NCBI RefSeq assembly: GCF_000327485.1
Contig: NC_019943.1
Coordinates: forward strand, 1,426,001 to 1,490,000
DNA from: Methanoregula formicica SMSP
GTDB lineage: Archaea > Halobacteriota > Methanomicrobia > Methanomicrobiales > Methanospirillaceae
DNA length: 64,000 nt
Direction: 5' to 3'
Part shown: positions 1-64,000 of the stretch, one piece after another
How the letters are laid out: each line of letters begins with the position of its first letter
How positions within the stretch are numbered: position 1 is the first letter of the stretch
Program-made: the position numbers and the translations under genes
The notes under the pieces: generated by a model
Told to the model about the DNA's origin: nothing
Seen by the model: only the letters and a program-made list of their open reading frames with translations
Databases searched by the model: none

Positions 1-37
1 CATGGTTATTCTTCCCTGAAGTACGTGGATCGGGCCA

Positions 38-50
38 CAAAAAAAGGTTT
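38..50 (-). terminator. oligo-T terminator after cbiE
   Basis: Read on the minus strand this is a run of seven T residues a few bases after the cbiE stop codon. Oligo-T tracts are the usual intrinsic termination signal in euryarchaea. It would end the eight-gene cobalamin transcript. No strong hairpin is visible. Confidence 0.45.
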
Positions 51-55
51 GCCGT

Positions 56-637
56 TTAGAAATTCCCGATCACGAGCGAGTACAGGTCCGCGGTTGTCAC
101 GGGCGGTTCTGCGATCGGCCCGACTGTGATCTTCTCGTCCGGGTACCCGAGGTTTTCGCAGACTGCGACCTGCAGGGGCAGCCCGAGCCGCTGGAGCCGG
201 GCATAGAGTTCCTCATCATCGAACTTCGGGTCGGCAAGGAGAAACACTATCTTTCCTCGTTTCACCTCTTCGAGCGTATCGGCCATGCCCTTCTCGTGCC
301 CGCGCCCGTGGGCAACGACTACCGCGACACGGGATTGAGGAATGTGCAAGCGGGCGGTGGCGATCTGGAGCGAGGAGATCCCGGGAATTACTTCTCCCTG
401 CAGGTACCCGAGACCGGCGAGCATCGGGTCACCGGTTGAGAGGATCACCGAGTCCTGCGGAAGGCGGGAGAGGGCCTTGAAATCATCGATGGACTTGACG
501 CGGCACGAGGCAGAGAGGAACGGCCGGGCAAGCTCGATGGCCCGGTCCGAGCCGTACACGTTCCGTGCAGCACGGAGTTCCTTGATTGCCAGTTCCGTAA
601 GCAGCCCCGGGCCGCAGCCAACGCCGATGATCTTCAT
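56..637 (-). CDS. cbiE: cobalt-precorrin-7 (C5)-methyltransferase CbiE
   Basis: 193 aa, the usual length for stand-alone CbiE. It is a SAM-dependent uroporphyrin-III C-methyltransferase-family enzyme that methylates C5 of the corrin ring in the oxygen-independent B12 pathway. Visible family features are the N-terminal GVGCGPG glycine loop (residues 5-11), the STGDP motif near residue 67 and a PGISS motif near residue 86. It is the last gene of the cbi operon, and its ATG overlaps the cbiD stop by 4 bases. The decarboxylating CbiT partner, fused to CbiE in some species, is a separate gene at the head of this operon. Confidence 0.93.
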   Translation of the reverse strand: MKIIGVGCGPGLLTELAIKELRAARNVYGSDRAIELARPFLSASCRVKSIDDFKALSRLPQDSVILSTGDPMLAGLGYLQGEVIPGISSLQIATARLHIPQSRVAVVVAHGRGHEKGMADTLEEVKRGKIVFLLADPKFDDEELYARLQRLGLPLQVAVCENLGYPDEKITVGPIAEPPVTTADLYSLVIGNF

Positions 638-1641
638 GCACTCTCTCCGATAATCTCACCTTCGCGGTTCACGAGCACCACGCGGATCTGCGGAAACCGT
701 TTTTTGAATGCGGCAAGGTTCTTCTGAACGATCGCGGGGAATGCCGGGGTGACCGAGAGTTCCTCGACCGTTGCCGACCCGGTGCCTTCCAGTACCTGCG
801 GGTTGATGTACCGGAGGATGAGTGCGGGGAGGCCAAAAAGGATCGCCTTATTTCTCACTGCGGCAACCGACCGGTCGATCTTCCCGCCAATCAGGATCAC
901 CTCATGTGCCGGGAACATCAGCCGGGCGAACCGGAGTCCGACCCGGCCGGTGGTGAGGACCGGCTCGTCCGCTGCGGCGATCCGCTCGAGCGTGGACTCG
1001 GTCAGGTGGTCGTCCCACGGCTCGACCAGGCCCGTTGTACCAAGAATAGAGATCCCGTCCATGACGCCGATGCGGGGATTGAGGGTGATCTTCCCGATCT
1101 CCCTGCCTTGCGGGATCGTGAGCCGGATCTCGATACCGAAAAACCCGGCCTCCTTCATTGCTTCCTCGACCGCGATATGAATACAGGCAAGGGCCGGGGG
1201 GCTGACTGCAGGCGTGCCGGCCTTGTACCGGGGAGTATCCCGGGCGAACCGGCCGACACCTTCACCGAAGGAGATTATTATCCCCTTGTTCTTCGGCACT
1301 GCCTCGGCAACAAAGAGGAGCCCGGCCGTTACATCGCCCGGGTAATCCCCGGGCACTTTCCGGGCAGAACCCTGCCCGCCGGATCCTTCGGCCGGAACGT
1401 TGACGGTCAGGCAGCACGGGAGGGCGATGGGGACGGAAGTGAACGGTCTGCCGGCCCGCGAGAGGACCGCTGCCTTGCATGCCGCTGCCGCCGTTGTTCC
1501 GGTGGTAAATCCCCGGGTAAGGACCGTGCCCGATGATGTCAGGACTGCAAGGCCGCGTTCAACGAGCGGGAGCTGGCCGGGCCGCTGGCACTTCTCCACC
1601 CAGGCTTCAGGATAAACAAAACCGGTAACCGGATCACGCAT
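634..1641 (-). CDS. cbiD: cobalt-precorrin-5B (C1)-methyltransferase CbiD
   Basis: 335 aa from the ATG at 1641. The frame stays open further upstream, but that would run deep into cbiC. The chosen start overlaps the cbiC stop by 8 bases, as is typical for this operon. CbiD methylates C1 of cobalt-precorrin-5B using SAM. The diagnostic N-terminal motif RGFTTGTTAAAACKAA (around residue 45) is present, followed by a glycine-rich segment and a C-terminal domain with ILIGGKIDR-type sequence. The family is specific to the anaerobic pathway, which fits a strict anaerobe. Confidence 0.93.
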   Translation of the reverse strand: MRDPVTGFVYPEAWVEKCQRPGQLPLVERGLAVLTSSGTVLTRGFTTGTTAAAACKAAVLSRAGRPFTSVPIALPCCLTVNVPAEGSGGQGSARKVPGDYPGDVTAGLLFVAEAVPKNKGIIISFGEGVGRFARDTPRYKAGTPAVSPPALACIHIAVEEAMKEAGFFGIEIRLTIPQGREIGKITLNPRIGVMDGISILGTTGLVEPWDDHLTESTLERIAAADEPVLTTGRVGLRFARLMFPAHEVILIGGKIDRSVAAVRNKAILFGLPALILRYINPQVLEGTGSATVEELSVTPAFPAIVQKNLAAFKKRFPQIRVVLVNREGEIIGESA

Positions 1642-2299
1642 CCGTTTCCTCGATGAACATCGTGATGCATTCGTTTGCTGCGGCAACCGCGACCGGCGTG
1701 CCGCCCCGCGTGCCTTCGGAAGAGATGGACGGGATGTCAATCGTCCGGAGCAGCGCTTTGCTCTCTGCGGCATTGACAAACCCAACCGGGGCTCCGATGA
1801 TGGCCGCGGGCCGGACGCCTTTCTTCACCATTGCGCAGAGCGAGAGAAGTGCCGAGGGTGCGTTTCCGATCACGACAATGGAGTCCGGCAGCCGGTCCTT
1901 CAGCGCGATGAACCCGGCCGAGCTCCTCGTGATCCCCCGCTCCTTTACGATATCGGCACCGAAATCGAGTGCGCAGAGCACCTCGCTCTTGTGTCCCTTC
2001 TTCTGGATCCCGATCTGCACCATGCGGATGTCAGTGATGATCGGGGCTCCTTTCTTCAGCGCCGCGATGACGGCGGGGATGGGGTTGTGGCAGAACCGCA
2101 TCAGATCCGCCATGGCAAAGTCCCCGACCGCGATCGAGCACCGCTGCTTCACGCGGTCCTCGGGCGTCTCGTTGCCGATGGCTTCGCGTGCCAGTGCCCG
2201 CGATTTCGTCGAGATCGCGTAGCCTTCCTGCGTGTCGGCCCCGACATCAATATACGTATTTTTTGTGGTACCCGCGTGGCGTGATGATTCCTTTGACAT
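1634..2299 (-). CDS. cbiC: cobalt-precorrin-8 methylmutase CbiC
   Basis: 221 aa. It moves the methyl group from C11 to C12 to give cobyrinate. The conserved SIAVGDFAMADLMRF region and the GAPVGFVNAAESK motif of CbiC/CobH are visible. A GGAGG ribosome-binding site lies 7 bases before the ATG at 2299. The frame is open upstream to 2332 without such a site, so 2299 was chosen. Even so, it overlaps the end of cbiH by 53 bases. This is the longest overlap in the operon and argues for translational coupling. Confidence 0.93.
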   Translation of the reverse strand: MSKESSRHAGTTKNTYIDVGADTQEGYAISTKSRALAREAIGNETPEDRVKQRCSIAVGDFAMADLMRFCHNPIPAVIAALKKGAPIITDIRMVQIGIQKKGHKSEVLCALDFGADIVKERGITRSSAGFIALKDRLPDSIVVIGNAPSALLSLCAMVKKGVRPAAIIGAPVGFVNAAESKALLRTIDIPSISSEGTRGGTPVAVAAANECITMFIEETDA

Positions 2300-3011
2300 C
2301 GTCTCCCCTCCTCCAGATCCTGCTTTCCGCACCGCCGATGATGACCGCCGTGTGCATGTCGATTTTATCCATGATTGTCTCGATCTCGCCGAGCGTTGTC
2401 ACCCGGGTCGCCTCGTCCTCGCGAAGTGCGTTCCTCACGATCCCGACCGGCGTCTCGGGCTTCAGGTGTTTTCGTGCAAGGCTCACTGCAAGCGCCAGGT
2501 TGTGCGGCCTGCCCCGGCTCTTCGGGTTGTAGAGCACGACCGGAATTCCGAGCGTGAAGACCGCATCGAGCCGGGCCTCGATCACCTCAAGCGGCGTTAA
2601 GAGGTCCGAGAGGCTGATGACCGCAAAGTCCCCGGAGAGCGGCGAGCCAAGCCGGGACGCTGCTGCGTTTGCCGCCGTGATGCCCGGGACGATCTCAACC
2701 GGGATATCGGCCCCGTCATGCTCGAGCACTTCGAGCACGATGCTCGCCATGCCGTACACGCCTGCGTCGCCTCCCGATACGATGGCAACATGATGCGTCC
2801 GGGCAAGGTCGATGGCCTGCCGGGCCCGGTCCACCTCTTTTCCCATCGTGCTGCTGATGACCTGCTTGCCTTCCAGCAGCGGGATGAGCGGCTTGAGATA
2901 GGTAGAGTGGCCGAGCACGTACTCCGCCTTTGCGATCGCTTTCATCGCACAGGGCGTCATGTAGTCGAGCAGGCCCGGCCCGAGACCGACAATGGCAAGC
3001 GATCCTTTCAT
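2247..3011 (-). CDS. cbiH: cobalt-precorrin-3 (C17)-methyltransferase CbiH
   Basis: 254 aa. It catalyses C17 methylation with ring contraction in the cobalt-early pathway. The GLGPG loop (residues 9-13), the SGGDAGVYGM motif and PGITAANAAASRLG are classic for CbiH/CobJ. The start at 3011 puts the glycine loop at the usual distance from the N-terminus and lies 4 bases after the cbiG stop. An upstream ATG at 3032 would overlap cbiG instead. The C-terminus ends in a basic/aromatic tail. Confidence 0.93.
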   Translation of the reverse strand: MKGSLAIVGLGPGLLDYMTPCAMKAIAKAEYVLGHSTYLKPLIPLLEGKQVISSTMGKEVDRARQAIDLARTHHVAIVSGGDAGVYGMASIVLEVLEHDGADIPVEIVPGITAANAAASRLGSPLSGDFAVISLSDLLTPLEVIEARLDAVFTLGIPVVLYNPKSRGRPHNLALAVSLARKHLKPETPVGIVRNALREDEATRVTTLGEIETIMDKIDMHTAVIIGGAESRIWRRGDDVKGIITPRGYHKKYVY

Positions 3012-3015
3012 TGTT

Positions 3016-3888
3016 TCAGCGTGCGATGGCAACCGTCACTCTCCCGAATACTTTCTTTCCCATGACAAGAGTCTTTGTCCTTGACGTTGCAAGGGCGCAG
3101 GGTTCGGCAACGCCAAGGAGCCCGAGCCGGGTTGCCCGTGACGGGCCGGTGCCTGCCTGTGCGTTTATGGTATCATCGTCAAGGAATATTAAATTCCCGG
3201 AAAGTGCTCCTACGCCTTCGACAAGGCCGGTCTCGCCAAGTTTTTTCGTGGTTGTCGCGTACACAAAGACCTCGCCCATCTCAATCCCGTTCTCGGCAAG
3301 AGCTTCTTCGACAGCCAGGGCAACTTCGTCCGCCCGGATCCCTTTCCGGCAGCCGACGCCGACCGAGTACGTCCCCTTCGCGACAAGCACCGAGACATCC
3401 GGGCCGGCAAGGACAATGGCCGGGCCCTGGACCGCGTGGACGGGGATGTCGCTTGTGAGAATGGCGGCGTTCACTTCCCGGGTCGAGTCCCGGTTCAGGA
3501 CATCTGTCCCGGTCCGGTCCGCGATCGTCTCCACCGAATCGCGGCCCCGGGACTCCGTTGCCGTGGTGATGACCGGGACAAGGCCAATTCCGGCAAGTTC
3601 CTTTGCGAGCTCGTTGGCCCCGTGATGCCCGCCGAGCACGGGGACCGCGAACCTCAGGTCCGGGCTCACGACAACAACAGCCGGGTCCGTCCACTTGTCG
3701 TCCAGCAGCGGGGCGATCTTCCGGACAACGATCCCCATCGACATCAGCGCAACGATTCGCTTTTTCCGGGAGAAGACCTGATCGAAAATTTCTGCGGAAT
3801 ATTCCAGCACGTCCGCACCGAGGAACTCTGCGATCCGCTCCGCTTCATCCTTCGAGTACGGGAATGTGATCACAACAGTCCCGGTCAT
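3016..3888 (-). CDS. cbiG: cobalt-precorrin-5A hydrolase CbiG
   Basis: 290 aa from the ATG at 3888, which shares an ATGA overlap with cbiF. CbiG opens the delta-lactone of cobalt-precorrin-5A and releases acetaldehyde. The N-terminal domain shows SMGIVVRKIAPLL and VLGGHHGANELA. The C-terminal CbiG domain begins with VGVGCRKG and contains the TTKKLGETGL region. Longer open sequence upstream of 3888 is arginine/histidine-rich and lies inside cbiF, so it is not part of the protein. Confidence 0.93.
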   Translation of the reverse strand: MTGTVVITFPYSKDEAERIAEFLGADVLEYSAEIFDQVFSRKKRIVALMSMGIVVRKIAPLLDDKWTDPAVVVVSPDLRFAVPVLGGHHGANELAKELAGIGLVPVITTATESRGRDSVETIADRTGTDVLNRDSTREVNAAILTSDIPVHAVQGPAIVLAGPDVSVLVAKGTYSVGVGCRKGIRADEVALAVEEALAENGIEMGEVFVYATTTKKLGETGLVEGVGALSGNLIFLDDDTINAQAGTGPSRATRLGLLGVAEPCALATSRTKTLVMGKKVFGRVTVAIAR

Positions 3889-4619
3889 GAGTAGAGGTGC
3901 GAGCGCTTGTAGCCGGATGCGGTGCCTAAGACGGAGCGGCCCACGATGAGCAGGGCCGACCGCGTGATGCTGGCGTCCTGTGCCTTCTGTGCAATGTCGG
4001 CAACCGTGCCCCGGATGATCTTCTGGTCGGGCCACGAGGCATGGTAGATCACGACCGCGGGCGTGTCTTTCGGGCACGAGAGCTTTTCCGTGATCTCGGA
4101 GAAGTGTTCGCTGCCCAGGAAAAACGCCATCGTTGCCGGGACTTTCGAAATTTCGGGGATGTAGTCCTTCTCCAGCGTCTTTCCCGCAGGACGGGTGATG
4201 ATGAGCGTATCCGCAACTCCCTTGGGCGTGTACTCCGTGGTGAGCGCAGCTGCTGCGGCAAAAACGGATGAGACGCCGGGGACGATCTTCACGGTGAGAC
4301 CGGCCTTCTCCAGCTCTGCGATCTGCTCGACAATCGACCCGAAGATCGCGGAATCGCCCGAGTGGAGCCGGACAACCCGCTTCCCCTTCTTTGCCCGGTC
4401 GATCATGATGGCGACAATGTCGTCGAGCTTCCGTTCCCAGCTGTCGATCTTCTCCGGTGCCGGGCAGGTTTCGACAAGCGCCGGGCTGACCAGCGATCCG
4501 GCATAGATGAGGACCTCGGCCCGGTCAAGGAGTTTCCTCCCTTTCACCGTGATAAGTTCCGGGTCGCCGGCACCAGCACCAACGAACCAGATCGTGTTCT
4601 TCTCGTCACTTCCGGGCAT
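3885..4619 (-). CDS. cbiF: cobalt-precorrin-4 (C11)-methyltransferase CbiF
   Basis: 244 aa. It is a SAM-dependent methyltransferase acting at C11. It shows VGAGAGDPELITVKG at the N-terminus, YAGSLVSP, RLHSGDSAIFGS and PGVSSVFAAAA, the standard CbiF/CobM signatures. Its start overlaps the cbiL stop by 14 bases and its stop overlaps the cbiG start (ATGA). This packing implies one transcript and coupled translation. Confidence 0.94.
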   Translation of the reverse strand: MPGSDEKNTIWFVGAGAGDPELITVKGRKLLDRAEVLIYAGSLVSPALVETCPAPEKIDSWERKLDDIVAIMIDRAKKGKRVVRLHSGDSAIFGSIVEQIAELEKAGLTVKIVPGVSSVFAAAAALTTEYTPKGVADTLIITRPAGKTLEKDYIPEISKVPATMAFFLGSEHFSEITEKLSCPKDTPAVVIYHASWPDQKIIRGTVADIAQKAQDASITRSALLIVGRSVLGTASGYKRSHLYS

Positions 4620-5211
4620 ACATCACGCTCATGTAATCGCTCTTCTCGGGAAGCTCTGCATTCCGGTACACCTTCATGTCATCGAAGAACATCCGCTCAA
4701 CGAGCACGAACTCGCGGTAGCCCTCGGCTGCAAGCGAGGCTGCCTTCGCTTTAGGCTTCCGGACCTTGAGCAGGATCTTCGTGTCCGACATTGTCCCATC
4801 CGAAACCGTGAACCCCTCGTTCACCGGAACTCCAGCGGCTGACGCAAACGCCGTGATGGAACTGATCCCCGGCTCGGTCCGGAACTCGATATCCGGGTGC
4901 GTCTCCGCGATCACCGCACAGAGCCGTGAGAACGTGGAGAAGAAGTTCGGGTCGCCGAGAATCCCGAAGACCGCAAGCCCATCTTGCGCAACCGGTGCAA
5001 TCTTCCTCGCGTTCTCCTTCATGCACTCGCGGATCTTCCCCTCATCGTCCGTCATCGGGAAGTCGAGCACGACAGAATCGCGGTACGGGGCAACGAGATC
5101 TTTTGCAATCCGTCCGGGCACAAAAACCGTGTCGGCCTCTTTGAGAAGACGAACCGCACGGAGCGTTAAGAGCTCGGGATTCCCCGGGCCAAGGCCAAGG
5201 CCTACGAGCAT
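4606..5211 (-). CDS. cbiL: cobalt-precorrin-2 (C20)-methyltransferase CbiL
   Basis: 201 aa, near the short end for CbiL. It methylates C20 of cobalt-factor II/precorrin-2. The GLGLGPGNPELLTLRA motif at residues 4-19 and a PGISSITAFASAAG motif are visible. The start overlaps cbiT by 10 bases. The protein ends soon after the last strand with no tail. Other cobalamin methyltransferases in the operon share the same fold, but the charged segment after the glycine loop (LKEADTVFVPG) fits CbiL best. Confidence 0.9.
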   Translation of the reverse strand: MLVGLGLGPGNPELLTLRAVRLLKEADTVFVPGRIAKDLVAPYRDSVVLDFPMTDDEGKIRECMKENARKIAPVAQDGLAVFGILGDPNFFSTFSRLCAVIAETHPDIEFRTEPGISSITAFASAAGVPVNEGFTVSDGTMSDTKILLKVRKPKAKAASLAAEGYREFVLVERMFFDDMKVYRNAELPEKSDYMSVMYARK

Positions 5212-5744
5212 GCCGAGCCCCTCCCGACGATGATGTAGACCGGGTCAATGGGTTTGAACATGAGGCTTCCCGCAAGGGGCTTCGACCGCGAGACCTGCAC
5301 CTGCACGACCTCGACAAAGAGCCCGAGTTCCTGGAGGGTCGAGACCGCTTCGCAGACCGTGGAGAGAAGCACTGCGTTGATCACGATCTTCCACCGTACG
5401 CGTTTCGCCAGCACCGGGAGGATCTCCCTGAGGTTTTTCGTCCCGCCTACAAAGGCACTGGTGTAGACCTTGTTGCTCTCCAGGAATTCAGTTGCCTCGG
5501 CACAGGTGAACGTGATGTTCTTCACGCCGCGATCCTTCGCTGTCTGGCGTGCAAGATCAACCGCTTCGGGCCGGACATCGATCGCATCCACGCATTTTCC
5601 CAGGGTTGCCAGGGCAAGCGTGACCCTCCCGGTACCGCAGCCGATCTCAAGAAGGGAATCCGTTTTGTGAATATCGAGTTTCAGAAGCGAGATCGCCATG
5701 ATCTCGTCCTGGGTCGGACCGCCGGGGAGTCGTTTTGCGGGCAT
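5202..5744 (-). CDS. cbiT: cobalt-precorrin-6B (C15)-methyltransferase, decarboxylating, CbiT
   Basis: 180 aa. It is a class I Rossmann methyltransferase that methylates C15 and decarboxylates the C12 acetate chain. The GGPTQDEIMA motif at residues 8-17 and the SAM-binding LLEIGCGTGRVTLALA (residues 31-46) are diagnostic for CbiT. It is the first gene of the operon. The upstream 200 bp is A+T-rich with TATA-like elements and no recognisable cobalamin riboswitch. Confidence 0.92.
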   Translation of the reverse strand: MPAKRLPGGPTQDEIMAISLLKLDIHKTDSLLEIGCGTGRVTLALATLGKCVDAIDVRPEAVDLARQTAKDRGVKNITFTCAEATEFLESNKVYTSAFVGGTKNLREILPVLAKRVRWKIVINAVLLSTVCEAVSTLQELGLFVEVVQVQVSRSKPLAGSLMFKPIDPVYIIVGRGSACS

Positions 5745-5850
5745 CTGGATGAGTTTTGTTGGGAGAGGGTATTAAGGGTTGGGAAATGAGGGGGCTCGAT
5801 GCATCATAAGATAGAAATGATTGAGGGTCTTTGACCAGTTGGACTCCCGC

Positions 5851-5859
5851 AATATAATA
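5851..5859 (-). promoter_or_regulatory. candidate TATA box of the cbi operon
   Basis: The minus strand reads TATTATATT here, about 110 bases before the cbiT start. This would give a leader of roughly 80 nt. A weaker element, CTTAATAC at about 5768-5775 on the minus strand, lies 28 bases before the ATG and would instead give a leaderless transcript. The sequence alone does not decide between them. Confidence 0.35.
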
Positions 5860-5950
5860 CGGAAACGGATTATAACAGATAACTGAAGTAGAGACAATAG
5901 AATATTTCAGCAAAAATCAATTTAATAATTATAACTAGATGATCGTTTAG

Positions 5951-7111
5951 TTACTTAATAAGTTTTTTTTGAATGCCTTTTTCACTTCGTAAAACACTTT
6001 TTAACACCGGTTTCTCTTCAAGGTAAACATCAGATTCTTCACGAGTAATGAAATCTCTTGATTTGTTGAATTCTTTTGAACTAACTGTAAATTCATGCAC
6101 TTTTGAGATGTATTTTAAAATGCTCAATCGATCTGGATCATCTTTTGCTTCCAAATAATGATCAATCTTGTATTGTATTGCAGGATCAACAATATCTTCT
6201 GACATCATATCTTTCCAAGATTCTCCGTTATAATTACCAATACAATCAACGGTTAGATTATTTTTATTAAACACTTTAAATTTTGTAAAAAGATCTACTT
6301 TCCCTCGATTTGGTTTAGCCCGAGCATATACTTTAGGTAAAAAAATATCCCCTAAAATAAATTCATTCACATGTGACGCTGATAAATTCTTCAATTGCAT
6401 GTTTGCACGTTCAATGTCTGCTAATAGGATGGCAACTTTTTGTTCACTTAATATTTCCCACAAAGCATCATAGCTGTTTAGTGCATCCCGTACGGGATTA
6501 TACAATATACCTAAAAAATGAATTTTTTCAGTTTCTATTAATGGTGTCAGACAATTTATCGTCCGTCTAAGTGGATCTGGATCAACAGCACTGTTGATGT
6601 AAAACACCATTTCGTCTTCGTTATCTTTCGACAAATTGTCAACGACTTTTTTGTATTGATCTGGAGTGAAATCTAACCAAGGTATACAAAAAATTTTCAT
6701 CTTTGCTTCTTGTTGAATTCTATAAATTTTCCTCAAAAATTCAATTTTTTTATCGTATGAAGTAAGGACATCATTTATTGCAGTATGTGCAGGTTGTAGA
6801 CATGGTAAAATAATGTCGGAATGCTGCATTTTTTGGGAAGCATTTTCCAATTCATCAATGAAACTAGAAGGAAATGCATTTTCTGTTAAAAATTTTGTAA
6901 CTTCAGGGCTTGATAGTTGTCGATGAAACCCAGCAATCGGACTAGATAATGTAATATCAGAAGGGACTTGTGCTTTTGCTCGTAAATCCCCATTACTTAA
7001 TGCCCTTATTGGAGTTTTAATTGCTTTACTTCCAGGAGTTATCTCAAGTGAGCGTGCATTATAAAATAGTTTTGAGTCGTCCGAATCAACATGTTTTAAT
7101 CGAACTTTCAT
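5951..7111 (-). CDS. unknown 386-aa protein, last gene of an A+T-rich cassette
   Basis: 386 aa from ATG 7111; a TTG two codons upstream is the alternative start. I do not recognise the family. The middle of the protein (roughly residues 95-270) alternates hydrophobic strands and amphipathic helices: IILPCLQPAH, MKIFCIPWLDF, MVFYINSAVD, HFLGILYNP, VAILLADIERAN. This looks like an alpha/beta barrel or Rossmann-type domain, but no active-site motif is obvious. The C-terminal 60 residues are charged. It starts 6 bases after the upstream gene ends, so the three genes form one operon. Base composition is much richer in A+T than the flanking cbi genes, suggesting acquisition. Confidence 0.75.
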   Translation of the reverse strand: MKVRLKHVDSDDSKLFYNARSLEITPGSKAIKTPIRALSNGDLRAKAQVPSDITLSSPIAGFHRQLSSPEVTKFLTENAFPSSFIDELENASQKMQHSDIILPCLQPAHTAINDVLTSYDKKIEFLRKIYRIQQEAKMKIFCIPWLDFTPDQYKKVVDNLSKDNEDEMVFYINSAVDPDPLRRTINCLTPLIETEKIHFLGILYNPVRDALNSYDALWEILSEQKVAILLADIERANMQLKNLSASHVNEFILGDIFLPKVYARAKPNRGKVDLFTKFKVFNKNNLTVDCIGNYNGESWKDMMSEDIVDPAIQYKIDHYLEAKDDPDRLSILKYISKVHEFTVSSKEFNKSRDFITREESDVYLEEKPVLKSVLRSEKGIQKKLIK

Positions 7112-7117
7112 CGTCAA

Positions 7118-7687
7118 TTATTTGCCCCAGGTAATTCCTTTGTACCTTGTTTTAATTTTCGAATTCTCTGTCATTTTCGGGTATTTTTCATATACGTAAT
7201 TTAAAATTCCATCTGTCCCAAGCTGATCCCAACCAATTCTTTTCTGTTTAAGTGACTTTTGTAAGCCGGGATCCAATCCTGTGAATAGTTCATGTGCTCT
7301 CTTCTCGCCATTTTCCGTAAGGGAGAATGCTTCTTTTCTGGATTTTTTTCTCCCTTCAATCATTAGATGATGTGAAAACCACAAATCATCAACTATCTGC
7401 ATTACAGTGAAACTATAAGGTCCAAAATTGTGTGCAACGAATTTCGGATTCTGCGTTTCGATTTTATTTTTCTCCATTATTTCAGTAAAAACTAAAAATA
7501 ACTGTTTTATCAACATTGTTCTTCCAAAAATGGGTTTATCTTTTTGGGAATAGAACAAGATCAATATGATATCACTGATTAGCATTTTTTTCTGATGAGA
7601 GTCTTTTGCTTCATCTATTAATTTGCAGAACTGATCATAGTCATAGATCTTTGTTTTATCAGCCAATGCAGTGGTTCGCTTTTTCAT
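7118..7687 (-). CDS. Panacea/YwgA-like domain protein
   Basis: 189 aa. The order ILILFYSQKDKPIFGRT-hydrophobic helix-NFGPYSF-helix-FSLTENGEKRAHEL is the pattern of YwgA/Panacea-type (PanA, SocA-related) winged-helix proteins. Members often act as antitoxins or adaptors beside a toxin gene. Here the GRTMLIKQLFLVF stretch is near residues 57-69 and the FGPYSF motif near residue 88. Its ATG overlaps the upstream zinc-ribbon gene stop by 4 bases. The family call is by motif only. A role as antitoxin or defence regulator is inference from the family. Confidence 0.72.
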   Translation of the reverse strand: MKKRTTALADKTKIYDYDQFCKLIDEAKDSHQKKMLISDIILILFYSQKDKPIFGRTMLIKQLFLVFTEIMEKNKIETQNPKFVAHNFGPYSFTVMQIVDDLWFSHHLMIEGRKKSRKEAFSLTENGEKRAHELFTGLDPGLQKSLKQKRIGWDQLGTDGILNYVYEKYPKMTENSKIKTRYKGITWGK

Positions 7688-8175
7688 GATACTTTCCCCG
7701 CATTGAATGCGATTTTACCCTCATCATCACTTTTAAAGACCATAAAATATGTGTGATTATTTGCTCTGAAGACAATATGAAAATTATCAGCGTATATTTT
7801 TTTCTTAATCGGTGCGAGTAAAGAATAGGGTTTTGAAATCCCAATATACCCCTCCAAAAGATTTCCTTTATCAAGATTGTTAATAATCATATATTCTGCC
7901 ACTGTATCGGAAAACCGCATCGATCGTATAAGATTTTCAAAATAGTCATGTTTTTCAGAATTTGCAATTAAATAATAATCACGCCCACACACATCACAAA
8001 TTATTCTGGGTGGTTGATTTTGAGATGTATCCATTTCATAAGATGATGAAAAAACAACCAAATTCAATTTATAACTGATAGCACGGCGTGTAATGCTATT
8101 AATTGTTGGATTTTCATTACCACAATAAATACATGAATTTGGGGGATTCGTCACTATCAACAATTTAATATTCAA
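7684..8175 (-). CDS. zinc-ribbon protein, first gene of the A+T-rich cassette
   Basis: 163 aa if translation starts at TTG 8175, which has an AAGGT element about 9 bases upstream. A GTG at 8154 is an alternative. Two CxxC pairs (CIYCGN near residue 15 and CDVCGRD near residue 60) would form one zinc ribbon. The C-terminal half is a small alpha/beta region without known motifs. I do not recognise the family. It overlaps the Panacea-like gene by ATGA. No promoter consensus stands out in the A+T-rich upstream sequence. Confidence 0.65.
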   Translation of the reverse strand: MNIKLLIVTNPPNSCIYCGNENPTINSITRRAISYKLNLVVFSSSYEMDTSQNQPPRIICDVCGRDYYLIANSEKHDYFENLIRSMRFSDTVAEYMIINNLDKGNLLEGYIGISKPYSLLAPIKKKIYADNFHIVFRANNHTYFMVFKSDDEGKIAFNAGKVS

Positions 8176-8736
8176 AAATACTTTACCTTAATCTTTTTGA
8201 ATTATGAATTGTGAATTATTTCGAAAAATCAAAAATATTCATTCATTCTTGATTGATAGATTCTTGCGAAGCCACTATTTGAAATCTTATAACAAGTTCG
8301 TATTGTAAAAAATGTAGTGGAAAAACACTGAAGCCTATTCCTGACTCATCCATCACAAAATAACAAATTGGTCAAACCATAAAACCGAACTTAAGATTCC
8401 TCCCCCCGCCTGATGGCGGTCGCTCGGGGGGCTCGTCGCCCCCTCGCTGGGCACGGCCCGAACGCAAATTCTCGTACAGGTAAGTGAGTAGCGAAAAAGT
8501 CGGCAGACCTTTTCCGCGTCTGCCTCCTTTCATCCATATGAGCTTTCCATTTCACATCCAATGTCCGGCAAAAAATTTTCAATCAAGATCCGGTTGATCC
8601 GGAAATAATTTTTGATCGCAATGATGATCGCGTTGAAAAAAATTTCACGTAATGTCCGGTAAAAAAATTCCAAAATAATTTCCAAAAAAATTTCTAAAAA
8701 CTTTTCAAAAAATTTCAAAAATTTCCCGGCCCCGCT
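8176..8736. other. A+T-rich intergenic stretch with one GC-rich block
   Basis: No convincing gene. 8176-8390 is A+T-rich and should hold the promoter of the three-gene cassette. 8398-8460 is a short G/C-rich block with C-runs and G-runs able to pair. From 8540 the element AATGTCCGG occurs twice (near 8559 and 8650), each followed by an A-run. The end is a low-complexity A/T tract listed separately. Confidence 0.5.
8651..8725. repeat. phased A/T tracts, possible bent DNA
   Basis: Runs of 4-7 A residues followed by TTTC recur roughly every 11-12 bases over about 60 bases. Helically phased A-tracts of this kind curve DNA. A minus-strand open frame across it would encode only repetitive Phe/Lys/Glu/Leu/Ile sequence from a TTG and is not taken as a gene. 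Confidence 0.4.
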
Positions 8737-9018
8737 TCACTCATTCCCACAAATCCGAAACTCACAGCTCGCAAACTCCGCACAGTTTCGGCAGATCGCA
8801 AACACAATCTCGCAATGCGCACAATCCGGCTTACTCTCCAAATCACAATGATCGCAATCCGGTTCATCAATGTCCGGCCCGGATTCACCAACATCATCAG
8901 AGAACTCATTCTTCCGGTGCTTTCTCTTAAAATCTTCATTGCAGACATTGCAGTACGCATCAAGACAGGATTCACATTCCCCGGCCAAGGGATCGCAGCC
9001 CCAGTTCAGGTACGTCAT
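8737..9018 (-). CDS. cysteine-rich small protein, multiple zinc-binding CxxC pairs
   Basis: 93 aa from ATG 9018, with 13 cysteines. They fall in CxxC or C-x(4)-C patterns at residues 15/18, 23/26, 55/58, 66/69, 76/79 and 85/90. An acidic linker (residues 38-55) separates a first knuckle pair from the second group. Such spacing is that of tandem zinc knuckles or treble-clef fingers, so a nucleic-acid- or protein-binding role is plausible but unproven. The ribosome-binding site is weak. The regular cysteine pattern argues against a chance frame. Confidence 0.55.
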   Translation of the reverse strand: MTYLNWGCDPLAGECESCLDAYCNVCNEDFKRKHRKNEFSDDVGESGPDIDEPDCDHCDLESKPDCAHCEIVFAICRNCAEFASCEFRICGNE

Positions 9019-9618
9019 GCTGGTATCCCGGTACTGATGTCATGCAAACAAAAATTGATTGCGACAAAAATTTTCCGAATGGCAAAGCAGGAAAAGTTCA
9101 CGTTCCCGTGAATCCGCCGTCTGACACCCCTGACAGGGGGTACTATCACCCCAAATCCCGCCTATATATTAGTGCAGATCCGGACTCTTCAAAAATACCC
9201 GTGACAGGTCAGATACCTGTCACAGGTCACTTACCCGTCACGGGTCAGATGACCCGTAACTTTGGCACCCCCTAAAAAGCCACCCCCAAAACCCCCCTTC
9301 TTTTCATTCCGGCATCCCCCAGCCCGTCCGGCACTGAGTTATGCCTCTGTATTAGCGCTATTTGCGTCCAGTTTTCTCCGACGTAAAACTAAAGAAAAAC
9401 CCCGACTTAGTCCCGCTTTTTCGCGACTTAGTCCCTCATTTTGGGGTACTTACGGCCGCAGGGGTTTTTGCTCACGTAATTCTACGACGTGCGACTCCTC
9501 ATCAGAGGGGGCGCAGGAGAAGAATTCCCGTATGGGTATTCTTCGACCGAGAATCCCACGATCAGGTCTTTTCAGAGAGTCTTGAAAAAAGAGGTTTTCC
9601 GGATACCCGGAAACCGGG
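9019..9618. other. 600-bp non-coding region with repeats
   Basis: No gene is supported. It holds the perfect palindrome CCCCTGACAGGGG (9127-9139), the 18-bp palindromic array (9197-9257), a C-rich stretch (9267-9296), and a direct repeat CGACTTAGTCCC (9403-9414 and 9424-9435, 21 bases apart). Two plus-strand open frames (9042-9275 and 9262-9585) cross these repeats but have no protein-like features. Confidence 0.5.
9197..9257. repeat. tandem 18-bp palindromic repeat array
   Basis: Three 13-bp palindromes begin exactly 18 bases apart at 9197, 9215 and 9233: ACCCGTGACAGGT, ACCTGTCACAGGT and ACCCGTCACGGGT. Each is joined to the next by TCAxx-type spacers, and a half site ACCCGT follows at 9252. 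The second and third are perfect 6+1+6 inverted repeats. Regularly spaced palindromes are typical of operator or iteron arrays bound cooperatively by a dimeric protein. The protein is not evident nearby. Confidence 0.65.
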
Positions 9619-10311
9619 TTACTTCACCGGAATCGTTTCCATCGGCGACGCAATGATCTGGGCGTACGATGCCGGCGTGATGTACTGCGGCGTGTACACG
9701 ACACCGAACCCGGCAAGGCTCTGCGAGAGCGAGCGCATGTCATTGCGTGCCAGGGCCAGCTGCTGGTTGTAAATGTAGATCAGGTCTTGGTTGTCGGTCC
9801 GGCCGATTGCTGCGGAGAGGTCTGCGATGTTCATGTCCGTGAACTGTGCGCTCATCTTCAACGCATCGGATGCGGACGAGAGGCCGGTGTTGAGATCATT
9901 GGTGTACATCTGCTGGAGGCCCTGGTTCGTGAAGACGCCGGCCTTCTGGCTCTCCGGGTCGGGAATGTTGTACCGGACAAGGATCACATCATCGACTTTC
10001 ATGGAGGTTTTTGCAGCGTTCGAGATGTTCAGGAGGAGCGGGAGGGTCGTATGCATGCCGTACAATGCCGAATTGAGATCGTACGCGAACTTTGCTTCTT
10101 CCTGGAGGAGCAGGATGTCTGCGGTCTCGGTAGCGTTGAGCTCCGCTTTCGGCAATGCATTGAACGCCGCGTCCGAAGCAGATGGTGCGGGAGTTGCAAC
10201 GGGCACCGGGGACGTGACAGCCGGTGTCGTGCCCTGCTGGCCGGTACAGCCGGCGGCTGCTGCAAAGATACAGGCAAGCAGGAGGATCCCGATGAATGAA
10301 GATCGTGACAC
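9619..10311 (-). CDS. DUF2202 ferritin-like lipoprotein
   Basis: 230 aa from GTG 10311. The N-terminus is a lipoprotein signal with the lipobox-like end AAAAGC (Cys near residue 22), then a Thr/Pro/Ala-rich linker. Residues about 65-215 follow the DUF2202 pattern: an EEAKFAYD helix, RYNIPDP, GVFTNQGLQQMY, and AxxxTDMNIADL. DUF2202 proteins are four-helix ferritin-like. Here the second-helix Glu/His positions of the family appear replaced (NAAKTSM), so metal binding may be lost. It is exported and anchored outside the membrane. It is divergent to the AIM24-family gene. Confidence 0.8.
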   Translation of the reverse strand: MSRSSFIGILLLACIFAAAAGCTGQQGTTPAVTSPVPVATPAPSASDAAFNALPKAELNATETADILLLQEEAKFAYDLNSALYGMHTTLPLLLNISNAAKTSMKVDDVILVRYNIPDPESQKAGVFTNQGLQQMYTNDLNTGLSSASDALKMSAQFTDMNIADLSAAIGRTDNQDLIYIYNQQLALARNDMRSLSQSLAGFGVVYTPQYITPASYAQIIASPMETIPVK

Positions 10312-10451
10312 AGACTAGACTTGCCGTACGGAATTATTTGAACTATTCTTTTCGCTTCACACTGCGCTTTCGATCGCTTGCGTTTTTTTATCCGGAACTA
10401 TTTCCCGCAACACATTTCTTCTACCGGGCCGAAATTCTCATCAGGAATCGT

Positions 10452-11150
10452 ATGAAGCACGAGATCATTGGCAGCAATTTGCAGATGGTGAAGATCGATC
10501 TTCTGCCGGGCGAAGGAATCTTTGCCGAAGCCGGCGCGATGGTGAACATGACCGGTTCGTTCACGATGGAGAGCCAGCTCAAAGGCGGCATCCTCTCCGG
10601 CATCAAGCGTGCGGTCGTGGGCGAGAGCGTTTTTTTGACGCGATTTTCGCCCGGGGCAGGTGCCGGCTTTGTCTCGTTTGCCGGTACCATGCCAGGCAAG
10701 ATCTTTCCGGTCTCGGTCAGCCCGGACCGGGAGTTCATCTCCCGCAAGGATTCGTTCCTCTGCTGCCATGAAGGAGTCGAGCTCGACATCGCGTTCACGC
10801 GCAAGATCCAGGCCGGTCTTTTCGGCGGCGAGGGATTCGTGCTCCAGCGGATGACCGGGCAGGGCACGGTGTTCCTCCACTGCTGCGGGGACATTATCGA
10901 ACTCGACTTAAAACCGGGCGAGGTTGTCAAGGTCCAGACCGGCCTTGTTGTCGGCTTTGACCACACGGTCAGCTACGACATCGCGCTCGCGGGCGGGATC
11001 ACCACCGCGCTCTTCGGGGGCGAAGGCCTCTTTGTCACCACGCTCACGGGTCCGGGTAAGGTCATTCTCCAGTCCATGAACCTGGAGAAGATCGCAGCAA
11101 GCCTCATCCCCTATCTGCCCAAACCGGAAGTGAAGGTCAAACCGGTGTAA
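10452..11150 (+). CDS. AIM24/TIGR00266-family protein
   Basis: 232 aa from ATG 10452. The frame is open back to 10296, but that part overlaps the divergent lipoprotein gene and lacks protein character. The family is a beta-helix-like protein (TIGR00266, AIM24) of unknown function, widespread in bacteria and archaea. Visible features are EAGAMVNMTGS, the SRFSPGAGAGFVSFAG-type turn, the duplicated FGGEGFVLQ / FGGEGLFVT half-repeats and a TGPGKVILQSM end. No signal peptide or membrane segment is present, so it should be cytoplasmic. Confidence 0.88.
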   Translation: MKHEIIGSNLQMVKIDLLPGEGIFAEAGAMVNMTGSFTMESQLKGGILSGIKRAVVGESVFLTRFSPGAGAGFVSFAGTMPGKIFPVSVSPDREFISRKDSFLCCHEGVELDIAFTRKIQAGLFGGEGFVLQRMTGQGTVFLHCCGDIIELDLKPGEVVKVQTGLVVGFDHTVSYDIALAGGITTALFGGEGLFVTTLTGPGKVILQSMNLEKIAASLIPYLPKPEVKVKPV

Positions 11151-11162
11151 AACCGGTAAACA

Positions 11163-11867
11163 TTATTTTTTGTCCCAGCCGAGTTTTTCGAGAATATATT
11201 TTGTCTCGTCCTGCGGCTTCTCCCCGGGAGTCCGCGACTGGACGACAAGGGTAATTGCATTTTTCAGCGCAACATTGCCGCCTTTCTGCTTGCAGAGAAT
11301 ATAATCGCCGTTGAACCTGCGCAGCGCCTTCACAAACGCGTTTAAGATCTTCTTACGGTCTTTGAGATCGCTCTTTGAGAGTTTCATCAGGTGCTCGAAG
11401 ATGGAGACGTCGATGAGCGTGCTTGCAACCCAGCTGATCTCGCAGGTGTACCCGAAGATCCAGGCAATGTGGGAGTTCTTCGTTGTCGCGATGAAATCAT
11501 CGATGTTGTTGCCCACGCTGCACGAGCCGATCAGGACCCCCTCGATATTGGAGTACCGGGCCGCGTTCTTCACGGCCTTGAACATGGCCGGGAGTTTCAT
11601 GCCGGTCTTGGCCTTGAGCCCGCCGATCCGTTTGCCGGTGCCGTGGGCTGCAATGTACAGGAAGAGCCGGTCCTCTTTGGTATTCGTCAGGTCATCTTCT
11701 AGAGCCCGCCGGAATCCGACCTTCTCGTAGAAGTTCGAGTAATAGATGTTGAAGTCGCCCTGGACGCTCTCGAGGCCCTGGAGGAAGAGGAGGACCGAGG
11801 GGCGCTTGGGTTTTTCTTCGGGCGTCCACCAGAGGCCTTCGATGACGAGGAGTGCTGTGCTTGACAT
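11163..11867 (-). CDS. stand-alone caspase-like (clan CD) protein
   Basis: 234 aa from ATG 11867. Residues 68-79 (LFLYIAAHGTGK) give a hydrophobic strand ending in His75-Gly. Residues 110-118 (GVLIGSCSV) give a second strand ending in Cys116. This His-Gly...Cys arrangement, about 40 residues apart, is that of caspase, metacaspase and CHAT peptidases. No signal peptide, membrane segment or additional domain is seen. The C-terminal third is helical and basic. The peptidase call rests on the catalytic pattern only; the fold was not checked. It is convergent with the AIM24-family gene, 12 bases apart. Confidence 0.6.
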   Translation of the reverse strand: MSSTALLVIEGLWWTPEEKPKRPSVLLFLQGLESVQGDFNIYYSNFYEKVGFRRALEDDLTNTKEDRLFLYIAAHGTGKRIGGLKAKTGMKLPAMFKAVKNAARYSNIEGVLIGSCSVGNNIDDFIATTKNSHIAWIFGYTCEISWVASTLIDVSIFEHLMKLSKSDLKDRKKILNAFVKALRRFNGDYILCKQKGGNVALKNAITLVVQSRTPGEKPQDETKYILEKLGWDKK

Positions 11868-12000
11868 GGTATCACGCGGGGTCTTTTTTAGGCTGATAAC
11901 AAGGAGAGGTCACGCAATGGAATAACTGTTGTGGCCGGCCGGCACGGAAATTTTCAATTGTGTGGAACGTTGATCTTCCTTATCCAGTACCGGAATTTTT

Positions 12001-12354
12001 ATGAAGCATCCTGATGAGGAAAAACCGGAACAGGCTGATGGGTGTGATCCTGCACTGGCGGATGTACCCGAATGTCCCGCCGGGAACGTCCCCCGGGGCG
12101 TGACCCTTGAAGGTCTCGTAACCATGACCGGCGAGATGGAGCACCTGAACGAGCTGGTCCTGCTGCACGTGGAGAAGGCCGGGGGGTTCACCTGTACGGC
12201 ATCCTACCTGACCATCGTGACGCCCGTGCTCGACATGCTCGAAGGGGAAATCCGGTTCCGGTACCGCAATGGCATGGATCATGCAGAGATAAAGTCCATT
12301 ATCGCGGATTGGATCGACAAGGAGATTGCCGGATTCCGGCCCGGTAAAAAATAA
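12001..12354 (+). CDS. hypothetical protein, 117 aa
   Basis: I do not recognise the family. The N-terminal 35 residues are acidic and Pro/Cys-containing. From residue 36 the sequence forms helices (LEGLVTMTGEMEHLNELVLLHVEKAGG, then YLTIVTPVLDMLEGEIRFRY) with a charged end. It is cytoplasmic by composition. Third-position G/C bias is like that of neighbouring genes, which supports coding. A perfect hairpin 60 bases after the stop may terminate it. Confidence 0.6.
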   Translation: MKHPDEEKPEQADGCDPALADVPECPAGNVPRGVTLEGLVTMTGEMEHLNELVLLHVEKAGGFTCTASYLTIVTPVLDMLEGEIRFRYRNGMDHAEIKSIIADWIDKEIAGFRPGKK

Positions 12355-12416
12355 CCCCGCATTATTGAATACATTTTTTCCATTGCAATCAACCCCCATC
12401 ACGCCAGCCCTGACTC

Positions 12417-12437
12417 GAAGAACCTTTCAGGTTCTTC
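12417..12437 (+). terminator. perfect 9-bp stem-loop
   Basis: GAAGAACCT, a 3-base loop, then AGGTTCTTC form an exact inverted repeat downstream of the 117-aa gene. It is not followed by a strong T-run on the plus strand, so a terminator role is only likely. Confidence 0.4.
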
Positions 12438-12474
12438 TCGTGTCAAAGAGAGATTTTCATAAAAAGAAATTGAG

Positions 12475-12543
12475 GCCGCCGCGGGGCGCCCTTCGGGGAG
12501 GCGGCAAGCATCCCTTTGGGGTATGGGGGCCATCAGCCCCCAT
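12475..12543. repeat. cluster of GC-rich hairpins
   Basis: GCCGCC (12475-12480) can pair with GGCGGC (12500-12505) across a G/C-rich loop. ATGGGGGC (12523-12530) pairs exactly with GCCCCCAT (12536-12543). The block lies between two converging genes. It might be a dispersed intergenic repeat or a bidirectional termination region; copies elsewhere in the genome cannot be seen from here. Confidence 0.45.
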
Positions 12544-12596
12544 CTTTGCGATTGAGGATTAAAAGGGTATAATTTTCTTATGGTTTTCACACCGGC

Positions 12597-13802
12597 TCAG
12601 AACAACCCGGTAACCCACGCCCACAGGTTCCCGATGCCGGTGGAGATAACAACAGTTGGATCGATGCCGAGGACCGGGAAGACGAAGATGAAGTACAGAA
12701 CCGTGCCGAGCAGGCTCCCGAGGTTCCCGAGCGCTGCAACGAGCACGACTTTAAAGAGCGGGATCTTCGCCATTTCCTTAAGCGACTCGGTCTCGTAGAT
12801 CTTCCGGAAGTCGGTGACCGGGGGTTTCCGTACGCGGGCCTCGACATAGGCGCCGATCCAGCCGGCATGGAGCATCGGGTTGAGCGAGGTCATCCACGCA
12901 ACGCAGAAGCAGGTCAGGGCCGAGTACGGGTGGCCGCCGGCGAGCAGGACGAAGATGGCTGATAGCACGCCGTGGATGATCACCCAGAAGAGGAACGCGT
13001 ACAGGAGGACGTTTAAGCCCACTCCCGAGAACGCGATGGCTGCAAGCAGGAAGGCAAAGAGGAACGTGACACCGAAGCCGAAGACCTTCGCCCACGGGAA
13101 CGGTTTTGGTTCTTTGGTCAGTGAGTCGAACGGCGGGAGGGTCTTTGGGTCGTCGAGGTAGGCGGAAATTCCTTTACGGTGACCGGCGCCGATGACCGCC
13201 AGGATCTTTCCTTCGGGCCGCTGGGCTTTCAGGATGACGAGCTGGTGGGCGATGAACGCGTCGCGCTCATCAATGAGTGCCCGGGCTCCGTTGGGCGAGA
13301 ATTTCCGGAACTCTTCCATCACGACATCGATCACGTTCTGTTCCTTTAAGGACTCGATATCGATCTCCTGGCCGTTATCGATCTCGGCGATCGAGATGAT
13401 CAGGGCCCAGATCATCTTGAGTTTCTCGATGAACCCGAGGGTGTTCCAGAACCGCATCAGCGTGACGCGGATGTCGCGGTCAACGAGCGCGATGGGGATA
13501 TTGCGCTGCTCGGCTTCCGCGATTGCGGCCTTCATCTCGGCGCCCGGTTCAACGCCAACGTCGAACCCGATCTTGCGCTGGAGGTAGGCGAGGAGCCACT
13601 GGACGAGGAGAGAGTTGAAATTTTTTACTTCCAGGACATCGTTCACGCTCGGGTCACGTGCCTGCTTTTTCAGCGCAGAGTACCGTGCCGGGTCCAGCTC
13701 GATGGCAACGACATCGGGATGATAATCTTCTATTGCGGTCCGGACCTCGTTGACGCTCTCCTGCGAGACGTGGGCCGTGCCGATGATTTTTATTTCTGCC
13801 AT
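12597..13802 (-). CDS. TraB-family membrane protein
   Basis: 401 aa. The N-terminal 220 residues are a TraB/PrgY (TIKI-type) domain: IIGTAHVSQES at residues 5-15 with the conserved GxxH, IELDPARY near residue 35, and ERDAFIAHQL followed by AVIGAGHRKGI near residue 205. TraB/TIKI proteins are putative metal-dependent proteases; bacterial PrgY lowers pheromone activity. The C-terminal half holds several hydrophobic helices (about residues 238-320 and 355-400), so it is membrane-embedded. The archaeal role is unknown. Its upstream region is A+T-rich. Confidence 0.88.
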   Translation of the reverse strand: MAEIKIIGTAHVSQESVNEVRTAIEDYHPDVVAIELDPARYSALKKQARDPSVNDVLEVKNFNSLLVQWLLAYLQRKIGFDVGVEPGAEMKAAIAEAEQRNIPIALVDRDIRVTLMRFWNTLGFIEKLKMIWALIISIAEIDNGQEIDIESLKEQNVIDVVMEEFRKFSPNGARALIDERDAFIAHQLVILKAQRPEGKILAVIGAGHRKGISAYLDDPKTLPPFDSLTKEPKPFPWAKVFGFGVTFLFAFLLAAIAFSGVGLNVLLYAFLFWVIIHGVLSAIFVLLAGGHPYSALTCFCVAWMTSLNPMLHAGWIGAYVEARVRKPPVTDFRKIYETESLKEMAKIPLFKVVLVAALGNLGSLLGTVLYFIFVFPVLGIDPTVVISTGIGNLWAWVTGLF

Positions 13803-14130
13803 TGATCACCGTTTGTGGCTGTAATGTTTGTGGTGAAGGGTGATTAAAGGAGGGGATAAGGTGGGGGGGTTTGCTTAAAAGAATCTTTGTGAATGGAACT
13901 CAAAAATCGAAAATCTTTACTAAATTAAGTACATAATATAGGGTACAATTGTTTAACAGAGCGTTTCTTAAGAATTACTTATGAAATACCGCAAATAAAA
14001 ATTCTTTTTTATATTCGTGACATTGTCGTTTTTAATTTGGCACGGATTTCTGTTTATTTGTCCCGATTCAAGTGATTATGCTTATATTTACGATATAAAA
14101 TTTATGGCAATTTAATAAGGTTTATGGTAT
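13803..14130. other. A+T-rich intergenic region
   Basis: 328 bases between two divergent genes, with no gene seen. It contains several A/T runs and the promoter elements of the calpain-like gene near its right end. The sudden drop in G+C relative to the TraB gene marks the left edge of the calpain/surface-protein segment. Confidence 0.5.
14092..14101 (+). promoter_or_regulatory. TATA box of the calpain-like gene
   Basis: GATATAAAAT lies about 35 bases before the proposed GTG start. Initiation would be expected about 26 bases downstream of the box centre, giving a leader of around 10 nt. Confidence 0.4.
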
Positions 14131-15888
14131 GTGAGCGGAAGTATTCCGGCAGTGGAAGAGAACAGTCAAGAAGATTGTTATTTTCCGGGTAATGGGGTGT
14201 GTATTGTGGTTTCTTTTCGAAGGATATGGGATTGGTTTTATGAGTTAATTCTGTTTATCATACATCTTCTCTGGCCAGTAAAATCGTATGGAACAACGGG
14301 AGCAAGGAATCCCTATTCTGTGTATCGGGCAATTCATGGAGATGATCCGTTTACCAAAAATTCAGAAAAAAATGATAGCGAGAGTAAATCATCATCTGTT
14401 CTCGCGATTCCTCCAAAAAAAGCAAGAGAACTTCTCAACAATCTCGGATCGGGAGGATCTGGGCTTCCCTACGAAAAATTGTTTGACCCCTATTACGGAT
14501 CCTGTCTTTTCACAAAAAAAACCATTGAAGAAGTAAAGGGATTTCAGCATGAGAAAATTTTCCTGAAAAGGGAGAGATCTTCTGGGATCGCAGCCCTGGA
14601 TGATTCAGATCGTGAAAAGAATTCGTCCGGAAACAATCCGATAATCGAACAGCTGGACGGAGCCCCGAGATTTTCCGGTTGCGTTGAAGATTTCCGTCGC
14701 TGGGATCCGGATAACCCTGCTGATCCTGATGATCCGTCGGCACTCTGTGCTGATTGGCTCGATCCAGATACTTTGGATGATGACAAAAAAACTGTAATCA
14801 ATTACCCGGATACAGTTCATCCCTCATTTGATGATTCGATCCAGGGGCCGGTGCCGGACTGTTATTTCCTTGCAGCACTATCCACCATTGCGTGGTTTGT
14901 TTTTAATTACCCCCAAAGAGCACCGGCAATTCTGGCAAAGAATGAAAGAACTCCGATAACTTTTGCCGATATCAGTTTAAAACTATACTCAGTTTCTGGG
15001 AAAAAAATCCCACCTGTCTCCAAAGCTACTGCAGTTAACACTAATTATCTACTTCCAAAAAACCAAAGTGACGCTTTTCAGGGGGTTCAAACAAGGACCG
15101 GCAACGCGAGCTGGCTCCCCTATTATGAGAAAGCATTCTTACGATATCTTGAAACCACCGGTATTCTGACACCGGGGGATCCAGACAAACCAGACATTTG
15201 CCGGATCCAAGGGGGCGATCCGGGAGAAACGTTGCGGGCACTGCTTCGGAGACCAAATGGAAAACTCAACCGATATATCATGAATAGTAGACTCCCCAAT
15301 CATAACTCCAACGATCCCGAGGCAGTCTGGTTAAGACTAAATAGTGTTGTTGCTGAAAAAGCCCCTGCAAACCCGGCCAACCAAGCACGACGGACACAGT
15401 ATCCGGCAGTGGCACGAACCTTTGGTTGCTCAGGACCTGATATCACGGGGGATCCTAACCCATCCCTTTATGCTGCAACAGCCAAGGGGGTAATCTATGA
15501 TAATGATCTGATAGTTGCTTCTCATTCTTATTCCCTTCTTGGAATCATGATGGACAGCAACAACCAGAGATACATAATCTTAAGGAATCCCTTTGGCGAG
15601 AACCATGGATTTGAATATGGGAAGCAATACAATGAGGATGGAACTCTGAAGTATCACCTATATGGAGATGTAGGGAGACAACCGGTTGGACAGAGTGGTG
15701 AAAAAGCTATTGATTACCGCCTTACTTTCCCATCAATTGTGTACAATCAAACGCCCTATTCAATCGCCCCGTGGATTTCAGTGAATACTACAAACGGGAC
15801 TGTGGTAATGCCAAACAAGGGTAAATTCGCCATCCGTCTTGATGACTTTGTTAACTATTTCCAGGAGTTCGATTACGTTCTAATATAG
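14131..15888 (+). CDS. calpain-like (C2) cysteine protease, membrane-anchored
   Basis: 585 aa from GTG 14131. The catalytic triad of family C2 is visible in order: Cys244 in QGPVPDCYFLAAL, His465 in ASHSYSLLG, and Asn486 in ILRNPFGE. The Gln of the oxyanion hole (Q238) is also present. One hydrophobic segment (about residues 36-50) may anchor it. Residues 50-225 are a polar linker with Asp/Pro-rich stretches. C-terminal to the triad are about 90 residues without EF-hands. Calpain-like proteases are rare in archaea. A+T-rich codon use unlike the neighbours suggests acquisition. It is followed 50 bases later by a giant surface protein on the same strand. Confidence 0.85.
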   Translation: MSGSIPAVEENSQEDCYFPGNGVCIVVSFRRIWDWFYELILFIIHLLWPVKSYGTTGARNPYSVYRAIHGDDPFTKNSEKNDSESKSSSVLAIPPKKARELLNNLGSGGSGLPYEKLFDPYYGSCLFTKKTIEEVKGFQHEKIFLKRERSSGIAALDDSDREKNSSGNNPIIEQLDGAPRFSGCVEDFRRWDPDNPADPDDPSALCADWLDPDTLDDDKKTVINYPDTVHPSFDDSIQGPVPDCYFLAALSTIAWFVFNYPQRAPAILAKNERTPITFADISLKLYSVSGKKIPPVSKATAVNTNYLLPKNQSDAFQGVQTRTGNASWLPYYEKAFLRYLETTGILTPGDPDKPDICRIQGGDPGETLRALLRRPNGKLNRYIMNSRLPNHNSNDPEAVWLRLNSVVAEKAPANPANQARRTQYPAVARTFGCSGPDITGDPNPSLYAATAKGVIYDNDLIVASHSYSLLGIMMDSNNQRYIILRNPFGENHGFEYGKQYNEDGTLKYHLYGDVGRQPVGQSGEKAIDYRLTFPSIVYNQTPYSIAPWISVNTTNGTVVMPNKGKFAIRLDDFVNYFQEFDYVLI

Positions 15889-15937
15889 GATTGCCAGCTC
15901 GTTTAAGAACGAAAATAGACTGGATCAAACCAAATTC

Positions 15938-18900
15938 GTGGGAAAAATGCATCACACGATGATAAACAAAAATTCCAATGACGGTTTCACTCATATATGG
16001 ATTAGTATACTTTTTTTCCTCGTTCTCCTCTGTACTGTAGTAACCGTTATCACATCAGCCGGTACCGTGACCCTCATTACCACAAATACCAGTGAGTCGA
16101 ACCAGTGGAATCCAACAATATATGACAATTGGATAGTATGGACTGATAACAGGGACAATACCGATTTTACATCCTATCAAGACATTTACGCTTACAATAT
16201 TAATACGGGTGTAGAAAAGAGGATAACCAATCCGGGTTCATATGCTAATCATCCCTCGATATCCGGCAAACTTGTTGCTTTTGACAATCGGCAAGACGGG
16301 AATACTGACATCTATCTTGCAGATTTGGAATCCGGTTCTGAATGGCGAATAACAGAAGACAGCGCCAGTCAGGAGTTCCCCTCCATCAGCGGACACAGGA
16401 TTGTCTGGCAGGATGACCGGTCAGGTGATTCTGATATTTACATGAACGGTACTTCTCCGGGTCTTGAAAGCCTGCTGACACCAGACGCTGCAACAACAAA
16501 TCAAAAATTTCCGATTATTTCAGGTGAAAAAGTTGTCTGGCAGGATGAGCGCAACAGTAACAGCATTTATATGACGGATATATCATCCGGATCATCTTAT
16601 CTCATCTCACCTGATGGTGTGACATTCGACTTTTCCACAGGATTTCCCGAAATTGCTTTTGATAATGGGATTGTTGTATGGCGAGATCCTCTCAATAAAA
16701 TTGTAAAGAATGATACTCGGCAACTTCCCATGAGTCAAAGTGAAGTGTCCCTTGATTCAACCACGCAAAAATACCCCTCTGTCTCTGGTGACAAGATTAT
16801 TTGGATTGATGATCGTCAATTCCTCGATGATATTTATTTCAATGATCTTCCAGGATCTCCTGATGAGAGGATAACAACTGATGATGATGCAGTCGACCTC
16901 TTGTATGGGTCCCCGAAAATTTTTAACAACAGGATCGTCTGGACAGACAATCGGGACAGTGGGTTCGAAGACGTCTACCTCTACACCATCGACCACGACG
17001 AGCCCTGCCCGGTTGCAGATTTCACGATGTCTTCCCAGAGTGGTGCAATCCCCCATACCATCCAGTTCAATGATACATCAACAGATGCAAAGAACATCAC
17101 GCACTGGAATTATGAGTTCGGGGATGGAAACGTTTCAGTGGACACAACAAAAGCAAACCAATCCTTTATTTACAATGTCCCGGGAACCTATGATGTCCGA
17201 CTCACGGTCAACAATCCCTATTGCCGTAGTGAGACACCTGTTGATAACAAATACAAGGTCAGCGTCGGTGCATCGCCCATCGCGGCATTCACGACAGATG
17301 TTTCAGATGGTTTTGTAGACCTGAAAGTCCGGTTTACCGATTCATCCATCAATGCAGAGACCTGGAACTGGTCCTTTGGGGACGGGACATGGTCCAACAC
17401 AACCGATGTTTCGGAAAAAAATCCGGAAAAAACCTACACGGCTGCCGGGACCTACACGGCGTATCTGTACGTCAACAACACCTGGGGGACCGCATCAGCT
17501 CACAAGACCATCAAAGCTCTTACCGGCGCCAACGTGACCGCGAACACGAGCATTGACGGCTTCGCCTTCACGGAGCCCTTTGGTTCGCAGTTTGTTACCT
17601 TCACGAAAGGAACTGTACCCGATTGCACGATTGCAGGGGACTCACTGGTATGCCATGGAGCGGATCTTGCAGATGATGGCTGGACCAATATCACATTCAC
17701 CTCAAACGATGGTATCGGATTCATGGATCACGGCGCAACCATTTCAGGAAACCTGTCCTCTGTGTCCTTCCAGATAACGGAAATACATCCCGCTGGTTTT
17801 TCCGAAACAACTGGCACCCAAAGCTCCATGAATCATACGATTACCCTTGACACGTACCCGGAAGATGCAACAGTAAATTCTCAGGTATGGGAAGGATACA
17901 CTGATGATGACCTCTTTCTGTTCTCTAAAATCGGGAGAAGTTCCGGTTTTTCCGATATCCTTGGCGTTGCCTACACATTGAAAATTGTAAAAACCGGCAT
18001 TCCTTCTGGCGGGACGGCGAAGATTCGCATGAGCGTCAACGCCACCTGGGTTGACGACCACATGGGGCGATCGCACACATATATCGAGCGGATCTCCGAT
18101 GACCGGTCAACCGGAGAAGTCTTACGGCCACGGTTCCTCTATCACGATCCTGCAACAAATCTTGATTATTTCGAAGCCGAATCCTCCCGGGGCTCGTCAA
18201 CATTCGGTCTTGTCCAGCTCACCGGTTCCGGCAATCCCTTCCAGCTCATCACTCTCACAATCGCAAGCCAGGTGAACGCACCACCACCATCTGGTGGCTC
18301 CGATTCATATGGTAACTCAGGAGCACCATCCGGCAGCGGTAAAGGCCTGTCGGCACAGGCCCCGCAAAAAGCGCCCGAACAAAAAGCTCCCGTTGCTTTC
18401 ATCGACTCAGGTAAGACAGCGCCACTCTACGCAAACCCGGGCGGAGTCATAACGCAGGAGACTACGCTCACGTCCACCGACACGCTGGCATCCGTTGTGC
18501 TTGGCGAGGGCACCATCGCAAAGGACAGCGCCGGAAGCCCGCTCTCCTCAATCAGCATCGCCTCAATCGCCCCGGATGCACTTCCCGCAGCGCCACCATA
18601 CGGCCAGGCAGTCATGATTGACGGGAGGGCCTATGAACTCGGGCCGGATGGGGCGACATTCTCCCCGGGGATTACCGTTACGTTCACCATCCCGCAGGCG
18701 CAGTGGGGAAAAGAGTATTCGCTCATGATGTACGACAAGGCAACCGGCACATGGTCTGAGGTCCCGGGTAGTTTCAATGCAAAAGACGGGACATTCACCG
18801 CCGTGCTGTCGCATTTCTGCTGTGTCGCGCTCTTTGAAAAGACCATTGGGCAGTCGGCGGTCCGGCAGACCACTCAAACCCCGCAACCGGAACCCGCCCG

Positions 18901-19084
18901 GCTTGCGCCAATCGTGACACCTTCTTCCCAGCCACCTCAGAATGCCCTCTCGATTGTATTCAGCATGGCTGAATGGATTTCAGGAGAGGCAGTGCACCGC
19001 AGCAGCTACCTGACCGCCCTTGCGATCATCTGCATTATTGTCCTCTCCATCATGCTCCTGTACCGGCGGCGGAATAATCCCTGA
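15938..19084 (+). CDS. large surface protein: beta-propeller, PKD domains, C-terminal anchor
   Basis: 1048 aa from GTG 15938; ATG 15947 is an equally possible start. Residues 17-42 are a signal peptide or anchor. Residues 55-355 contain repeated IVWTDNRDN / IVWQDDRSGDSDIY units of a TolB-like propeller. Two PKD domains follow (about 358-445 and 447-532; HWNYEFGDGN and TWNWSFGDGT). A Thr/Ser-rich middle and a C-terminal beta domain lead to a membrane helix (about residues 1020-1040) and a basic end YRRRNNP. This is the architecture of methanogen cell-surface or adhesion proteins. The propeller-coding part is richer in A+T than the C-terminal part, suggesting a chimeric origin. Confidence 0.85.
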   Translation: MGKMHHTMINKNSNDGFTHIWISILFFLVLLCTVVTVITSAGTVTLITTNTSESNQWNPTIYDNWIVWTDNRDNTDFTSYQDIYAYNINTGVEKRITNPGSYANHPSISGKLVAFDNRQDGNTDIYLADLESGSEWRITEDSASQEFPSISGHRIVWQDDRSGDSDIYMNGTSPGLESLLTPDAATTNQKFPIISGEKVVWQDERNSNSIYMTDISSGSSYLISPDGVTFDFSTGFPEIAFDNGIVVWRDPLNKIVKNDTRQLPMSQSEVSLDSTTQKYPSVSGDKIIWIDDRQFLDDIYFNDLPGSPDERITTDDDAVDLLYGSPKIFNNRIVWTDNRDSGFEDVYLYTIDHDEPCPVADFTMSSQSGAIPHTIQFNDTSTDAKNITHWNYEFGDGNVSVDTTKANQSFIYNVPGTYDVRLTVNNPYCRSETPVDNKYKVSVGASPIAAFTTDVSDGFVDLKVRFTDSSINAETWNWSFGDGTWSNTTDVSEKNPEKTYTAAGTYTAYLYVNNTWGTASAHKTIKALTGANVTANTSIDGFAFTEPFGSQFVTFTKGTVPDCTIAGDSLVCHGADLADDGWTNITFTSNDGIGFMDHGATISGNLSSVSFQITEIHPAGFSETTGTQSSMNHTITLDTYPEDATVNSQVWEGYTDDDLFLFSKIGRSSGFSDILGVAYTLKIVKTGIPSGGTAKIRMSVNATWVDDHMGRSHTYIERISDDRSTGEVLRPRFLYHDPATNLDYFEAESSRGSSTFGLVQLTGSGNPFQLITLTIASQVNAPPPSGGSDSYGNSGAPSGSGKGLSAQAPQKAPEQKAPVAFIDSGKTAPLYANPGGVITQETTLTSTDTLASVVLGEGTIAKDSAGSPLSSISIASIAPDALPAAPPYGQAVMIDGRAYELGPDGATFSPGITVTFTIPQAQWGKEYSLMMYDKATGTWSEVPGSFNAKDGTFTAVLSHFCCVALFEKTIGQSAVRQTTQTPQPEPARLAPIVTPSSQPPQNALSIVFSMAEWISGEAVHRSSYLTALAIICIIVLSIMLLYRRRNNP

Positions 19085-19104
19085 GAACAGGATCCAGCAG
19101 GCGG

Positions 19105-20601
19105 TTACTGGTACCGGGTTTCTGATACGTCTTTTGCAAGATCGTCCCGGATCTCCCGGAATATTCCCATTGCGATGATGAGGACCGGCGCAATCTCGAT
19201 CCTCCCCAGCCACATGAGGGTGATGAAGAGCCACTTCATGGAGAGCGGGCTCTCCGGGCCGATGAACCCGACTGAGAGGCCGGAGTTACTGAGCGCTGAA
19301 ACGATCTCGAAGACGACCTCGTCCAGCCGGAACGATGTGATGTAGAGATGGAGGGCGATGACCGTGGCAAGGAAGATGGTCAGCACGTAGATAACGATAA
19401 CGAGCAGGTTCTTTGAGACTGCGAGGTTCGAACGCTCAACGGACAGGGTTCTCCCGCCAACCCGGAGGGGGACGAGAACGCGGCTGCTGACAAAGAACCG
19501 CCGGAACCACCATTTCACACCCTCGAAGACAAGCGCGAGCCGGTTGACCTTAATGCCACCGGCAGTGCTGCCCATGGCGCCACCAATGAAGACCATCATG
19601 GCAAGGATCGCAAGCGGGACGGTTGCCCAGTGGTGCAGGCTGGTGTTCTGGAGACCGCAGGTGGTCAGGCCTGAGACTGCGGTGAAGGTCCCCTGACGGA
19701 CTGCCGAGAGGGGCGAGAGGTTGCTGAAGATAGAGAGATCGAGTGATATGAGTGCTGCCCCGATAACCGCAATCAGCAGGAGGATCCGGACGGTCTGGTC
19801 GCGGAAGATTCCCATGACCTTGCCATGGTACAGGAAGAGGAAGACCTTGAACGGGATGGAACCGGCAAACATCACGGGTATCAGGACTGCTTCGAGGGCC
19901 GCGTTGTTGTAGTACGCAAGACCTGTATCGTGGAGGGTGAACCCGCCGGTCGCGATGGTTGTCATAACGAGGTTTAAGGAGTCCCAGAGCGGGATTCCTG
20001 TCAGCATCACAAGACCCGTGAAGCCGAAGGTGAGGACGAGGTAGATCATCCAGAGCCTTCTGCTTGAAGAAGTTGTGGCAGAGACCAGTGCGTCTTCCCG
20101 GCCCTCTGCCCGGTACATCCGGAACAGGGAGACACGCGTCTTCGTGCGCAGGGAGATCCCAAACACGATGACACCGATGCCGCCCACCCACTGCATGAAC
20201 GAACGCCAGAAGAGGAGCGTGTCCGGTGTCTGGTCAAGGGACGGGATCATCGAGAAGGCTGTACCGGTCCAGCCGGCCATGGCCTCGAAAACAGCATCCG
20301 TGTAGGACATGCCAAGGCCGAAGACGAACGGGAGTGCCCCTACAAAGGCGATGGCAAGCCAGGAGAGGGCAACCGCCGAGAGCGTTGCGGAGAGCGAGGG
20401 TTCTATGTCCTCGTGGGGGATATGGGATATCAAAAATCCGGTGGCAAGGAACACGAACGGGGCTGTTGCCATGGGGAGCAGGAGATCCCATTCGCCAAAG
20501 ATCACAAGGATGAGAAACGGCAGGAGGGATACGATGCCTAGGAACTCGAAGATGAGTCCCATATCGTGCGCGATCATGGCAAGGTGCCGGGTCCGCTTCA
20601 T
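19105..20601 (-). CDS. trkH: Trk-type K+ transport subunit TrkH
   Basis: 498 aa integral membrane protein. The four pore-loop regions of the TrkH/KtrB family are seen as AGWTGTAFSM, TIATGGFTLHD, SGLTTCGLQN and ALSNSGLSVG, between paired hydrophobic helices. It moves K+ across the cytoplasmic membrane and normally needs a cytosolic TrkA gating ring, which is not in this window. It is divergent from the AI-2E-family gene, and the Kup transporter lies 1.3 kb away. Confidence 0.93.
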   Translation of the reverse strand: MKRTRHLAMIAHDMGLIFEFLGIVSLLPFLILVIFGEWDLLLPMATAPFVFLATGFLISHIPHEDIEPSLSATLSAVALSWLAIAFVGALPFVFGLGMSYTDAVFEAMAGWTGTAFSMIPSLDQTPDTLLFWRSFMQWVGGIGVIVFGISLRTKTRVSLFRMYRAEGREDALVSATTSSSRRLWMIYLVLTFGFTGLVMLTGIPLWDSLNLVMTTIATGGFTLHDTGLAYYNNAALEAVLIPVMFAGSIPFKVFLFLYHGKVMGIFRDQTVRILLLIAVIGAALISLDLSIFSNLSPLSAVRQGTFTAVSGLTTCGLQNTSLHHWATVPLAILAMMVFIGGAMGSTAGGIKVNRLALVFEGVKWWFRRFFVSSRVLVPLRVGGRTLSVERSNLAVSKNLLVIVIYVLTIFLATVIALHLYITSFRLDEVVFEIVSALSNSGLSVGFIGPESPLSMKWLFITLMWLGRIEIAPVLIIAMGIFREIRDDLAKDVSETRYQ

Positions 20602-20723
20602 CTGCTCTCCCAGCTGATTGGCACGGTAATATTGTTATGGGTATCGTTCCGGTGACCGCCACGCGGGCTGCCTGAGCACAATCATGCTTTTAATGCCCGG
20701 CCCCGAACAATAACTAACCGTCC

Positions 20724-21755
20724 ATGTCCCTCATCAAAAATGAGCAGTTCCCGTTCATCCTCATGGTCATCCTGACCGTTGCCGCTATCATCCTTTTCTG
20801 GCCGGTCATGGACATGGTACTGCTCGGGGCATCGCTGGCCATTGTCCTCATGCCGGTCTTCCAAAGGCTCTTACACCACATCCGCCCGGTACTCTCGGCG
20901 GCCCTCATAACAATCGCGACATTCTGTGGGTTTGCTGCGGTGATCGGGTTCACCCTGTATGTCTTCTCGTCCTATGCCGGAACCCTGACCGGCATGTTCT
21001 TCGCGATAGCTGACTGGATCAATAACCCGGCAACCAGTTTTGCGGCCTTTGGCATCCCGCTCAACAAGGCTGGGATCATCAGCCTGCTGAACACTGGCAG
21101 GATCATGTTCACGGGCTACGAGGAAACGTTGATCGCAAACCTGAGTTACATCCTGTTCAAGGCGTTCATCTTCTTCTTCACGCTCTTTGTCCTCCTCCTC
21201 CATGGCGAGGAACTGAAACGGCGGATCATGGAGCATATGCCTGATTCCCTGAATTCGTACGTGACCCGGCTCTCCGACGTGACGGTCGATACCCTGTACG
21301 CAATCTATGTTGTCCAGGTTGCCATCGCGGTGCTCACCTTTTTCATCGCACTTCCGGTCTTCTGGCTGCTCGGGTACGGGGATGTCATCTTCTACGCGTT
21401 CTTTGCCGCATTCTGCGAGCTCATCCCGATTCTCGGGTCATCGATCGCGTTCCTCCTCATCGGCACGTACGCGCTGGTCATCGGGGATATCCGGGGCGTC
21501 CTGATCCTCTTCTTCCTCGGCTACATCGTTGTCTCCTGCATGCCCGAGATTTTGATCCGGCCGGTACTTGTCGGCCGCCGGGTCAGGATCCGCCCGGTCA
21601 TCATGTTCATCGGGATCGTGGGGGGGCTCCTGACCATGGGTCTGGCCGGTTTCGTTCTTGGCCCGGTCATTGTCGTCCTCCTCATTACGAGCTACCGGAT
21701 GTACGTGCAGGACAAGAAAGAGCAGGGCGCAAAGGATGTGCCCGGGGAATCGTGA
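20724..21755 (+). CDS. AI-2E family transporter (PerM-like)
   Basis: 343 aa with about eight hydrophobic segments: two at the N-terminus (residues 9-45), one near 60-80, and a dense group from 150 to 330. The motif FWLLGYGDVIFYAFFAAFCELIPILGSSIA fits the PF01594 family (key residues near 228-248). Members export AI-2 in some bacteria or act as Na+/H+ or unknown transporters; the substrate here is unknown. It sits between TrkH and Kup, so an ion- or osmo-related role is possible. Confidence 0.87.
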   Translation: MSLIKNEQFPFILMVILTVAAIILFWPVMDMVLLGASLAIVLMPVFQRLLHHIRPVLSAALITIATFCGFAAVIGFTLYVFSSYAGTLTGMFFAIADWINNPATSFAAFGIPLNKAGIISLLNTGRIMFTGYEETLIANLSYILFKAFIFFFTLFVLLLHGEELKRRIMEHMPDSLNSYVTRLSDVTVDTLYAIYVVQVAIAVLTFFIALPVFWLLGYGDVIFYAFFAAFCELIPILGSSIAFLLIGTYALVIGDIRGVLILFFLGYIVVSCMPEILIRPVLVGRRVRIRPVIMFIGIVGGLLTMGLAGFVLGPVIVVLLITSYRMYVQDKKEQGAKDVPGES

Positions 21756-21872
21756 AGAACGGCATCCATGCGATTGAAGGCTTTCCTGAAATACGGGAAC
21801 CTGGACCAGGATCCCCATAGTTCCCTTAAAAGAGAAAGGATTATCCCTGAACCTGATGAGACGTATTGAAGC

Positions 21873-23687
21873 ATGTCCGGGGACTCTTTTGCCATGCCCG
21901 ATATCGTCAAATCGATGGGGCTGGTATTCGGTGATATCGGCACAAGCCCGATCTATGCCCTGACCGCGATCTTCCTCTTAATTCCCCCGACCCCGGAGAA
22001 CGTGATGGGGATCCTCTCCCTGATCATCTGGACACTCACCATCCTTGTCACGGTCGAATACACCTACCTTGCCATGCACCTCGGGAAGAAAGGCGAGGGC
22101 GGCACGATCGTGCTGAAGGAGACGCTCCTCCCGCTCCTGAAGTCCGGCAACCAGGTGGCATTTGTGACCCTTCTTGCCATCATCGGGATCTCGCTTTTTA
22201 TCGGGGACGGCGTCATCACGCCGGCCATCAGCATTCTCTCCGCGGTCGAGGGCATCCTGTTGATCCCGGGCTTTGAGGCAACACCCCAGACCTGGCTGAT
22301 GATCATTGCCGGTGTCATCGCCATCTGTCTCTTCTCGTTCCAGTCCCGGGGCACCGAGAGGGTTGCCTGGACATTCGGCCCGGTGATGCTTCTCTGGTTC
22401 ATCGCCCTTGCCGGCTTTGGCCTCATGGCACTCATCTCTTCCCCGTCTGTCCTTCTCGCATTAAATCCGCTCCTGGGAATCAGTTACGTTTTGAACCACG
22501 GTCTTGAAGGATTCCTCATTCTCTCCTCGGTCATTCTCTGTGCAACCGGAAGCGAGGCCTTGTTTGCCGATATGGGCCACCTTGGCCGGGAACCGATCAT
22601 CAGGGCATGGTACTTCGTCTTCATCGCCCTTGCCCTGAACTACCTGGGGCAGGGTGCGTTTGCCATGACCCATCCGGAAGCAAAGAATATCCTCTTCGAG
22701 ATGGTGTTTGCGAACCTGCAGATCGTGTACATCCCGTTTCTGATCCTCAGTATCGCAGCAACGGTCATCGCATCCCAGGCCATGATCTCCGGAATCTTCT
22801 CTATCGTGTACCAGGGCATCACCACCCGCATCATGCCGCTGCTCCGGATCGAATACACCTCACCCCAGCTCAGGTCGCAGATCTATATTGATGTCATGAA
22901 CTGGATGCTCCTCTTTGCGGTCCTTTTCGTTATCCTCATCTTCCGGAGTTCCAACAACCTGACGCTCGCTTATGGTCTTGCCGTTGCCGGGGACATGGCG
23001 ATCACCGGTATCCTCATCACGATGATTATGTTCCACCGGGGAGAGATTATCAGGACGCTCCTTGCAGCAGGTATCCTGATGATCAATTTCGCCTTCCTTG
23101 TCGCCACCTTCCACAAGATTCCCTATGGCGGGTACATCTCCCTCCTGATTGCCGTCATCCCGTTCTGCGTCATCATGATCTATGTCAACGGCCAGAAGCG
23201 GCTCGCGGATGCCCTCTCACCGGTGCCGCTGGATGAGTTCCTGCCAAAATTTACCCAGACTTATAAAACAGTCAACCGGATCTCCGGGTCAGCACTCTTC
23301 TTTGCGAGGGACTTCCGCAAGCTCCCCCAGTACATCCCCCGGATCATGTTCACGAACAACATCGTATATGATGACAATATTATCATCTCCATCATTCGTA
23401 CAGAACAGCCCTTCGGCGTCACCTGGGGATTCACCCGGGAACTGACACCGGGGCTCTCCATCTTCGAGATCTATCTCGGGTACATGGAGATTGCAGATAT
23501 CGGCCATATCTTAAAAGAGGCGGAGATCGACGAGAAGACGATCTTCTACGGCATGGAAGACATTGTCACCGTCCACGTTGTCTGGCGGATATTTGCGATC
23601 CTCAAGAAACTCTCCCCGTCCATGGTCCAGTTCTACAAGCTCCCTTCAGACCGGATCCATGGTGTCGTGACACGCGTGGAGATGTAA
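21873..23687 (+). CDS. kup: Kup-family potassium transporter
   Basis: 604 aa. GLVFGDIGTSPIYAL (residues 16-30), GEGGTIVLKE, and IGDGVITPAISILSAVEG (about 110-127) are Kup/HAK/KT signatures. About twelve membrane segments fill residues 12-440, followed by a cytosolic C-terminal domain of some 160 residues. It is a K+:H+ symporter used at low pH or low K+, fitting an acid-tolerant peatland-type methanogen (inference). It is 117 bases downstream of the AI-2E-family gene with no strong terminator between. Confidence 0.94.
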   Translation: MSGDSFAMPDIVKSMGLVFGDIGTSPIYALTAIFLLIPPTPENVMGILSLIIWTLTILVTVEYTYLAMHLGKKGEGGTIVLKETLLPLLKSGNQVAFVTLLAIIGISLFIGDGVITPAISILSAVEGILLIPGFEATPQTWLMIIAGVIAICLFSFQSRGTERVAWTFGPVMLLWFIALAGFGLMALISSPSVLLALNPLLGISYVLNHGLEGFLILSSVILCATGSEALFADMGHLGREPIIRAWYFVFIALALNYLGQGAFAMTHPEAKNILFEMVFANLQIVYIPFLILSIAATVIASQAMISGIFSIVYQGITTRIMPLLRIEYTSPQLRSQIYIDVMNWMLLFAVLFVILIFRSSNNLTLAYGLAVAGDMAITGILITMIMFHRGEIIRTLLAAGILMINFAFLVATFHKIPYGGYISLLIAVIPFCVIMIYVNGQKRLADALSPVPLDEFLPKFTQTYKTVNRISGSALFFARDFRKLPQYIPRIMFTNNIVYDDNIIISIIRTEQPFGVTWGFTRELTPGLSIFEIYLGYMEIADIGHILKEAEIDEKTIFYGMEDIVTVHVVWRIFAILKKLSPSMVQFYKLPSDRIHGVVTRVEM

Positions 23688-23841
23688 AAACGATAGTCCG
23701 ATTGAGGTACTATGGCATTTTTTTCATCTGCCCTTACATGGTATTAGATGACTGTCGAAGATGACTGTCGATCGATTCCTGCCTGATTTCTCTTTGGCAT
23801 TCGGCACACAATAATATGGTTTCCCTTCCCAGTGTACGTGG

Positions 23842-23903
23842 GCGTGGATATCCGAGTCTGGTCAAAGGAGCGGGATTTAGGGTCAGATGAGAAACTTCAC
23901 GCA
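23842..23903 (+). pseudogene. broken tRNA-Leu(UAG) copy
   Basis: The 62-base segment has a complete acceptor stem (GCGTGGA pairing with TTCACGC, one G-U), a D-arm closed by TCC/GGA and an anticodon loop TTTAGGG. The 3' half of the anticodon stem, the variable loop and the T-arm are missing, a loss of roughly 24 bases. It cannot fold as a tRNA. It differs enough from the intact tRNA-Leu 29 bases downstream to be a separate ancestral gene and not a recent partial duplication. Confidence 0.7.
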
Positions 23904-23932
23904 AAACCCGTAAAATACAGAAAATTAAACAC

Positions 23933-24017
23933 GCGAGGATCGCCGAGCCAGGTCAAAGGCGATGGATTTAGGGTCCATTCCCGCAGGGGTTCGCCGGTTC
24001 GAATCCGGCTCCTCGCA
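23933..24017 (+). tRNA. tRNA-Leu (anticodon UAG)
   Basis: 85 bases including the discriminator A. The acceptor GCGAGGA pairs with TCCTCGC (24010-24016). The D-stem is GCC/GGC with GG in the loop. The anticodon stem ATGGA/TCCAT encloses TTTAGGG, giving anticodon TAG at 23969-23971. The 14-base variable arm has stem CCC/GGG, as expected of tRNA-Leu. The T-arm is GCCGG-TTCGAAT-CCGGC. No CCA is encoded and no intron is seen. A T-run follows at 24019. Confidence 0.95.
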
Positions 24018-24195
24018 TTTTTTTGGAGCGTCACCCGACAGGACATAGGCCTGAAGGTGGTTCAGGTCCAGAACTTTTTCTATGAGGTCTGACATGAGCA
24101 GGAGGTTCAAAAAAAAGGTGATAAAGAAAAGTCGAAATATCCGAGAGGGCGAATAAGGTCGTGTCTTGGCCTTTCACCCGGCAAGGATTGCAGTA

Positions 24196-24369
24196 TCAAG
24201 ACGCTTCGAACGTGATCCCTTGGTCACCAGGATATGGGTTCCGGTGATCAAATTCCCCCTCCCAGATTTCATCAGGAATTCCATCTGGGAATGCCTCGCA
24301 CCGAGGGGGATCAATAATTGTTGTGAAGTGCTTGCACTTGATACATTGTGGGGCGTCCATTGTCGTCAT
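24196..24369 (-). CDS. phage-type small Cys-containing protein, 57 aa
   Basis: 57 aa from ATG 24369, overlapping the upstream gene by ATGA. The sequence has a CIKCKHF zinc-knuckle-like start, a Cys at residue 24, and the segment FPDGIPDEIWEGEFDH followed by NPYPGDQG. Short proteins with this FPDGIP...W...DHRxPYPGD pattern are, to my knowledge, encoded next to SPP1 gp7-type phage head-morphogenesis genes. Together with the upstream gene it marks a prophage remnant. Confidence 0.65.
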   Translation of the reverse strand: MTTMDAPQCIKCKHFTTIIDPPRCEAFPDGIPDEIWEGEFDHRNPYPGDQGITFEAS

Positions 24370-24740
24370 TTTTTCTTAAACTCCTTGATTTTTTGTTCCA
24401 TCATGCGACCAATATCTTTGGCGATCGGGCGCGGATTCGGGTTATTGAGATACTCTGACCAGGCTTCAGCAATGAACTCCTTTTTGTTTTTCATTGCATA
24501 GACCGATAGTGCCTCCTTTGCTTTATCCTGACCCTGTTTGCATAGTGTTTTGTATCGGTCTATTACTTCATCCATGTCACTAAACCCATAGAGATCGTCG
24601 AGGGCATGTCCGAACTCATGATCTACCAGGGATTTGATCGTGTTACACCCCTTGGGATGGAATCCGATATCGATATTCCGCTGCAGCGTTGCTTTAAGCT
24701 TCTCCGGGTCGGTCCCCCCGCATTTTTTTGGAATACCCAT
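24366..24740 (-). CDS. fragment of a phage head-region protein with HExxH-like motif
   Basis: 124 aa. Residues around 40-48 read DHEFGHALD, a zinc-metallopeptidase-like HExxH motif, followed by YAMKNKKEFIAEAWSEYLNNPNPRP. This matches the C-terminal domain found on SPP1 gp7-like minor head proteins of phages. The large N-terminal head-morphogenesis domain is absent, so this is a truncated or minimal version. It lies 350 bases beyond tRNA-Leu, a usual phage integration target. No integrase, capsid or terminase gene is present. Confidence 0.65.
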   Translation of the reverse strand: MGIPKKCGGTDPEKLKATLQRNIDIGFHPKGCNTIKSLVDHEFGHALDDLYGFSDMDEVIDRYKTLCKQGQDKAKEALSVYAMKNKKEFIAEAWSEYLNNPNPRPIAKDIGRMMEQKIKEFKKK

Positions 24741-24834
24741 TGCTCCGCATTGTTTTATAAATGGATTGCTGTCCGATCAATCCTGAACAGATTTCCCGTT
24801 TTAGCACAGAATGTGGCTTGAGCGGTTTTTAACC

Positions 24835-25359
24835 TCATATCACATATTCTTTGGGTTTATCAGAGACAGGTTCGTTCTTATGAGTGTCCGTAATGTCCGT
24901 GCGATAGACCAATGCCCCGACAAGGAATATGACAGGAACGCCGATGGGAACGACAAAACCTGCCGGACCATTAAGGAAGATACCGTACTGGAGAATGTCA
25001 GAAAGCAGAAAAAGGCACCCGCTGAATATGGTAAGAAGAGCGGAAGTTTTTACCCGCTTTGCCCTGTTTTCCATATGTGCGATGAAAAGCAGCACGGTTG
25101 CCATGATAATGATACAGGTTGCTGCAAATGCAATCGCCGCAGAAATCGCACTCTTTCCGGTAAGGATTCCGTTCTGGACATACAGGATGTCTTTGGAAAA
25201 CACAATAAGGTTGTTTCCGAGATAGGTCTGCTGGTAACGGAAAAGGATCCATTGGATACCGGCACCAAGCCACTCCCCGATGATATAGATATTAACCGGG
25301 AGAAGAAAGAGGCTGCACTGGACAATCAATGGGAAACTGAGTCGCGGCTGCTTATCCAT
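24835..25359 (-). CDS. hypothetical four-helix membrane protein
   Basis: 174 aa from ATG 25359, preceded by AAAGGA about 9 bases upstream; a TTG at 25380 is less likely. Hydrophobic segments lie near residues 8-28, 66-95, 103-122 and 128-147, with short polar loops and a charged C-terminal tail. I do not recognise a family. The gene is isolated, with A+T-rich flanks on both sides. Confidence 0.6.
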   Translation of the reverse strand: MDKQPRLSFPLIVQCSLFLLPVNIYIIGEWLGAGIQWILFRYQQTYLGNNLIVFSKDILYVQNGILTGKSAISAAIAFAATCIIIMATVLLFIAHMENRAKRVKTSALLTIFSGCLFLLSDILQYGIFLNGPAGFVVPIGVPVIFLVGALVYRTDITDTHKNEPVSDKPKEYVI

Positions 25360-25624
25360 GATAATTGTCCTTTCTGACAAGTATAGAAATGATATGTATT
25401 ACATATTGAGAGATGTGTTCATCGCTTGCTGAAACGGCCTGAATTGAAGGATTACATAGAGAATTGTTGGTGTTTTTACCTGATAAATTGGAAGTTCGTA
25501 CGGTGCTATTAACAAAATTACCGAAAAAATTCGTACAATATCCACAATATATCATTTGAGTATAACTCATAGGTGAGAACAAATATTCTTAACAACCCAA
25601 AAGGGCGAAAAAAAAGATAGGGAG

Positions 25625-26035
25625 TTATACGTTGGTATCTTGGAGGATCTGGTCTGACCCGTCGCTGAACTTTCCAATAACCATAACCCGGGCTGGTTTT
25701 GATGTAGTGGTCGCGTTGACAAAGGATCCAAGGGTGTTCCCGAGGATATTGCTATTTGCATTAATCGTACCCGATGAATTGCCATAGTCTGTTGCACCAT
25801 CAATGGTAACAATTCCATGGGTGAACGAGTTCGCATCTGCTCCGCCCATGTACTTAACAGTAACGCCACTTGCAGTGCGCTGTACTGTGGTCGAAATAAC
25901 CTTGGTCTTCTGCACATTCCCGGCCATGCCGAACACAAACGCGGCGATAACTGCCGCAAGGATCACCGTGATGGCGACCATCAGGATAACGCCGATGACC
26001 GGTGATACTGCTTCATCATTCTTGGTAAATGCCAT
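25625..26035 (-). CDS. archaeal type IV pilin
   Basis: 136 aa from ATG 26035. The N-terminus has a short charged leader followed by EAVSPVIGVILMVAITVILA. This class III signal peptide and hydrophobic helix belong to archaeal pilins (PF07790/DUF1628 type), processed by an EppA/PibD-like peptidase before the conserved hydrophobic core. The remainder is a Thr/Ser/Asn-rich beta domain exposed outside the cell. AGGTG precedes the ATG by about 9 bases. It is a single gene, so assembly proteins must be elsewhere; the archaellum motor genes of this window are not expected to serve it. Confidence 0.87.
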   Translation of the reverse strand: MAFTKNDEAVSPVIGVILMVAITVILAAVIAAFVFGMAGNVQKTKVISTTVQRTASGVTVKYMGGADANSFTHGIVTIDGATDYGNSSGTINANSNILGNTLGSFVNATTTSKPARVMVIGKFSDGSDQILQDTNV

Positions 26036-26576
26036 ACGTTCAAACACCTTTTGAACATGCCTTATGCAAGGCATGACACTGTATAATCTTCTTATTTTTC
26101 ATGTTTGTATTTATAGATAACCATTTGCAAAGCAATTAGAATACTAAACGGATTTCCAAACTGGCAGTAAATTTTCAGGAATTCATCGATTTTCTGATAA
26201 CATTCCGGACAGATCGCCAAGTTCAGGAACAGTTCGGAATGCGATACTGCCGTGTTCGCATACAGTCCTGACTCAGGAGGAGTTAGTCGGCCCGAGGGTT
26301 ATCGGGAAATCAGAAATAAAAAACCTGACCTCTTTTTGGCCATTAATGGGGTATATCCGATACGGGTCCAAAGACCGGAATGTTTCAAACTTAACCCCCT
26401 GAATTACGGGGATTTCGAGACTATCATGGGGGAACTGCAGATTCCGGTTGAATATTTCCTGCCCCGGAACCCACATGACGCATCCCGGCAAACATATGCA
26501 TATCCCCGTTTTCATGGAAGGGCCGCTGCATAATAATGATATAGAAAACTTCCCGGAACGTTCAGGAAATACCCGG
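26036..26576. other. intergenic region upstream of the pilin gene
   Basis: 541 bases with no supported gene. On the minus strand TATAAATAC (about 26110-26118) and GATTATACAG (about 26079-26088) are candidate TATA elements for the pilin. A plus-strand frame of 93 codons from a GTG (26252-26533) has no recognisable domain and no ribosome-binding site. Confidence 0.45.
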
Positions 26577-27683
26577 TCAGAAATCGTTCCGGGTCGGATC
26601 CAGCAGGATATCGTGAGATAGACCAGTAAGTGCAACAGCCCCGAGTGCACCGATTACGCCCTCACCCCCGATGAGCTGGATCCCGAAACTCTCGGCGGTT
26701 GCTTCTGTAATGGTTCTTGGGATTACCCGGGTCCGGACCATCCGGCCATATTCGCGGAGACCTTCAGGAACAACCAGTCCCTTCCGCACGGCAAGCCCCC
26801 ATTCCGCGGACACCGATTCATCCGCAAGGAATTTCTGCGTCTTCTCAACCAGCGCTGCGTACCGTCCGGGCTGCACCGCAACCTCGATAAAACTTGCTGA
26901 GTTACCGGCGGTCTTCCGGAACACGGCAGGGTTGAGCATTGCTACATGATGGCTGATCGGGAGGACTCCCTTGATCCTGCTAACATGATTGAGAAGAGCC
27001 AGGGCGAGGGCGAATGTTGCACCACCCTCATGACTGTCGGTATCGTCAATACCGATTGTCACTTTCATCAGGGCCTGCGTGCAGACCCGGCCCTCAACAA
27101 GGTGCCCGTTATGCTGCGATTCGACATGCACCACCCCTTCCGCCCGGCCCATCATATCAGACAGGGAGTACGCAGGGCCACCGATGCATCGTATGTGCTG
27201 AACGATAAGGTCATTTTTGCGTTCAATCCCGCATACGCCGACAGCGGACTTCGGGAAAAGACCGATGGATAGTTCTGATGAACCAAGACTGCCGGATTCG
27301 CGGAGGAGGGTGCCATCCCGCTCAACACTGGTGAGCACCCCTCCGGCAAGTGCATGGTGGTGCCCGCAGAACGCAGCACAGGCTCCGCTCATGCAGTCAT
27401 GATAGATCTCGACACAAGTATCATCAACCGTCGTGAAGATGCGCCGGCAGGTGCTTTGTGGAACTGCACTGATGGCAGCATACCGCGCCGGGCTCCTCCC
27501 GCGTTTCTCGCCTCGGAGGAGGACACATCCCTCGCGGAGGAGCCGGGTCACCCAATCCTGCGCTGTGCTCCTCGGGATACCGGCAGCCTTCTGGATATCG
27601 GTGACCGTAAAAAAGCCTTTGTCGAGCGTGAACTGGCGCATCAGGCGCAGGTAGTCCCTGCGGTGCTCAAGGACGCTGGACAT
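26577..27683 (-). CDS. methanogenesis marker 11-type protein with N-terminal winged helix
   Basis: 368 aa. Residues 1-70 form a winged-helix DNA-binding domain (VTDIQKAAGIPRSTAQDWVTRLLREG, then a basic wing). Residues 80-365 match the methanogen-restricted marker 11 family (TIGR03280), related to the DUF1743/TiaS fold. Features are VDDTCVEIYHDC, the IGIDDTDSHEG motif (residues 210-220), GLVVPEGLREYGR and IGALGAVAL. The function of marker 11 is unknown; the Asp-rich motif recalls a nucleotide or Mg2+ site. Its start overlaps the end of hom by 17 bases, so it is co-transcribed with amino-acid genes. Confidence 0.77.
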   Translation of the reverse strand: MSSVLEHRRDYLRLMRQFTLDKGFFTVTDIQKAAGIPRSTAQDWVTRLLREGCVLLRGEKRGRSPARYAAISAVPQSTCRRIFTTVDDTCVEIYHDCMSGACAAFCGHHHALAGGVLTSVERDGTLLRESGSLGSSELSIGLFPKSAVGVCGIERKNDLIVQHIRCIGGPAYSLSDMMGRAEGVVHVESQHNGHLVEGRVCTQALMKVTIGIDDTDSHEGGATFALALALLNHVSRIKGVLPISHHVAMLNPAVFRKTAGNSASFIEVAVQPGRYAALVEKTQKFLADESVSAEWGLAVRKGLVVPEGLREYGRMVRTRVIPRTITEATAESFGIQLIGGEGVIGALGAVALTGLSHDILLDPTRNDF

Positions 27684-28653
27684 GACAATCCCGGATAAAG
27701 AGAAGGTCGCCGATAATCGCGCTTGCTGTCTCGACCGACCCCGCCCCCCGTCCGATCAGGGTGATCTCCTTTGCCATGTCGGTTTCAAGCGTGAGGGCAT
27801 TGAGCGTCCCCTGCGTAACAAGCGGGTGGTTCTTTTCCAGTATGCGGGGAGAGACTCGGAGTAAATTCTTACGGGGGATCGCTTCTGCGATAAGACGGAT
27901 GGTGCATCCCTGTTCATCGGCAAGCTGTAGCGCGTCAGCAGTGAGGAGATCGATCCCGGTCCGGTCGACTGCATCGAGTTTTACCCCGTTCCCCCAGATC
28001 GTGTTTGCCAGGATCACGAGCTTGATGGCTGCATCAATTCCCTGGACATCATAGGTCGGATCGGCTTCCGCATATCCCAGTTCGCGAGCCTCAAGAAGGG
28101 CCTGTTCGTAGGTGAGCCCCTCGTGAGCCATCCGGGTGAGGATGAAGTTGCAGGTGCCGTTGAGAACTCCATAGATGGCAAGGATCTCATTTCCGGCAAG
28201 GCCGTGCTCAAGCACGTGCATGATCGGGATTGCGCCGGCAACCGTTGCCTCGTACCGGAACTCCACACCATTCTTTCTCGCGAGCTCTTTGAGTTCCTTG
28301 TAGTACAACGCAACCGGGCCCTTATTTGATGTGACCACGTGCTTCTTCCGGTTCAGTGCAGCCCGGATATATCCTGTTGCAGGTTCTCCCGAGAGCGCGT
28401 TGGTCGGGGTCACCTCTATCAGGGCATCATACTCCGCCTTTGCCACAACATCCGCTGCAGTGACTCCCGGGGTTCCGCAGGATCCGGTCTTTTTCTTGGT
28501 GGCAAGGACGGAAACAATATCGATACCCGCATTATTGATGAGACCGCTCTTTGAGTCTGCGATCCCGGTGATGGTGAGCCCGAGGTCTTTCTTTGCAATC
28601 ATCTCGGCCGCGCCGCGGCCGACAGACCCGAGACCAATAAGCGCGACTTTCAT
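27667..28653 (-). CDS. hom: homoserine dehydrogenase
   Basis: 328 aa. It reduces aspartate semialdehyde to homoserine for threonine and methionine synthesis, using NAD(P)H. The nucleotide loop GLGSVGRG is at residues 7-14. NKGPVALYYKELKELA (about 114-130), the GTCNFIL segment and ELGYAEADPTYDVQGIDAA are catalytic-domain signatures. There is no C-terminal ACT domain. That regulatory module is instead encoded by the preceding gene, which shares an ATGA overlap, so threonine feedback is probably supplied in trans. Confidence 0.95.
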   Translation of the reverse strand: MKVALIGLGSVGRGAAEMIAKKDLGLTITGIADSKSGLINNAGIDIVSVLATKKKTGSCGTPGVTAADVVAKAEYDALIEVTPTNALSGEPATGYIRAALNRKKHVVTSNKGPVALYYKELKELARKNGVEFRYEATVAGAIPIMHVLEHGLAGNEILAIYGVLNGTCNFILTRMAHEGLTYEQALLEARELGYAEADPTYDVQGIDAAIKLVILANTIWGNGVKLDAVDRTGIDLLTADALQLADEQGCTIRLIAEAIPRKNLLRVSPRILEKNHPLVTQGTLNALTLETDMAKEITLIGRGAGSVETASAIIGDLLFIRDCHVQRP

Positions 28654-29141
28654 GCTATCTCCTCCAGCGGCTCGATCATCAGCAGGTTCTTCTGCTCCGA
28701 CACCTTCCGGAGGATTGCCAGTGCAGACTCCATATCGTTCTTACTAAGGGCCTTGATGGTGATGCGCGATGACGATCGTTCATTGACTGCGGGCATGCTC
28801 ATCGAGAGCTCGCTCACTTCCGCATAGCCGGTGGAGTCAATCCGGCCGACCGTGTCCGAGAGATCAGTATGCATCAGGTGGCCGATGATGATGACAGTAC
28901 GCTTGTACAGAAGGCGTTCCCGGTCAATGCGCTGGATGTGGACGCCCTGTCCTTTCAGGATGGCAGTGAGGTTCTCCAGCCTCCCTTCCGGCAACTCGAG
29001 TACTATCTGGACATTCAGGGTTTTTTTGTCCTGATCCGGCTCACGCTGGTGGATGACGGCGATGATATTGCCGCCAACGTCGGAGATCGGCTTTAACGCT
29101 GCCACCAGTTGGCCTGGCGAATCCTTCATCTCGAGTTTCAT
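28650..29141 (-). CDS. ACT-domain protein, likely regulator of homoserine dehydrogenase
   Basis: 163 aa from ATG 29141 with AGGT five bases upstream. The N-terminal 75 residues are an ACT domain (MKDSPGQLVAALKPISDVGGNI). A second ACT-like half with VSELSMSMP follows. ACT proteins bind amino acids. The overlap with hom and absence of an ACT domain in Hom make it the likely feedback subunit. It heads the three-gene operon. Confidence 0.85.
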   Translation of the reverse strand: MKLEMKDSPGQLVAALKPISDVGGNIIAVIHQREPDQDKKTLNVQIVLELPEGRLENLTAILKGQGVHIQRIDRERLLYKRTVIIIGHLMHTDLSDTVGRIDSTGYAEVSELSMSMPAVNERSSSRITIKALSKNDMESALAILRKVSEQKNLLMIEPLEEIA

Positions 29142-29221
29142 GGAGACCTGCAACTATTCCACCTTCCCAGTAGTAGATCGCCGCAAATGATAAGCCTTTA
29201 TTTTAATTGCCGCGGATCCTT

Positions 29222-30034
29222 TCAGAGATTGCGGAGTTTTTTATCCACTTTCTCGAAAAAGTTCCTTTTCACATCGACAAATTGTGCCGGAACCGGGGAT
29301 CTCTGGATGTGAATCTGGCTGGACGTGCCAAGATCGATCGTCTGCTGGCCGTCAAGGACCAGCTTGGCCGGCTTGGCACTCTCGAGCCGGATCTCAAGCC
29401 GCCTTCCCTCGCTGATGAGGTGGGGTCTTGACGAGAGCATATAGGGTGCCAGCGGAACGAGCAGGAATCCCTGGATCCGTGGATCAACGATCGGGCCACC
29501 GGCACTCATAGCATACGCGGTAGAGCCGGTGGGTGTGCTGACCAAAAGTCCGTCTGCCCTGAACTGCTCAGCCACAACGCCATCAATAATGATTGAGAAC
29601 CGCAGCATCTTAGCGGGACGTGTCGTTACAATCAGGGCTTCGTTTAAGGCGGTTCCGAGAGGTACCCCATCCTTTGCAAGCGAGATCCGCATTCGTTCCT
29701 CAACGGTAAAGCCATGAACGAGATTACGAAGGAACGGCAGGGCATCGGCCGTTTCGAGATCAGCAAGGAATCCCACCTCGCCCCAGTTGATGCCAAGAAC
29801 GGGAACCGGGCTGCCGAGCTGCTGGATGGTCCGGAGGATCGTGCCATCCCCTCCGATGACAATGACAATATCCGCATCAGTTTCGGCAAGGCGGGGGCCT
29901 GATTCCCCTACTGCAATTGCAGTATCGTGATCGAACTCTGCCGGACAACTTGCTTCTGATAGTGTTGCCCGTATGCTGCGTGCAAATGCAAGTGCCTCGG
30001 CATTGTCAATACGGGAAACGATCACGGCTTTCAT
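29222..30034 (-). CDS. nadK: NAD kinase
   Basis: 270 aa from ATG 30034, which has GAGGTG six bases upstream. A GTG at 30043 would overlap the preceding gene. It phosphorylates NAD to NADP using ATP or polyphosphate. GGDGT (residues 61-65) and [12 protein letters not shown] are the family signatures, followed by the glycine-rich [14 protein letters not shown] motif near residue 180. It is directly downstream of the IMPase/FBPase gene. Confidence 0.94.
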
Positions 30035-30039
30035 TGTTT

Positions 30040-30822
30040 TCACCTCAGGTACTCTATCACTTTATGGTGCAGGACACCGTTCGTCGCAACAATGCACCGC
30101 CCCACCGTAACTTCCTCCGGAAATGAGAGGTTCCTGCCATCCATGTCAGACACTTTTCCCCCGGCCTCACTGCACACCAGCATGCCCGCAGCTGCATCGG
30201 TCACCCGAAGTGTCCCGCGCAGGTCTATGAACCCATCTATTCTCCCGCACCCTACATAACAGAGCTCAAGCGCTGATGCCCCGAGCAGGCGCCACCGACG
30301 GATCTTCTGGCCGAGATGGAACACACGGGTGGGATCAAACTTCCTGCCATAGACGCTCAGGGCACATTCATCGAGATTGGCCACGGTCGAGACCCGTATG
30401 TCCTTTCCGTTGCACTGCGCGAACTTTCCTTTCTCAGCGGTAAATGTTTCGCCACTTGAAAGGTTGCGGACATACGCTTTCCGGACAATCCCCTCCGTTG
30501 CATAGGCTAGGGAAAGTGCGTAAAACGGGATGCCTGCCACGGCATTGAAGGTCCCGTCAACCGGGTCCAGGAACAGGGTCCCCTCCGGGCCATCGAAGGC
30601 TACTTTACCCGCCTCCTCGCTGATAAGCAATGAACAGAGAGGATTCTCTCTGAGGTACTCCATGATGCTGTCTTCAGCAACCTGATCAATCAGTTTTGTT
30701 GGTGTCCCGTCAGCCCCCATACGAACAGTCCGGCCTCCCTCATGGGTACAGACAAGGCTGCTGATACTTGATTCAACCAGTCCTGCCATCTGGTTGCATG
30801 CAGAGAAAAAATCACTGTTCAT
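30040..30822 (-). CDS. inositol-monophosphatase/fructose-1,6-bisphosphatase family enzyme
   Basis: 260 aa. Archaeal members (class IV FBPase/IMPase) dephosphorylate fructose 1,6-bisphosphate and inositol phosphate. Metal-binding motifs are SEEAGK (about residue 69), [10 protein letters not shown] (about 85) and a C-terminal [17 protein letters not shown] (Asp as metal ligand). It may serve gluconeogenesis or osmolyte synthesis. The pairing with NAD kinase is conserved in methanogens, where some species have a fused protein that can act as an NADP phosphatase. Confidence 0.92.
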
Positions 30823-30880
30823 ATAAGGACGATTCCCAATACTCCTGAATCCTGCGCTGTATTTATGTAATGCAACAGAG

Positions 30881-30890
30881 ATAAAATAAT
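30881..30890 (+). promoter_or_regulatory. candidate TATA box of the aIF5A gene
   Basis: ATAAAATAAT lies 39-48 bases before the ATG. A strong ribosome-binding site, AGGAGTG, follows 5 bases before the start. The element is shared space with the divergent IMPase promoter. Confidence 0.35.
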
Positions 30891-30928
30891 AACGCGTTTA
30901 CTAATAAACCGGAAATCAGGAGTGAACA

Positions 30929-31306
30929 ATGAAGGAACAGACAGAAATCGGAAAGATTAAGGAAGGCAGATATATCGTTATCGATGAGGAGCCCTGCAAG
31001 GTCGTCGGGATCGCAACATCAAAGCCCGGAAAACACGGTGCAGCAAAGGCACGTATCGATGCCGTGGGAATCTTTGACAGTGTCAAGCGTTCGATTGTAT
31101 CACCGGTATCAGCAAAAACCTATGTGCCTGTTGTCGAAAGGAAGAGCGGGCAGGTCCTCTCCATCGCAGGGAACATGGCCCAGCTCATGGACATGAAAGA
31201 TTTCTCCAACTTCGAGATCACGATTCCGGAAGACAAGATGGGAACCATCGAAGTGGGAAAAGAGTACATGTATATCGAATCAATGGGCAAGAAAAAGTTT
31301 GATTAA
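30929..31306 (+). CDS. eif5A: translation initiation factor aIF5A
   Basis: 125 aa, normal length. It promotes elongation at poorly reactive sites such as polyproline and carries deoxyhypusine or hypusine on the conserved lysine. The SKPGKHGAAKA loop at residues 31-41 places the modified residue at Lys35. The C-terminal OB-fold domain ends in a basic KKKFD. A T-run follows the stop. Confidence 0.96.
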   Translation: MKEQTEIGKIKEGRYIVIDEEPCKVVGIATSKPGKHGAAKARIDAVGIFDSVKRSIVSPVSAKTYVPVVERKSGQVLSIAGNMAQLMDMKDFSNFEITIPEDKMGTIEVGKEYMYIESMGKKKFD

Positions 31307-31408
31307 CTCTTTTTAAAGACGGTCTCAAAAATTAAATTCATCCCATTATTGTTGAATATTACGCTATCAGATACTGGTTATTTATGTTGAAGTTTTCCTG
31401 ATGATGAA

Positions 31409-32263
31409 TTAATATTGGCCGATATATCGGCTCGGCACTTTAATCTTCATGGAATAGGAGTTCAATCCTTTCGCGGTGAATATGAAATAATAGTTACGCT
31501 GCCCCTCATAGAATTTCTCTGTCCACGGGCGGGGATCAACCGGTGTTACATCGGGAGTGACTTGTGACGCATATTTGCTGGTGCGAGTTGGATATTCACC
31601 ACCTTCGGGTTCATTTCCCAGCCATAAATCGAGGTCAATTCCCCCCGGCGGGGTGATTGTCCTGACAATACGATTGGGATCATCGCCATCCATGACTTGG
31701 ATCATAAATTCGGGTTTTACCGTCGAGTATGAGCCTTCGATCCCGCTGTGTGCGATTCCGGAACCAGCCGTTGGAGTAATTTCAAATTTACTCTGGGTAA
31801 GCTTCGTTGCCGGCTCGACGGTATACTCCAGTTCCCAGTATGGGAACGGTATATACATGGTTTTTGTGGTTCCGCTGGCGCCCTGCGAAGAACCCAGCGT
31901 AGCAAAGGTTGTCATATTCGTATCAAGTGACGATACATTGATCCGTGTTGCCTTCAATTCTGATTCATCTGTAGTGAGACCATATGTTGAGGGATCAACA
32001 AATACAACCGTCTGTACAGCTCCCGGGTTCCAAGTTGGCAATGATGTGGGTACAGATGTTGGCGGAGTAGTAACAGAACTTACTATGATGGGTGTCATCA
32101 GAGAGGGCATATGTTCGGGCATGGTGGTGATTTCAAGGGTGGTGACAGGTAAAGGAATGCCTGTTTCAAGGGGTTGACCGGTAACAACGGGCTTGATTAC
32201 CAGTGCTATGACCAACACAAGTGCCAGCGCGGCAACAAGATACAAGACGTCCTTTTTATCCAC
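31409..32263 (-). CDS. membrane-anchored extracytoplasmic protein, unknown
   Basis: 284 aa from GTG 32263. A single N-terminal hydrophobic helix (residues 6-27) anchors it. Next comes a Thr/Pro/Val-rich linker (about 30-85), then a beta-rich domain with many Thr/Asn and several NxT/S sites compatible with archaeal N-glycosylation. No catalytic motif is seen. It lies opposite to the archaellum operon that starts 360 bases away, but nothing in it indicates an archaellum role. Confidence 0.7.
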   Translation of the reverse strand: MDKKDVLYLVAALALVLVIALVIKPVVTGQPLETGIPLPVTTLEITTMPEHMPSLMTPIIVSSVTTPPTSVPTSLPTWNPGAVQTVVFVDPSTYGLTTDESELKATRINVSSLDTNMTTFATLGSSQGASGTTKTMYIPFPYWELEYTVEPATKLTQSKFEITPTAGSGIAHSGIEGSYSTVKPEFMIQVMDGDDPNRIVRTITPPGGIDLDLWLGNEPEGGEYPTRTSKYASQVTPDVTPVDPRPWTEKFYEGQRNYYFIFTAKGLNSYSMKIKVPSRYIGQY

Positions 32264-32625
32264 AGATACCCGCCAGAGTGAATTTGCTTTTACCGGTTTT
32301 ATTTCCTGTTAATCATTACATAATTTATGGTACGCTCCATTCTGGAAAAAAAATTGTCTGCTTTTTTACAATACTGATTTCATGAACAGAAGAAAACGTT
32401 TCATGCTGTGTTGATATTGTTGTCTTATGATCACTAATGACGAAAAATCCGATTATCGGGAAAGGGCATATGAAGACTAAGGATTTGCACCCGATTGCTT
32501 CAAAAAAAATCACAAATTAAGAAAAAGGTGATCCGCGCAACGGCAAAACTATTTATACTATTGAAACGTTTTATCAAACATGGACTCTGGAATATCCCAG
32601 TGTCCGAATGAAACGAAGGTGAAAC
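32264..32625. other. regulatory region upstream of the archaellum operon
   Basis: 362 bases, A+T-rich, no gene. It contains the archaellin TATA box and two copies of the octamer palindrome AAACGTTT (32394-32401 and 32564-32571). The second sits just downstream of the TATA box, where a bound repressor could block initiation. Confidence 0.5.
32552..32559 (+). promoter_or_regulatory. TATA box of the archaellin genes
   Basis: TTTATACT fits the euryarchaeal TATA consensus and lies 67-74 bases before arlB1, predicting a leader of about 40 nt. The ribosome-binding site AAGGTGA is 4-5 bases before the ATG. Confidence 0.55.
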
Positions 32626-33204
32626 ATGAGATCCTTTGAACAAAATGACGAGGGATTCACCGGCCTTGAAGCAGCGATTGTGCTGATCGCATTCGTTGTT
32701 GTCGCGGCGGTATTCTCTTATGTAGTACTTGGCGCCGGGTTCTTCACAACCCAGAAGGCGCAGGAGACCGTGCACACGGGTGTTGCCCAGGCCACATCCG
32801 CTGTTGAACTGTCGGGACCGGTTATGGTTCAGGCAAATACTGATAGCAATTCGGTCAAGAACATCACGTTCTATCTCCAGCTTGCTGCAGGTGGAAATGC
32901 AGTTGATATTACCAAGATTGGATATACGGTTAGCACACCTGCAATGATGAAAACTGTACAGGGAACAGACTCAAACGTAGTAAATATTACGTGGTTGAAG
33001 ATAATCCAGACTGGTAACCTTCTTGAACCCCGGGAAATGGTCCTTATCGACTTAGGCACTGAAGGAATGGGATTTGATAGCACCTCAATGAAAGTGAATG
33101 ACAAGGTAACTGTCGAGGTCAAACCTCCGATCGGTTCTTCACTCCCAATCACCAGGACCCTGCCGGCAGCATTGAATACTCCGAACTGGTATGAGGTTTA
33201 TTGA
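32626..33204 (+). CDS. arlB: archaellin (archaellum filament protein) 1
   Basis: 192 aa. A class III signal peptide with short charged leader and processing site before FTGLEAAIVLIAFVVVAAVF is followed by the archaellin N-terminal domain (VLGAGFFTTQKAQETVHTGV). The C-terminal half is a beta domain with several Asn-x-Thr/Ser sites for N-glycans. It is cut by ArlK and polymerised outside the cell. Its N-terminal 60 residues are nearly identical to those of the second archaellin, which follows directly. Confidence 0.95.
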   Translation: MRSFEQNDEGFTGLEAAIVLIAFVVVAAVFSYVVLGAGFFTTQKAQETVHTGVAQATSAVELSGPVMVQANTDSNSVKNITFYLQLAAGGNAVDITKIGYTVSTPAMMKTVQGTDSNVVNITWLKIIQTGNLLEPREMVLIDLGTEGMGFDSTSMKVNDKVTVEVKPPIGSSLPITRTLPAALNTPNWYEVY

Positions 33205-33218
33205 GGATGGTGAAAACA

Positions 33219-33842
33219 ATGAAAAATCTGTATTCTGAAGATGCATTCACCGGCCTTGAAGCCGCAATCGTTCTGATTGCATTCGTTGTGGTGGCCGCGG
33301 TGTTCTCGTACGTCGTACTGGGTGCCGGATTCTTTACCACTCAGACTGCACAGGCCACCGTCCACACCGGTGTTGCCCAAGCCAGCTCAAGTCTTGAGAT
33401 TGTTGGTAATGTTATGGGCATCGCTGTTGACCCAGCATCCAACCGTCTAACATTTATCAATACCAGCGTTGCCCTCACAGCTGGTGGGACAGCAATGGAT
33501 CTTACTCAAATGGTTATCTCTTATTCCGATTCCAAGGGAGGGCGAATTGCAAGCATTCCCAATGCTACTGCTGGAATCGCAGAATGTGAAGCTGACACCA
33601 TCTTGAGTGCGAATCACGATGCTGCTGATAATCGGTGGTGCGTCTCCCAGAAGATCAATGATCTTGGCACAAACAATAACCTGCTGGAGCCCAATGAAAT
33701 TTGGGTACTCAGTATTGGTATGCCTCCGACAGCACAAATAAATCAAAAGATTACTGTCAACATGCAGCCCGCAGTTGGTGCAGTTCTTCCAATAACAAGG
33801 ACTATTCCTGGTGGACTCAACTACGTTCAGGCAATTTATTAA
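33219..33842 (+). CDS. arlB: archaellin 2
   Basis: 207 aa from ATG 33219, which has GGTGA six bases upstream. Upstream ATG 33207 and TTG 33201 are open but lack spacing. The N-terminus repeats the processing site and hydrophobic core of archaellin 1 (AFTGLEAAIVLIAFVVVAAVF). The variable C-terminal domain differs, with two Cys residues (near 116 and 131) that may form a disulfide. Two filament proteins allow a mixed or segmented filament. An oligo-T follows the stop. Confidence 0.95.
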   Translation: MKNLYSEDAFTGLEAAIVLIAFVVVAAVFSYVVLGAGFFTTQTAQATVHTGVAQASSSLEIVGNVMGIAVDPASNRLTFINTSVALTAGGTAMDLTQMVISYSDSKGGRIASIPNATAGIAECEADTILSANHDAADNRWCVSQKINDLGTNNNLLEPNEIWVLSIGMPPTAQINQKITVNMQPAVGAVLPITRTIPGGLNYVQAIY

Positions 33843-33857
33843 TCTCTCTTTTTTTAT
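33843..33857 (+). terminator. oligo-T after the archaellin genes
   Basis: TCTCTTTTTTT immediately follows the second archaellin stop. It would let the abundant filament mRNA end here, with the motor genes transcribed from their own promoter or by read-through. Confidence 0.45.
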
Positions 33858-33977
33858 GAAATCCTGCGATTTCTGTTGATTTTCTCAATATATTATTACA
33901 AGCTGCAGAAAAGCGCCTTCTATCTTTGTTATTATGAACCGAGTACCGCAATTATCGCTGTTTTCCCTGTAAGAATC

Positions 33978-33987
33978 TTTATTAATT
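33978..33987 (+). promoter_or_regulatory. candidate TATA box of the archaellum motor genes
   Basis: TTTATTAATT lies about 30-39 bases before arlCDE, predicting a very short leader. It supports transcription separate from arlB. Confidence 0.4.
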
Positions 33988-34016
33988 ACCAATCTAATAT
34001 AACGATTGGATAGTTT

Positions 34017-34961
34017 ATGGCGGTTAACCAGTCTCAGGTAGACCACATCATCACTGCAGCCTCCGAGGACGATCCGGAAGTCAAGCTCCAGAACCTTGAG
34101 AGGGAGGTCGACCTGATCAAGACATCCATCAAGCGTCTCTTAATGGACATCCGCGAGCGGATGAACGAGATGGAGAATCCCTTTACTATTGTTGCCAGTT
34201 CAGGAGGAACAGCCAGCGCAGGCGCGACCGCTGAAGGCGGTTCAGATGCTGAAGAAGCTAAAAAATCCGCCCTTGAAGCCCGCGAGGCAGCGCTGGATGC
34301 CCGCGAGTCTGAGATGGATGCAACCCAGTCAAAAATAGAGGCAGAGAAATCAAAGGAAGAAGCCGAGAAAAAGAAAAAAGAAGCAGCCGCAAAAACGGAT
34401 ACTAATCATGCAGGCACTGATGAGAAGAAAGCGCTTGATGAGCAGATGCTTGCCCTTTTACGTTCCCAGGTGGGAGTACCCCATAAACCCGTTACTGCCA
34501 CGTCAGCACAGGCCGCCGCCAATGAGAAACTCCGGCTTCAGAAAGTGTACAAGCTCTTCAAGTGGACACACAACTCGGTCAAGAAATTCGGGCATGACCG
34601 GCTTGAGATCATGCTTGAGTCCTACCGGGTCATGGGATATATATCCCGGGAGTCCGCCGATGAGATCCGGGAGATCTCCCGCCTGATGCCGGCTAACCTT
34701 GGCGAGGAACATGAAGTCGGGCCGGATGAGTTCGTTTCCGAACTCTATGCCCTCAACCGGATCCTCACCCCCAATGATACATCCCTTGACCGGGATATGA
34801 TAGAAGTCATGATGGAGCAGCGCCATGATGCTCCCACGGGAAAAAGAATGAAAAGCGAAGACAGGATTGACCTGTCCAGTATACCGGTCCCGGAAAAAAA
34901 GTCCTCCTCAAAAGACCGGGAAAAAGACGAAGAGTGGATGAACCTTCCGGACAGGATATAA
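34017..34961 (+). CDS. arlCDE: archaellum accessory protein, fused ArlC/D/E type
   Basis: 314 aa. Residues 20-60 form an ArlC-like coiled coil (LEREVDLIKTSIKRLLMDIRER). Residues 80-125 are a long Glu/Lys/Ala coiled coil. Residues 165-265 are the PF04659 ArlD/E domain (RLQKVYKLFKWTH, GYISRESADEIRE). The tail is charged. ArlC/D/E proteins form the cytosolic switch complex that receives CheF-CheY-P. A single long protein in place of three is common in Methanomicrobiales. Confidence 0.88.
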   Translation: MAVNQSQVDHIITAASEDDPEVKLQNLEREVDLIKTSIKRLLMDIRERMNEMENPFTIVASSGGTASAGATAEGGSDAEEAKKSALEAREAALDARESEMDATQSKIEAEKSKEEAEKKKKEAAAKTDTNHAGTDEKKALDEQMLALLRSQVGVPHKPVTATSAQAAANEKLRLQKVYKLFKWTHNSVKKFGHDRLEIMLESYRVMGYISRESADEIREISRLMPANLGEEHEVGPDEFVSELYALNRILTPNDTSLDRDMIEVMMEQRHDAPTGKRMKSEDRIDLSSIPVPEKKSSSKDREKDEEWMNLPDRI

Positions 34962-34964
34962 TCA

Positions 34965-35462
34965 ATGTCGGCTGAGACGTTCACAACCGCTATGTTCCTG
35001 ATAACTGCTGTCATAGCCGCGGGTGTGCTCGTCAATGCGGTTTTCCCGGTTGTGTACAATATGGCCGGAACATTTTCCTCTGCCACTCATGAATCGGATG
35101 AGCGACTCAGGACTGATTTCAAGATTGTGACATATACGGCTCAGAAATCCGGGACTAACGCAAATATTTGGCTGAAGAATATTGGCAGCTCAAGAATATC
35201 GATGAGTGATTTCACAAACCGGTCTGATGTCTTCTGTGGCGAGGTCGGTAAATTTCAAAGACTGACATGGGTATCATCTAATCCCACTTCAGGTCAATGG
35301 ACAAATGTGAATTATGATTCAAATAACAATAACTACTGGGATCCCGGTGAAACAATTCAGGTAACTGCATATACTACGATTCCACCGAATAATGCAGTAT
35401 ACTTCCAATTCATCCTTCCCAGCGGCGTCTACCGTACCGTTGAATTCAATCCCGTGGACTGA
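34965..35462 (+). CDS. arlG: archaellum stator protein ArlG
   Basis: 165 aa. One N-terminal membrane helix (TTAMFLITAVIAAGVLVNAVF, residues 6-26) is followed by a periplasmic-facing beta domain beginning ERLRTDFKIV, the pattern of ArlG. ArlG and ArlF form the stator contacting the S-layer. It starts 3 bases after the ArlCDE stop. The distinction from ArlF rests on the ESDERLRTD segment and gene order. Confidence 0.82.
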   Translation: MSAETFTTAMFLITAVIAAGVLVNAVFPVVYNMAGTFSSATHESDERLRTDFKIVTYTAQKSGTNANIWLKNIGSSRISMSDFTNRSDVFCGEVGKFQRLTWVSSNPTSGQWTNVNYDSNNNNYWDPGETIQVTAYTTIPPNNAVYFQFILPSGVYRTVEFNPVD

Positions 35463-35468
35463 TTCAAC

Positions 35469-35993
35469 ATGGCTGTTGCAGAGATTATTGGATCGGCAGT
35501 CGGAGTTCTCCTCCTTGTTGTTGTTGCATACTTGCTTGTTGGCGGTACACTTTCAACTGCTGAAACCGTTGTGGCAGCGCAAAAGGATATTACCCTTCTT
35601 CAGGAAGCCCGGTTGGGAACAAAGATTGATATTTCTGATATATCAGGACCCGTTGGCGGTTTAATGAACTTCACGGTATCAAACAATGGAACAACGAGCA
35701 TAAATGATATGCAACATATGGACGTTATCCTCTTCGACCAGACCAATGGATATAGGTATTATTATTATGCCAAAAACGATTCCTATCCCCTTGAAAGCCT
35801 GGATCCGAAAGACCTTTTCGAATACGAATGGACAGATACGACATACACCAATGATTACATCCATTATCGGCAGTTGGATCCGGGCGTTACCATGAAAGTA
35901 GAGGTAAAGTTACCTACAGATACAAAACCAGTATCGATACAGGTTATTACCAGTAATGGCATCTCTGCGTACAAGAATGTTAATGTTCCATGA
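35469..35993 (+). CDS. arlF: archaellum stator protein ArlF
   Basis: 174 aa. It shows an N-terminal helix (IIGSAVGVLLLVVVAYLLV, residues 5-23) and an extracytoplasmic beta domain with LMNFTVSNNGTTSINDM, resembling the ArlF/ArlG immunoglobulin-like fold. ArlF binds S-layer protein and anchors the stator. It follows ArlG by 6 bases. Confidence 0.82.
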   Translation: MAVAEIIGSAVGVLLLVVVAYLLVGGTLSTAETVVAAQKDITLLQEARLGTKIDISDISGPVGGLMNFTVSNNGTTSINDMQHMDVILFDQTNGYRYYYYAKNDSYPLESLDPKDLFEYEWTDTTYTNDYIHYRQLDPGVTMKVEVKLPTDTKPVSIQVITSNGISAYKNVNVP

Positions 35994-36005
35994 GGAGACA
36001 TATCC

Positions 36006-36737
36006 ATGGCATCCATTTCCGATCTGATGGGAGGCGAGGACCGGCAGATTATCTCCACCGGTAACAGCGAACTCGACAAGAAGATCGCTGATGGTCTTCC
36101 CCTTGAATCCCTGACTCTCATCGAGGGGGAGAACGATACCGGGAAGAGCGTCCTTACCCAGCAGATCATCTGGGGTGCCATGAAACAGGGACTCTCGGTT
36201 GACCTGTTTACCACGGAAAACACCAGTAAGAGTTTCATCAAGCAGATGGAGTCCATGAGTCTTGACATCTCCGAATATTTTGCCTGGGGCTATCTCAAGG
36301 TCTTCCCGCTCCACGTAGTCGGATTTGAGTGGAAAAAGGAGGAGATGGAGGGCATCCTTTCACATCTCGTCACCCATATCCAGCAGAGCAAATCCCAGGT
36401 CATCATTGTCGATTCCCTTACCCTGTTCACCGAATATGCAGAGACCGACACCATCCTGACCTTTTTTACCAACTGCAAGTCACTTGTCGATCATGGAAAA
36501 ACCATCCTTGTCACCCTCCATACCTATGCATTCGAGGAAGACACGCTCGTGCGGATCCGCTCCATCTGCGACGCCCACCTGAACATGAAGAAGGCCCTGG
36601 TGGGCGACAAGTATGTCATGGTGATGGAGGTCATCAAGGTCCGTGGCGCACGTAAGACCACCGGAAACCTTGTAAGTTTCGAGGTCCACCCGGGGTATGG
36701 GATGAAAGTTATCCCGATGAGTTTTGCGAAGGTCTGA
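36006..36737 (+). CDS. arlH: archaellum ATP-binding protein ArlH
   Basis: 243 aa, a RecA/KaiC-like protein. Walker A is GENDTGKS (residues 41-48). The strand ending IIVDSLTLF (about 137-145) is the Walker B with Asp. ArlH binds ATP without marked hydrolysis and docks on ArlI. It lies in the standard order before arlI. Confidence 0.94.
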   Translation: MASISDLMGGEDRQIISTGNSELDKKIADGLPLESLTLIEGENDTGKSVLTQQIIWGAMKQGLSVDLFTTENTSKSFIKQMESMSLDISEYFAWGYLKVFPLHVVGFEWKKEEMEGILSHLVTHIQQSKSQVIIVDSLTLFTEYAETDTILTFFTNCKSLVDHGKTILVTLHTYAFEEDTLVRIRSICDAHLNMKKALVGDKYVMVMEVIKVRGARKTTGNLVSFEVHPGYGMKVIPMSFAKV

Positions 36738-36738
36738 T

Positions 36739-38607
36739 ATGGGAACGCTCTCCGTTGCAGTCAACCTCCCGTTCAAACCGGAACCGGTTGACACGACCAT
36801 CGATTTTTACCGGGACATTGAGTCCAGCGCACTCTACAAGATGCTTCCGGCAAATGCCAAGGAGTACGTGAAGGCAAGTCCCCACCTTCTGGAATATCTG
36901 CATACCTTCCCGGTGAACACCTACGGGATCCCGCTCTTCCTCTCGGAGTTGAAAAAGGATCTCCGCTCGATGAAGAGCCCGAACATCATCTACCCGGTCA
37001 ACGAGACTACATTCGTTCATATTCTTCCCGATCCGGATGATGTCAGGAATTACTATATCCCGATCGAGCCATCGTTCCTGCACAGCGTCAGCCAGATGAT
37101 GCCGGCCATTGAGACAAAACTCATCGACCTCATCGACGGGCTTGAGGAAGATCCGATCAGCGATAAAGAACGGGCCGAAGTCATCAAGAAGATGCTGGCC
37201 AACGTTGCCGTGATTAAACCCAAGAATGTAGATATCACACAACTTGTTGGTTCAGGCCCCGGGCAGCAGGATCTCAAATCAAAGATCACCACCTTCCTTA
37301 ACACGGACTTCTCCGCAAAGGATAAAATGAGCAAGGTAAAAAAGAAGTTCCAGGTCCCCACGACACCGGACGGGAAAGTTATCCTCACCGATCAGGAATA
37401 CCGTGCCATCGAGTACCTTCTGGTCCGGGACAAGATCGATATGGGGGTCTTAAAACCCTTCCTTTCCGACTCCTATATTGAAGATATCTCTTGTGATGGT
37501 GTAGGCCCGATCTTCATTGAGCACAAGATCTTCAAAGGCTTAAAATCCGTTATTGAGTTCAAGATCTCCAGCGAACTGGACGAGTTCGTTGTAAAGATGG
37601 CAGAACGGATCAAGCGCCCGATCACCTATCGTAACCCGGTTGTCGATGCAACCCTGCTGGATGGTTCCCGTATCAACATCGTGTACGGTACTGCCATCTC
37701 CCGACACGGGAGCAACTTCACCATCCGTAAAGTGAATGAGATACCACTTTCGATCCTCAACATTGTCGAGAGCGGGGGTATAGACTATATCGCTGCAGCA
37801 TACCTCTGGATCTGTGTTGAGTACGGGATGTCTCTTTTTGTATCGGGTGAGACTGCCAGCGGGAAGACAACGCTCCTGAATGCTATCACCACTTTCATTC
37901 CCCCGGAGAACAAAATTGTCACTATCGAAGATACGCCCGAACTGAACGTGCCCCACCGGAACTGGATCCGCGAAGTGGCACTGGCAAAAGGGAAAGGCGA
38001 AGGAGGTGGGGCAAGCGGTGAAGTCTCCATGTTCGACCTGCTGAAGGCAGCTCTCCGTCAGCGTCCCAACCAGATCCTTGTCGGTGAGATCCGTGGTGTC
38101 GAAGGGGCAGTTGCATTCGGTGCCATGCAGACAGGCCACCCGGTGATGAGCACGTTCCACGCTGCATCCGTCGAGAAGCTGATCCAGCGTCTCTGCGGGG
38201 ACCCCATCAATATCCCGAAGACCTATGTCGACAACCTCAACCTTGTCGTCATCCAGAGCGCGGTCAAACGCCCCGACGGTAACCTTGTGCGCCGCATGAT
38301 CAGTATCAACGAGCTTGTAGGATACAATCCCGAGACACAGGGTTTCACGTTCGTCCAGATGTTCACCTGGGAGCCGGTATCGGATACGTTCGTCTGGTCC
38401 GGCAAAGGCAGTTCCTTTTTACTGGAGAACAAAATTGCCACCATGCTCGGTATCCCGGACAGCAGGAAAGCCGAGATCTACCAGGAAGTTGAGAAACGGG
38501 CAAAGATCCTGGAACGCCTTCATAAGGCAGGGTACACCAAGTTCTGGGACCTGTTCCACATGATGACGAAGATCAAGAAACAGGGACTCCTGACAATCGG
38601 TGTCTGA
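36739..38607 (+). CDS. arlI: archaellum motor ATPase ArlI
   Basis: 622 aa from ATG 36739, one base after the arlH stop; a TTG at 36724 is open but overlaps arlH. It is a type II/IV secretion GspE-family ATPase. Walker A is GETASGKTT near residue 370. It also has an Asp box (EDTPEL), a Walker B-like region (ILVGEIRG), and a His box (TGHPVMSTFHAAS). It drives filament assembly and rotation. Confidence 0.96.
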   Translation: MGTLSVAVNLPFKPEPVDTTIDFYRDIESSALYKMLPANAKEYVKASPHLLEYLHTFPVNTYGIPLFLSELKKDLRSMKSPNIIYPVNETTFVHILPDPDDVRNYYIPIEPSFLHSVSQMMPAIETKLIDLIDGLEEDPISDKERAEVIKKMLANVAVIKPKNVDITQLVGSGPGQQDLKSKITTFLNTDFSAKDKMSKVKKKFQVPTTPDGKVILTDQEYRAIEYLLVRDKIDMGVLKPFLSDSYIEDISCDGVGPIFIEHKIFKGLKSVIEFKISSELDEFVVKMAERIKRPITYRNPVVDATLLDGSRINIVYGTAISRHGSNFTIRKVNEIPLSILNIVESGGIDYIAAAYLWICVEYGMSLFVSGETASGKTTLLNAITTFIPPENKIVTIEDTPELNVPHRNWIREVALAKGKGEGGGASGEVSMFDLLKAALRQRPNQILVGEIRGVEGAVAFGAMQTGHPVMSTFHAASVEKLIQRLCGDPINIPKTYVDNLNLVVIQSAVKRPDGNLVRRMISINELVGYNPETQGFTFVQMFTWEPVSDTFVWSGKGSSFLLENKIATMLGIPDSRKAEIYQEVEKRAKILERLHKAGYTKFWDLFHMMTKIKKQGLLTIGV

Positions 38608-38608
38608 A

Positions 38609-40249
38609 ATGGCTGAGCCCGATGCCGGCCTGAACCCGGATGACGTCAAGGGCGGGAAGCAGGTCCCGTTTGCCAATGCGATTGAGGGAATCAAGGAGCG
38701 GGTATCCCAGATCACTGAAGACAAGAAGATGAGTGCCGACCTGCTCTTCATGAATACGTACATGGCCTCTCTTGCCCTTGCCGACGCATCGCGGCCCGAG
38801 ATCTTCACCTTTGCGGCTAACCGGAAAGAGTACATCTCGGCAAAATACATTGCAAAAGTGGACATGTTCGTGAAAAAATGGAGTTACAGTTACGCTGAGG
38901 CACTCAGTATCCAGGCGGAAAGAATCAAAAATCCCATGCTCCAGAGTATGCTCAACCGGTACGCCAACGCCATCGAATCCGGTGTACCTGATGACGATTT
39001 CTTAAAGAACGAATTATCAACCGTGCGGAGCGTTTACCGCAGCCAAGTTGAGGCGGGCCTTGAGATGGTCCAGAAATGGGGAGATGCCTACATTGCCATG
39101 CTCCTTTCAGGGACGGTCATCTGTGTCACACTCATGATCTCGATCGCTATCTATAATCCCACGGGCCTCGAGACAACGTTATACACCGGGTATGGCATCA
39201 TCCTTGCAATTGGCGTTGGGGGAAATTTTCTGATGTATACCTCTGTTCCTGATGATCCCAAGGCCCATGGCCTGACCGTACACCAGTCAAAGGAGCAGCA
39301 GACCATCCATGCCATGGAGCGGATCATCATCCCGATTGCCATTGTCGCGGTCATTCTCCTCTCGCTCGTCGGGGCGAGCGCCGCCATGATCTATATCCTC
39401 ATCGGGATCCTGCTTGCACCGTTAGGCATTATCGGGTATATCGATGACAGCAACATCACCATGCGGGACAATGATTTCTCCACGTTCGTCCGAAGCCTGG
39501 GTGCTGTTATGGGAGGGCAGGGAACGACCGCAGTCCATGCCCTCAACACCATTGACAAGAAATCCCTCACAGCTCTTGAACCCCTGGTGAATTCGGTCTA
39601 TTCCAAGATGAACCTGGGCCTTGACGATAAACAGATCTGGGATAAGTTCATCGGCGAGTCCGGCAGCAACCTCATCTACAAGTATCTCAATATCTACCTC
39701 GATACGATAACACTCGGCGGCCCCCCGGACAGTATCGGGTCCATTGTCGGTGCTTCCATGCTGGAGCAAACACTTCTTCGGGAGAAGAAGGATATGCACG
39801 CCCGCAGTTTCCTGATCCTGCTGATAGCGATGCATGCCGCCATGGCCGGGATATTTGTCGCTCTCTACCGCATCATGGTCGTCCTTACGGGATCGGTAGG
39901 TAGCATGATGGAAAAATTCGCCCAGGAGCAGGCAGCAGCCGGGGGAACTGCCAGTTCCTCACTCAGTTCCTCAATGGGTGGTTTAAGCATGTTCACCAAT
40001 TTCCCCGAAGCTGAGATGGGCGCATTTGTCGTTATCTCCCTGACCATCATCACGCTGTCCAACATCTTTGCAGCACGGTTTGTTGGGGGCGGGGATCGGT
40101 ATATGTTTTATTTCTATGGCGCCATATTCTGTACTATAACCGGCCTTGTACTGCTGGTCGGCCCCATATTTGTCGGAATGTTCTTCAGTCCCGAGGGGCT
40201 TGCGGCAATGGCTTCTGCAGGAGCAGCTTCAGGGACGACAGGGATCTGA
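38609..40249 (+). CDS. arlJ: archaellum membrane platform protein ArlJ
   Basis: 546 aa from ATG 38609, one base after arlI; GTG 38600 is an alternative. It has two T2SSF-like cytosolic domains and clusters of membrane helices near residues 165-215, 240-285, 410-435 and 470-540. It is the membrane rotor base for ArlI. The loop around residues 440-465 is Ser/Gly-rich. Confidence 0.95.
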   Translation: MAEPDAGLNPDDVKGGKQVPFANAIEGIKERVSQITEDKKMSADLLFMNTYMASLALADASRPEIFTFAANRKEYISAKYIAKVDMFVKKWSYSYAEALSIQAERIKNPMLQSMLNRYANAIESGVPDDDFLKNELSTVRSVYRSQVEAGLEMVQKWGDAYIAMLLSGTVICVTLMISIAIYNPTGLETTLYTGYGIILAIGVGGNFLMYTSVPDDPKAHGLTVHQSKEQQTIHAMERIIIPIAIVAVILLSLVGASAAMIYILIGILLAPLGIIGYIDDSNITMRDNDFSTFVRSLGAVMGGQGTTAVHALNTIDKKSLTALEPLVNSVYSKMNLGLDDKQIWDKFIGESGSNLIYKYLNIYLDTITLGGPPDSIGSIVGASMLEQTLLREKKDMHARSFLILLIAMHAAMAGIFVALYRIMVVLTGSVGSMMEKFAQEQAAAGGTASSSLSSSMGGLSMFTNFPEAEMGAFVVISLTIITLSNIFAARFVGGGDRYMFYFYGAIFCTITGLVLLVGPIFVGMFFSPEGLAAMASAGAASGTTGI

Positions 40250-40250
40250 C

Positions 40251-41540
40251 ATGAAAGAAAGTGTCCGCAGGATAGTAATGCTTTGCACCATCCTTACCTT
40301 CGGGCTTGTCCTCATCTTCTTTGATGTGACCCTTATCCAGCTCCTGTTCATGATGATCGTCCTTGTCATAGTCCTGCCATTCCTGATCGGTGTCGTGACA
40401 GTTGATGAGATCCGGACTAAACTTGCCGGAAAGTCCGGGTTCCTGAAACGCTTGGACGAGATGAAGTTTTTTGAAAAATCCGCTCCGGCAAAAGGCCAGA
40501 AACCACCGGTCAAAGCAGCTGCTCCAGCGCAACCTGCGAAGGCAGAATCAAAAAAGATCCCGGAAAAGACCGGTGGTTTTGGATCCCGGATAAAATCAGC
40601 GTTCTCTTCATTCGGGTCTCTTGGCACCGTACTTAAAGAGAGGAGCAAACGGGGTCGGAAAGTAGAAGATATCAACAAGATGCTCGATAAGACAGTAAGC
40701 GAGAAAGTCCCTGCGCCCACCACTACACCCGTCCCTGCAATGCAGCAGGCTGCTCCGGGAAGTGCATCCCTTCCGTCACCCGGGGGTGTGGGAGGCCTGC
40801 CTGCGGATGCGGGTGATGACACCCTGCTCTCCCTTTCAAGCGATGAATTCGATGCCGGGCTTCTCGACGGTCTGGACGATGACTCCCCCCCGCAAATGCC
40901 CGAGGAGATCATACCGGAAGGGCCCACCAGCGGATCCGCAGCAGACCTCCCGGCACCTGAACTCTCTCTTCCATCAATGGCTGAAGACAGTCCTTCTTCT
41001 GATGCTGGCGGAGGTTCACTTGATGAATTCGCCGGACTTGAAGGGAGCGGGGGACTTGATGCTGAATTTGGCGATCTCGACAACCTCAGTCTCGATGATA
41101 TCGATGTTGATGACGATATGGGGGGAGAAACATTCCCTTCAGCTGCAGCCTCAGAAGAGGCTCCTCCTTCCGGAGCCAGTGCCGGACCTGCCCCTTCTGC
41201 AGCACCAGCCGCGGGTGCCGAACCGGTCAAGACCGCCTGGATAGCATCCGATGCCCCGGCAGGTGCAGATATGCTCAGTGAAGACCAGATCGGGGTCCAG
41301 TCCGATATGGCTTCGTTTGCCAGTGGTGCCGGTGGAACCGATGAGGATCTTCTCAGTTCCATAGCTTCCGATGTCAAGACGGTCAAGAAAGAGAAGGACC
41401 TTAGTCTCCTCAGGGAACTCAAGGACTTCAAAGCACCGGCAAGCCAGATCGAGGACGAACTCAAGGGCATGTTTGACCAGATCAGTACAGCACCTGCAAA
41501 GAAAGACAAGGACAAAACTGGACCGGATGGAATAAAATAA
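40251..41540 (+). CDS. archaellum-linked membrane protein with long acidic tail, unknown
   Basis: 429 aa from ATG 40251, one base after arlJ, so probably the last gene of the arl operon. Two adjacent membrane helices (about residues 8-24 and 27-48) precede a basic stretch (50-150). A long low-complexity tail rich in Asp, Ser, Pro and Ala (about 155-355) follows, then a helical end (ASDVKTVKKEKDLSLLRELKDF, DELKGMFDQI). I do not recognise a family. Position and shape suggest a scaffold or regulator attached to the motor base. Confidence 0.8.
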   Translation: MKESVRRIVMLCTILTFGLVLIFFDVTLIQLLFMMIVLVIVLPFLIGVVTVDEIRTKLAGKSGFLKRLDEMKFFEKSAPAKGQKPPVKAAAPAQPAKAESKKIPEKTGGFGSRIKSAFSSFGSLGTVLKERSKRGRKVEDINKMLDKTVSEKVPAPTTTPVPAMQQAAPGSASLPSPGGVGGLPADAGDDTLLSLSSDEFDAGLLDGLDDDSPPQMPEEIIPEGPTSGSAADLPAPELSLPSMAEDSPSSDAGGGSLDEFAGLEGSGGLDAEFGDLDNLSLDDIDVDDDMGGETFPSAAASEEAPPSGASAGPAPSAAPAAGAEPVKTAWIASDAPAGADMLSEDQIGVQSDMASFASGAGGTDEDLLSSIASDVKTVKKEKDLSLLRELKDFKAPASQIEDELKGMFDQISTAPAKKDKDKTGPDGIK

Positions 41541-41571
41541 ACGCCGGAACAGCAGTAAACGTATAAGGCAA

Positions 41572-41580
41572 TTTTATATC
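41572..41580 (+). promoter_or_regulatory. TATA box of cheF
   Basis: TTTTATATC lies 25-33 bases before the cheF ATG, predicting initiation within a few bases of the start codon. GAGGT before the ATG remains a usable ribosome-binding site if transcription starts earlier. Confidence 0.5.
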
Positions 41581-41604
41581 AGCACTCAAGTCCATGAGGT
41601 CCCC

Positions 41605-42414
41605 ATGAAAGAAGTCCCGGCAAAAGTTGAACATAATAATACCTGGGTTGTCGTCAAGCTCGGCGTTGCTGAAGACCGGATTGTCATCCCGGCACCGGTC
41701 AACAAGGAGATCCTCTACAAGACAGTCGTCGATGTTGCGGAGAGGAAGAACATCCTTATCGTTACTGCTAAAACGGACACCGAGATTGTTGCAAAGATCC
41801 TCTCTGTTGATAAGGTCCTTGCTATCCTGAAGAAACTGATTTTAGGCTCCTGCAACGCCTACCGGCTGATGGCGTATTTCATGTCACCGGCTATCCGGGG
41901 CGGCGTGATGATAAAGGACGCCCAGTGGGAGAAAGGGAGCGTCGTCGTCGTCCACTCCGGGATCTGGTTCGTCGGTGCTGCAAAACAGGTCTGTGTCCCG
42001 GTCACCGAAGTTGCTGCAATCGAACTGACCAAGCGGGAAGTCCAGGGTAAACCCACGGATGTCGTCAGGATCGATCACCTTGAATCCGGTGAAGTTGTCT
42101 CCAGCCTTGTTCTCTGCCCGCTCTCCACGCTTCAGGTCCTGTATAATTTCTTAAAAGAGACTACAAAGAGCATGGACATGAAAGGCACCGAGCTTGACGG
42201 TGTCGATCAGCAGGTGGCCATGCTCATCTACTCCGGGATGGACTCGCATGCAATCGAGAATATGCTCAACATCCCCCACAAACAACTGGATGCCATCTAT
42301 GACAAGATCTTAAAACTGGGCCTTGCCGAAGTTGTAACAATCCGGCGGGAAGTCCAGCTGACTACAAAAGGCGTCCGATATATCTCCGATGCAACAAAAT
42401 CCCAGACAAACTGA
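41605..42414 (+). CDS. cheF: archaeal taxis adaptor CheF
   Basis: 269 aa, DUF439 family. CheF binds phosphorylated CheY and the ArlCDE switch, linking the bacterial-type Che system to the archaellum. The protein has an N-terminal beta domain resembling PH-like sequence (VAEDRIVIPAPVNKEI) and repeats the pattern later. Its C-terminal 75 residues form a winged-helix-like region (VDQQVAMLIYSGMDSHAIENML...VRYISDA). Its place between arl and che genes fits. Confidence 0.9.
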   Translation: MKEVPAKVEHNNTWVVVKLGVAEDRIVIPAPVNKEILYKTVVDVAERKNILIVTAKTDTEIVAKILSVDKVLAILKKLILGSCNAYRLMAYFMSPAIRGGVMIKDAQWEKGSVVVVHSGIWFVGAAKQVCVPVTEVAAIELTKREVQGKPTDVVRIDHLESGEVVSSLVLCPLSTLQVLYNFLKETTKSMDMKGTELDGVDQQVAMLIYSGMDSHAIENMLNIPHKQLDAIYDKILKLGLAEVVTIRREVQLTTKGVRYISDATKSQTN

Positions 42415-42483
42415 TTTTTTTCTCTTTTCGCTGCTCCCATACTGTTTTATGTAATGATCTCTTAATCAGATATTTGATCGTCA

Positions 42484-42846
42484 ATGGGAAAGATTCTGAT
42501 CGTGGATGATACCCTCTTTATGAGAACCCTTCTTAAAAACATCCTGTTCTCCGGCGGGCATACTATCGCCGGCGAAGCAGGGGATGGGGAAGAGGCCGTT
42601 GCAAAATACAAGGAACTGAAACCGGATCTCGTAACCATGGACGTCGTGATGCCCAAAATGAACGGTATTGAAGCGCTCAAAGGGATCAAGGCAATTGATC
42701 CCAATGCCCGCGTTGTCATGTGTACCGCCGTGGGACAAGAACAGATGGTGAAGCTTGCCATCAAGAGCGGTGCAAAAGGATATATTGTAAAACCGTTCCA
42801 GGCCCCAAAAGTACTGGAAGAAGTCAAGAACGTCCTGGCATCCTGA
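42484..42846 (+). CDS. cheY: response regulator CheY
   Basis: 120 aa single REC domain. Acidic pocket Asp8-Asp9, phospho-acceptor Asp53 (TMDVVMP), Thr81 or adjacent (CTAVG) and Lys103-type (KPF) are visible. It is the first gene of the cheYBACD run; cheB starts 4 bases after its stop. Confidence 0.95.
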   Translation: MGKILIVDDTLFMRTLLKNILFSGGHTIAGEAGDGEEAVAKYKELKPDLVTMDVVMPKMNGIEALKGIKAIDPNARVVMCTAVGQEQMVKLAIKSGAKGYIVKPFQAPKVLEEVKNVLAS

Positions 42847-42850
42847 CGAT

Positions 42851-43891
42851 ATGGTAAAGCTGCTGATCGTTGATGATTCCGTGTTTATGCGCACGGTCAT
42901 CCGGGATATGGTGACAAAGGATCCGACCATTGAGGTAGTGGGAACAGCCTCGAACGGTGTCGACGCCCTGGAGAAGATCCAGAATCTTGAGCCGGATCTT
43001 GTGACGCTTGATATTGAGATGCCCAAAATGAACGGCATCCAGGTACTCGAGGAACTTAAAAGGCAACGCAAGCGTCCGAAAATCCTGATGCTCAGCACAC
43101 TCACGTCAGAGGGAGCTGAAATGACAACCCGTGCTATCCGCCTCGGGGCAGACGATTTCATGCTCAAACCCAAGGACATTCCTCATGTCCGGGTGATTGG
43201 CGACGAACTGGTCACGAAACTGAAACATCTCGTTACCCTTCCAGCGTTACCTGCGGTGCACAGGGCCTCCCCCACTACCGGACCTGCATCACATGTTGTC
43301 CTGATTGGATCATCTGCAGGAGGACCCCCGATGCTCGACACCCTGCTCGCTGCCATCCCTCAGGACATTCCTGCTGGCATCGTTGTCACCCAGCACATGC
43401 CTATCGGGTTTACTGCAGCGCTTGCAGAACGGTTCAACCGGATCGCTTCCCTGCCGGTGAAGGAGACAGAGAACGGGGATATTGTTGAGAATGGCAAGAT
43501 CCTGCTTTCAAAGGCCGGGGTGCACACCATTATTAGTAACGATATGGACGCGAACAAGACCCGGCTGGGAAAGATCATCCATTCGAACACGGCCCCCCTC
43601 CATGGCGTGAGGCCTGCTGTTGACAAGACCTTCGAATCCGCGGCGAAGGTTTATGGAAAGAATATCGTGTCGGTAATCCTGAGCGGGATGGGGAACGATG
43701 CCGGCGCCGGCGCACAGGCCATCAAGGAGGCCGGGGGAACCAGCCTCCTTTGTGATGAGAAAGACTGTCTGGTGTATGGTATGGCACGATCTGCAATCCA
43801 GAAAAATGCTGTCGATAAGGTACTGCCGCTCGCAAAACTCGCTCCCGAGATAGAACGGCTGGTACATCAGATGGAGGCTGCCAATGTCTGA
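42851..43891 (+). CDS. cheB: protein-glutamate methylesterase CheB
   Basis: 346 aa. REC domain (Asp54 as phospho-acceptor, TLDIEMPKMNG), a linker near residues 130-145, then the esterase domain with Ser155 (GSSAGGPP), His182 (TQHMP) and Asp283 (GMGNDAG). It removes methyl groups from receptor glutamates and deamidates glutamines. It overlaps cheA by 8 bases. Confidence 0.96.
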   Translation: MVKLLIVDDSVFMRTVIRDMVTKDPTIEVVGTASNGVDALEKIQNLEPDLVTLDIEMPKMNGIQVLEELKRQRKRPKILMLSTLTSEGAEMTTRAIRLGADDFMLKPKDIPHVRVIGDELVTKLKHLVTLPALPAVHRASPTTGPASHVVLIGSSAGGPPMLDTLLAAIPQDIPAGIVVTQHMPIGFTAALAERFNRIASLPVKETENGDIVENGKILLSKAGVHTIISNDMDANKTRLGKIIHSNTAPLHGVRPAVDKTFESAAKVYGKNIVSVILSGMGNDAGAGAQAIKEAGGTSLLCDEKDCLVYGMARSAIQKNAVDKVLPLAKLAPEIERLVHQMEAANV

Positions 43892-45821
43892 ATTTGAGGC
43901 GTATCGCGGGCTCTTTGTTGCTGAGTCCAGAGAAAACCACGAGAACATGGTAAAGAACCTTCTTATTCTCGAGAAGGGGTCAAACCAGGACGCAATTGAC
44001 GAGATTTTCCGGTCTATCCATACACTGAAAGGGGCATCTGCTTCCATGGGCTTTGCCGACATGGAACGCCTCTGCCATGCAATGGAGGATATCTTCCAGC
44101 TTATACGGAGTGGATCTGCGGAGATGTCCCAGGACCTCGGGAATCTCCTTCTTGCCTGCTCAGACATGCTGGAGCAGATGATCGACGATGTTGAAGGGGG
44201 TGGCGATTCCTCCTCACTCAACCCGGACGACCAGGTCCAGTCCCTCAAGGAGTGGCTTGAGAAACTTGGTGGAGGAAAGAGCAAGGATACGAAAAAGCCG
44301 GTACAGGCTGACCATGCGCCCGCTGCCGACACAGATGCAGCATCGTCATCTGCTCCTGCACCCGACGGCGTGCCCGAATTCGATATCCGGATTATCGTGT
44401 CCCCCGACTGCATGATGAAGGATGTCCGGGCAATGATCGCCATCGGTAACCTGGAGGCCCTCGGGACAATCACCATGATAACCCCCTCAAAAGACGATAT
44501 CGATGAGGGTAAATTCGATGGGACCGTCAACCTCCGGATCAGCAGCGAAGCCGGAGAGGAGGCACTCCGCACAGCTGCACAGGGCTCGGAGATTGCAACG
44601 GTCGAGATTACACAGGTCCAGACCGTAAAACAGGATAAGAAGCCGGCAGAACCGGAGAAAAAACAGGCCTCCTCTGCCGAAAAGAGCCGCGAGATCAAGA
44701 ACCTCAGGGTCGATATCCAGCAACTTGACCATATCATGAACCTGGTCGAGGACCTGGTGATCAACCGTGGCCGGCTCAAACAGATCGCGGAGCAGCACCG
44801 GATCAAGGAGATGGACGAAGCTATCGGCATGGTTGACCGGTCGGTCTCGGAACTCCAGAACCTGATGATGAACATCCGGATGATCCCGTTAAATCACATC
44901 TTCAACCGCCTGCCACGGGTAGTCCGTGATGTAGCACAGTATGACGGCAAGGAAGTCGAGTTTGTCATGGAAGGCGGGGAAACCGAACTGGACCGCAGTG
45001 TCATGGACGGGCTCAACGATCCTCTCCTCCATCTTATCAGGAACTCGGTGAACCACGGTATCGAATCGCCAGAGGCAAGGGAAGCAGCAGGCAAATCCCG
45101 GAAAGGGTTTGTCAAACTGGCAGCACACCGTGACCGGGATAATGTCATTATCGAGATCATCGATGACGGTGCCGGGATCAATGTAGAAAAGATCAAGAAA
45201 AAGGCGGTTGAGAAAGGATTTGTCACCCAGGAAGGGGCGGATCTGCTGACCGATGACCAGGCAATTGAGCTCCTCTTCCAGCCCGGCTTCTCAACTGCAG
45301 ATAAGATCACTGATATCAGCGGGAGGGGCGTAGGGCTCGACGTGGTCAGGAAGTCGATCGAAGCCCTCAAAGGGACCATCCGTGTCGAGTCGACCTTTGG
45401 AAAAGGCAGTCGTTTTGAACTCCTCCTGCCGCCGACCATGGCCATTGTCGATGTCATGATTGTACGGATCAATGGCAAGCGGCTTGCGATCCCCATCAGC
45501 AGCATCGTGGAGGTAGCCAATTTCAGGCGGAACACCACGCACCGGATCGGCAAGGGCGAGGCTATTCTCCTCCGGGACGAAGTGCTCCAGATCTTCTGGC
45601 TGGACGATATGGTAGGATCTTCCAAGGTCTGCGAGATCCTGATCGTTGTACAGTACCAGAAGAGGAAGTGTTGCGTCCCGGTCGATGTTGTCGAGGGAAA
45701 ACAGGAGGTCGTTGTCAAACCGTTAAACCGGTTTATCGGTACAACACGGGGTGTGAGCGGTGTCACGATCCTTGGAGACGGGGATGTCGTACCGGTGCTT
45801 GATGTGAACACGATGGTGTAG
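43884..45821 (+). CDS. cheA: chemotaxis sensor kinase CheA
   Basis: 645 aa. Domains in order are the Hpt domain with His46 (SIHTLKGAS), a linker and a P2-like CheY-binding region (about residues 165-255), P3 dimerisation (VDIQQLDHIMNLVEDLVINRGRL region), a HATPase with N box HLIRNSVNHG and G boxes (DDGAGI, GRGVGLDVV), and a CheW-like P5 domain to the end. It phosphorylates CheY and CheB. The pair of receptors and CheW it needs is not in the window. Confidence 0.96.
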   Translation: MSEFEAYRGLFVAESRENHENMVKNLLILEKGSNQDAIDEIFRSIHTLKGASASMGFADMERLCHAMEDIFQLIRSGSAEMSQDLGNLLLACSDMLEQMIDDVEGGGDSSSLNPDDQVQSLKEWLEKLGGGKSKDTKKPVQADHAPAADTDAASSSAPAPDGVPEFDIRIIVSPDCMMKDVRAMIAIGNLEALGTITMITPSKDDIDEGKFDGTVNLRISSEAGEEALRTAAQGSEIATVEITQVQTVKQDKKPAEPEKKQASSAEKSREIKNLRVDIQQLDHIMNLVEDLVINRGRLKQIAEQHRIKEMDEAIGMVDRSVSELQNLMMNIRMIPLNHIFNRLPRVVRDVAQYDGKEVEFVMEGGETELDRSVMDGLNDPLLHLIRNSVNHGIESPEAREAAGKSRKGFVKLAAHRDRDNVIIEIIDDGAGINVEKIKKKAVEKGFVTQEGADLLTDDQAIELLFQPGFSTADKITDISGRGVGLDVVRKSIEALKGTIRVESTFGKGSRFELLLPPTMAIVDVMIVRINGKRLAIPISSIVEVANFRRNTTHRIGKGEAILLRDEVLQIFWLDDMVGSSKVCEILIVVQYQKRKCCVPVDVVEGKQEVVVKPLNRFIGTTRGVSGVTILGDGDVVPVLDVNTMV

Positions 45822-45830
45822 GAGAAGGTC

Positions 45831-46442
45831 ATGAAATTATCTACCGTACAAACCGATGCAATTCAGGAACTCGCAAATATCGGCGCTGCCCATGCAGCCA
45901 CTACATTATCCACGATGCTGGGAAGTTCTGTTGAAATGAGCGTACCGGCCATCAAGGCGATCGACATATCAGAGCTGGGGACGTACATGGGAGAGGAATC
46001 GGCCGCAATGGTCGCTTTCGAACTCCAGGGCGAGATCCAGCATGGGGGCTACATCATCTTTTACATCACCAAGGAGTCCTCGATCCGCCTCACCAACACC
46101 ATGCTCGGCCTCACGGACATGAACCGGTCCATGAACGAGATGGACGAGAGCGCCCTCATTGAAGTTGGCAATATCATGGTCTCGGCATTCCTGGATGCAA
46201 CTGCCGAGCTGCTCGGTTTTATCATGCTCCCGTCACCCCCGGCACTCAGCCTCGATATGGCACACGCCGCCATGTCCTCGCTTATCGCCCAGATGGGCGA
46301 CGATGTCAACGAAGTCCTGCTCTTCTCCACGGAACTGATCTGCGAGGAGCACAAGATCGACAGCGACATCATCATGCTTCCGGAGTCGAAGACCCTGGAA
46401 AAGATCGTTGAGATGATGGAAAATATGATGAAAGGTGTCTGA
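45831..46442 (+). CDS. cheC: CheY-P phosphatase CheC
   Basis: 203 aa. Two pseudosymmetric active-site motifs are present: ELANIGAAHAAT (residues 10-21) and IEVGNIMVSAFLD (about 109-121). Each carries the Glu and Asn that dephosphorylate CheY-P. It binds CheD, which is encoded next. Confidence 0.94.
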   Translation: MKLSTVQTDAIQELANIGAAHAATTLSTMLGSSVEMSVPAIKAIDISELGTYMGEESAAMVAFELQGEIQHGGYIIFYITKESSIRLTNTMLGLTDMNRSMNEMDESALIEVGNIMVSAFLDATAELLGFIMLPSPPALSLDMAHAAMSSLIAQMGDDVNEVLLFSTELICEEHKIDSDIIMLPESKTLEKIVEMMENMMKGV

Positions 46443-46459
46443 CAGCTGCGTTGTGTGCC

Positions 46460-46951
46460 ATGGCCGACCCTGTACCCCCAAACGGACAAACGGCGATGAT
46501 CGGTATTGGCGAATACCGTGTCGGTTCGTTCCCGATGATGACCATCGGTCTTGGTTCCTGTATCGGCCTGACGTTGTACGATGATTCCCTGAAAGTCGGG
46601 GCTATGGTTCATATCATGTTGCCCGAAAGTGCCGGCCGCGAGGACCGCCCGGGAAAGTATGCAGACACCGCAATCCCGCTGCTGTTAAAGGAACTTGGGG
46701 CCCATGGGTGCAAAAGCCGGTCCCTTGTCGCAAAGATGGCCGGCGGGGCATGCATGTTCGAGTATTTCGGCACCAACCTGAATATCGGTGAACGGAATGC
46801 AGAAAAAGTCAGGGCTCTCTTAAAAGAACACAATATTCCGCTCATCAAGGAAGATGTTGGCGGCAAGGTCGGCCGATCCGTCACATTCCACCCGGCAAGC
46901 GGCGGAAAGGTTAACGTCCGGAGAGCTGATGGCACTACCGGTGTATTGTAA
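46460..46951 (+). CDS. cheD: receptor glutamine deamidase CheD
   Basis: 163 aa from ATG 46460; TTG 46451 is less likely. Catalytic Cys34 (GLGSCIGLTLYD) and His51 (VHIMLP), 17 residues apart, match the CheD dyad spacing. It deamidates receptor glutamines and is stimulated by CheC. Its end overlaps the next gene by 23 bases. Confidence 0.94.
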   Translation: MADPVPPNGQTAMIGIGEYRVGSFPMMTIGLGSCIGLTLYDDSLKVGAMVHIMLPESAGREDRPGKYADTAIPLLLKELGAHGCKSRSLVAKMAGGACMFEYFGTNLNIGERNAEKVRALLKEHNIPLIKEDVGGKVGRSVTFHPASGGKVNVRRADGTTGVL

Positions 46952-48194
46952 CCTTACCGGGTGTTTCCGGCTCGTTGTTTTTTTCGTGCTGGTTTCTGCC
47001 ATTGCAGGTTTCCCCGCAGCAGCGGCAACCGGTACGGATGTTCCCTACGCCATCACCTTGTTCATACCTGCCCCGGACAGCATCCCCACCACACAGATCA
47101 TGGATCTCATCAATGAATACAATTCCAGCGGCAATATCCTCATGGCAACCTCTTACGGGTTATCCCGGTACGATGGCACCTGGTCAACAAAACGGATGAC
47201 GTTTACCAATCTTTCCGAAGGCCTGCTGGACGATTTTATTACTTCCATTGAGTATGACAACAAGGGAAACCTCTGGATCGGGTACTCTGAAGGAATCCAG
47301 ATCTACAACGGTGCCTATTACACCACCTTAAGAGACCAGGAGTTCTTCAAAAGTCTCAGGATTAATGATATCCAGCGCTGGCACAACGAGATGTGGATCG
47401 CTGCCGGGAACGCAGGCCTGCACCGGTACCGCGACGGGAACTGGACATGGTTCCAGCCATTTTCTCCTGGAGGACCCGGATTTTACGAAGCAAATGCCAT
47501 GATCTGGGACCACGATGCAAATGCCACCCTCATCGCTACCGCCCGGGAAGGGATATGGATCATCAGGTCGCAGGATGACCCGGTCATATTCGAATGCATT
47601 GCCAGCAGGGACTCCACATACGGACTGCTCGATGAACTGAAAAAGGACTACTCCGGTGGTGTCTATTTCTTCAACGACTCTGTCGTAGCCCACTATTCCT
47701 CCGATGAGGGGTTCGTTCCCGTTCTCACCAGTAGCGATCTTGCGATTACGAACCCGCCCATCAATGATCTTGTGTCAGGGCCAGACGGCAAACTCTACCT
47801 TGCAACGGATAACGGGATCTACATCTGGGAAGACGGCAGGGTATTCCGCCATCTCAGCCGGTTCGAGGGTATCGGAACAAATTCCATTGTCCATTCTATC
47901 AACATTGACAAGATGAACAGAGTATGGTTTTCAACACCGGTGAATATTGGCTACTACCTCGACCAGTCTAACGCAGGTACACCCATTGAAGTCCAGATCG
48001 CGATAACTGCCACAACGAGCACTGCAGCTTCAGTCATCCCTGCAGAGACCACCTGCCAGCGTGCCGTCCCAACCCTCCGGGAGGAGGGTGGATCTCCGTC
48101 CATGACGAAAGCATCTCCCGGTAATTTCCTTGACAGTATCATCAAGTCACTCCGGGAATTCTTCAGTGGCATTGGCCTAAAGCCACGGTTCTGA
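46929..48194 (+). CDS. secreted two-component-regulator-type beta-propeller protein
   Basis: 421 aa from ATG 46929, inside the end of cheD. A signal peptide (residues 12-34, ending GFPAAAATG) leads to a seven-bladed-type propeller (about 60-370). Blades carry the Reg_prop pattern NLWIGYSEGIQIYN, MWIAAGNAGLHRY and LYLATDNGIYIWED. The C-terminus has a Thr/Ser-rich segment and a short amphipathic helix. It is exported. Translational coupling to cheD suggests a sensory or surface role in taxis, which is inference. Confidence 0.8.
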   Translation: MALPVYCNLTGCFRLVVFFVLVSAIAGFPAAAATGTDVPYAITLFIPAPDSIPTTQIMDLINEYNSSGNILMATSYGLSRYDGTWSTKRMTFTNLSEGLLDDFITSIEYDNKGNLWIGYSEGIQIYNGAYYTTLRDQEFFKSLRINDIQRWHNEMWIAAGNAGLHRYRDGNWTWFQPFSPGGPGFYEANAMIWDHDANATLIATAREGIWIIRSQDDPVIFECIASRDSTYGLLDELKKDYSGGVYFFNDSVVAHYSSDEGFVPVLTSSDLAITNPPINDLVSGPDGKLYLATDNGIYIWEDGRVFRHLSRFEGIGTNSIVHSINIDKMNRVWFSTPVNIGYYLDQSNAGTPIEVQIAITATTSTAASVIPAETTCQRAVPTLREEGGSPSMTKASPGNFLDSIIKSLREFFSGIGLKPRF

Positions 48195-48316
48195 TTCCAT
48201 GGTCTTTCTCGGGGAAAACAAAAAAGGCACAACTAGAAAAAAAGACAGCAATCCCTTGCATTTTTGAGCGGGATCAGGTAAGATTTCCTGCACAATTCTT
48301 CAGAGATAATGAGATT

Positions 48317-49531
48317 CTACTTTGCATGTAATGCAGGTTTCTTATTCTGCAATTCAAGGAGAGCGAAGTTCTCAAGGGAGTCAAGGAGCACTTTGCGTGC
48401 CTTTTTGTTCCTCACCTCGTCCGTTGAGAGAATGTCCGTTGCGATATACTTCAGGGGGAGGGCATAATACTGGAATTGGGGAAACTCGTTCTCGAACTCC
48501 GCGATACGGGCCATTGCCTCCTTGGGATCATGATTCAGGAGATCGAAGGTGAAATCGAAGAGATTGACGATCTGTGCCGGCATGTTGTTCGTGACTGCCA
48601 GTTTGCGGAATCCATGGTAGGTCATCTTTTTCTGGGTGAGGAGTGAGAGTTTGAGCCCGAGGTAGATCGGTTCAAGCTCGTGAGGATACTGCTTGATCAG
48701 CTGGTTCACGACACCGGCTGCGGATGCAGGGTCGCGGTTCTCGAGATGGTAGTAATACATCTGACGGAGGATATTGATATTCGTATAAAACCGCTCGGTC
48801 CCGATCTCAAGGATCCGCTTACGCATTGCCGCATCATTGGTATCAACGGCATTTTTCAGCCCGGTCTCGATAAACCAGATCTCGTCGGGGAACCATTCCA
48901 GGCCGATGAAGATCATCTGCCAGAAGATCTTTTCCAGGAATGAGGGGTCGTCAACTTCAAGCTGGCGGAGAGTGTTCACGGGGGGTTTGGTCTTCGCGAG
49001 TTTTAAAAGCATCTCCCGTGCAAAGAGTTCCATCTCCCCGGGCCGCAGGTTCTTTGCAGGCGATTCGTCATCCTTCCGGAACTCGCGGAGCGAGAGCGTG
49101 TAGTAGCAGTGGGCAACGGCCATGCCAAGTTTTACATCAAGGACTGCATAGTTCTTCAAAAATTCGAGCCCATGCACAGGATCCCCGGCCTTTACCATTT
49201 TTAAGCCGATGACGATGTTGATGCCCTGTTCGGCATTCATCATCTTCTTGAACCGGAGAGCATTTGTCTTCACGCGCCGGATATAGTCGAAATCGGCGAC
49301 GTTCCTGCTTGCATCCAGGACCTTGAACGTTATGCTGTCGATGAATTCATCATAGTCATCATCACCGAGATGGGGAAATGAACTCTCAAGCGCAGAGACA
49401 ACATAGCCGAAGAAAACAGGGAGATTCGCGTCGACTTTTACAGAATTGCGCTCAATATATCCGCTGAAATCTTTTTTGAGCACGTGCAGCTTATCGTAGA
49501 CAATGGCATCCGAAAGCTGTTCTCCCCGCAT
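48317..49531 (-). CDS. hypothetical helical-repeat protein, 404 aa
   Basis: I do not recognise a family. The protein is all-alpha by pattern, soluble, with no signal. Regular amphipathic helices in the C-terminal half (e.g. YYHLENRDPASAAGVVNQLI, then YPHELEPIYLGLKLSLLTQ) resemble TPR or alpha-solenoid repeats. It may be a protein-interaction scaffold. It is 56 bases downstream of the ABCE1 gene on the same strand and could be co-transcribed with it. Confidence 0.78.
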   Translation of the reverse strand: MRGEQLSDAIVYDKLHVLKKDFSGYIERNSVKVDANLPVFFGYVVSALESSFPHLGDDDYDEFIDSITFKVLDASRNVADFDYIRRVKTNALRFKKMMNAEQGINIVIGLKMVKAGDPVHGLEFLKNYAVLDVKLGMAVAHCYYTLSLREFRKDDESPAKNLRPGEMELFAREMLLKLAKTKPPVNTLRQLEVDDPSFLEKIFWQMIFIGLEWFPDEIWFIETGLKNAVDTNDAAMRKRILEIGTERFYTNINILRQMYYYHLENRDPASAAGVVNQLIKQYPHELEPIYLGLKLSLLTQKKMTYHGFRKLAVTNNMPAQIVNLFDFTFDLLNHDPKEAMARIAEFENEFPQFQYYALPLKYIATDILSTDEVRNKKARKVLLDSLENFALLELQNKKPALHAK

Positions 49532-49587
49532 ATAGCAAGAATAGCATGTTAAAATATTAAAATATAGGAGTATTTTCCGGGGTGAAT

Positions 49588-51360
49588 TTAATCTTCGTCC
49601 TGGGAATAGTAATAGTATTCTCCCAGTGACTTCTGCTCGCGGTCGAGGAAGGAGTCGGGTTTATTGATCCGCGGCCTTCCGCTCTGGTCCCGCCGGAACG
49701 TGACATCAAGTTCATGCAGGAAGCGGTTCATGCCCTCCCGCATCGGGAACGGGCCGGAGGCCGTGCCCTGGACACCGGGTTCGCCATCGAAGACCAGGAT
49801 CCGCTCGCTGATCATGTCGATGACATAGATATCGTGGTCGATGACCATGATCCCTACCTCTTTCCCTTCGGCATGCCGCTTGATCATCCGGGTGATCCGG
49901 ACCCGCTGCTCAACGTCAAGGTGGGCACTGGGCTCGTCGAGAATGTAAAGATCCGCATCGCGGGAAAGGCAGCCCGCAATAGCAACACGCTGGAGTTCCC
50001 CGCCGCTCAGGGAATCGACCGGTGACTGGAGGATCGGGTTCAGGGTCAGCGCCTCGATGATCTCGTGCTGGTACATTGACGAGTCAAACTTGTTCGTGCA
50101 CTGGCGCAGGTACATCTCTACAGTGTCAGAAGTATCGGCTTTGATATACTGGGGCTTGTAGGATATCTTAAGGGTCGTCTCAACCGAGCCGGTTGTCGGC
50201 GTCTCAACTCCGGCAAGAAGTTTGGCAAACGTACTCTTGCCCATCCCGTTTGCCCCGACAACGCCCAGAACTTCACCAGCACGGACCGTCCCGCCACCGG
50301 CCGTCAGCTGGAACATATCGTACTTCTTTGTCATCGCCGGGATGAGGAAAAGATCCTCGCGGTTTGATCCCTTCTCGTGCGCCCTCTTTTCGAAGACTAC
50401 CTGCGTGTCGCGGAAACGGACGTTCTCTTCAGCAAGGAAGCCTTCGAGATACTGGTTGATCCCGACCCGGACACCCTTGGGGCGGGTAATGATACCAAAG
50501 ACAGCCGGCTTACCGTACCCGACATGGACAGTATCGGCCAGCATATCAAGGATGGCAAGGTCGTGCTCCACGATGACGACCGGGCGCTCTGCAGCAAGAT
50601 CGCGAATCAGTTTTGCTGCTGCTATCCTCTGATAGATGTCGAGGAAAGGCGTTATTTCATCAAGGAAGTAGAGGTCGGCGTCCCGGGCAAGGCAGGCAGC
50701 AATGGCGACCCGCTGGAGTTCCCCGCCGCTGAGCGTGGCAATGTCATGGTCAAGAATAGCGTCCAGTTTGAGGAGCGGGATGATCCCTCCAAGCCTCCCG
50801 CGCTCGTCAGTGGTCTTCAGGAGCGCCGCCACTGTGCCAGAGAAGACTTTCGGGATAAAATCAATGTACTGGGGCTTGGTTGCGATCTTTATGCTCTTTT
50901 TTGAGACGGTCTGGAGATAGTCGAAGAGTTCCGTTCCGGTATAACGCTTCAGGATCTCTTCCCAGGCAACCTCGCTGTCAAAATTGCCAAGGTTTGGACG
51001 GAGCTGGCCGGAGAGGATCTTGATTGCGGTACTTTTCCCGATACCATTTGCGCCAAGGATGCCGGTGACCTTCCCTTCCACCGGCACCGGAAGACCATAC
51101 AGGGCAAACCCATTCTTCCCGTACCGGTGGGTCGGGTGCTCGAGTTCCTCAGGAAGACTGACAATGTCGATGGCATCGAACGGGCATTTCTTGATGCAGA
51201 TACCGCATCCAACGCAGAGCTCCTCGGAGACCTGTGCCTTGCCGTCTTCACCAAGAATGACTGTCTCGTCTCCTGTCCGGACGCGGGGGCAGTAGATGAT
51301 GCACTCGGTCCCGCATTTCCGGGAATGGCAGCGGTCTTTGTGGACAATGGCGATTCTCAT
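49588..51360 (-). CDS. abce1: ribosome recycling ATPase ABCE1 (Rli1)
   Basis: 590 aa. Two N-terminal Fe-S cluster motifs (CHSRKCGTECIIYC and CVGCGICIKKCP, within residues 11-64) precede two ABC domains with Walker A GANGIGKST and GANGMGKST and two LSGGELQRVAIA signatures, plus a hinge near the end. It splits 70S ribosomes after termination or pelota-mediated rescue. Pelota is encoded 2.4 kb away on the other strand. Confidence 0.97.
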   Translation of the reverse strand: MRIAIVHKDRCHSRKCGTECIIYCPRVRTGDETVILGEDGKAQVSEELCVGCGICIKKCPFDAIDIVSLPEELEHPTHRYGKNGFALYGLPVPVEGKVTGILGANGIGKSTAIKILSGQLRPNLGNFDSEVAWEEILKRYTGTELFDYLQTVSKKSIKIATKPQYIDFIPKVFSGTVAALLKTTDERGRLGGIIPLLKLDAILDHDIATLSGGELQRVAIAACLARDADLYFLDEITPFLDIYQRIAAAKLIRDLAAERPVVIVEHDLAILDMLADTVHVGYGKPAVFGIITRPKGVRVGINQYLEGFLAEENVRFRDTQVVFEKRAHEKGSNREDLFLIPAMTKKYDMFQLTAGGGTVRAGEVLGVVGANGMGKSTFAKLLAGVETPTTGSVETTLKISYKPQYIKADTSDTVEMYLRQCTNKFDSSMYQHEIIEALTLNPILQSPVDSLSGGELQRVAIAGCLSRDADLYILDEPSAHLDVEQRVRITRMIKRHAEGKEVGIMVIDHDIYVIDMISERILVFDGEPGVQGTASGPFPMREGMNRFLHELDVTFRRDQSGRPRINKPDSFLDREQKSLGEYYYYSQDED

Positions 51361-51380
51361 GGCTATTCACAAAAACGGGA

Positions 51381-51743
51381 TTAGCGGGGAATCGAGGTCA
51401 GCAGGATCGTCCATGTCATGAACCAGAAGGCGAAGGTCATGAACCCCTGGTAGAACCAGTCCTTTCCGCCGAGTTTTGACGTATCCATCCGCATCAGCAT
51501 GAAGATGTGTTTCTGCAGGACGATGAAGACAAGCATGAGCATGAAACCGAGGAAACCGTCAGCCTGGATCCCGGAGGTATTCGGTGTCCCCCCGAAATAA
51601 TAAGCAAGTACTCCGGCAAGCATACCCAGCAGGGAGGCAATCAGGGTTCTCTTGATCCGTTCGATATGTTCAGCCTGCTTGTCTGCCTTGGTCTTCGCCT
51701 TTTTTGTCTGGACCGGCTTCTCTTCAGGAATATCTTCGCTCAT
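51381..51743 (-). CDS. EMC6-like membrane protein
   Basis: 120 aa. A charged N-terminal 30 residues precede three hydrophobic segments (about 33-50, 64-82, 98-117). The layout and sequence (TLIASLLGMLAGVLAYYFGG; FWFMTWTILLTS) resemble archaeal EMC6-like proteins, which relate to the ER membrane insertase subunit. It starts the transcript that continues into ABCE1, 20 bases downstream. A membrane-insertion role linked to ribosome function is attractive but unproven. Confidence 0.65.
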   Translation of the reverse strand: MSEDIPEEKPVQTKKAKTKADKQAEHIERIKRTLIASLLGMLAGVLAYYFGGTPNTSGIQADGFLGFMLMLVFIVLQKHIFMLMRMDTSKLGGKDWFYQGFMTFAFWFMTWTILLTSIPR

Positions 51744-51817
51744 CCCGCAACACCAGTTGTCGTATACCTATGTTTGCCAAGCCATATGTAATTTGGTTTT
51801 GCCCGTCTCCCGGATGA

Positions 51818-51827
51818 TTATACGTTT
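51818..51827 (+). promoter_or_regulatory. candidate TATA box of rqcH
   Basis: TTATACGTTT lies 40-49 bases before the rqcH ATG, predicting a leader of about 20 nt. The divergent EMC6-like gene starts 75 bases to the left. Confidence 0.4.
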
Positions 51828-51866
51828 ATCAGCTTCCGGCAGCTAATAAGTAACCGACAGAAGCGT

Positions 51867-53759
51867 ATGGCATCAGAACAGGGCATGAGTGGGATCGATG
51901 TCAGGGCGATGACCTGCGAGTTGCAGGAGAAGCTTCCGCTCTGGATCGATAAGGTTTACCAGTTCGATACAAAGACTCTGGGCATCCGTCTCAATGGGGA
52001 AAACAAGGCGAAATACCTGTTGTTCATCGAATCCGGCCGGAGAGCCCATCTGGTTGCGGACCTTCCCGAACCGCCAAAGAACCCGCCCCACTTCGCCATG
52101 CTCCTGCGAAAACACCTCTCGGGGGGAAAGGTCCTCTCCATCCGTCAGCACGGCCTTGAGCGTGTCCTTATCTTTGCGATCGGCAAAGGAACAACGGTAT
52201 TCAACCTCATCATCGAGCTCTTCGATAACGGCAATGTCATCCTCGCTGATGATACGATGACAATCATCAAACCGCTCTGGCACCACAGGTTCAAGGACCG
52301 GGAGGTTGTTCCCGGCGTCCCCTACACGTTTGGCAGCCCGGATCCCACAGCATCGGAGGAGAGCCTTGCAGCGTTTCTTAAGACGGATGAAAGGGACCTG
52401 GTCCGGGCACTTGCCATCGGGTGCATGCTCGGCGGCATGTACGCGGAATATATCTGTAAAGAAGCGGGTCTTGAAAAGAGCATTCCTGCCGCCACTGCAG
52501 ATCCTGCCAGGATCTTCTCCTCCCTGCAGGCACTCTTCCGCCAAGTTGAAGAAGCCCGTACTCCGATAATCGCGGCAAAGCACTGCGAACCCATCAATCT
52601 CCGTACGGGAGAGGAGACAACAGCTTACCCGACATTTTCTCTTGCTCTCGAAGCATTTTACCCCATGACCAAGGCCGAGAAGAAGGCCACGTCACGACCG
52701 AAGATCGCAAAAGAGGACCGGATACGCAGCCACCAGCAGGCTGCGATCAAGAAGTTTGACAGGAGTATTGCACAGGCTGAAGAAGTCGTCAATGCCATCT
52801 ACGAGAACTACCCCTTCATCGCGCAGGTCATCGGCACCCTTGCCGCAGCCAGCAAAACCCACTCATGGCAGGAAATCGAGAAGCGGATCCGGGCGGCACC
52901 ATCTGAAGAGACAAAGAAGATCACGGCATTCTTCCCGGGCGAAGCGGCTGTCGAGATTGACCTCGGCAAGAGAATCAAGGTCTTCGTGAACGAGAGCGTG
53001 GAGCAGAACGCCGGCCATTACTATGACGTGATCAAGAAGTTCAAGAAGAAGAAGGCCGGCGCTGTCACGGCAATGGAGACCGTTGCCACAAAGAAGCAGA
53101 CGAAACGGCGGGAGTTCGTACCCTTAAAAAAGCAATGGTACCACCGCTTCCGCTGGTTCATCACCAGTGACGGGGCCGTTGTTCTCGGAGGGCGTGACGC
53201 AACCCAGAATGAGGAACTGGTCAAGAAGTACATGGCCGGGGGTGACACCTTTGTTCATGCCGATGTCCACGGTGCCAGTGTTGTTCTTGTCAAGGGAAAG
53301 ACAGAGCGGATGGACGAAGTGGCGCGGTTTGCAGCATCGTATTCCGGTGCATGGCGGAGCGGCCATTTCAGTGCAGATGTGTACAGCGCCCTTCCCTCGC
53401 AGGTGAGCAAGACGCCCGAGGCCGGCGAGTTCGTCTCGCGGGGCTCCTTCATTGTGCGGGGGGAGCGGACCTATTACCGGAACATCCCGCTCTCCACCGG
53501 TATCGGGCTGATGCTCGATCCGCATGCTGCAGTCATTGGTGGACCCCCATCTGCTGTCAGGCAGAAAGTAAAGGCATTTGTCGAACTCCGGCCCGGCCAG
53601 TTCGAACCAAATGATGTAGCAAAGAAGGTACTGCGCATCCTGAAGAGCAAGATTCCGGAGGACGATGTAAAGGCGCTCAAGGGCATCCTGAACACCGAGA
53701 AGGTGGCGGCATTCACCCCGCCCGGGGGATCGGATATCGTGGGGCATCATGAAGGCTGA
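51867..53759 (+). CDS. rqcH: ribosome quality control factor RqcH (NEMF/Rqc2 homologue)
   Basis: 630 aa. The NFACT-N domain (residues 8-170) is followed by a helical/coiled-coil middle (about 265-400) and the NFACT-R domain (about 425-545; WYHRFRWFITSDGAVVLGGRDATQNEELV and HADVHGAS). RqcH binds obstructed large subunits and recruits tRNA-Ala for C-terminal tailing. Asp11 corresponds to the conserved N-terminal Asp, but the later Asp-Arg pair reads Glu98-Arg99. It overlaps pelA by 11 bases. Confidence 0.94.
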   Translation: MASEQGMSGIDVRAMTCELQEKLPLWIDKVYQFDTKTLGIRLNGENKAKYLLFIESGRRAHLVADLPEPPKNPPHFAMLLRKHLSGGKVLSIRQHGLERVLIFAIGKGTTVFNLIIELFDNGNVILADDTMTIIKPLWHHRFKDREVVPGVPYTFGSPDPTASEESLAAFLKTDERDLVRALAIGCMLGGMYAEYICKEAGLEKSIPAATADPARIFSSLQALFRQVEEARTPIIAAKHCEPINLRTGEETTAYPTFSLALEAFYPMTKAEKKATSRPKIAKEDRIRSHQQAAIKKFDRSIAQAEEVVNAIYENYPFIAQVIGTLAAASKTHSWQEIEKRIRAAPSEETKKITAFFPGEAAVEIDLGKRIKVFVNESVEQNAGHYYDVIKKFKKKKAGAVTAMETVATKKQTKRREFVPLKKQWYHRFRWFITSDGAVVLGGRDATQNEELVKKYMAGGDTFVHADVHGASVVLVKGKTERMDEVARFAASYSGAWRSGHFSADVYSALPSQVSKTPEAGEFVSRGSFIVRGERTYYRNIPLSTGIGLMLDPHAAVIGGPPSAVRQKVKAFVELRPGQFEPNDVAKKVLRILKSKIPEDDVKALKGILNTEKVAAFTPPGGSDIVGHHEG

Positions 53760-54774
53760 GTACGGGGAGATGCGCAATAATTATGGCGAGATCCGGCTTC
53801 TTCCCGAAAGCATTGACGATCTCTGGCACCTCCAGCACATCATCGCCCCGGGCGATCTGGTCTTTGCCACGACATTCAGGAGCGTGGATACAACAAGCGA
53901 CAAGATCCGGCCGGAGAAAGTCGAGAAACGGCCGGTCAGGCTCGGCATACGCGTTGACCGGATCGAGTTTTCCGCCCACGGGATACGGCTCAGGCTCACC
54001 GGCATTATCGAGCACGGCATGGATACCGGTGCGTTTCATACCATCAATGTCGAGACCGGTTACGAGATATCGGTGATCAAGCAGTGGAGATCACTCGATC
54101 GTGAACGGATAGAACGCGCTGTGAAAGCATCGGTGTATGGTGTCATCCACGTCCTGACCATCGAAGAGGGGGAGGCCGAACTGTTCCGGCTCCGCCAGTA
54201 TGGCCCCGAGAGCGTCATCACCATCACCTCCGGGAGAGGGAAAGGGGCGGAGACGGAATCGCGGCGGGATTTCTTCGACCAGGTTCTTGTGAAAGTGGCG
54301 GAGATTACCGGACCCCTCATCGTGGCCGGACCGGGGTTTATCAAGGACGATTTCATCCGGTACGCGAAGAGTAAGAACAATCCTGCTGCCGATCGTGCCG
54401 TTGTTGTTGAAACCCGACGGATCGGGCGCGGGGCAGTCCAGGACGTGATCGGGAACGGGACACTGGAGAAGATGATCGATGACCTCCAGCTCTCTCGTGA
54501 GGTGAAACTGATGGACGAACTCCTGATGCGGATCTCGCAGGATGGCGCTGTTTCCTATGGCCGGGCCGAGGTGGCAGAGGCGATCGGCTATGGGGCTGCC
54601 GAGCAAATCCTGATTGCCGACACCCTCCTCCGCGATCCAGAAGTTACGGCACTCATTGAAAAAGCAGAGGCAATGCGGGCATCGGTGGTCGTTCTTTCCT
54701 CTGCGTTCGAGCCCGGGGAGCGGCTTATTGCGCTCGGGGGGATTGCGGCGCTGTTACGGTATAAGATGGTTTGA
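53749..54774 (+). CDS. pelA: mRNA surveillance protein pelota
   Basis: 341 aa, full length. The N-terminal Sm-like domain contains DDLWHLQHIIAPGD. The central eRF1-like domain lacks the GGQ motif, as expected for pelota. The C-terminal L7Ae-like domain ends with LIALGGIAALLRY. With aEF1A it enters stalled ribosomes lacking a stop codon and hands them to ABCE1. It is translationally coupled to rqcH. Confidence 0.96.
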   Translation: MKAEYGEMRNNYGEIRLLPESIDDLWHLQHIIAPGDLVFATTFRSVDTTSDKIRPEKVEKRPVRLGIRVDRIEFSAHGIRLRLTGIIEHGMDTGAFHTINVETGYEISVIKQWRSLDRERIERAVKASVYGVIHVLTIEEGEAELFRLRQYGPESVITITSGRGKGAETESRRDFFDQVLVKVAEITGPLIVAGPGFIKDDFIRYAKSKNNPAADRAVVVETRRIGRGAVQDVIGNGTLEKMIDDLQLSREVKLMDELLMRISQDGAVSYGRAEVAEAIGYGAAEQILIADTLLRDPEVTALIEKAEAMRASVVVLSSAFEPGERLIALGGIAALLRYKMV

Positions 54775-54809
54775 AGTCATTTTCCAAAAAAAAGAGTTCA
54801 GAGAGATCT

Positions 54810-55904
54810 CTATAATATCTGGAATGCATTCTCTTTGGATCCCAAGACATTATTACTTGAATCCAAGATAGTGATTTTGTAATATCCCGTCGGTGCGCCG
54901 GCAGGAATCGGCATAATGACACGTGCATCGTAACTAACCATATCATAAGATTTACTGTTAATTATTGTACTTCCCTGGGTCAATGTGGCTTTCTTGCCTG
55001 CGCTCAGGTTAGTTCCGGTAATATCAATTTTTTGATCCGTGGCAATTCCTCCGATAAACTGGTCGGATGGGGTCAGCATAGAGATCGTGATGGTGGCTGC
55101 CGCCGTAGTAGTGCTGGTACTCGTTGCTGTCGCAGTAGCAGTTGCACCGGTGCCCTTATAGATCGTGAACAGATTTGCCGAGGTGAACGACTGTTTGTCC
55201 GGGTTGGTGACAACTACGTTCCACTGGCCGGGTTCTGTCGAGAGCGGGAGGACGAACTTACAGGTTATCTTGGTTGCGGAAGAGACACTGACATCCGTTG
55301 CATCAATGGATGTTTCGCCGGTCTTTGTCAGCTGAACGGTAGCTCCTGAAACAAAGTTTCTTCCTTTCAGGTCGGTGACTTTTACCGTTGTTCCGGCTGT
55401 CCCGATAAATGGATCAATATCGTCAATCTTGGGAGCTGTTGTGCTCGCTGTCGTTTCAGTTGCGGTGGGCGCCGTGGTTGCCTTTGTGGTTGTGGGAGGC
55501 ACTGTTGTTATTGTAGGTGCACCTATCTGAACTGAAGAGACTGTCGCCGTTCCGACTTTTTCTGTATATACCTTCTCGATGCTTGCACGGCTTATCTTCG
55601 ACGTCTTCGAATCTATCCGGTATCCCCATCTCCCGTCACTGAAGGGAAAGATCGTTGCCCGTTCGTACATATCCGTCGCGGCATCGTACCCGATGATGAG
55701 AAGGCCGGTTGAGAGCGATGACGTGGGATTCCTGACGATATCACCTTCGGCATATAATGCGCCCGATGTAGTCCCGGCACTGGTGACCGTTGCTGTGGCC
55801 GTGACATCCCCGGGCTTTGCTCCTTCATCCGAACAGCCGGCACAAAAGACACCGGCAACAAGAATGGCGATAACTGCGACAATGACCCATGCTGATGTTC
55901 TCAT
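54810..55904 (-). CDS. lipoprotein with two IPT/TIG-like domains
   Basis: 364 aa. The lipoprotein signal peptide ends in VFCAGC (Cys near residue 24). Residues 45-125 form a small beta domain. A Thr-rich linker (about 128-160) precedes an IPT/TIG domain (IDDIDPFIGTAGTTVKVTDLKGRNF). A second Thr/Ala linker precedes a second TIG-like domain to the end. It is extracytoplasmic; such proteins often bind surface partners or sugars. Confidence 0.78.
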   Translation of the reverse strand: MRTSAWVIVAVIAILVAGVFCAGCSDEGAKPGDVTATATVTSAGTTSGALYAEGDIVRNPTSSLSTGLLIIGYDAATDMYERATIFPFSDGRWGYRIDSKTSKISRASIEKVYTEKVGTATVSSVQIGAPTITTVPPTTTKATTAPTATETTASTTAPKIDDIDPFIGTAGTTVKVTDLKGRNFVSGATVQLTKTGETSIDATDVSVSSATKITCKFVLPLSTEPGQWNVVVTNPDKQSFTSANLFTIYKGTGATATATATSTSTTTAAATITISMLTPSDQFIGGIATDQKIDITGTNLSAGKKATLTQGSTIINSKSYDMVSYDARVIMPIPAGAPTGYYKITILDSSNNVLGSKENAFQIL

Positions 55905-56003
55905 AAAGAACTGTAGGTCACCGGCCTATAAAAACAGATACAGGACAATCGTTGCAGGCTAGGAATGAACATTGGTGGCGCACGCGAAGCGCCCAAAAAA
56001 AGA

Positions 56004-56693
56004 TTATTCTTCTGCCTTTGCTTCTTTCTTCTCGGGTTTCTTGTAGCTCTCGACAAGCACGATCTCCGAGATGCCCCTGATGAACTCGAACCCCTCGTGT
56101 ATGATCCGGCCACGCCAGAGGAGCCACCGGCGGTCATAGTTGATGCCCGGCGGGAGGGTGACGACTGCCTTGCTGCCATCCATCACGATCTCCATTTCCC
56201 TGCCGGAATAGAGCCTGATGAGGCCCCTGAGCTGGTCGAGCGGTTCCTTGACAAGCTCCTCGATCTTGTAGGAGTATGTCAGGGTCTGCCCGGCAAGAGG
56301 TGCGTTGAAGTCCACGATGACCCGGTTGCCGATAACATCAACAACCGTTCCCTCGCCCTGCTCTTCGAGCCTTACCGGCATACCACGGACGGGCTTCTCG
56401 GAGAACTTGTTCTTCGGGAACGACTGGATCTTCTTCATGTCGCGTTCGCCGAACGCCTTTTCTGGCGGCACGGTCACGGTACCCTCTGCACCGGTCTTCT
56501 TGCCAACGAGTTCCTCGTCAAGGCCGAGAATGACATGCTTCTGTCCGACACAGACCGTGACCGGCCCGTAGATGGCGTTTGCGCTGTGAATCCCTGCGGT
56601 CTTTGCTTCGTCCTCGCGTGTCGTGTCAAAAACCCTGTCGCCGACACTGCCGGTGTAGCTGAGCCGGATAAAATCTCCTTCTTTTATTGCCAT
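56004..56693 (-). CDS. FKBP-type peptidyl-prolyl isomerase
   Basis: 229 aa. The FKBP core begins IKEGDFIRLSYTGSVGDRVFDTT and carries an insert-in-flap chaperone domain (KNKFSEKPVRGMPV... VVDVIGNRVIVDFNAPLAGQTLTY), as in SlyD and archaeal long FKBPs. An extra C-terminal domain of about 75 residues ends in a Lys/Glu tail. It is cytosolic, with AGGTG before the ATG. It aids folding of nascent proteins. Confidence 0.93.
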   Translation of the reverse strand: MAIKEGDFIRLSYTGSVGDRVFDTTREDEAKTAGIHSANAIYGPVTVCVGQKHVILGLDEELVGKKTGAEGTVTVPPEKAFGERDMKKIQSFPKNKFSEKPVRGMPVRLEEQGEGTVVDVIGNRVIVDFNAPLAGQTLTYSYKIEELVKEPLDQLRGLIRLYSGREMEIVMDGSKAVVTLPPGINYDRRWLLWRGRIIHEGFEFIRGISEIVLVESYKKPEKKEAKAEE

Positions 56694-56785
56694 GGTTCAC
56701 CTGAATGTTTCAAGATGGGTATACTGATTAGCCGGATAAGATCCCAAAGGAACCTTATCAGGTGGTAGCGGGTAAGCGTACCTGA

Positions 56786-56795
56786 CTATATTAAG
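56786..56795 (+). promoter_or_regulatory. candidate TATA box of the CYTH gene
   Basis: CTATATTAAG is 34-43 bases before the ATG at 56829. An out-of-frame ATG at 56818 is present in the short leader and should not be mistaken for the start. Confidence 0.35.
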
Positions 56796-56828
56796 TCGTA
56801 ATCAAGACAGATAAACTATGGCACTACC

Positions 56829-57368
56829 ATGCTCGAAGTTGAACTGAAAGTCAGAATTCCTGACCTGGATCCAGTACGCAAGCGAATCCTCGCACTCAGT
56901 GCAGAGTCCTGCGGGAAGGCGCACGAGCATGACATCTATTACAACGCCCCGCACCGTGACTTCGGTAAAACCGATGAGGCGGTACGGGTACGCTATACCA
57001 ACAACCACGCCGTTGTCACCTACAAGGGGCCCAAGATCAAATCATTCGGCCTCAAAGCCCGCGAGGAGCTGAACTTTTCCGTAGAGTCCGGAGAGACCTT
57101 CGAGAGAATGCTCGACCGGCTCGGCTTCAAGAGGACCCTTGAAGTGAACAAGTGGCGTGAGAATTACCGGCTGGGCCGTGCCTCAATCGCCCTTGACCAG
57201 GTTGAAGAACTTGGGACATTTGCCGAGATCGAGATCATCGCTGAGGATGAGAGCGAAAATCCGGCCGCTCTGATTGAAAAGATCGCAAGAGAGATTGGAG
57301 CCGATGGCACGCCCATCCTGGAGTCATACCTGGAACTGGTGCTTGCAAAACGAGAGAACGGGCTATAA
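56829..57368 (+). CDS. cyaB: CYTH-domain protein (class IV adenylate cyclase-like)
   Basis: 179 aa. The ExExK signature is at residues 3-7 (EVELK). The tunnel residues R, K and E follow in VRVRYTN, TYKGPK and EIEIIAEDE. CYTH proteins include CyaB cyclases and thiamine/inorganic triphosphatases; in archaea without other cAMP genes a triphosphatase is more likely. Single gene with own promoter. Confidence 0.88.
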   Translation: MLEVELKVRIPDLDPVRKRILALSAESCGKAHEHDIYYNAPHRDFGKTDEAVRVRYTNNHAVVTYKGPKIKSFGLKAREELNFSVESGETFERMLDRLGFKRTLEVNKWRENYRLGRASIALDQVEELGTFAEIEIIAEDESENPAALIEKIAREIGADGTPILESYLELVLAKRENGL

Positions 57369-57737
57369 CCGGGAACAATCGTCCTGCTTTTCTCCCAAGG
57401 GAACAGACCCTAATTCCCGGTCCGACCAACAGTCCTCCTGCATGACCAATCCTGTTGCAACGGGTTGTTGTTCTCACCAGAGACGAGACCCGAAAACAAC
57501 GGACGTTATCCGGCACACGAAACGGTTTTTCCCTGCGTTATTATCCCTGCGTTATCTTACCAGCAGCAGGAGCACGTTCATATTTCATCCAGACATCGGG
57601 TATTTTAGGTTACGACAGGTTTACAGAATAAAGAAGATGCTATTCTCCTGGAAGAACCTGTTTGCTGAAGTAAGCGACAGGACGAACTTTAAGAAAAGAG
57701 GATGATTTTCTGGCGGATGAATACCGCCACCTGCTGT
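57369..57737. other. intergenic region between convergent genes
   Basis: 369 bases with no supported gene. An 11-base direct repeat CCCTGCGTTAT occurs at 57531-57541 and 57545-57555. Open frames through the region lack ribosome-binding sites or domains. Confidence 0.4.
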
Positions 57738-58379
57738 CTATACCGTCAGCAGCTCGATCTTGATGTCGCGGGCATCCGTGCCGAAGTGGAGCATGGCGCA
57801 ATGCCCATCCATTGCGGGGCCGGGGTTGACGACCTTGACACCATCGATCTCCATGACCCCGCGTGCCTCGTGGATGTGGGCACAGCAGACAAGGTCAAAG
57901 GACTTCATGTGCCGGCGGATGCTCTGGCTTCCCACGTGCTCCCCTGCCGGTTTATCAAGAGTCTCGTAGGGCGGTGCATGGCAGAGAAGGACATTGTGGA
58001 CGGATTTTTCCATCTTCTTTATGGCGCCGTTCAGGACGTCATCGATCTGCTTGTCGGTCATCTCGAACGGGGTACCGAACGGGGTTGGGTTCGATCCGCC
58101 GACACCAACAATGGTCATCTTGCCAAGGTTCATCGAGGAACCGTGCATGCACACGGTGTCGGAGTGTTCGAGTGTATCGAGGATCTCACGGGGGTCGCAG
58201 TTGCCGGGCACGGCAAAACAGGGCACATCGATGCGTGAGAGCACGTCATCGACCGCGTCAACGGGACCCATATTGGTGATATCGCCTGCAATAAATACCG
58301 CTTCCGGAGAAAGCTCCAGAAATGAATCAATTTTACCGAATTGACCATGGAGATCTGCTATTAGCAGCACATCTTTCAT
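57738..58379 (-). CDS. metallophosphoesterase
   Basis: 213 aa, calcineurin-like/YfcE-type. Motifs are ADLHGQ (Asp9, His11), GDITNMG, GNCDP, LLCHAPP and CAHIHEARG, all metal-binding positions of the fold. The substrate is unknown; a phosphodiesterase is likely. Its ATG overlaps the end of the upstream radical SAM gene (ATGA). Confidence 0.92.
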   Translation of the reverse strand: MKDVLLIADLHGQFGKIDSFLELSPEAVFIAGDITNMGPVDAVDDVLSRIDVPCFAVPGNCDPREILDTLEHSDTVCMHGSSMNLGKMTIVGVGGSNPTPFGTPFEMTDKQIDDVLNGAIKKMEKSVHNVLLCHAPPYETLDKPAGEHVGSQSIRRHMKSFDLVCCAHIHEARGVMEIDGVKVVNPGPAMDGHCAMLHFGTDARDIKIELLTV

Positions 58380-59494
58380 GGTATATCATTTGAATGGCGT
58401 CGTAAAAACCTTATCTCCACCGCATTCCACGAACCGGTCAGGTGTCCCCGTAAGGCGAGGTCGCCGCAGACTTTTTCGGTCTCTGGCAGGAGCGGACGCG
58501 CAGGAGAACCGGCAAGGGATGTCCCGGGCAGCGGGATAAAGCGGTGGACGTGGACGGTACCGGCCCGTGCCACCTCGCGGATCAGGTCGAGCGTTGCGCG
58601 CTGGTCAGCATCGGTCTCAAACGGCAGGCCCACGATGAAATCGACGACCGGTGTCAATCCGTGCTCCCGGCAGAGATCGACTGCAGTGATCACGTCAGCC
58701 ACCGTATGCCCCCGCTTCATCCGGGAAAGGACCGTGTCGCTCCCGGACTGGGCACCAAAGTGCAGTTTGGTATTCGTGCAGTACCGGTTGATCAGTTCCA
58801 GCGATGCCGTGCAGACAAACTCCGGGCGCACTTCACTCGGGAAGGTTCCAAAAAATATCTGGTTATGACAGCCTCGAAGGAGCCGTTCAACCTTGTCGAA
58901 CCGCGGATGAACGCCGTCCGAGCCGTACGCGAGGGCATTGGGGGTGATGAACCTTGACTGGGAGTGCCGTTCTGTATACCGTGCAATCTCGTCAACAGAC
59001 CGGTGCCTCATGCAGTGGCCGAAGATCTGGGGTGTCTGGCAGTAGCCGCAGGAGAACGGGCAGCCACGCGAGATCTCGATATACCCTTTGTACTCGGAGA
59101 AGGGAGGGAATGCATCCAGCCGGACCGCGGTATCCGCCGGCTGGTACCAGTCCCCGGTCATGACACCGGGAATCTTTCCATCGCCGCCGCGGGCAAGGCT
59201 GATGAGGAGCCGGGGGAGCGTATACTCCCCTTCGCCCACCACGACATAGTCGGCATAACCGGCCACCCCGCGGGGTACTGCCGAGACGTGCGGTCCGCCG
59301 ACAATCGTGATACAATCAGCGCTAGCAATCTCCTTTTGGTAGCGTGCGGCACTGATCGATGTCAGGCTGTAGCACGTGATGTCCCCGGTCGGGGCATCAA
59401 CCGGGTTGAGATGAATCCCTTCCCGTTCGCAGGCCGCATAGAGAACCGCAAAGGAGTTTCTTGCTGCATGGATATTCCTCCAGTTGACCTGCAT
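58376..59494 (-). CDS. B12-binding/radical SAM domain protein
   Basis: 372 aa. The N-terminal 110 residues form a shortened cobalamin-binding-like Rossmann domain (CITIVGGPHVSA, YVVVGEGEYTLPRLL). The radical SAM core has CPFSCGYC (three Cys ligands near residue 129) and ends with HVHRFIPLPGT. It resembles the uncharacterised methanogen families typified by MJ_1487/MJ_0865 (TIGR04013/TIGR04014). The reaction is unknown. It is the first gene of a two-gene operon with the phosphoesterase. Confidence 0.85.
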   Translation of the reverse strand: MQVNWRNIHAARNSFAVLYAACEREGIHLNPVDAPTGDITCYSLTSISAARYQKEIASADCITIVGGPHVSAVPRGVAGYADYVVVGEGEYTLPRLLISLARGGDGKIPGVMTGDWYQPADTAVRLDAFPPFSEYKGYIEISRGCPFSCGYCQTPQIFGHCMRHRSVDEIARYTERHSQSRFITPNALAYGSDGVHPRFDKVERLLRGCHNQIFFGTFPSEVRPEFVCTASLELINRYCTNTKLHFGAQSGSDTVLSRMKRGHTVADVITAVDLCREHGLTPVVDFIVGLPFETDADQRATLDLIREVARAGTVHVHRFIPLPGTSLAGSPARPLLPETEKVCGDLALRGHLTGSWNAVEIRFLRRHSNDIP

Positions 59495-59543
59495 GGCTAC
59501 CAGAGTATGGCACGGGAGAAAAAAAGAGGGTTTTGGATCACGG

Positions 59544-59999
59544 TCAGTGCTGGCGGTACTCGCTGATCACATCAGTGACCTTGTAGGTCTGGCCGTTCAT
59601 CTCGGAGACATAGACGACAACGCGGTCAGGATTGTTCGGATCCTTGGTCCCGACAAATTCCACCTGATCGCCTTTGTTCTTCCCGATCTTTGCAGTCTCG
59701 GTCGTTCCGTCTGACCGGTACAGCGTCACATCAATGGAACTGACAAGATTTTGTCCTTTGCCGCCATCGAAGACCACCGCGATCTTCCCATTGTACTCTT
59801 TTTCCTTGACGGTGACCGAGACCGCGTTGTTCTCCGGGACAACATCGGTTGGCGAAGGAACGAGGTTGGATCCCGTTGAGGCGCCCCCGGCTGAAGGCGA
59901 TCCCGAGGTTTGTGCGGGCCCGGTTGTTCCCGTGCACCCGGCAATAAGAACCGCTGTGCAGAGAAGAAGGACGAAAAACACTGTGTATCTGCCTTGCAT
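59544..59999 (-). CDS. small lipoprotein, unknown
   Basis: 151 aa. A signal peptide with lipobox ending LIAGC (Cys near residue 22) is followed by a Ser/Gly/Thr-rich linker and a beta domain of about 95 residues (VSVTVKEKEYNGKIAVVFDGGKG). No catalytic motif is seen. Similar small beta lipoproteins are frequent in Methanomicrobiales. It is adjacent to, but probably not in an operon with, the radical SAM gene. Confidence 0.72.
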   Translation of the reverse strand: MQGRYTVFFVLLLCTAVLIAGCTGTTGPAQTSGSPSAGGASTGSNLVPSPTDVVPENNAVSVTVKEKEYNGKIAVVFDGGKGQNLVSSIDVTLYRSDGTTETAKIGKNKGDQVEFVGTKDPNNPDRVVVYVSEMNGQTYKVTDVISEYRQH

Positions 60000-60053
60000 A
60001 CCAGAACATGCGATCCGGAGTTATAAGATAGTTGTGCTGGATCAAAAACGAGG

Positions 60054-60473
60054 TCACGCCTCGCTGAGTTCCCCGTCATACTCCATAGTGCCCGTGTCCC
60101 CGTCCACGGTGACAGAGACACCCTCCTTCAGCTTAATCAGGGGGACGCTGGTCCGGTCAATCATCGGGATCCCGCCGATGATAGCACCGGTTGCAATGAT
60201 CGCCTCCGCCTCGGTATTGACAATGGCAGCAGGGGCATGACCGTTCCGGCTCAGGGCATACAGGACATAGGAGCCTACTGTCGATCCTTTGCCATACGGG
60301 AAGGCAAGCACCGTGCCCGTGATACTCGTTCCCTGGAGCGGATGGCCCTTCTCCACGATGACACCGGTCTTCGGGTCAACGCCGGACAAAAACGAGATCG
60401 GAGCCGGGCTCACAAGCAGTTTTCCTTTGGCCTTTCCACGGGATATACCTCTTCCGCTGATATGCAAAATCAC
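60054..60473 (-). CDS. phosphomevalonate dehydratase small subunit (aconitase X swivel, DUF126)
   Basis: 139 aa from GTG 60473. The protein is the swivelling domain of aconitase X. In archaea the DUF126/DUF521 pair dehydrates 5-phosphomevalonate in the archaeal mevalonate pathway to isoprenoid lipids. Features are ISRGKAKGKLLVSPAPISF and VLAFPYGKGSTVGSYVLY, with the catalytic-type Ser. The large subunit gene is not in the window. Confidence 0.88.
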   Translation of the reverse strand: MILHISGRGISRGKAKGKLLVSPAPISFLSGVDPKTGVIVEKGHPLQGTSITGTVLAFPYGKGSTVGSYVLYALSRNGHAPAAIVNTEAEAIIATGAIIGGIPMIDRTSVPLIKLKEGVSVTVDGDTGTMEYDGELSEA

Positions 60474-60511
60474 ACCACATAAATGGTTGAAGATGAAGAT
60501 ATAAGAGTGAT

Positions 60512-61672
60512 ATGGAAGAGACCGCCGTTAACAGCTCTGCCCCTTCCAGCGAGCTCAAGTACCAGATCCAGCTCAACGAGCTCGAAGCCGCACTGCTCGA
60601 CCTGAAGGTAAAGATCGAAGATCTCCAGAAGGAGAACGGCCAGCTCCGTCGCGAAAACAACCAGCTCAAGCGCATGCCGCTCTTTGTTGCCGTGGTTGTC
60701 GATATCCTGGAGAACGGGGATATCTATCTCCGCCAGCAGGGCAACAACCAGGAATACCTTACTACGGCCGGTGAAGAACTCCGCCCGCTCTTAAAACCCG
60801 GGGCAAAGGTCGCGGTCAACAACGCGCTCTCGATCGTCAAGGTTATCGGCAATATCTACGACTCCCGCGTCCGGGTGATGGAACTCGAGGAATCTCCCGA
60901 AATATCCTATGCCCAGATCGGCGGCCTTGCTGACGAGATCAAGGAAGTCCGGGAAGCTGTCGAGTATCCGCTGACCCGGCCGGAGATCTTCCAGCGGATT
61001 GGCGTTGAACCCCCCAAAGGGATCCTCCTCTTCGGTGCCCCCGGCACTGGTAAGACCCTGATTGCGAAGGCAGTTGCCCATGAGGCAAAGGCAACGTTCA
61101 TCAGGATGTCCGGCAGCGAACTGGTCCACAAGTTCATCGGAGAGGGGGCAGGCCTCGTCCGGGAACTCTTCCAGCTGGCACGCGAACGCGCACCGGCCAT
61201 CGTCTTCATCGATGAGATCGATGCAGTCGGGAGCATGCGGACAAACGACGGCACAAGCGGCAGCGCCGAGGTTCAGCGCACGCTTATGCAGTTGCTGGCC
61301 GAGATGGACGGCTTCGACAACCGTGGCGATGTCCGCATCATGGCGGCAACCAACCGGGCAGACATGCTGGACCCGGCACTCCTCCGCCCGGGCAGGTTTG
61401 ATCGCCTGATCGAGATCCCGGTGCCGGACAAGGATGCACGGCTCCAGATCCTGAAGATCCACTCGCGGAGGATGCAGCTTGGCAACGTGGACATGGATAC
61501 GATTGTCAGTATGACCGAGAACGCCACCGGCGCAGAACTCGAAGCGATCTGCCGTGAAGCCGGCATGATGGCCGTCCGCCGCGAAGCAGAAAAAGTCGAG
61601 ATGGTCGATTTCACCGATGCTGCCCGCAAGGTGAAGAACGAGGCAGTTGCCGATAACCGGATGTACACCTGA
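60512..61672 (+). CDS. pan: proteasome-activating nucleotidase PAN (first copy)
   Basis: 386 aa. An N-terminal coiled coil (about residues 12-60) and OB domain precede an AAA+ domain with Walker A GAPGTGKT (about 174-181), Walker [11 protein letters not shown] and the second-region-of-homology [19 protein letters not shown]. The C-terminus ends Met-Tyr-Thr, a canonical HbYX motif for opening the 20S gate. It unfolds proteins for the proteasome. Confidence 0.96.
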   Translation: MEETAVNSSAPSSELKYQIQLNELEAALLDLKVKIEDLQKENGQLRRENNQLKRMPLFVAVVVDILENGDIYLRQQGNNQEYLTTAGEELRPLLKPGAKVAVNNALSIVKVIGNIYDSRVRVMELEESPEISYAQIGGLADEIKEVREAVEYPLTRPEIFQRIGVEPPKGILLFGAPGTGKTLIAKAVAHEAKATFIRMSGSELVHKFIGEGAGLVRELFQLARERAPAIVFIDEIDAVGSMRTNDGTSGSAEVQRTLMQLLAEMDGFDNRGDVRIMAATNRADMLDPALLRPGRFDRLIEIPVPDKDARLQILKIHSRRMQLGNVDMDTIVSMTENATGAELEAICREAGMMAVRREAEKVEMVDFTDAARKVKNEAVADNRMYT

Positions 61673-61710
61673 GCCCGCGTTACGATGGGCGAAAAAGTTT
61701 GGAGAGAAGG

Positions 61711-62187
61711 ATGAACATCCTCCTGATCCAGCGCGAAGGCACCGATCTCCACCATACTCTCTTTTCTTCGGAGACCAGCCGCATGGCGCTGCGGTTCTAC
61801 CACCCGAAAAAGAAATCCTGCGGCGTGTACATCTCCTGTGCGGCATTGAGCAGTGCCCTTGCGCTTGTTGCAGAGTTGCGGTGGTATATCCGCCGCTACG
61901 TGCGCGAGCCCCTCTTTGAATGGGAACCGGGGATTTATTTCACCCACCAGCTGGCACAGGACGTCTATTATGAACGGACCGTTGTCCTTGGGCCCGGCTG
62001 GAAATACCGGAAACTCTACGGGTTCAAAAACGGAAAACTCATCAGTTCGGTCCCGATGGCACCAGGCTCAACGGTCGAGGAGTACCATCAGGAATATGCC
62101 GGTATTGACCACACGCTTGAGATCTGGTGTACGGAAGACGATGTGGAAGAAGGTGAACTCGTGGGCGGGCCGGATGACCTTACCTGA
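61711..62187 (+). CDS. hypothetical protein, 158 aa, downstream of PAN
   Basis: 158 aa from ATG 61711, with GGAG and GAAGG just upstream; TTG 61699 is open but unlikely. Mixed alpha/beta with many aromatic residues (FYHPKKKSCGVYISC, WEPGIYFTHQLAQDVYYERT). The C-terminus is acidic. I do not recognise a family. It lies 38 bases after PAN and may be co-transcribed. Confidence 0.7.
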   Translation: MNILLIQREGTDLHHTLFSSETSRMALRFYHPKKKSCGVYISCAALSSALALVAELRWYIRRYVREPLFEWEPGIYFTHQLAQDVYYERTVVLGPGWKYRKLYGFKNGKLISSVPMAPGSTVEEYHQEYAGIDHTLEIWCTEDDVEEGELVGGPDDLT

Positions 62188-62284
62188 TCCCTGCCATTCA
62201 ACCACGGCTTCGGGCAGAATAGTTCCCGTATGAAGAGATGAAAAAAGGGACAGGAAAAGGACGAGCTCTTTTAGAGGCCCGCCC

Positions 62285-62413
62285 TTAAACGATCGGTTCA
62301 CGCCGGAGGAGCCAGCAGAGTACAAAGCAGGCGCCCATCAGGGCGAGCAGCGCGATGCCTTCAATGGCCCGGAACATCACCGGGTAATGGTTCATGGTCT
62401 TTGTTATGGTCAT
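62285..62413 (-). CDS. small single-helix membrane protein, 42 aa
   Basis: 42 aa from ATG 62413 to a TAA. A short polar N-terminus precedes one hydrophobic helix (about residues 18-36, IEGIALLALMGACFVLCWLL), then RREP. GGAG lies about 10 bases before the ATG. A TATATAT element lies about 95 bases upstream. The positive C-terminal residues predict an N-out/C-in orientation. Very short genes of this kind are easily missed. Confidence 0.55.
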   Translation of the reverse strand: MTITKTMNHYPVMFRAIEGIALLALMGACFVLCWLLRREPIV

Positions 62414-62533
62414 ATGCCGGTATCTCCTGTATCATTGCCAGCCCGGGCTTCTCCCGCACAGAATCCTGCCGGGAGTCCCGCACTGCCGTACACAACCATC
62501 GCCCGTTCGCGATATATATTCCTCAAATAGGTG

Positions 62534-62548
62534 AGGGTGATTCACCCT
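62534..62548. promoter_or_regulatory. 15-bp perfect palindrome beside a TATA element
   Basis: AGGGTGA-T-TCACCCT is an exact 7+1+7 inverted repeat, about 20 bases from TATATATT (near 62511-62518). Read on the minus strand it would lie upstream of the TATA box of the 42-aa gene, a position suitable for an activator or repressor. Confidence 0.4.
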
Positions 62549-62623
62549 ACCGCGCGGGGTGTTCAGCTAACTTCCGGGTTCAGGGAATCATAAAAAGAGA
62601 GGGATACCTGGTTTGCCCGCACA

Positions 62624-63934
62624 TTACGCGAACATGACGCCTTCGGTTCCGGGCAGGCCGCGGTGGAAATCAAGGCCGACCTTCTCAATGGCCGAGAGGA
62701 AGTCTTCCTGCGTGATGGCAGAACGCTCCTTGCGTATCGCAAACATCCCGGCCTCCATGCAGATGGCCCGGAGGTCGGCACCGTTCTTGCCCTCCGTGAG
62801 CCGTGCCACTTCAGCAAGGTTGACACCCTCATCAACGGTCAGCGAACGGCAGTGAACTTTCAGGATGGAGAGCCGGCCCTTCTCGTCAGGCAGGGGGATC
62901 TCGATGATCCGGTCGAACCGGCCGGGCCGGAGGAGCGCCTTGTCGAGGATGTCGATCCGGTTTGTCGCACCGATGATCTTCACATCGCCCCGGTTCTCGA
63001 AGCCGTCCATTCCCGCAAGGAGCTGCATCAGCGTGCGCTGGACCTCGCGATCACCGGAGGTGTTTGCCTCGGTCCGGCTTGCTCCCACGGCATCGATCTC
63101 GTCGATGAAGATGATAGTCGGGGCCTTCTTCTTCGCAAGATCGAAGAGTTCGCGGACGAGCCGTGCGCCTTCTCCGATGTATTTCTGGACCAGTTCCGAT
63201 CCCACGACCCGCATGAAATGGGCATTGGTCTCATGGGCAACGGCCTTTGCAAGCAGGGTCTTACCAGTGCCGGGCGGCCCGTGGAGAAGGACCCCCTTTG
63301 GTGGTTCGACGCCGATCCGCTCGAAGAGTTCGGGGCGCTTCAGCGGCAGTTCCACAGCCTCCTTGATTTCGTTGATCTGCTGCTCAAGCCCGCCGATGTC
63401 CATGTAATTCTCCTGCGGCGAGTCCACCAGTTCCATACCGTAGACCTGTGCATCAAAGGAGCTCGGGAGCAGTTCAACGATCGCAAGCGACTGCTGGTTC
63501 AGCGTGCAGCGTACCCCCGGCTTGAGGTCGTCTGCACTGATGGAGGGTGAGCTCCGCACTAAAAACCGCGGGCCTGCGCTGCTCCGGACGATCACCCGGT
63601 TTGCATCTACAATGTCAGTGACCGTGCCGATGATCAGGGGCGGGCTCCTCAGCTGCTCGCTCTCGCTCTTGAGTTTCCGCACTTCCCGCTCGTACCGGAT
63701 CTTCTGGGTCTCGATGTACCGCTTGTCCGCCTCGATCTGCCTCAGTTGTTCGCGCAGCTCAAGGTTGCGGGATTCGAGATTGCCGACACGTTCCATCATC
63801 TGGACCTCGAGATCATGCTTGTCGCCCTCGATCTGGGCGAGCTGCTCGCGGAGTTGTTCGGACAGCGTGCGGTACAACCGGTACAGTTCCTCAGGAGTCT
63901 GGGGCTCCGGGGACTGGTGGATGGTGTCGGACAT
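62624..63934 (-). CDS. pan: proteasome-activating nucleotidase PAN (second copy)
   Basis: 436 aa. It shows an N-terminal coiled coil of about 95 residues (longer than in the first copy), an OB domain and an AAA+ domain with Walker A GPPGTGKT (near residue 215), Walker [11 protein letters not shown] and [19 protein letters not shown]. It ends Met-Phe-Ala, where Phe takes the place of the HbYX Tyr. The two PANs face each other 950 bases apart and could form distinct or mixed hexamers. Confidence 0.95.
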
Positions 63935-63967
63935 CTCGTTCCTCAGTTAGTTATATTGGGAAACTGC

Positions 63968-63974
63968 ATATAAA
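63968..63974 (-). promoter_or_regulatory. TATA box of the second PAN gene
   Basis: Minus strand TTTATAT lies 34-40 bases before the ATG at 63934, with GAGG about 7 bases before the start. The predicted leader is about 10 nt. Confidence 0.5.
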
Positions 63975-64000
63975 GGGTTTGTGAGGAGGCAAACGTCAGG

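What the first reader, a model, noticed from the sequence alone, without database searches (positions are those of the whole stretch)
14131..15888. Calpain-type cysteine protease in an archaeon
The full C2 triad Cys244, His465 and Asn486 and the oxyanion Gln are present, with an N-terminal membrane helix and no EF-hands. C2 proteases are typically eukaryotic or bacterial. A+T-rich codon use suggests acquisition.
Basis: partly seen in the sequence, partly recalled or inferred. Interest (0 to 1): 0.62.

Follow-up and report, generated by a model that had tools for sequence, protein, structure and literature searches.

The report
Archaeal calpain paired with surface protein
A methane-producing archaeon carries a calpain-type protease, a family that published surveys report as absent from archaea, and in about 40 related genomes it sits beside one large cell-surface protein, with the protease differing strongly between close relatives while its catalytic residues stay fixed.

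Summary
Window 14131-15888 is a real gene whose protein passes Pfam Peptidase_C2, though only just (24.4 against 23.8 bits). A profile of 31 archaeal relatives matches solved animal calpains over the whole catalytic core (best E 6e-26). Gln, Cys and His are invariant in 40 of 40 archaeal proteins; the third residue is Asn in 32 and Asp in 7. The family occurs in 45 of 232 Methanomicrobia-class genomes and forms one clade apart from the few bacterial and animal references available; two published surveys state that archaea have no calpains. In every locus with enough sequence, the next gene encodes a secreted beta-propeller/PKD surface protein, often with a pair of HEAT-repeat membrane proteins nearby. 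In Methanoregula the two-gene unit fills a site that is 110-352 bp wide and empty in 21 relatives. In 14 of 21 syntenic pairs with flanks at least 80% identical, the calpain is at most 45% identical; in the best pair the breakpoints are sharp, suggesting exchange of alleles in place. 'A+T richness means acquisition' is not supported, and the membrane helix is marginal. Most likely this is a surface-coupled regulatory protease in a conflict or recognition role; that function is inferred.

The parts
14131..15888 (+). Archaeal calpain-type (C2) protease gene; probable true start GTG 14206
   Evidence: ORF; Pfam; profile against PDB; start comparison
14224..14280 (+). Amphipathic hydrophobic helix (residues 32-50), possible membrane anchor; only in window and L045
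   Evidence: hydropathy 1.43, hydrophobic moment 0.4-0.6
14299..14502 (+). N-terminal module with GARNPY ... LFDPxxGS motifs, shared by the longer archaeal members and absent from the short ones
   Evidence: family alignment
14812..15885 (+). Protease core (residues 228-585), aligned to the catalytic core of animal calpains
14842..14844 (+). Gln238, oxyanion residue
   Evidence: 40 of 40 archaeal sequences
14860..14862 (+). Cys244, catalytic nucleophile
   Evidence: 40 of 40
15523..15525 (+). His465, catalytic base
   Evidence: 40 of 40
15586..15588 (+). Asn486, third triad residue
   Evidence: Asn in 32, Asp in 7 of 40, one truncated
15938..19084 (+). Partner gene: secreted surface protein with beta-propeller, PKD domains, unnamed domain and C-terminal membrane segment
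16064..16987 (+). Beta-propeller of the partner (TIGR04275 repeats)
   Evidence: boundaries approximate
17000..17527 (+). PKD domains of the partner
17531..18292 (+). About 250-residue domain of the partner without Pfam or NCBIfam model in this protein (alignment A3)
12597..13802 (-). TraB-family gene, left border of the insertion site
19105..20601 (-). TrkH-like transporter gene (named from its sequence by eye), right border of the insertion site

Best explanation
The gene encodes a C2-family (calpain-type) cysteine protease belonging to a clade found in Methanomicrobiales. It forms a two-gene unit with a large secreted, membrane-anchored propeller/PKD protein; many genomes add a pair of HEAT-repeat membrane proteins. 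Most likely mechanism: the surface protein binds a variable external partner (virus, neighbouring cell or matrix) through its propeller; the signal is relayed across the membrane, perhaps with the HEAT proteins as inner scaffolds; the protease, which lacks a signal peptide and may sit at the inner membrane face, is then unleashed to cleave cellular targets, in a conflict or recognition setting. Shown: family membership by sequence, invariant active site, constant gene pairing, presence/absence of the unit at one site, strong allelic divergence with joint change of protease and propeller in several pairs. Inferred: sidedness, signalling, substrate and biological role.
For: C2 membership. Constant partner on the same strand, with 4-base overlaps in three loci. 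Partners without calpain lack the propeller, and one deletion removed both. Presence/absence at the TraB-TrkH site. Allelic divergence, incongruence and breakpoints. Secretion-type N-terminus of the partner and none on the calpains. Patchy distribution.
Against: No activity, binding, localisation or expression data. As predicted, the propeller is outside and the calpain inside, so how they communicate is unknown; the partner's cytoplasmic tail is only a few residues. The identity link between calpain and propeller over all pairs is weak (Spearman 0.20, partial correlation 0.16, permutation p 0.029) and no stronger than that with the PKD region. No PADLOC model matches the calpains. The HEAT pair is unlinked in this genome. 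Conflict genes often cluster in defence islands; none was recognised here.
Confidence: 0.42

Rival explanations
1. Surface-maturation or turnover protease: the calpain processes the large surface protein or other envelope proteins as an ordinary, non-conflict function, and its variability simply follows surface diversity.
For: Constant pairing with one surface protein; joint loss of calpain and propeller in G147.
Against: The calpains show no signal peptide, so they would not meet the extracellular part; the pair is absent from most relatives; the protease is at least as variable as the surface protein in syntenic pairs.
Confidence: 0.25
2. The low identity at conserved sites reflects very fast evolution of the calpain in place rather than exchange of alleles.
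For: Identities in syntenic pairs form a spread (30-60%) rather than two clean classes; the closest pair, window/L045, has dN/dS 0.34 in the calpain against 0.05-0.10 in flanking genes.
Against: Incongruent nearest relatives (L075 is nearer L150 in flanks but nearer L068 in calpain; L153 is 95% identical to L065 but 36% to its syntenic partner L155), sharp breakpoints, and dN/dS of 0.04-0.06 in two other pairs.
Confidence: 0.2
3. Acquired foreign gene without a system: a calpain recently taken up from a bacterium.
For: Lower G+C than the neighbourhood.
Against: One archaeal clade with 99/98 support; low G+C is family-wide (37 of 41 loci); constant partner gene.
Confidence: 0.05

Closest known systems
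Animal calpains (peptidase family C2; calpain-1, -2, -3, -5, -8, -9 in the PDB)
   Same: Catalytic core with Gln, Cys, His, Asn and the W..(Y/L)EKAYAK segment; homologous over the whole core.
   Different: No EF-hand or other calpain regulatory domain found; calcium-site residues largely not conserved in the alignment; separate clade.
Bacterial calpain homologues (surveyed in PMC4631099)
   Same: Rare and patchy, no EF-hands, some membrane-associated, same core.
   Different: The archaeal clade is distinct from the four bacterial references at hand and has a constant separate partner gene; that survey does not mention propeller, PKD or HEAT domains.
Methanogen beta-propeller repeat surface proteins (NCBIfam TIGR04275) with PKD domains
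   Same: The partner has this propeller (182 bits) and PKD domains.
   Different: The partner adds a ~250-aa domain without a model match in the window protein (some relatives match PEGA there) and is tied to the calpain gene; the window's genome has one strong copy only.

Membership tests
Peptidase family C2 (calpain) | Cys, His, Asn triad with oxyanion Gln in the right order | tested here: met
   Gln, Cys, His 40 of 40; Asn 32, Asp 7; aligned with animal calpains
Peptidase family C2 (calpain) | Pfam PF00648 above its curated cut-off | tested here: met
   24.4 against 23.8 bits for the window protein; E-value match at 0.01 or better in 31 of 31 relatives
Peptidase family C2 (calpain) | Homology over the whole catalytic core | tested here: met
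   Profile positions 109-373 aligned end to end with calpain cores
Peptidase family C2 (calpain) | Calpain fold with the triad superposed | tested here: inconclusive
   AlphaFold with two sequences, pLDDT 30
Peptidase family C2 (calpain) | Cysteine-dependent proteolysis | not testable with these tools
   needs a biochemical assay
Classical calcium-activated calpain | EF-hand domain | tested here: not met
   No such Pfam match in any of 31 members
Classical calcium-activated calpain | Calcium-site residues of the protease core | tested here: not met
   Site-1 Asp mostly kept (32 of 40); site-1 Glu and first site-2 Glu not aligned with acidic residues (sites as listed in PMC4631099)
Known anti-phage defence systems | Match to a PADLOC model | tested here: not met
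   0 of 31 calpains match; the partner and HEAT proteins were not scanned

The most novel reading that the evidence does not exclude
An undescribed surface-sensor/calpain conflict system of methanogens: an extracellular propeller receptor and a cytosolic calpain effector, exchanged together as allelic cassettes between strains. That would make calpain-based signalling a feature of Archaea as well as of Bacteria and Eukarya.
Probability: 0.35. Interest if true: 0.85.

Novelty: new variant of a known kind. Interest (0 to 1): 0.66.

Why it matters
The absence of calpains from archaea is a stated premise in arguments on the origin of eukaryotic calpains (transfer from a bacterium, or loss in the archaeal ancestor; PMC4631099, PMC9380684). 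A clade spread over 13 genera of Methanomicrobia removes that premise, although its separate position does not by itself suggest an archaeal source for the eukaryotic genes. The constant coupling to a surface protein and the allelic divergence make a regulatory or conflict role directly testable in methanogens.

Tried and rejected
Viral contigs and phages: no relatives of the archaeal proteins. Genome-contig scan: only L045. Using a plasmid locus as the centre of a genome search failed, so the bacterial references are few (four plasmid genes and one viral contig). Classical mobile-element reading: only short, chance-like repeats in and around the unit and no integrase seen beside it. Promoter and terminator scans were close to shuffled expectation (the promoter scan is bacterial and not informative for archaea). 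PADLOC: nothing. Literature on archaeal calpains: none found. Strong co-evolution of calpain with propeller across all pairs: only weakly supported. Uniformly relaxed selection as the cause of low identity: contradicted by dN/dS 0.04-0.06 in two pairs, though not by the window/L045 pair.

Full report
WHAT IS THERE. The + strand of window 14131-15888 carries one open frame of 585 codons starting with GTG; the opposite strand is closed. The window lies at 1426001-1490000 of a single-contig genome of 2,820,858 bases. The nearest named relative is a Methanoregula sp. assembly, 87% identical (L045). From memory, not tested, the genome length is that of Methanoregula formicica SMSP. The reading frame from 14131 is not shared by L045, where a length difference puts a stop in that frame; the shared frame can start at GTG 14206 with a G-rich stretch just upstream. 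I therefore regard the protein as probably 560 residues, but keep the 585-residue numbering.

IS IT A CALPAIN? Pfam Peptidase_C2 matches at 24.4 bits against a curated cut-off of 23.8, too weak to stand alone. Relatives settle it. Thirty-one archaeal proteins were aligned (A1). Their profile finds animal calpains in the PDB with E-values from 6e-26, aligned over the whole core; one member alone, L056, finds calpain-8 at 4.7e-9; all 31 match PF00648 on their own. In the 40 archaeal sequences used for the tree Gln238, Cys244, Glu333 and His465 are invariant, Trp328 is present in 39, and position 486 is Asn in 32 and Asp in 7. There is no EF-hand. Of the calcium-site residues listed in PMC4631099, the Asp of site 1 has a counterpart (32 of 40), but the Glu of site 1 and the first Glu of site 2 do not align with acidic residues.

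DISTRIBUTION. The A1 profile finds the family in 45 of 232 genomes of the class (25 of 135 of high quality), in 13 of 40 genera and three families. In a phylum-wide sample of 393 genomes all 17 positive genomes belong to the same order. Other archaeal phyla could not be searched. Two surveys state that calpains are absent from archaea (PMC4631099; PMC9380684), and I found no paper reporting one. Automatic annotation may already label some of these genes; I could not check that.

PHYLOGENY. In a tree of 40 archaeal, four bacterial, one viral-contig and three animal sequences the archaeal proteins are one side of a branch with 99/98 support. The window protein groups with L045, L047, L048 and L050. 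References are few and long-branched, so neither the root nor the direction of any ancient transfer is addressed.

THE PARTNER. Neighbourhoods of 32 loci, later extended to 43 calpains, show one constant: the next gene on the same strand is a protein of about 900-1100 residues. It was found as one long frame in 37 of 43; the other six have a broken partner frame or a contig end. In three loci the genes overlap by 4 bases. The partner has a hydrophobic N-terminus of signal-peptide strength, a beta-propeller (TIGR04275), PKD domains, a ~250-residue domain with no model match in the window protein and, in most, a C-terminal membrane segment. Searched over 232 genomes, strong matches to that domain (over 160 bits) nearly always have a calpain upstream or run off a contig. 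The exceptions are informative: two paralogues without calpain, L167 and L168, show no propeller match, whereas the calpain-linked partners tested all do; and in G147 the calpain, the partner's signal peptide and most of the propeller are missing together. In many loci a tandem pair of HEAT-repeat proteins with C-terminal hydrophobic segments lies next to the unit; in the window's genome the pair lies elsewhere, at about 588-590 kb.

A UNIT THAT COMES AND GOES. TraB and TrkH, which flank the unit here, are 110-352 bp apart in 21 relatives and 4.4-5.3 kb apart in the four genomes that hold the calpain and its partner between them: G000, G185, G161 and G182 (gene content). Four others fall outside these classes: two with gaps of about 1 kb and two with about 11 kb. 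Only short chance-like repeats were found. Whether the filled or the empty state is older is open.

ALLELIC DIVERGENCE. In 21 syntenic pairs with flanking genes at least 80% identical (median), the calpain core is at most 45% identical in 14 and at least 80% in three. L075 and L150 have flanks 91% identical and calpains 39%, while L075 and L068 have flanks 83% and calpains 81%. DNA identity between L075 and L150 falls from about 88% to about 45% at 1.2 kb before the calpain, stays low through the calpain and the first ~0.9 kb of the partner (the propeller), then returns to 72-86% over the PKD region. Where two genomes share an allele the calpain can evolve under ordinary constraint (dN/dS 0.04-0.06 in two pairs), although the window/L045 pair shows 0.34 against 0.05-0.10 in flanks. 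I read this as exchange of alleles in place, with the propeller often included. Across all pairs the link between calpain and propeller identity is weak, so strict co-evolution is not claimed. The pairs are not independent of each other, and no formal recombination test was run.

TOPOLOGY AND COMPOSITION. Only the window protein and L045 have the N-terminal hydrophobic helix. Its hydropathy (1.43) is below the usual transmembrane threshold of 1.6 (from memory), and its charged residues lie on one face; it could be a membrane-surface anchor. The calpains as a group look cytosolic and the partner faces outside. Low G+C in the calpain is a family-wide trait (37 of 41 loci), not a mark of recent acquisition here.

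HOW IT MOST LIKELY WORKS. An external ligand engages the variable propeller; the signal crosses the membrane; the calpain cleaves cellular targets. Variable outer domain, variable protease with fixed catalytic residues, presence/absence at a fixed site and allele exchange fit a conflict or recognition role better than housekeeping. All functional steps are inference, and as predicted the membrane lies between the two proteins.

VERDICT.

Noticed in passing
window 11163-11867 (-): A 234-aa protein with AAHG and GSCS motifs resembles a C13/legumain-type cysteine protease, but only weakly (Pfam E 0.013, below cut-off). It is kept beside TraB in L045 and L052 (82-94% identical).
   Followed up: partly
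window 5951-7687 (-): Two ORFs of 388 and 189 aa in the most A+T-rich stretch of the window (33% G+C), without any Pfam match.
   Followed up: no
window 32626-40249 (+): Archaellum region: two archaellins, a KaiC-type ATPase, a T2SSE ATPase and a weak T2SSF match.
   Followed up: no
L077, L078, L097, L174: Calpain-type genes on plasmids of Streptomyces, Calothrix, Cedecea and Mycolicibacterium, whereas PMC4631099 says that bacterial calpain genes are never on plasmids.
   Followed up: partly
L096:47-811, IMG/VR contig 3300009709_000003 (160,708 bases): A calpain-type protein with a lipoprotein-like N-terminus on a viral contig.
   Followed up: no
L051 (genome G159), 2762-12902: Two calpain-plus-partner units in tandem, with calpains that are not each other's nearest relatives.
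   Followed up: partly
L162 (G147), L050 (G191), L075 (G145): Decayed or frame-broken copies of the unit: calpain and most of the propeller deleted in G147; broken reading frames in the other two, which may also be assembly errors.
   Followed up: partly
window 18500-18900 (+): The partner's C-terminal region looks by eye like a ZU5-type domain ending in an HFC motif (SHFCCVALF), recalling the HF|S self-cleavage motif of ZU5/FIIND domains (from memory); no model match.
   Followed up: no
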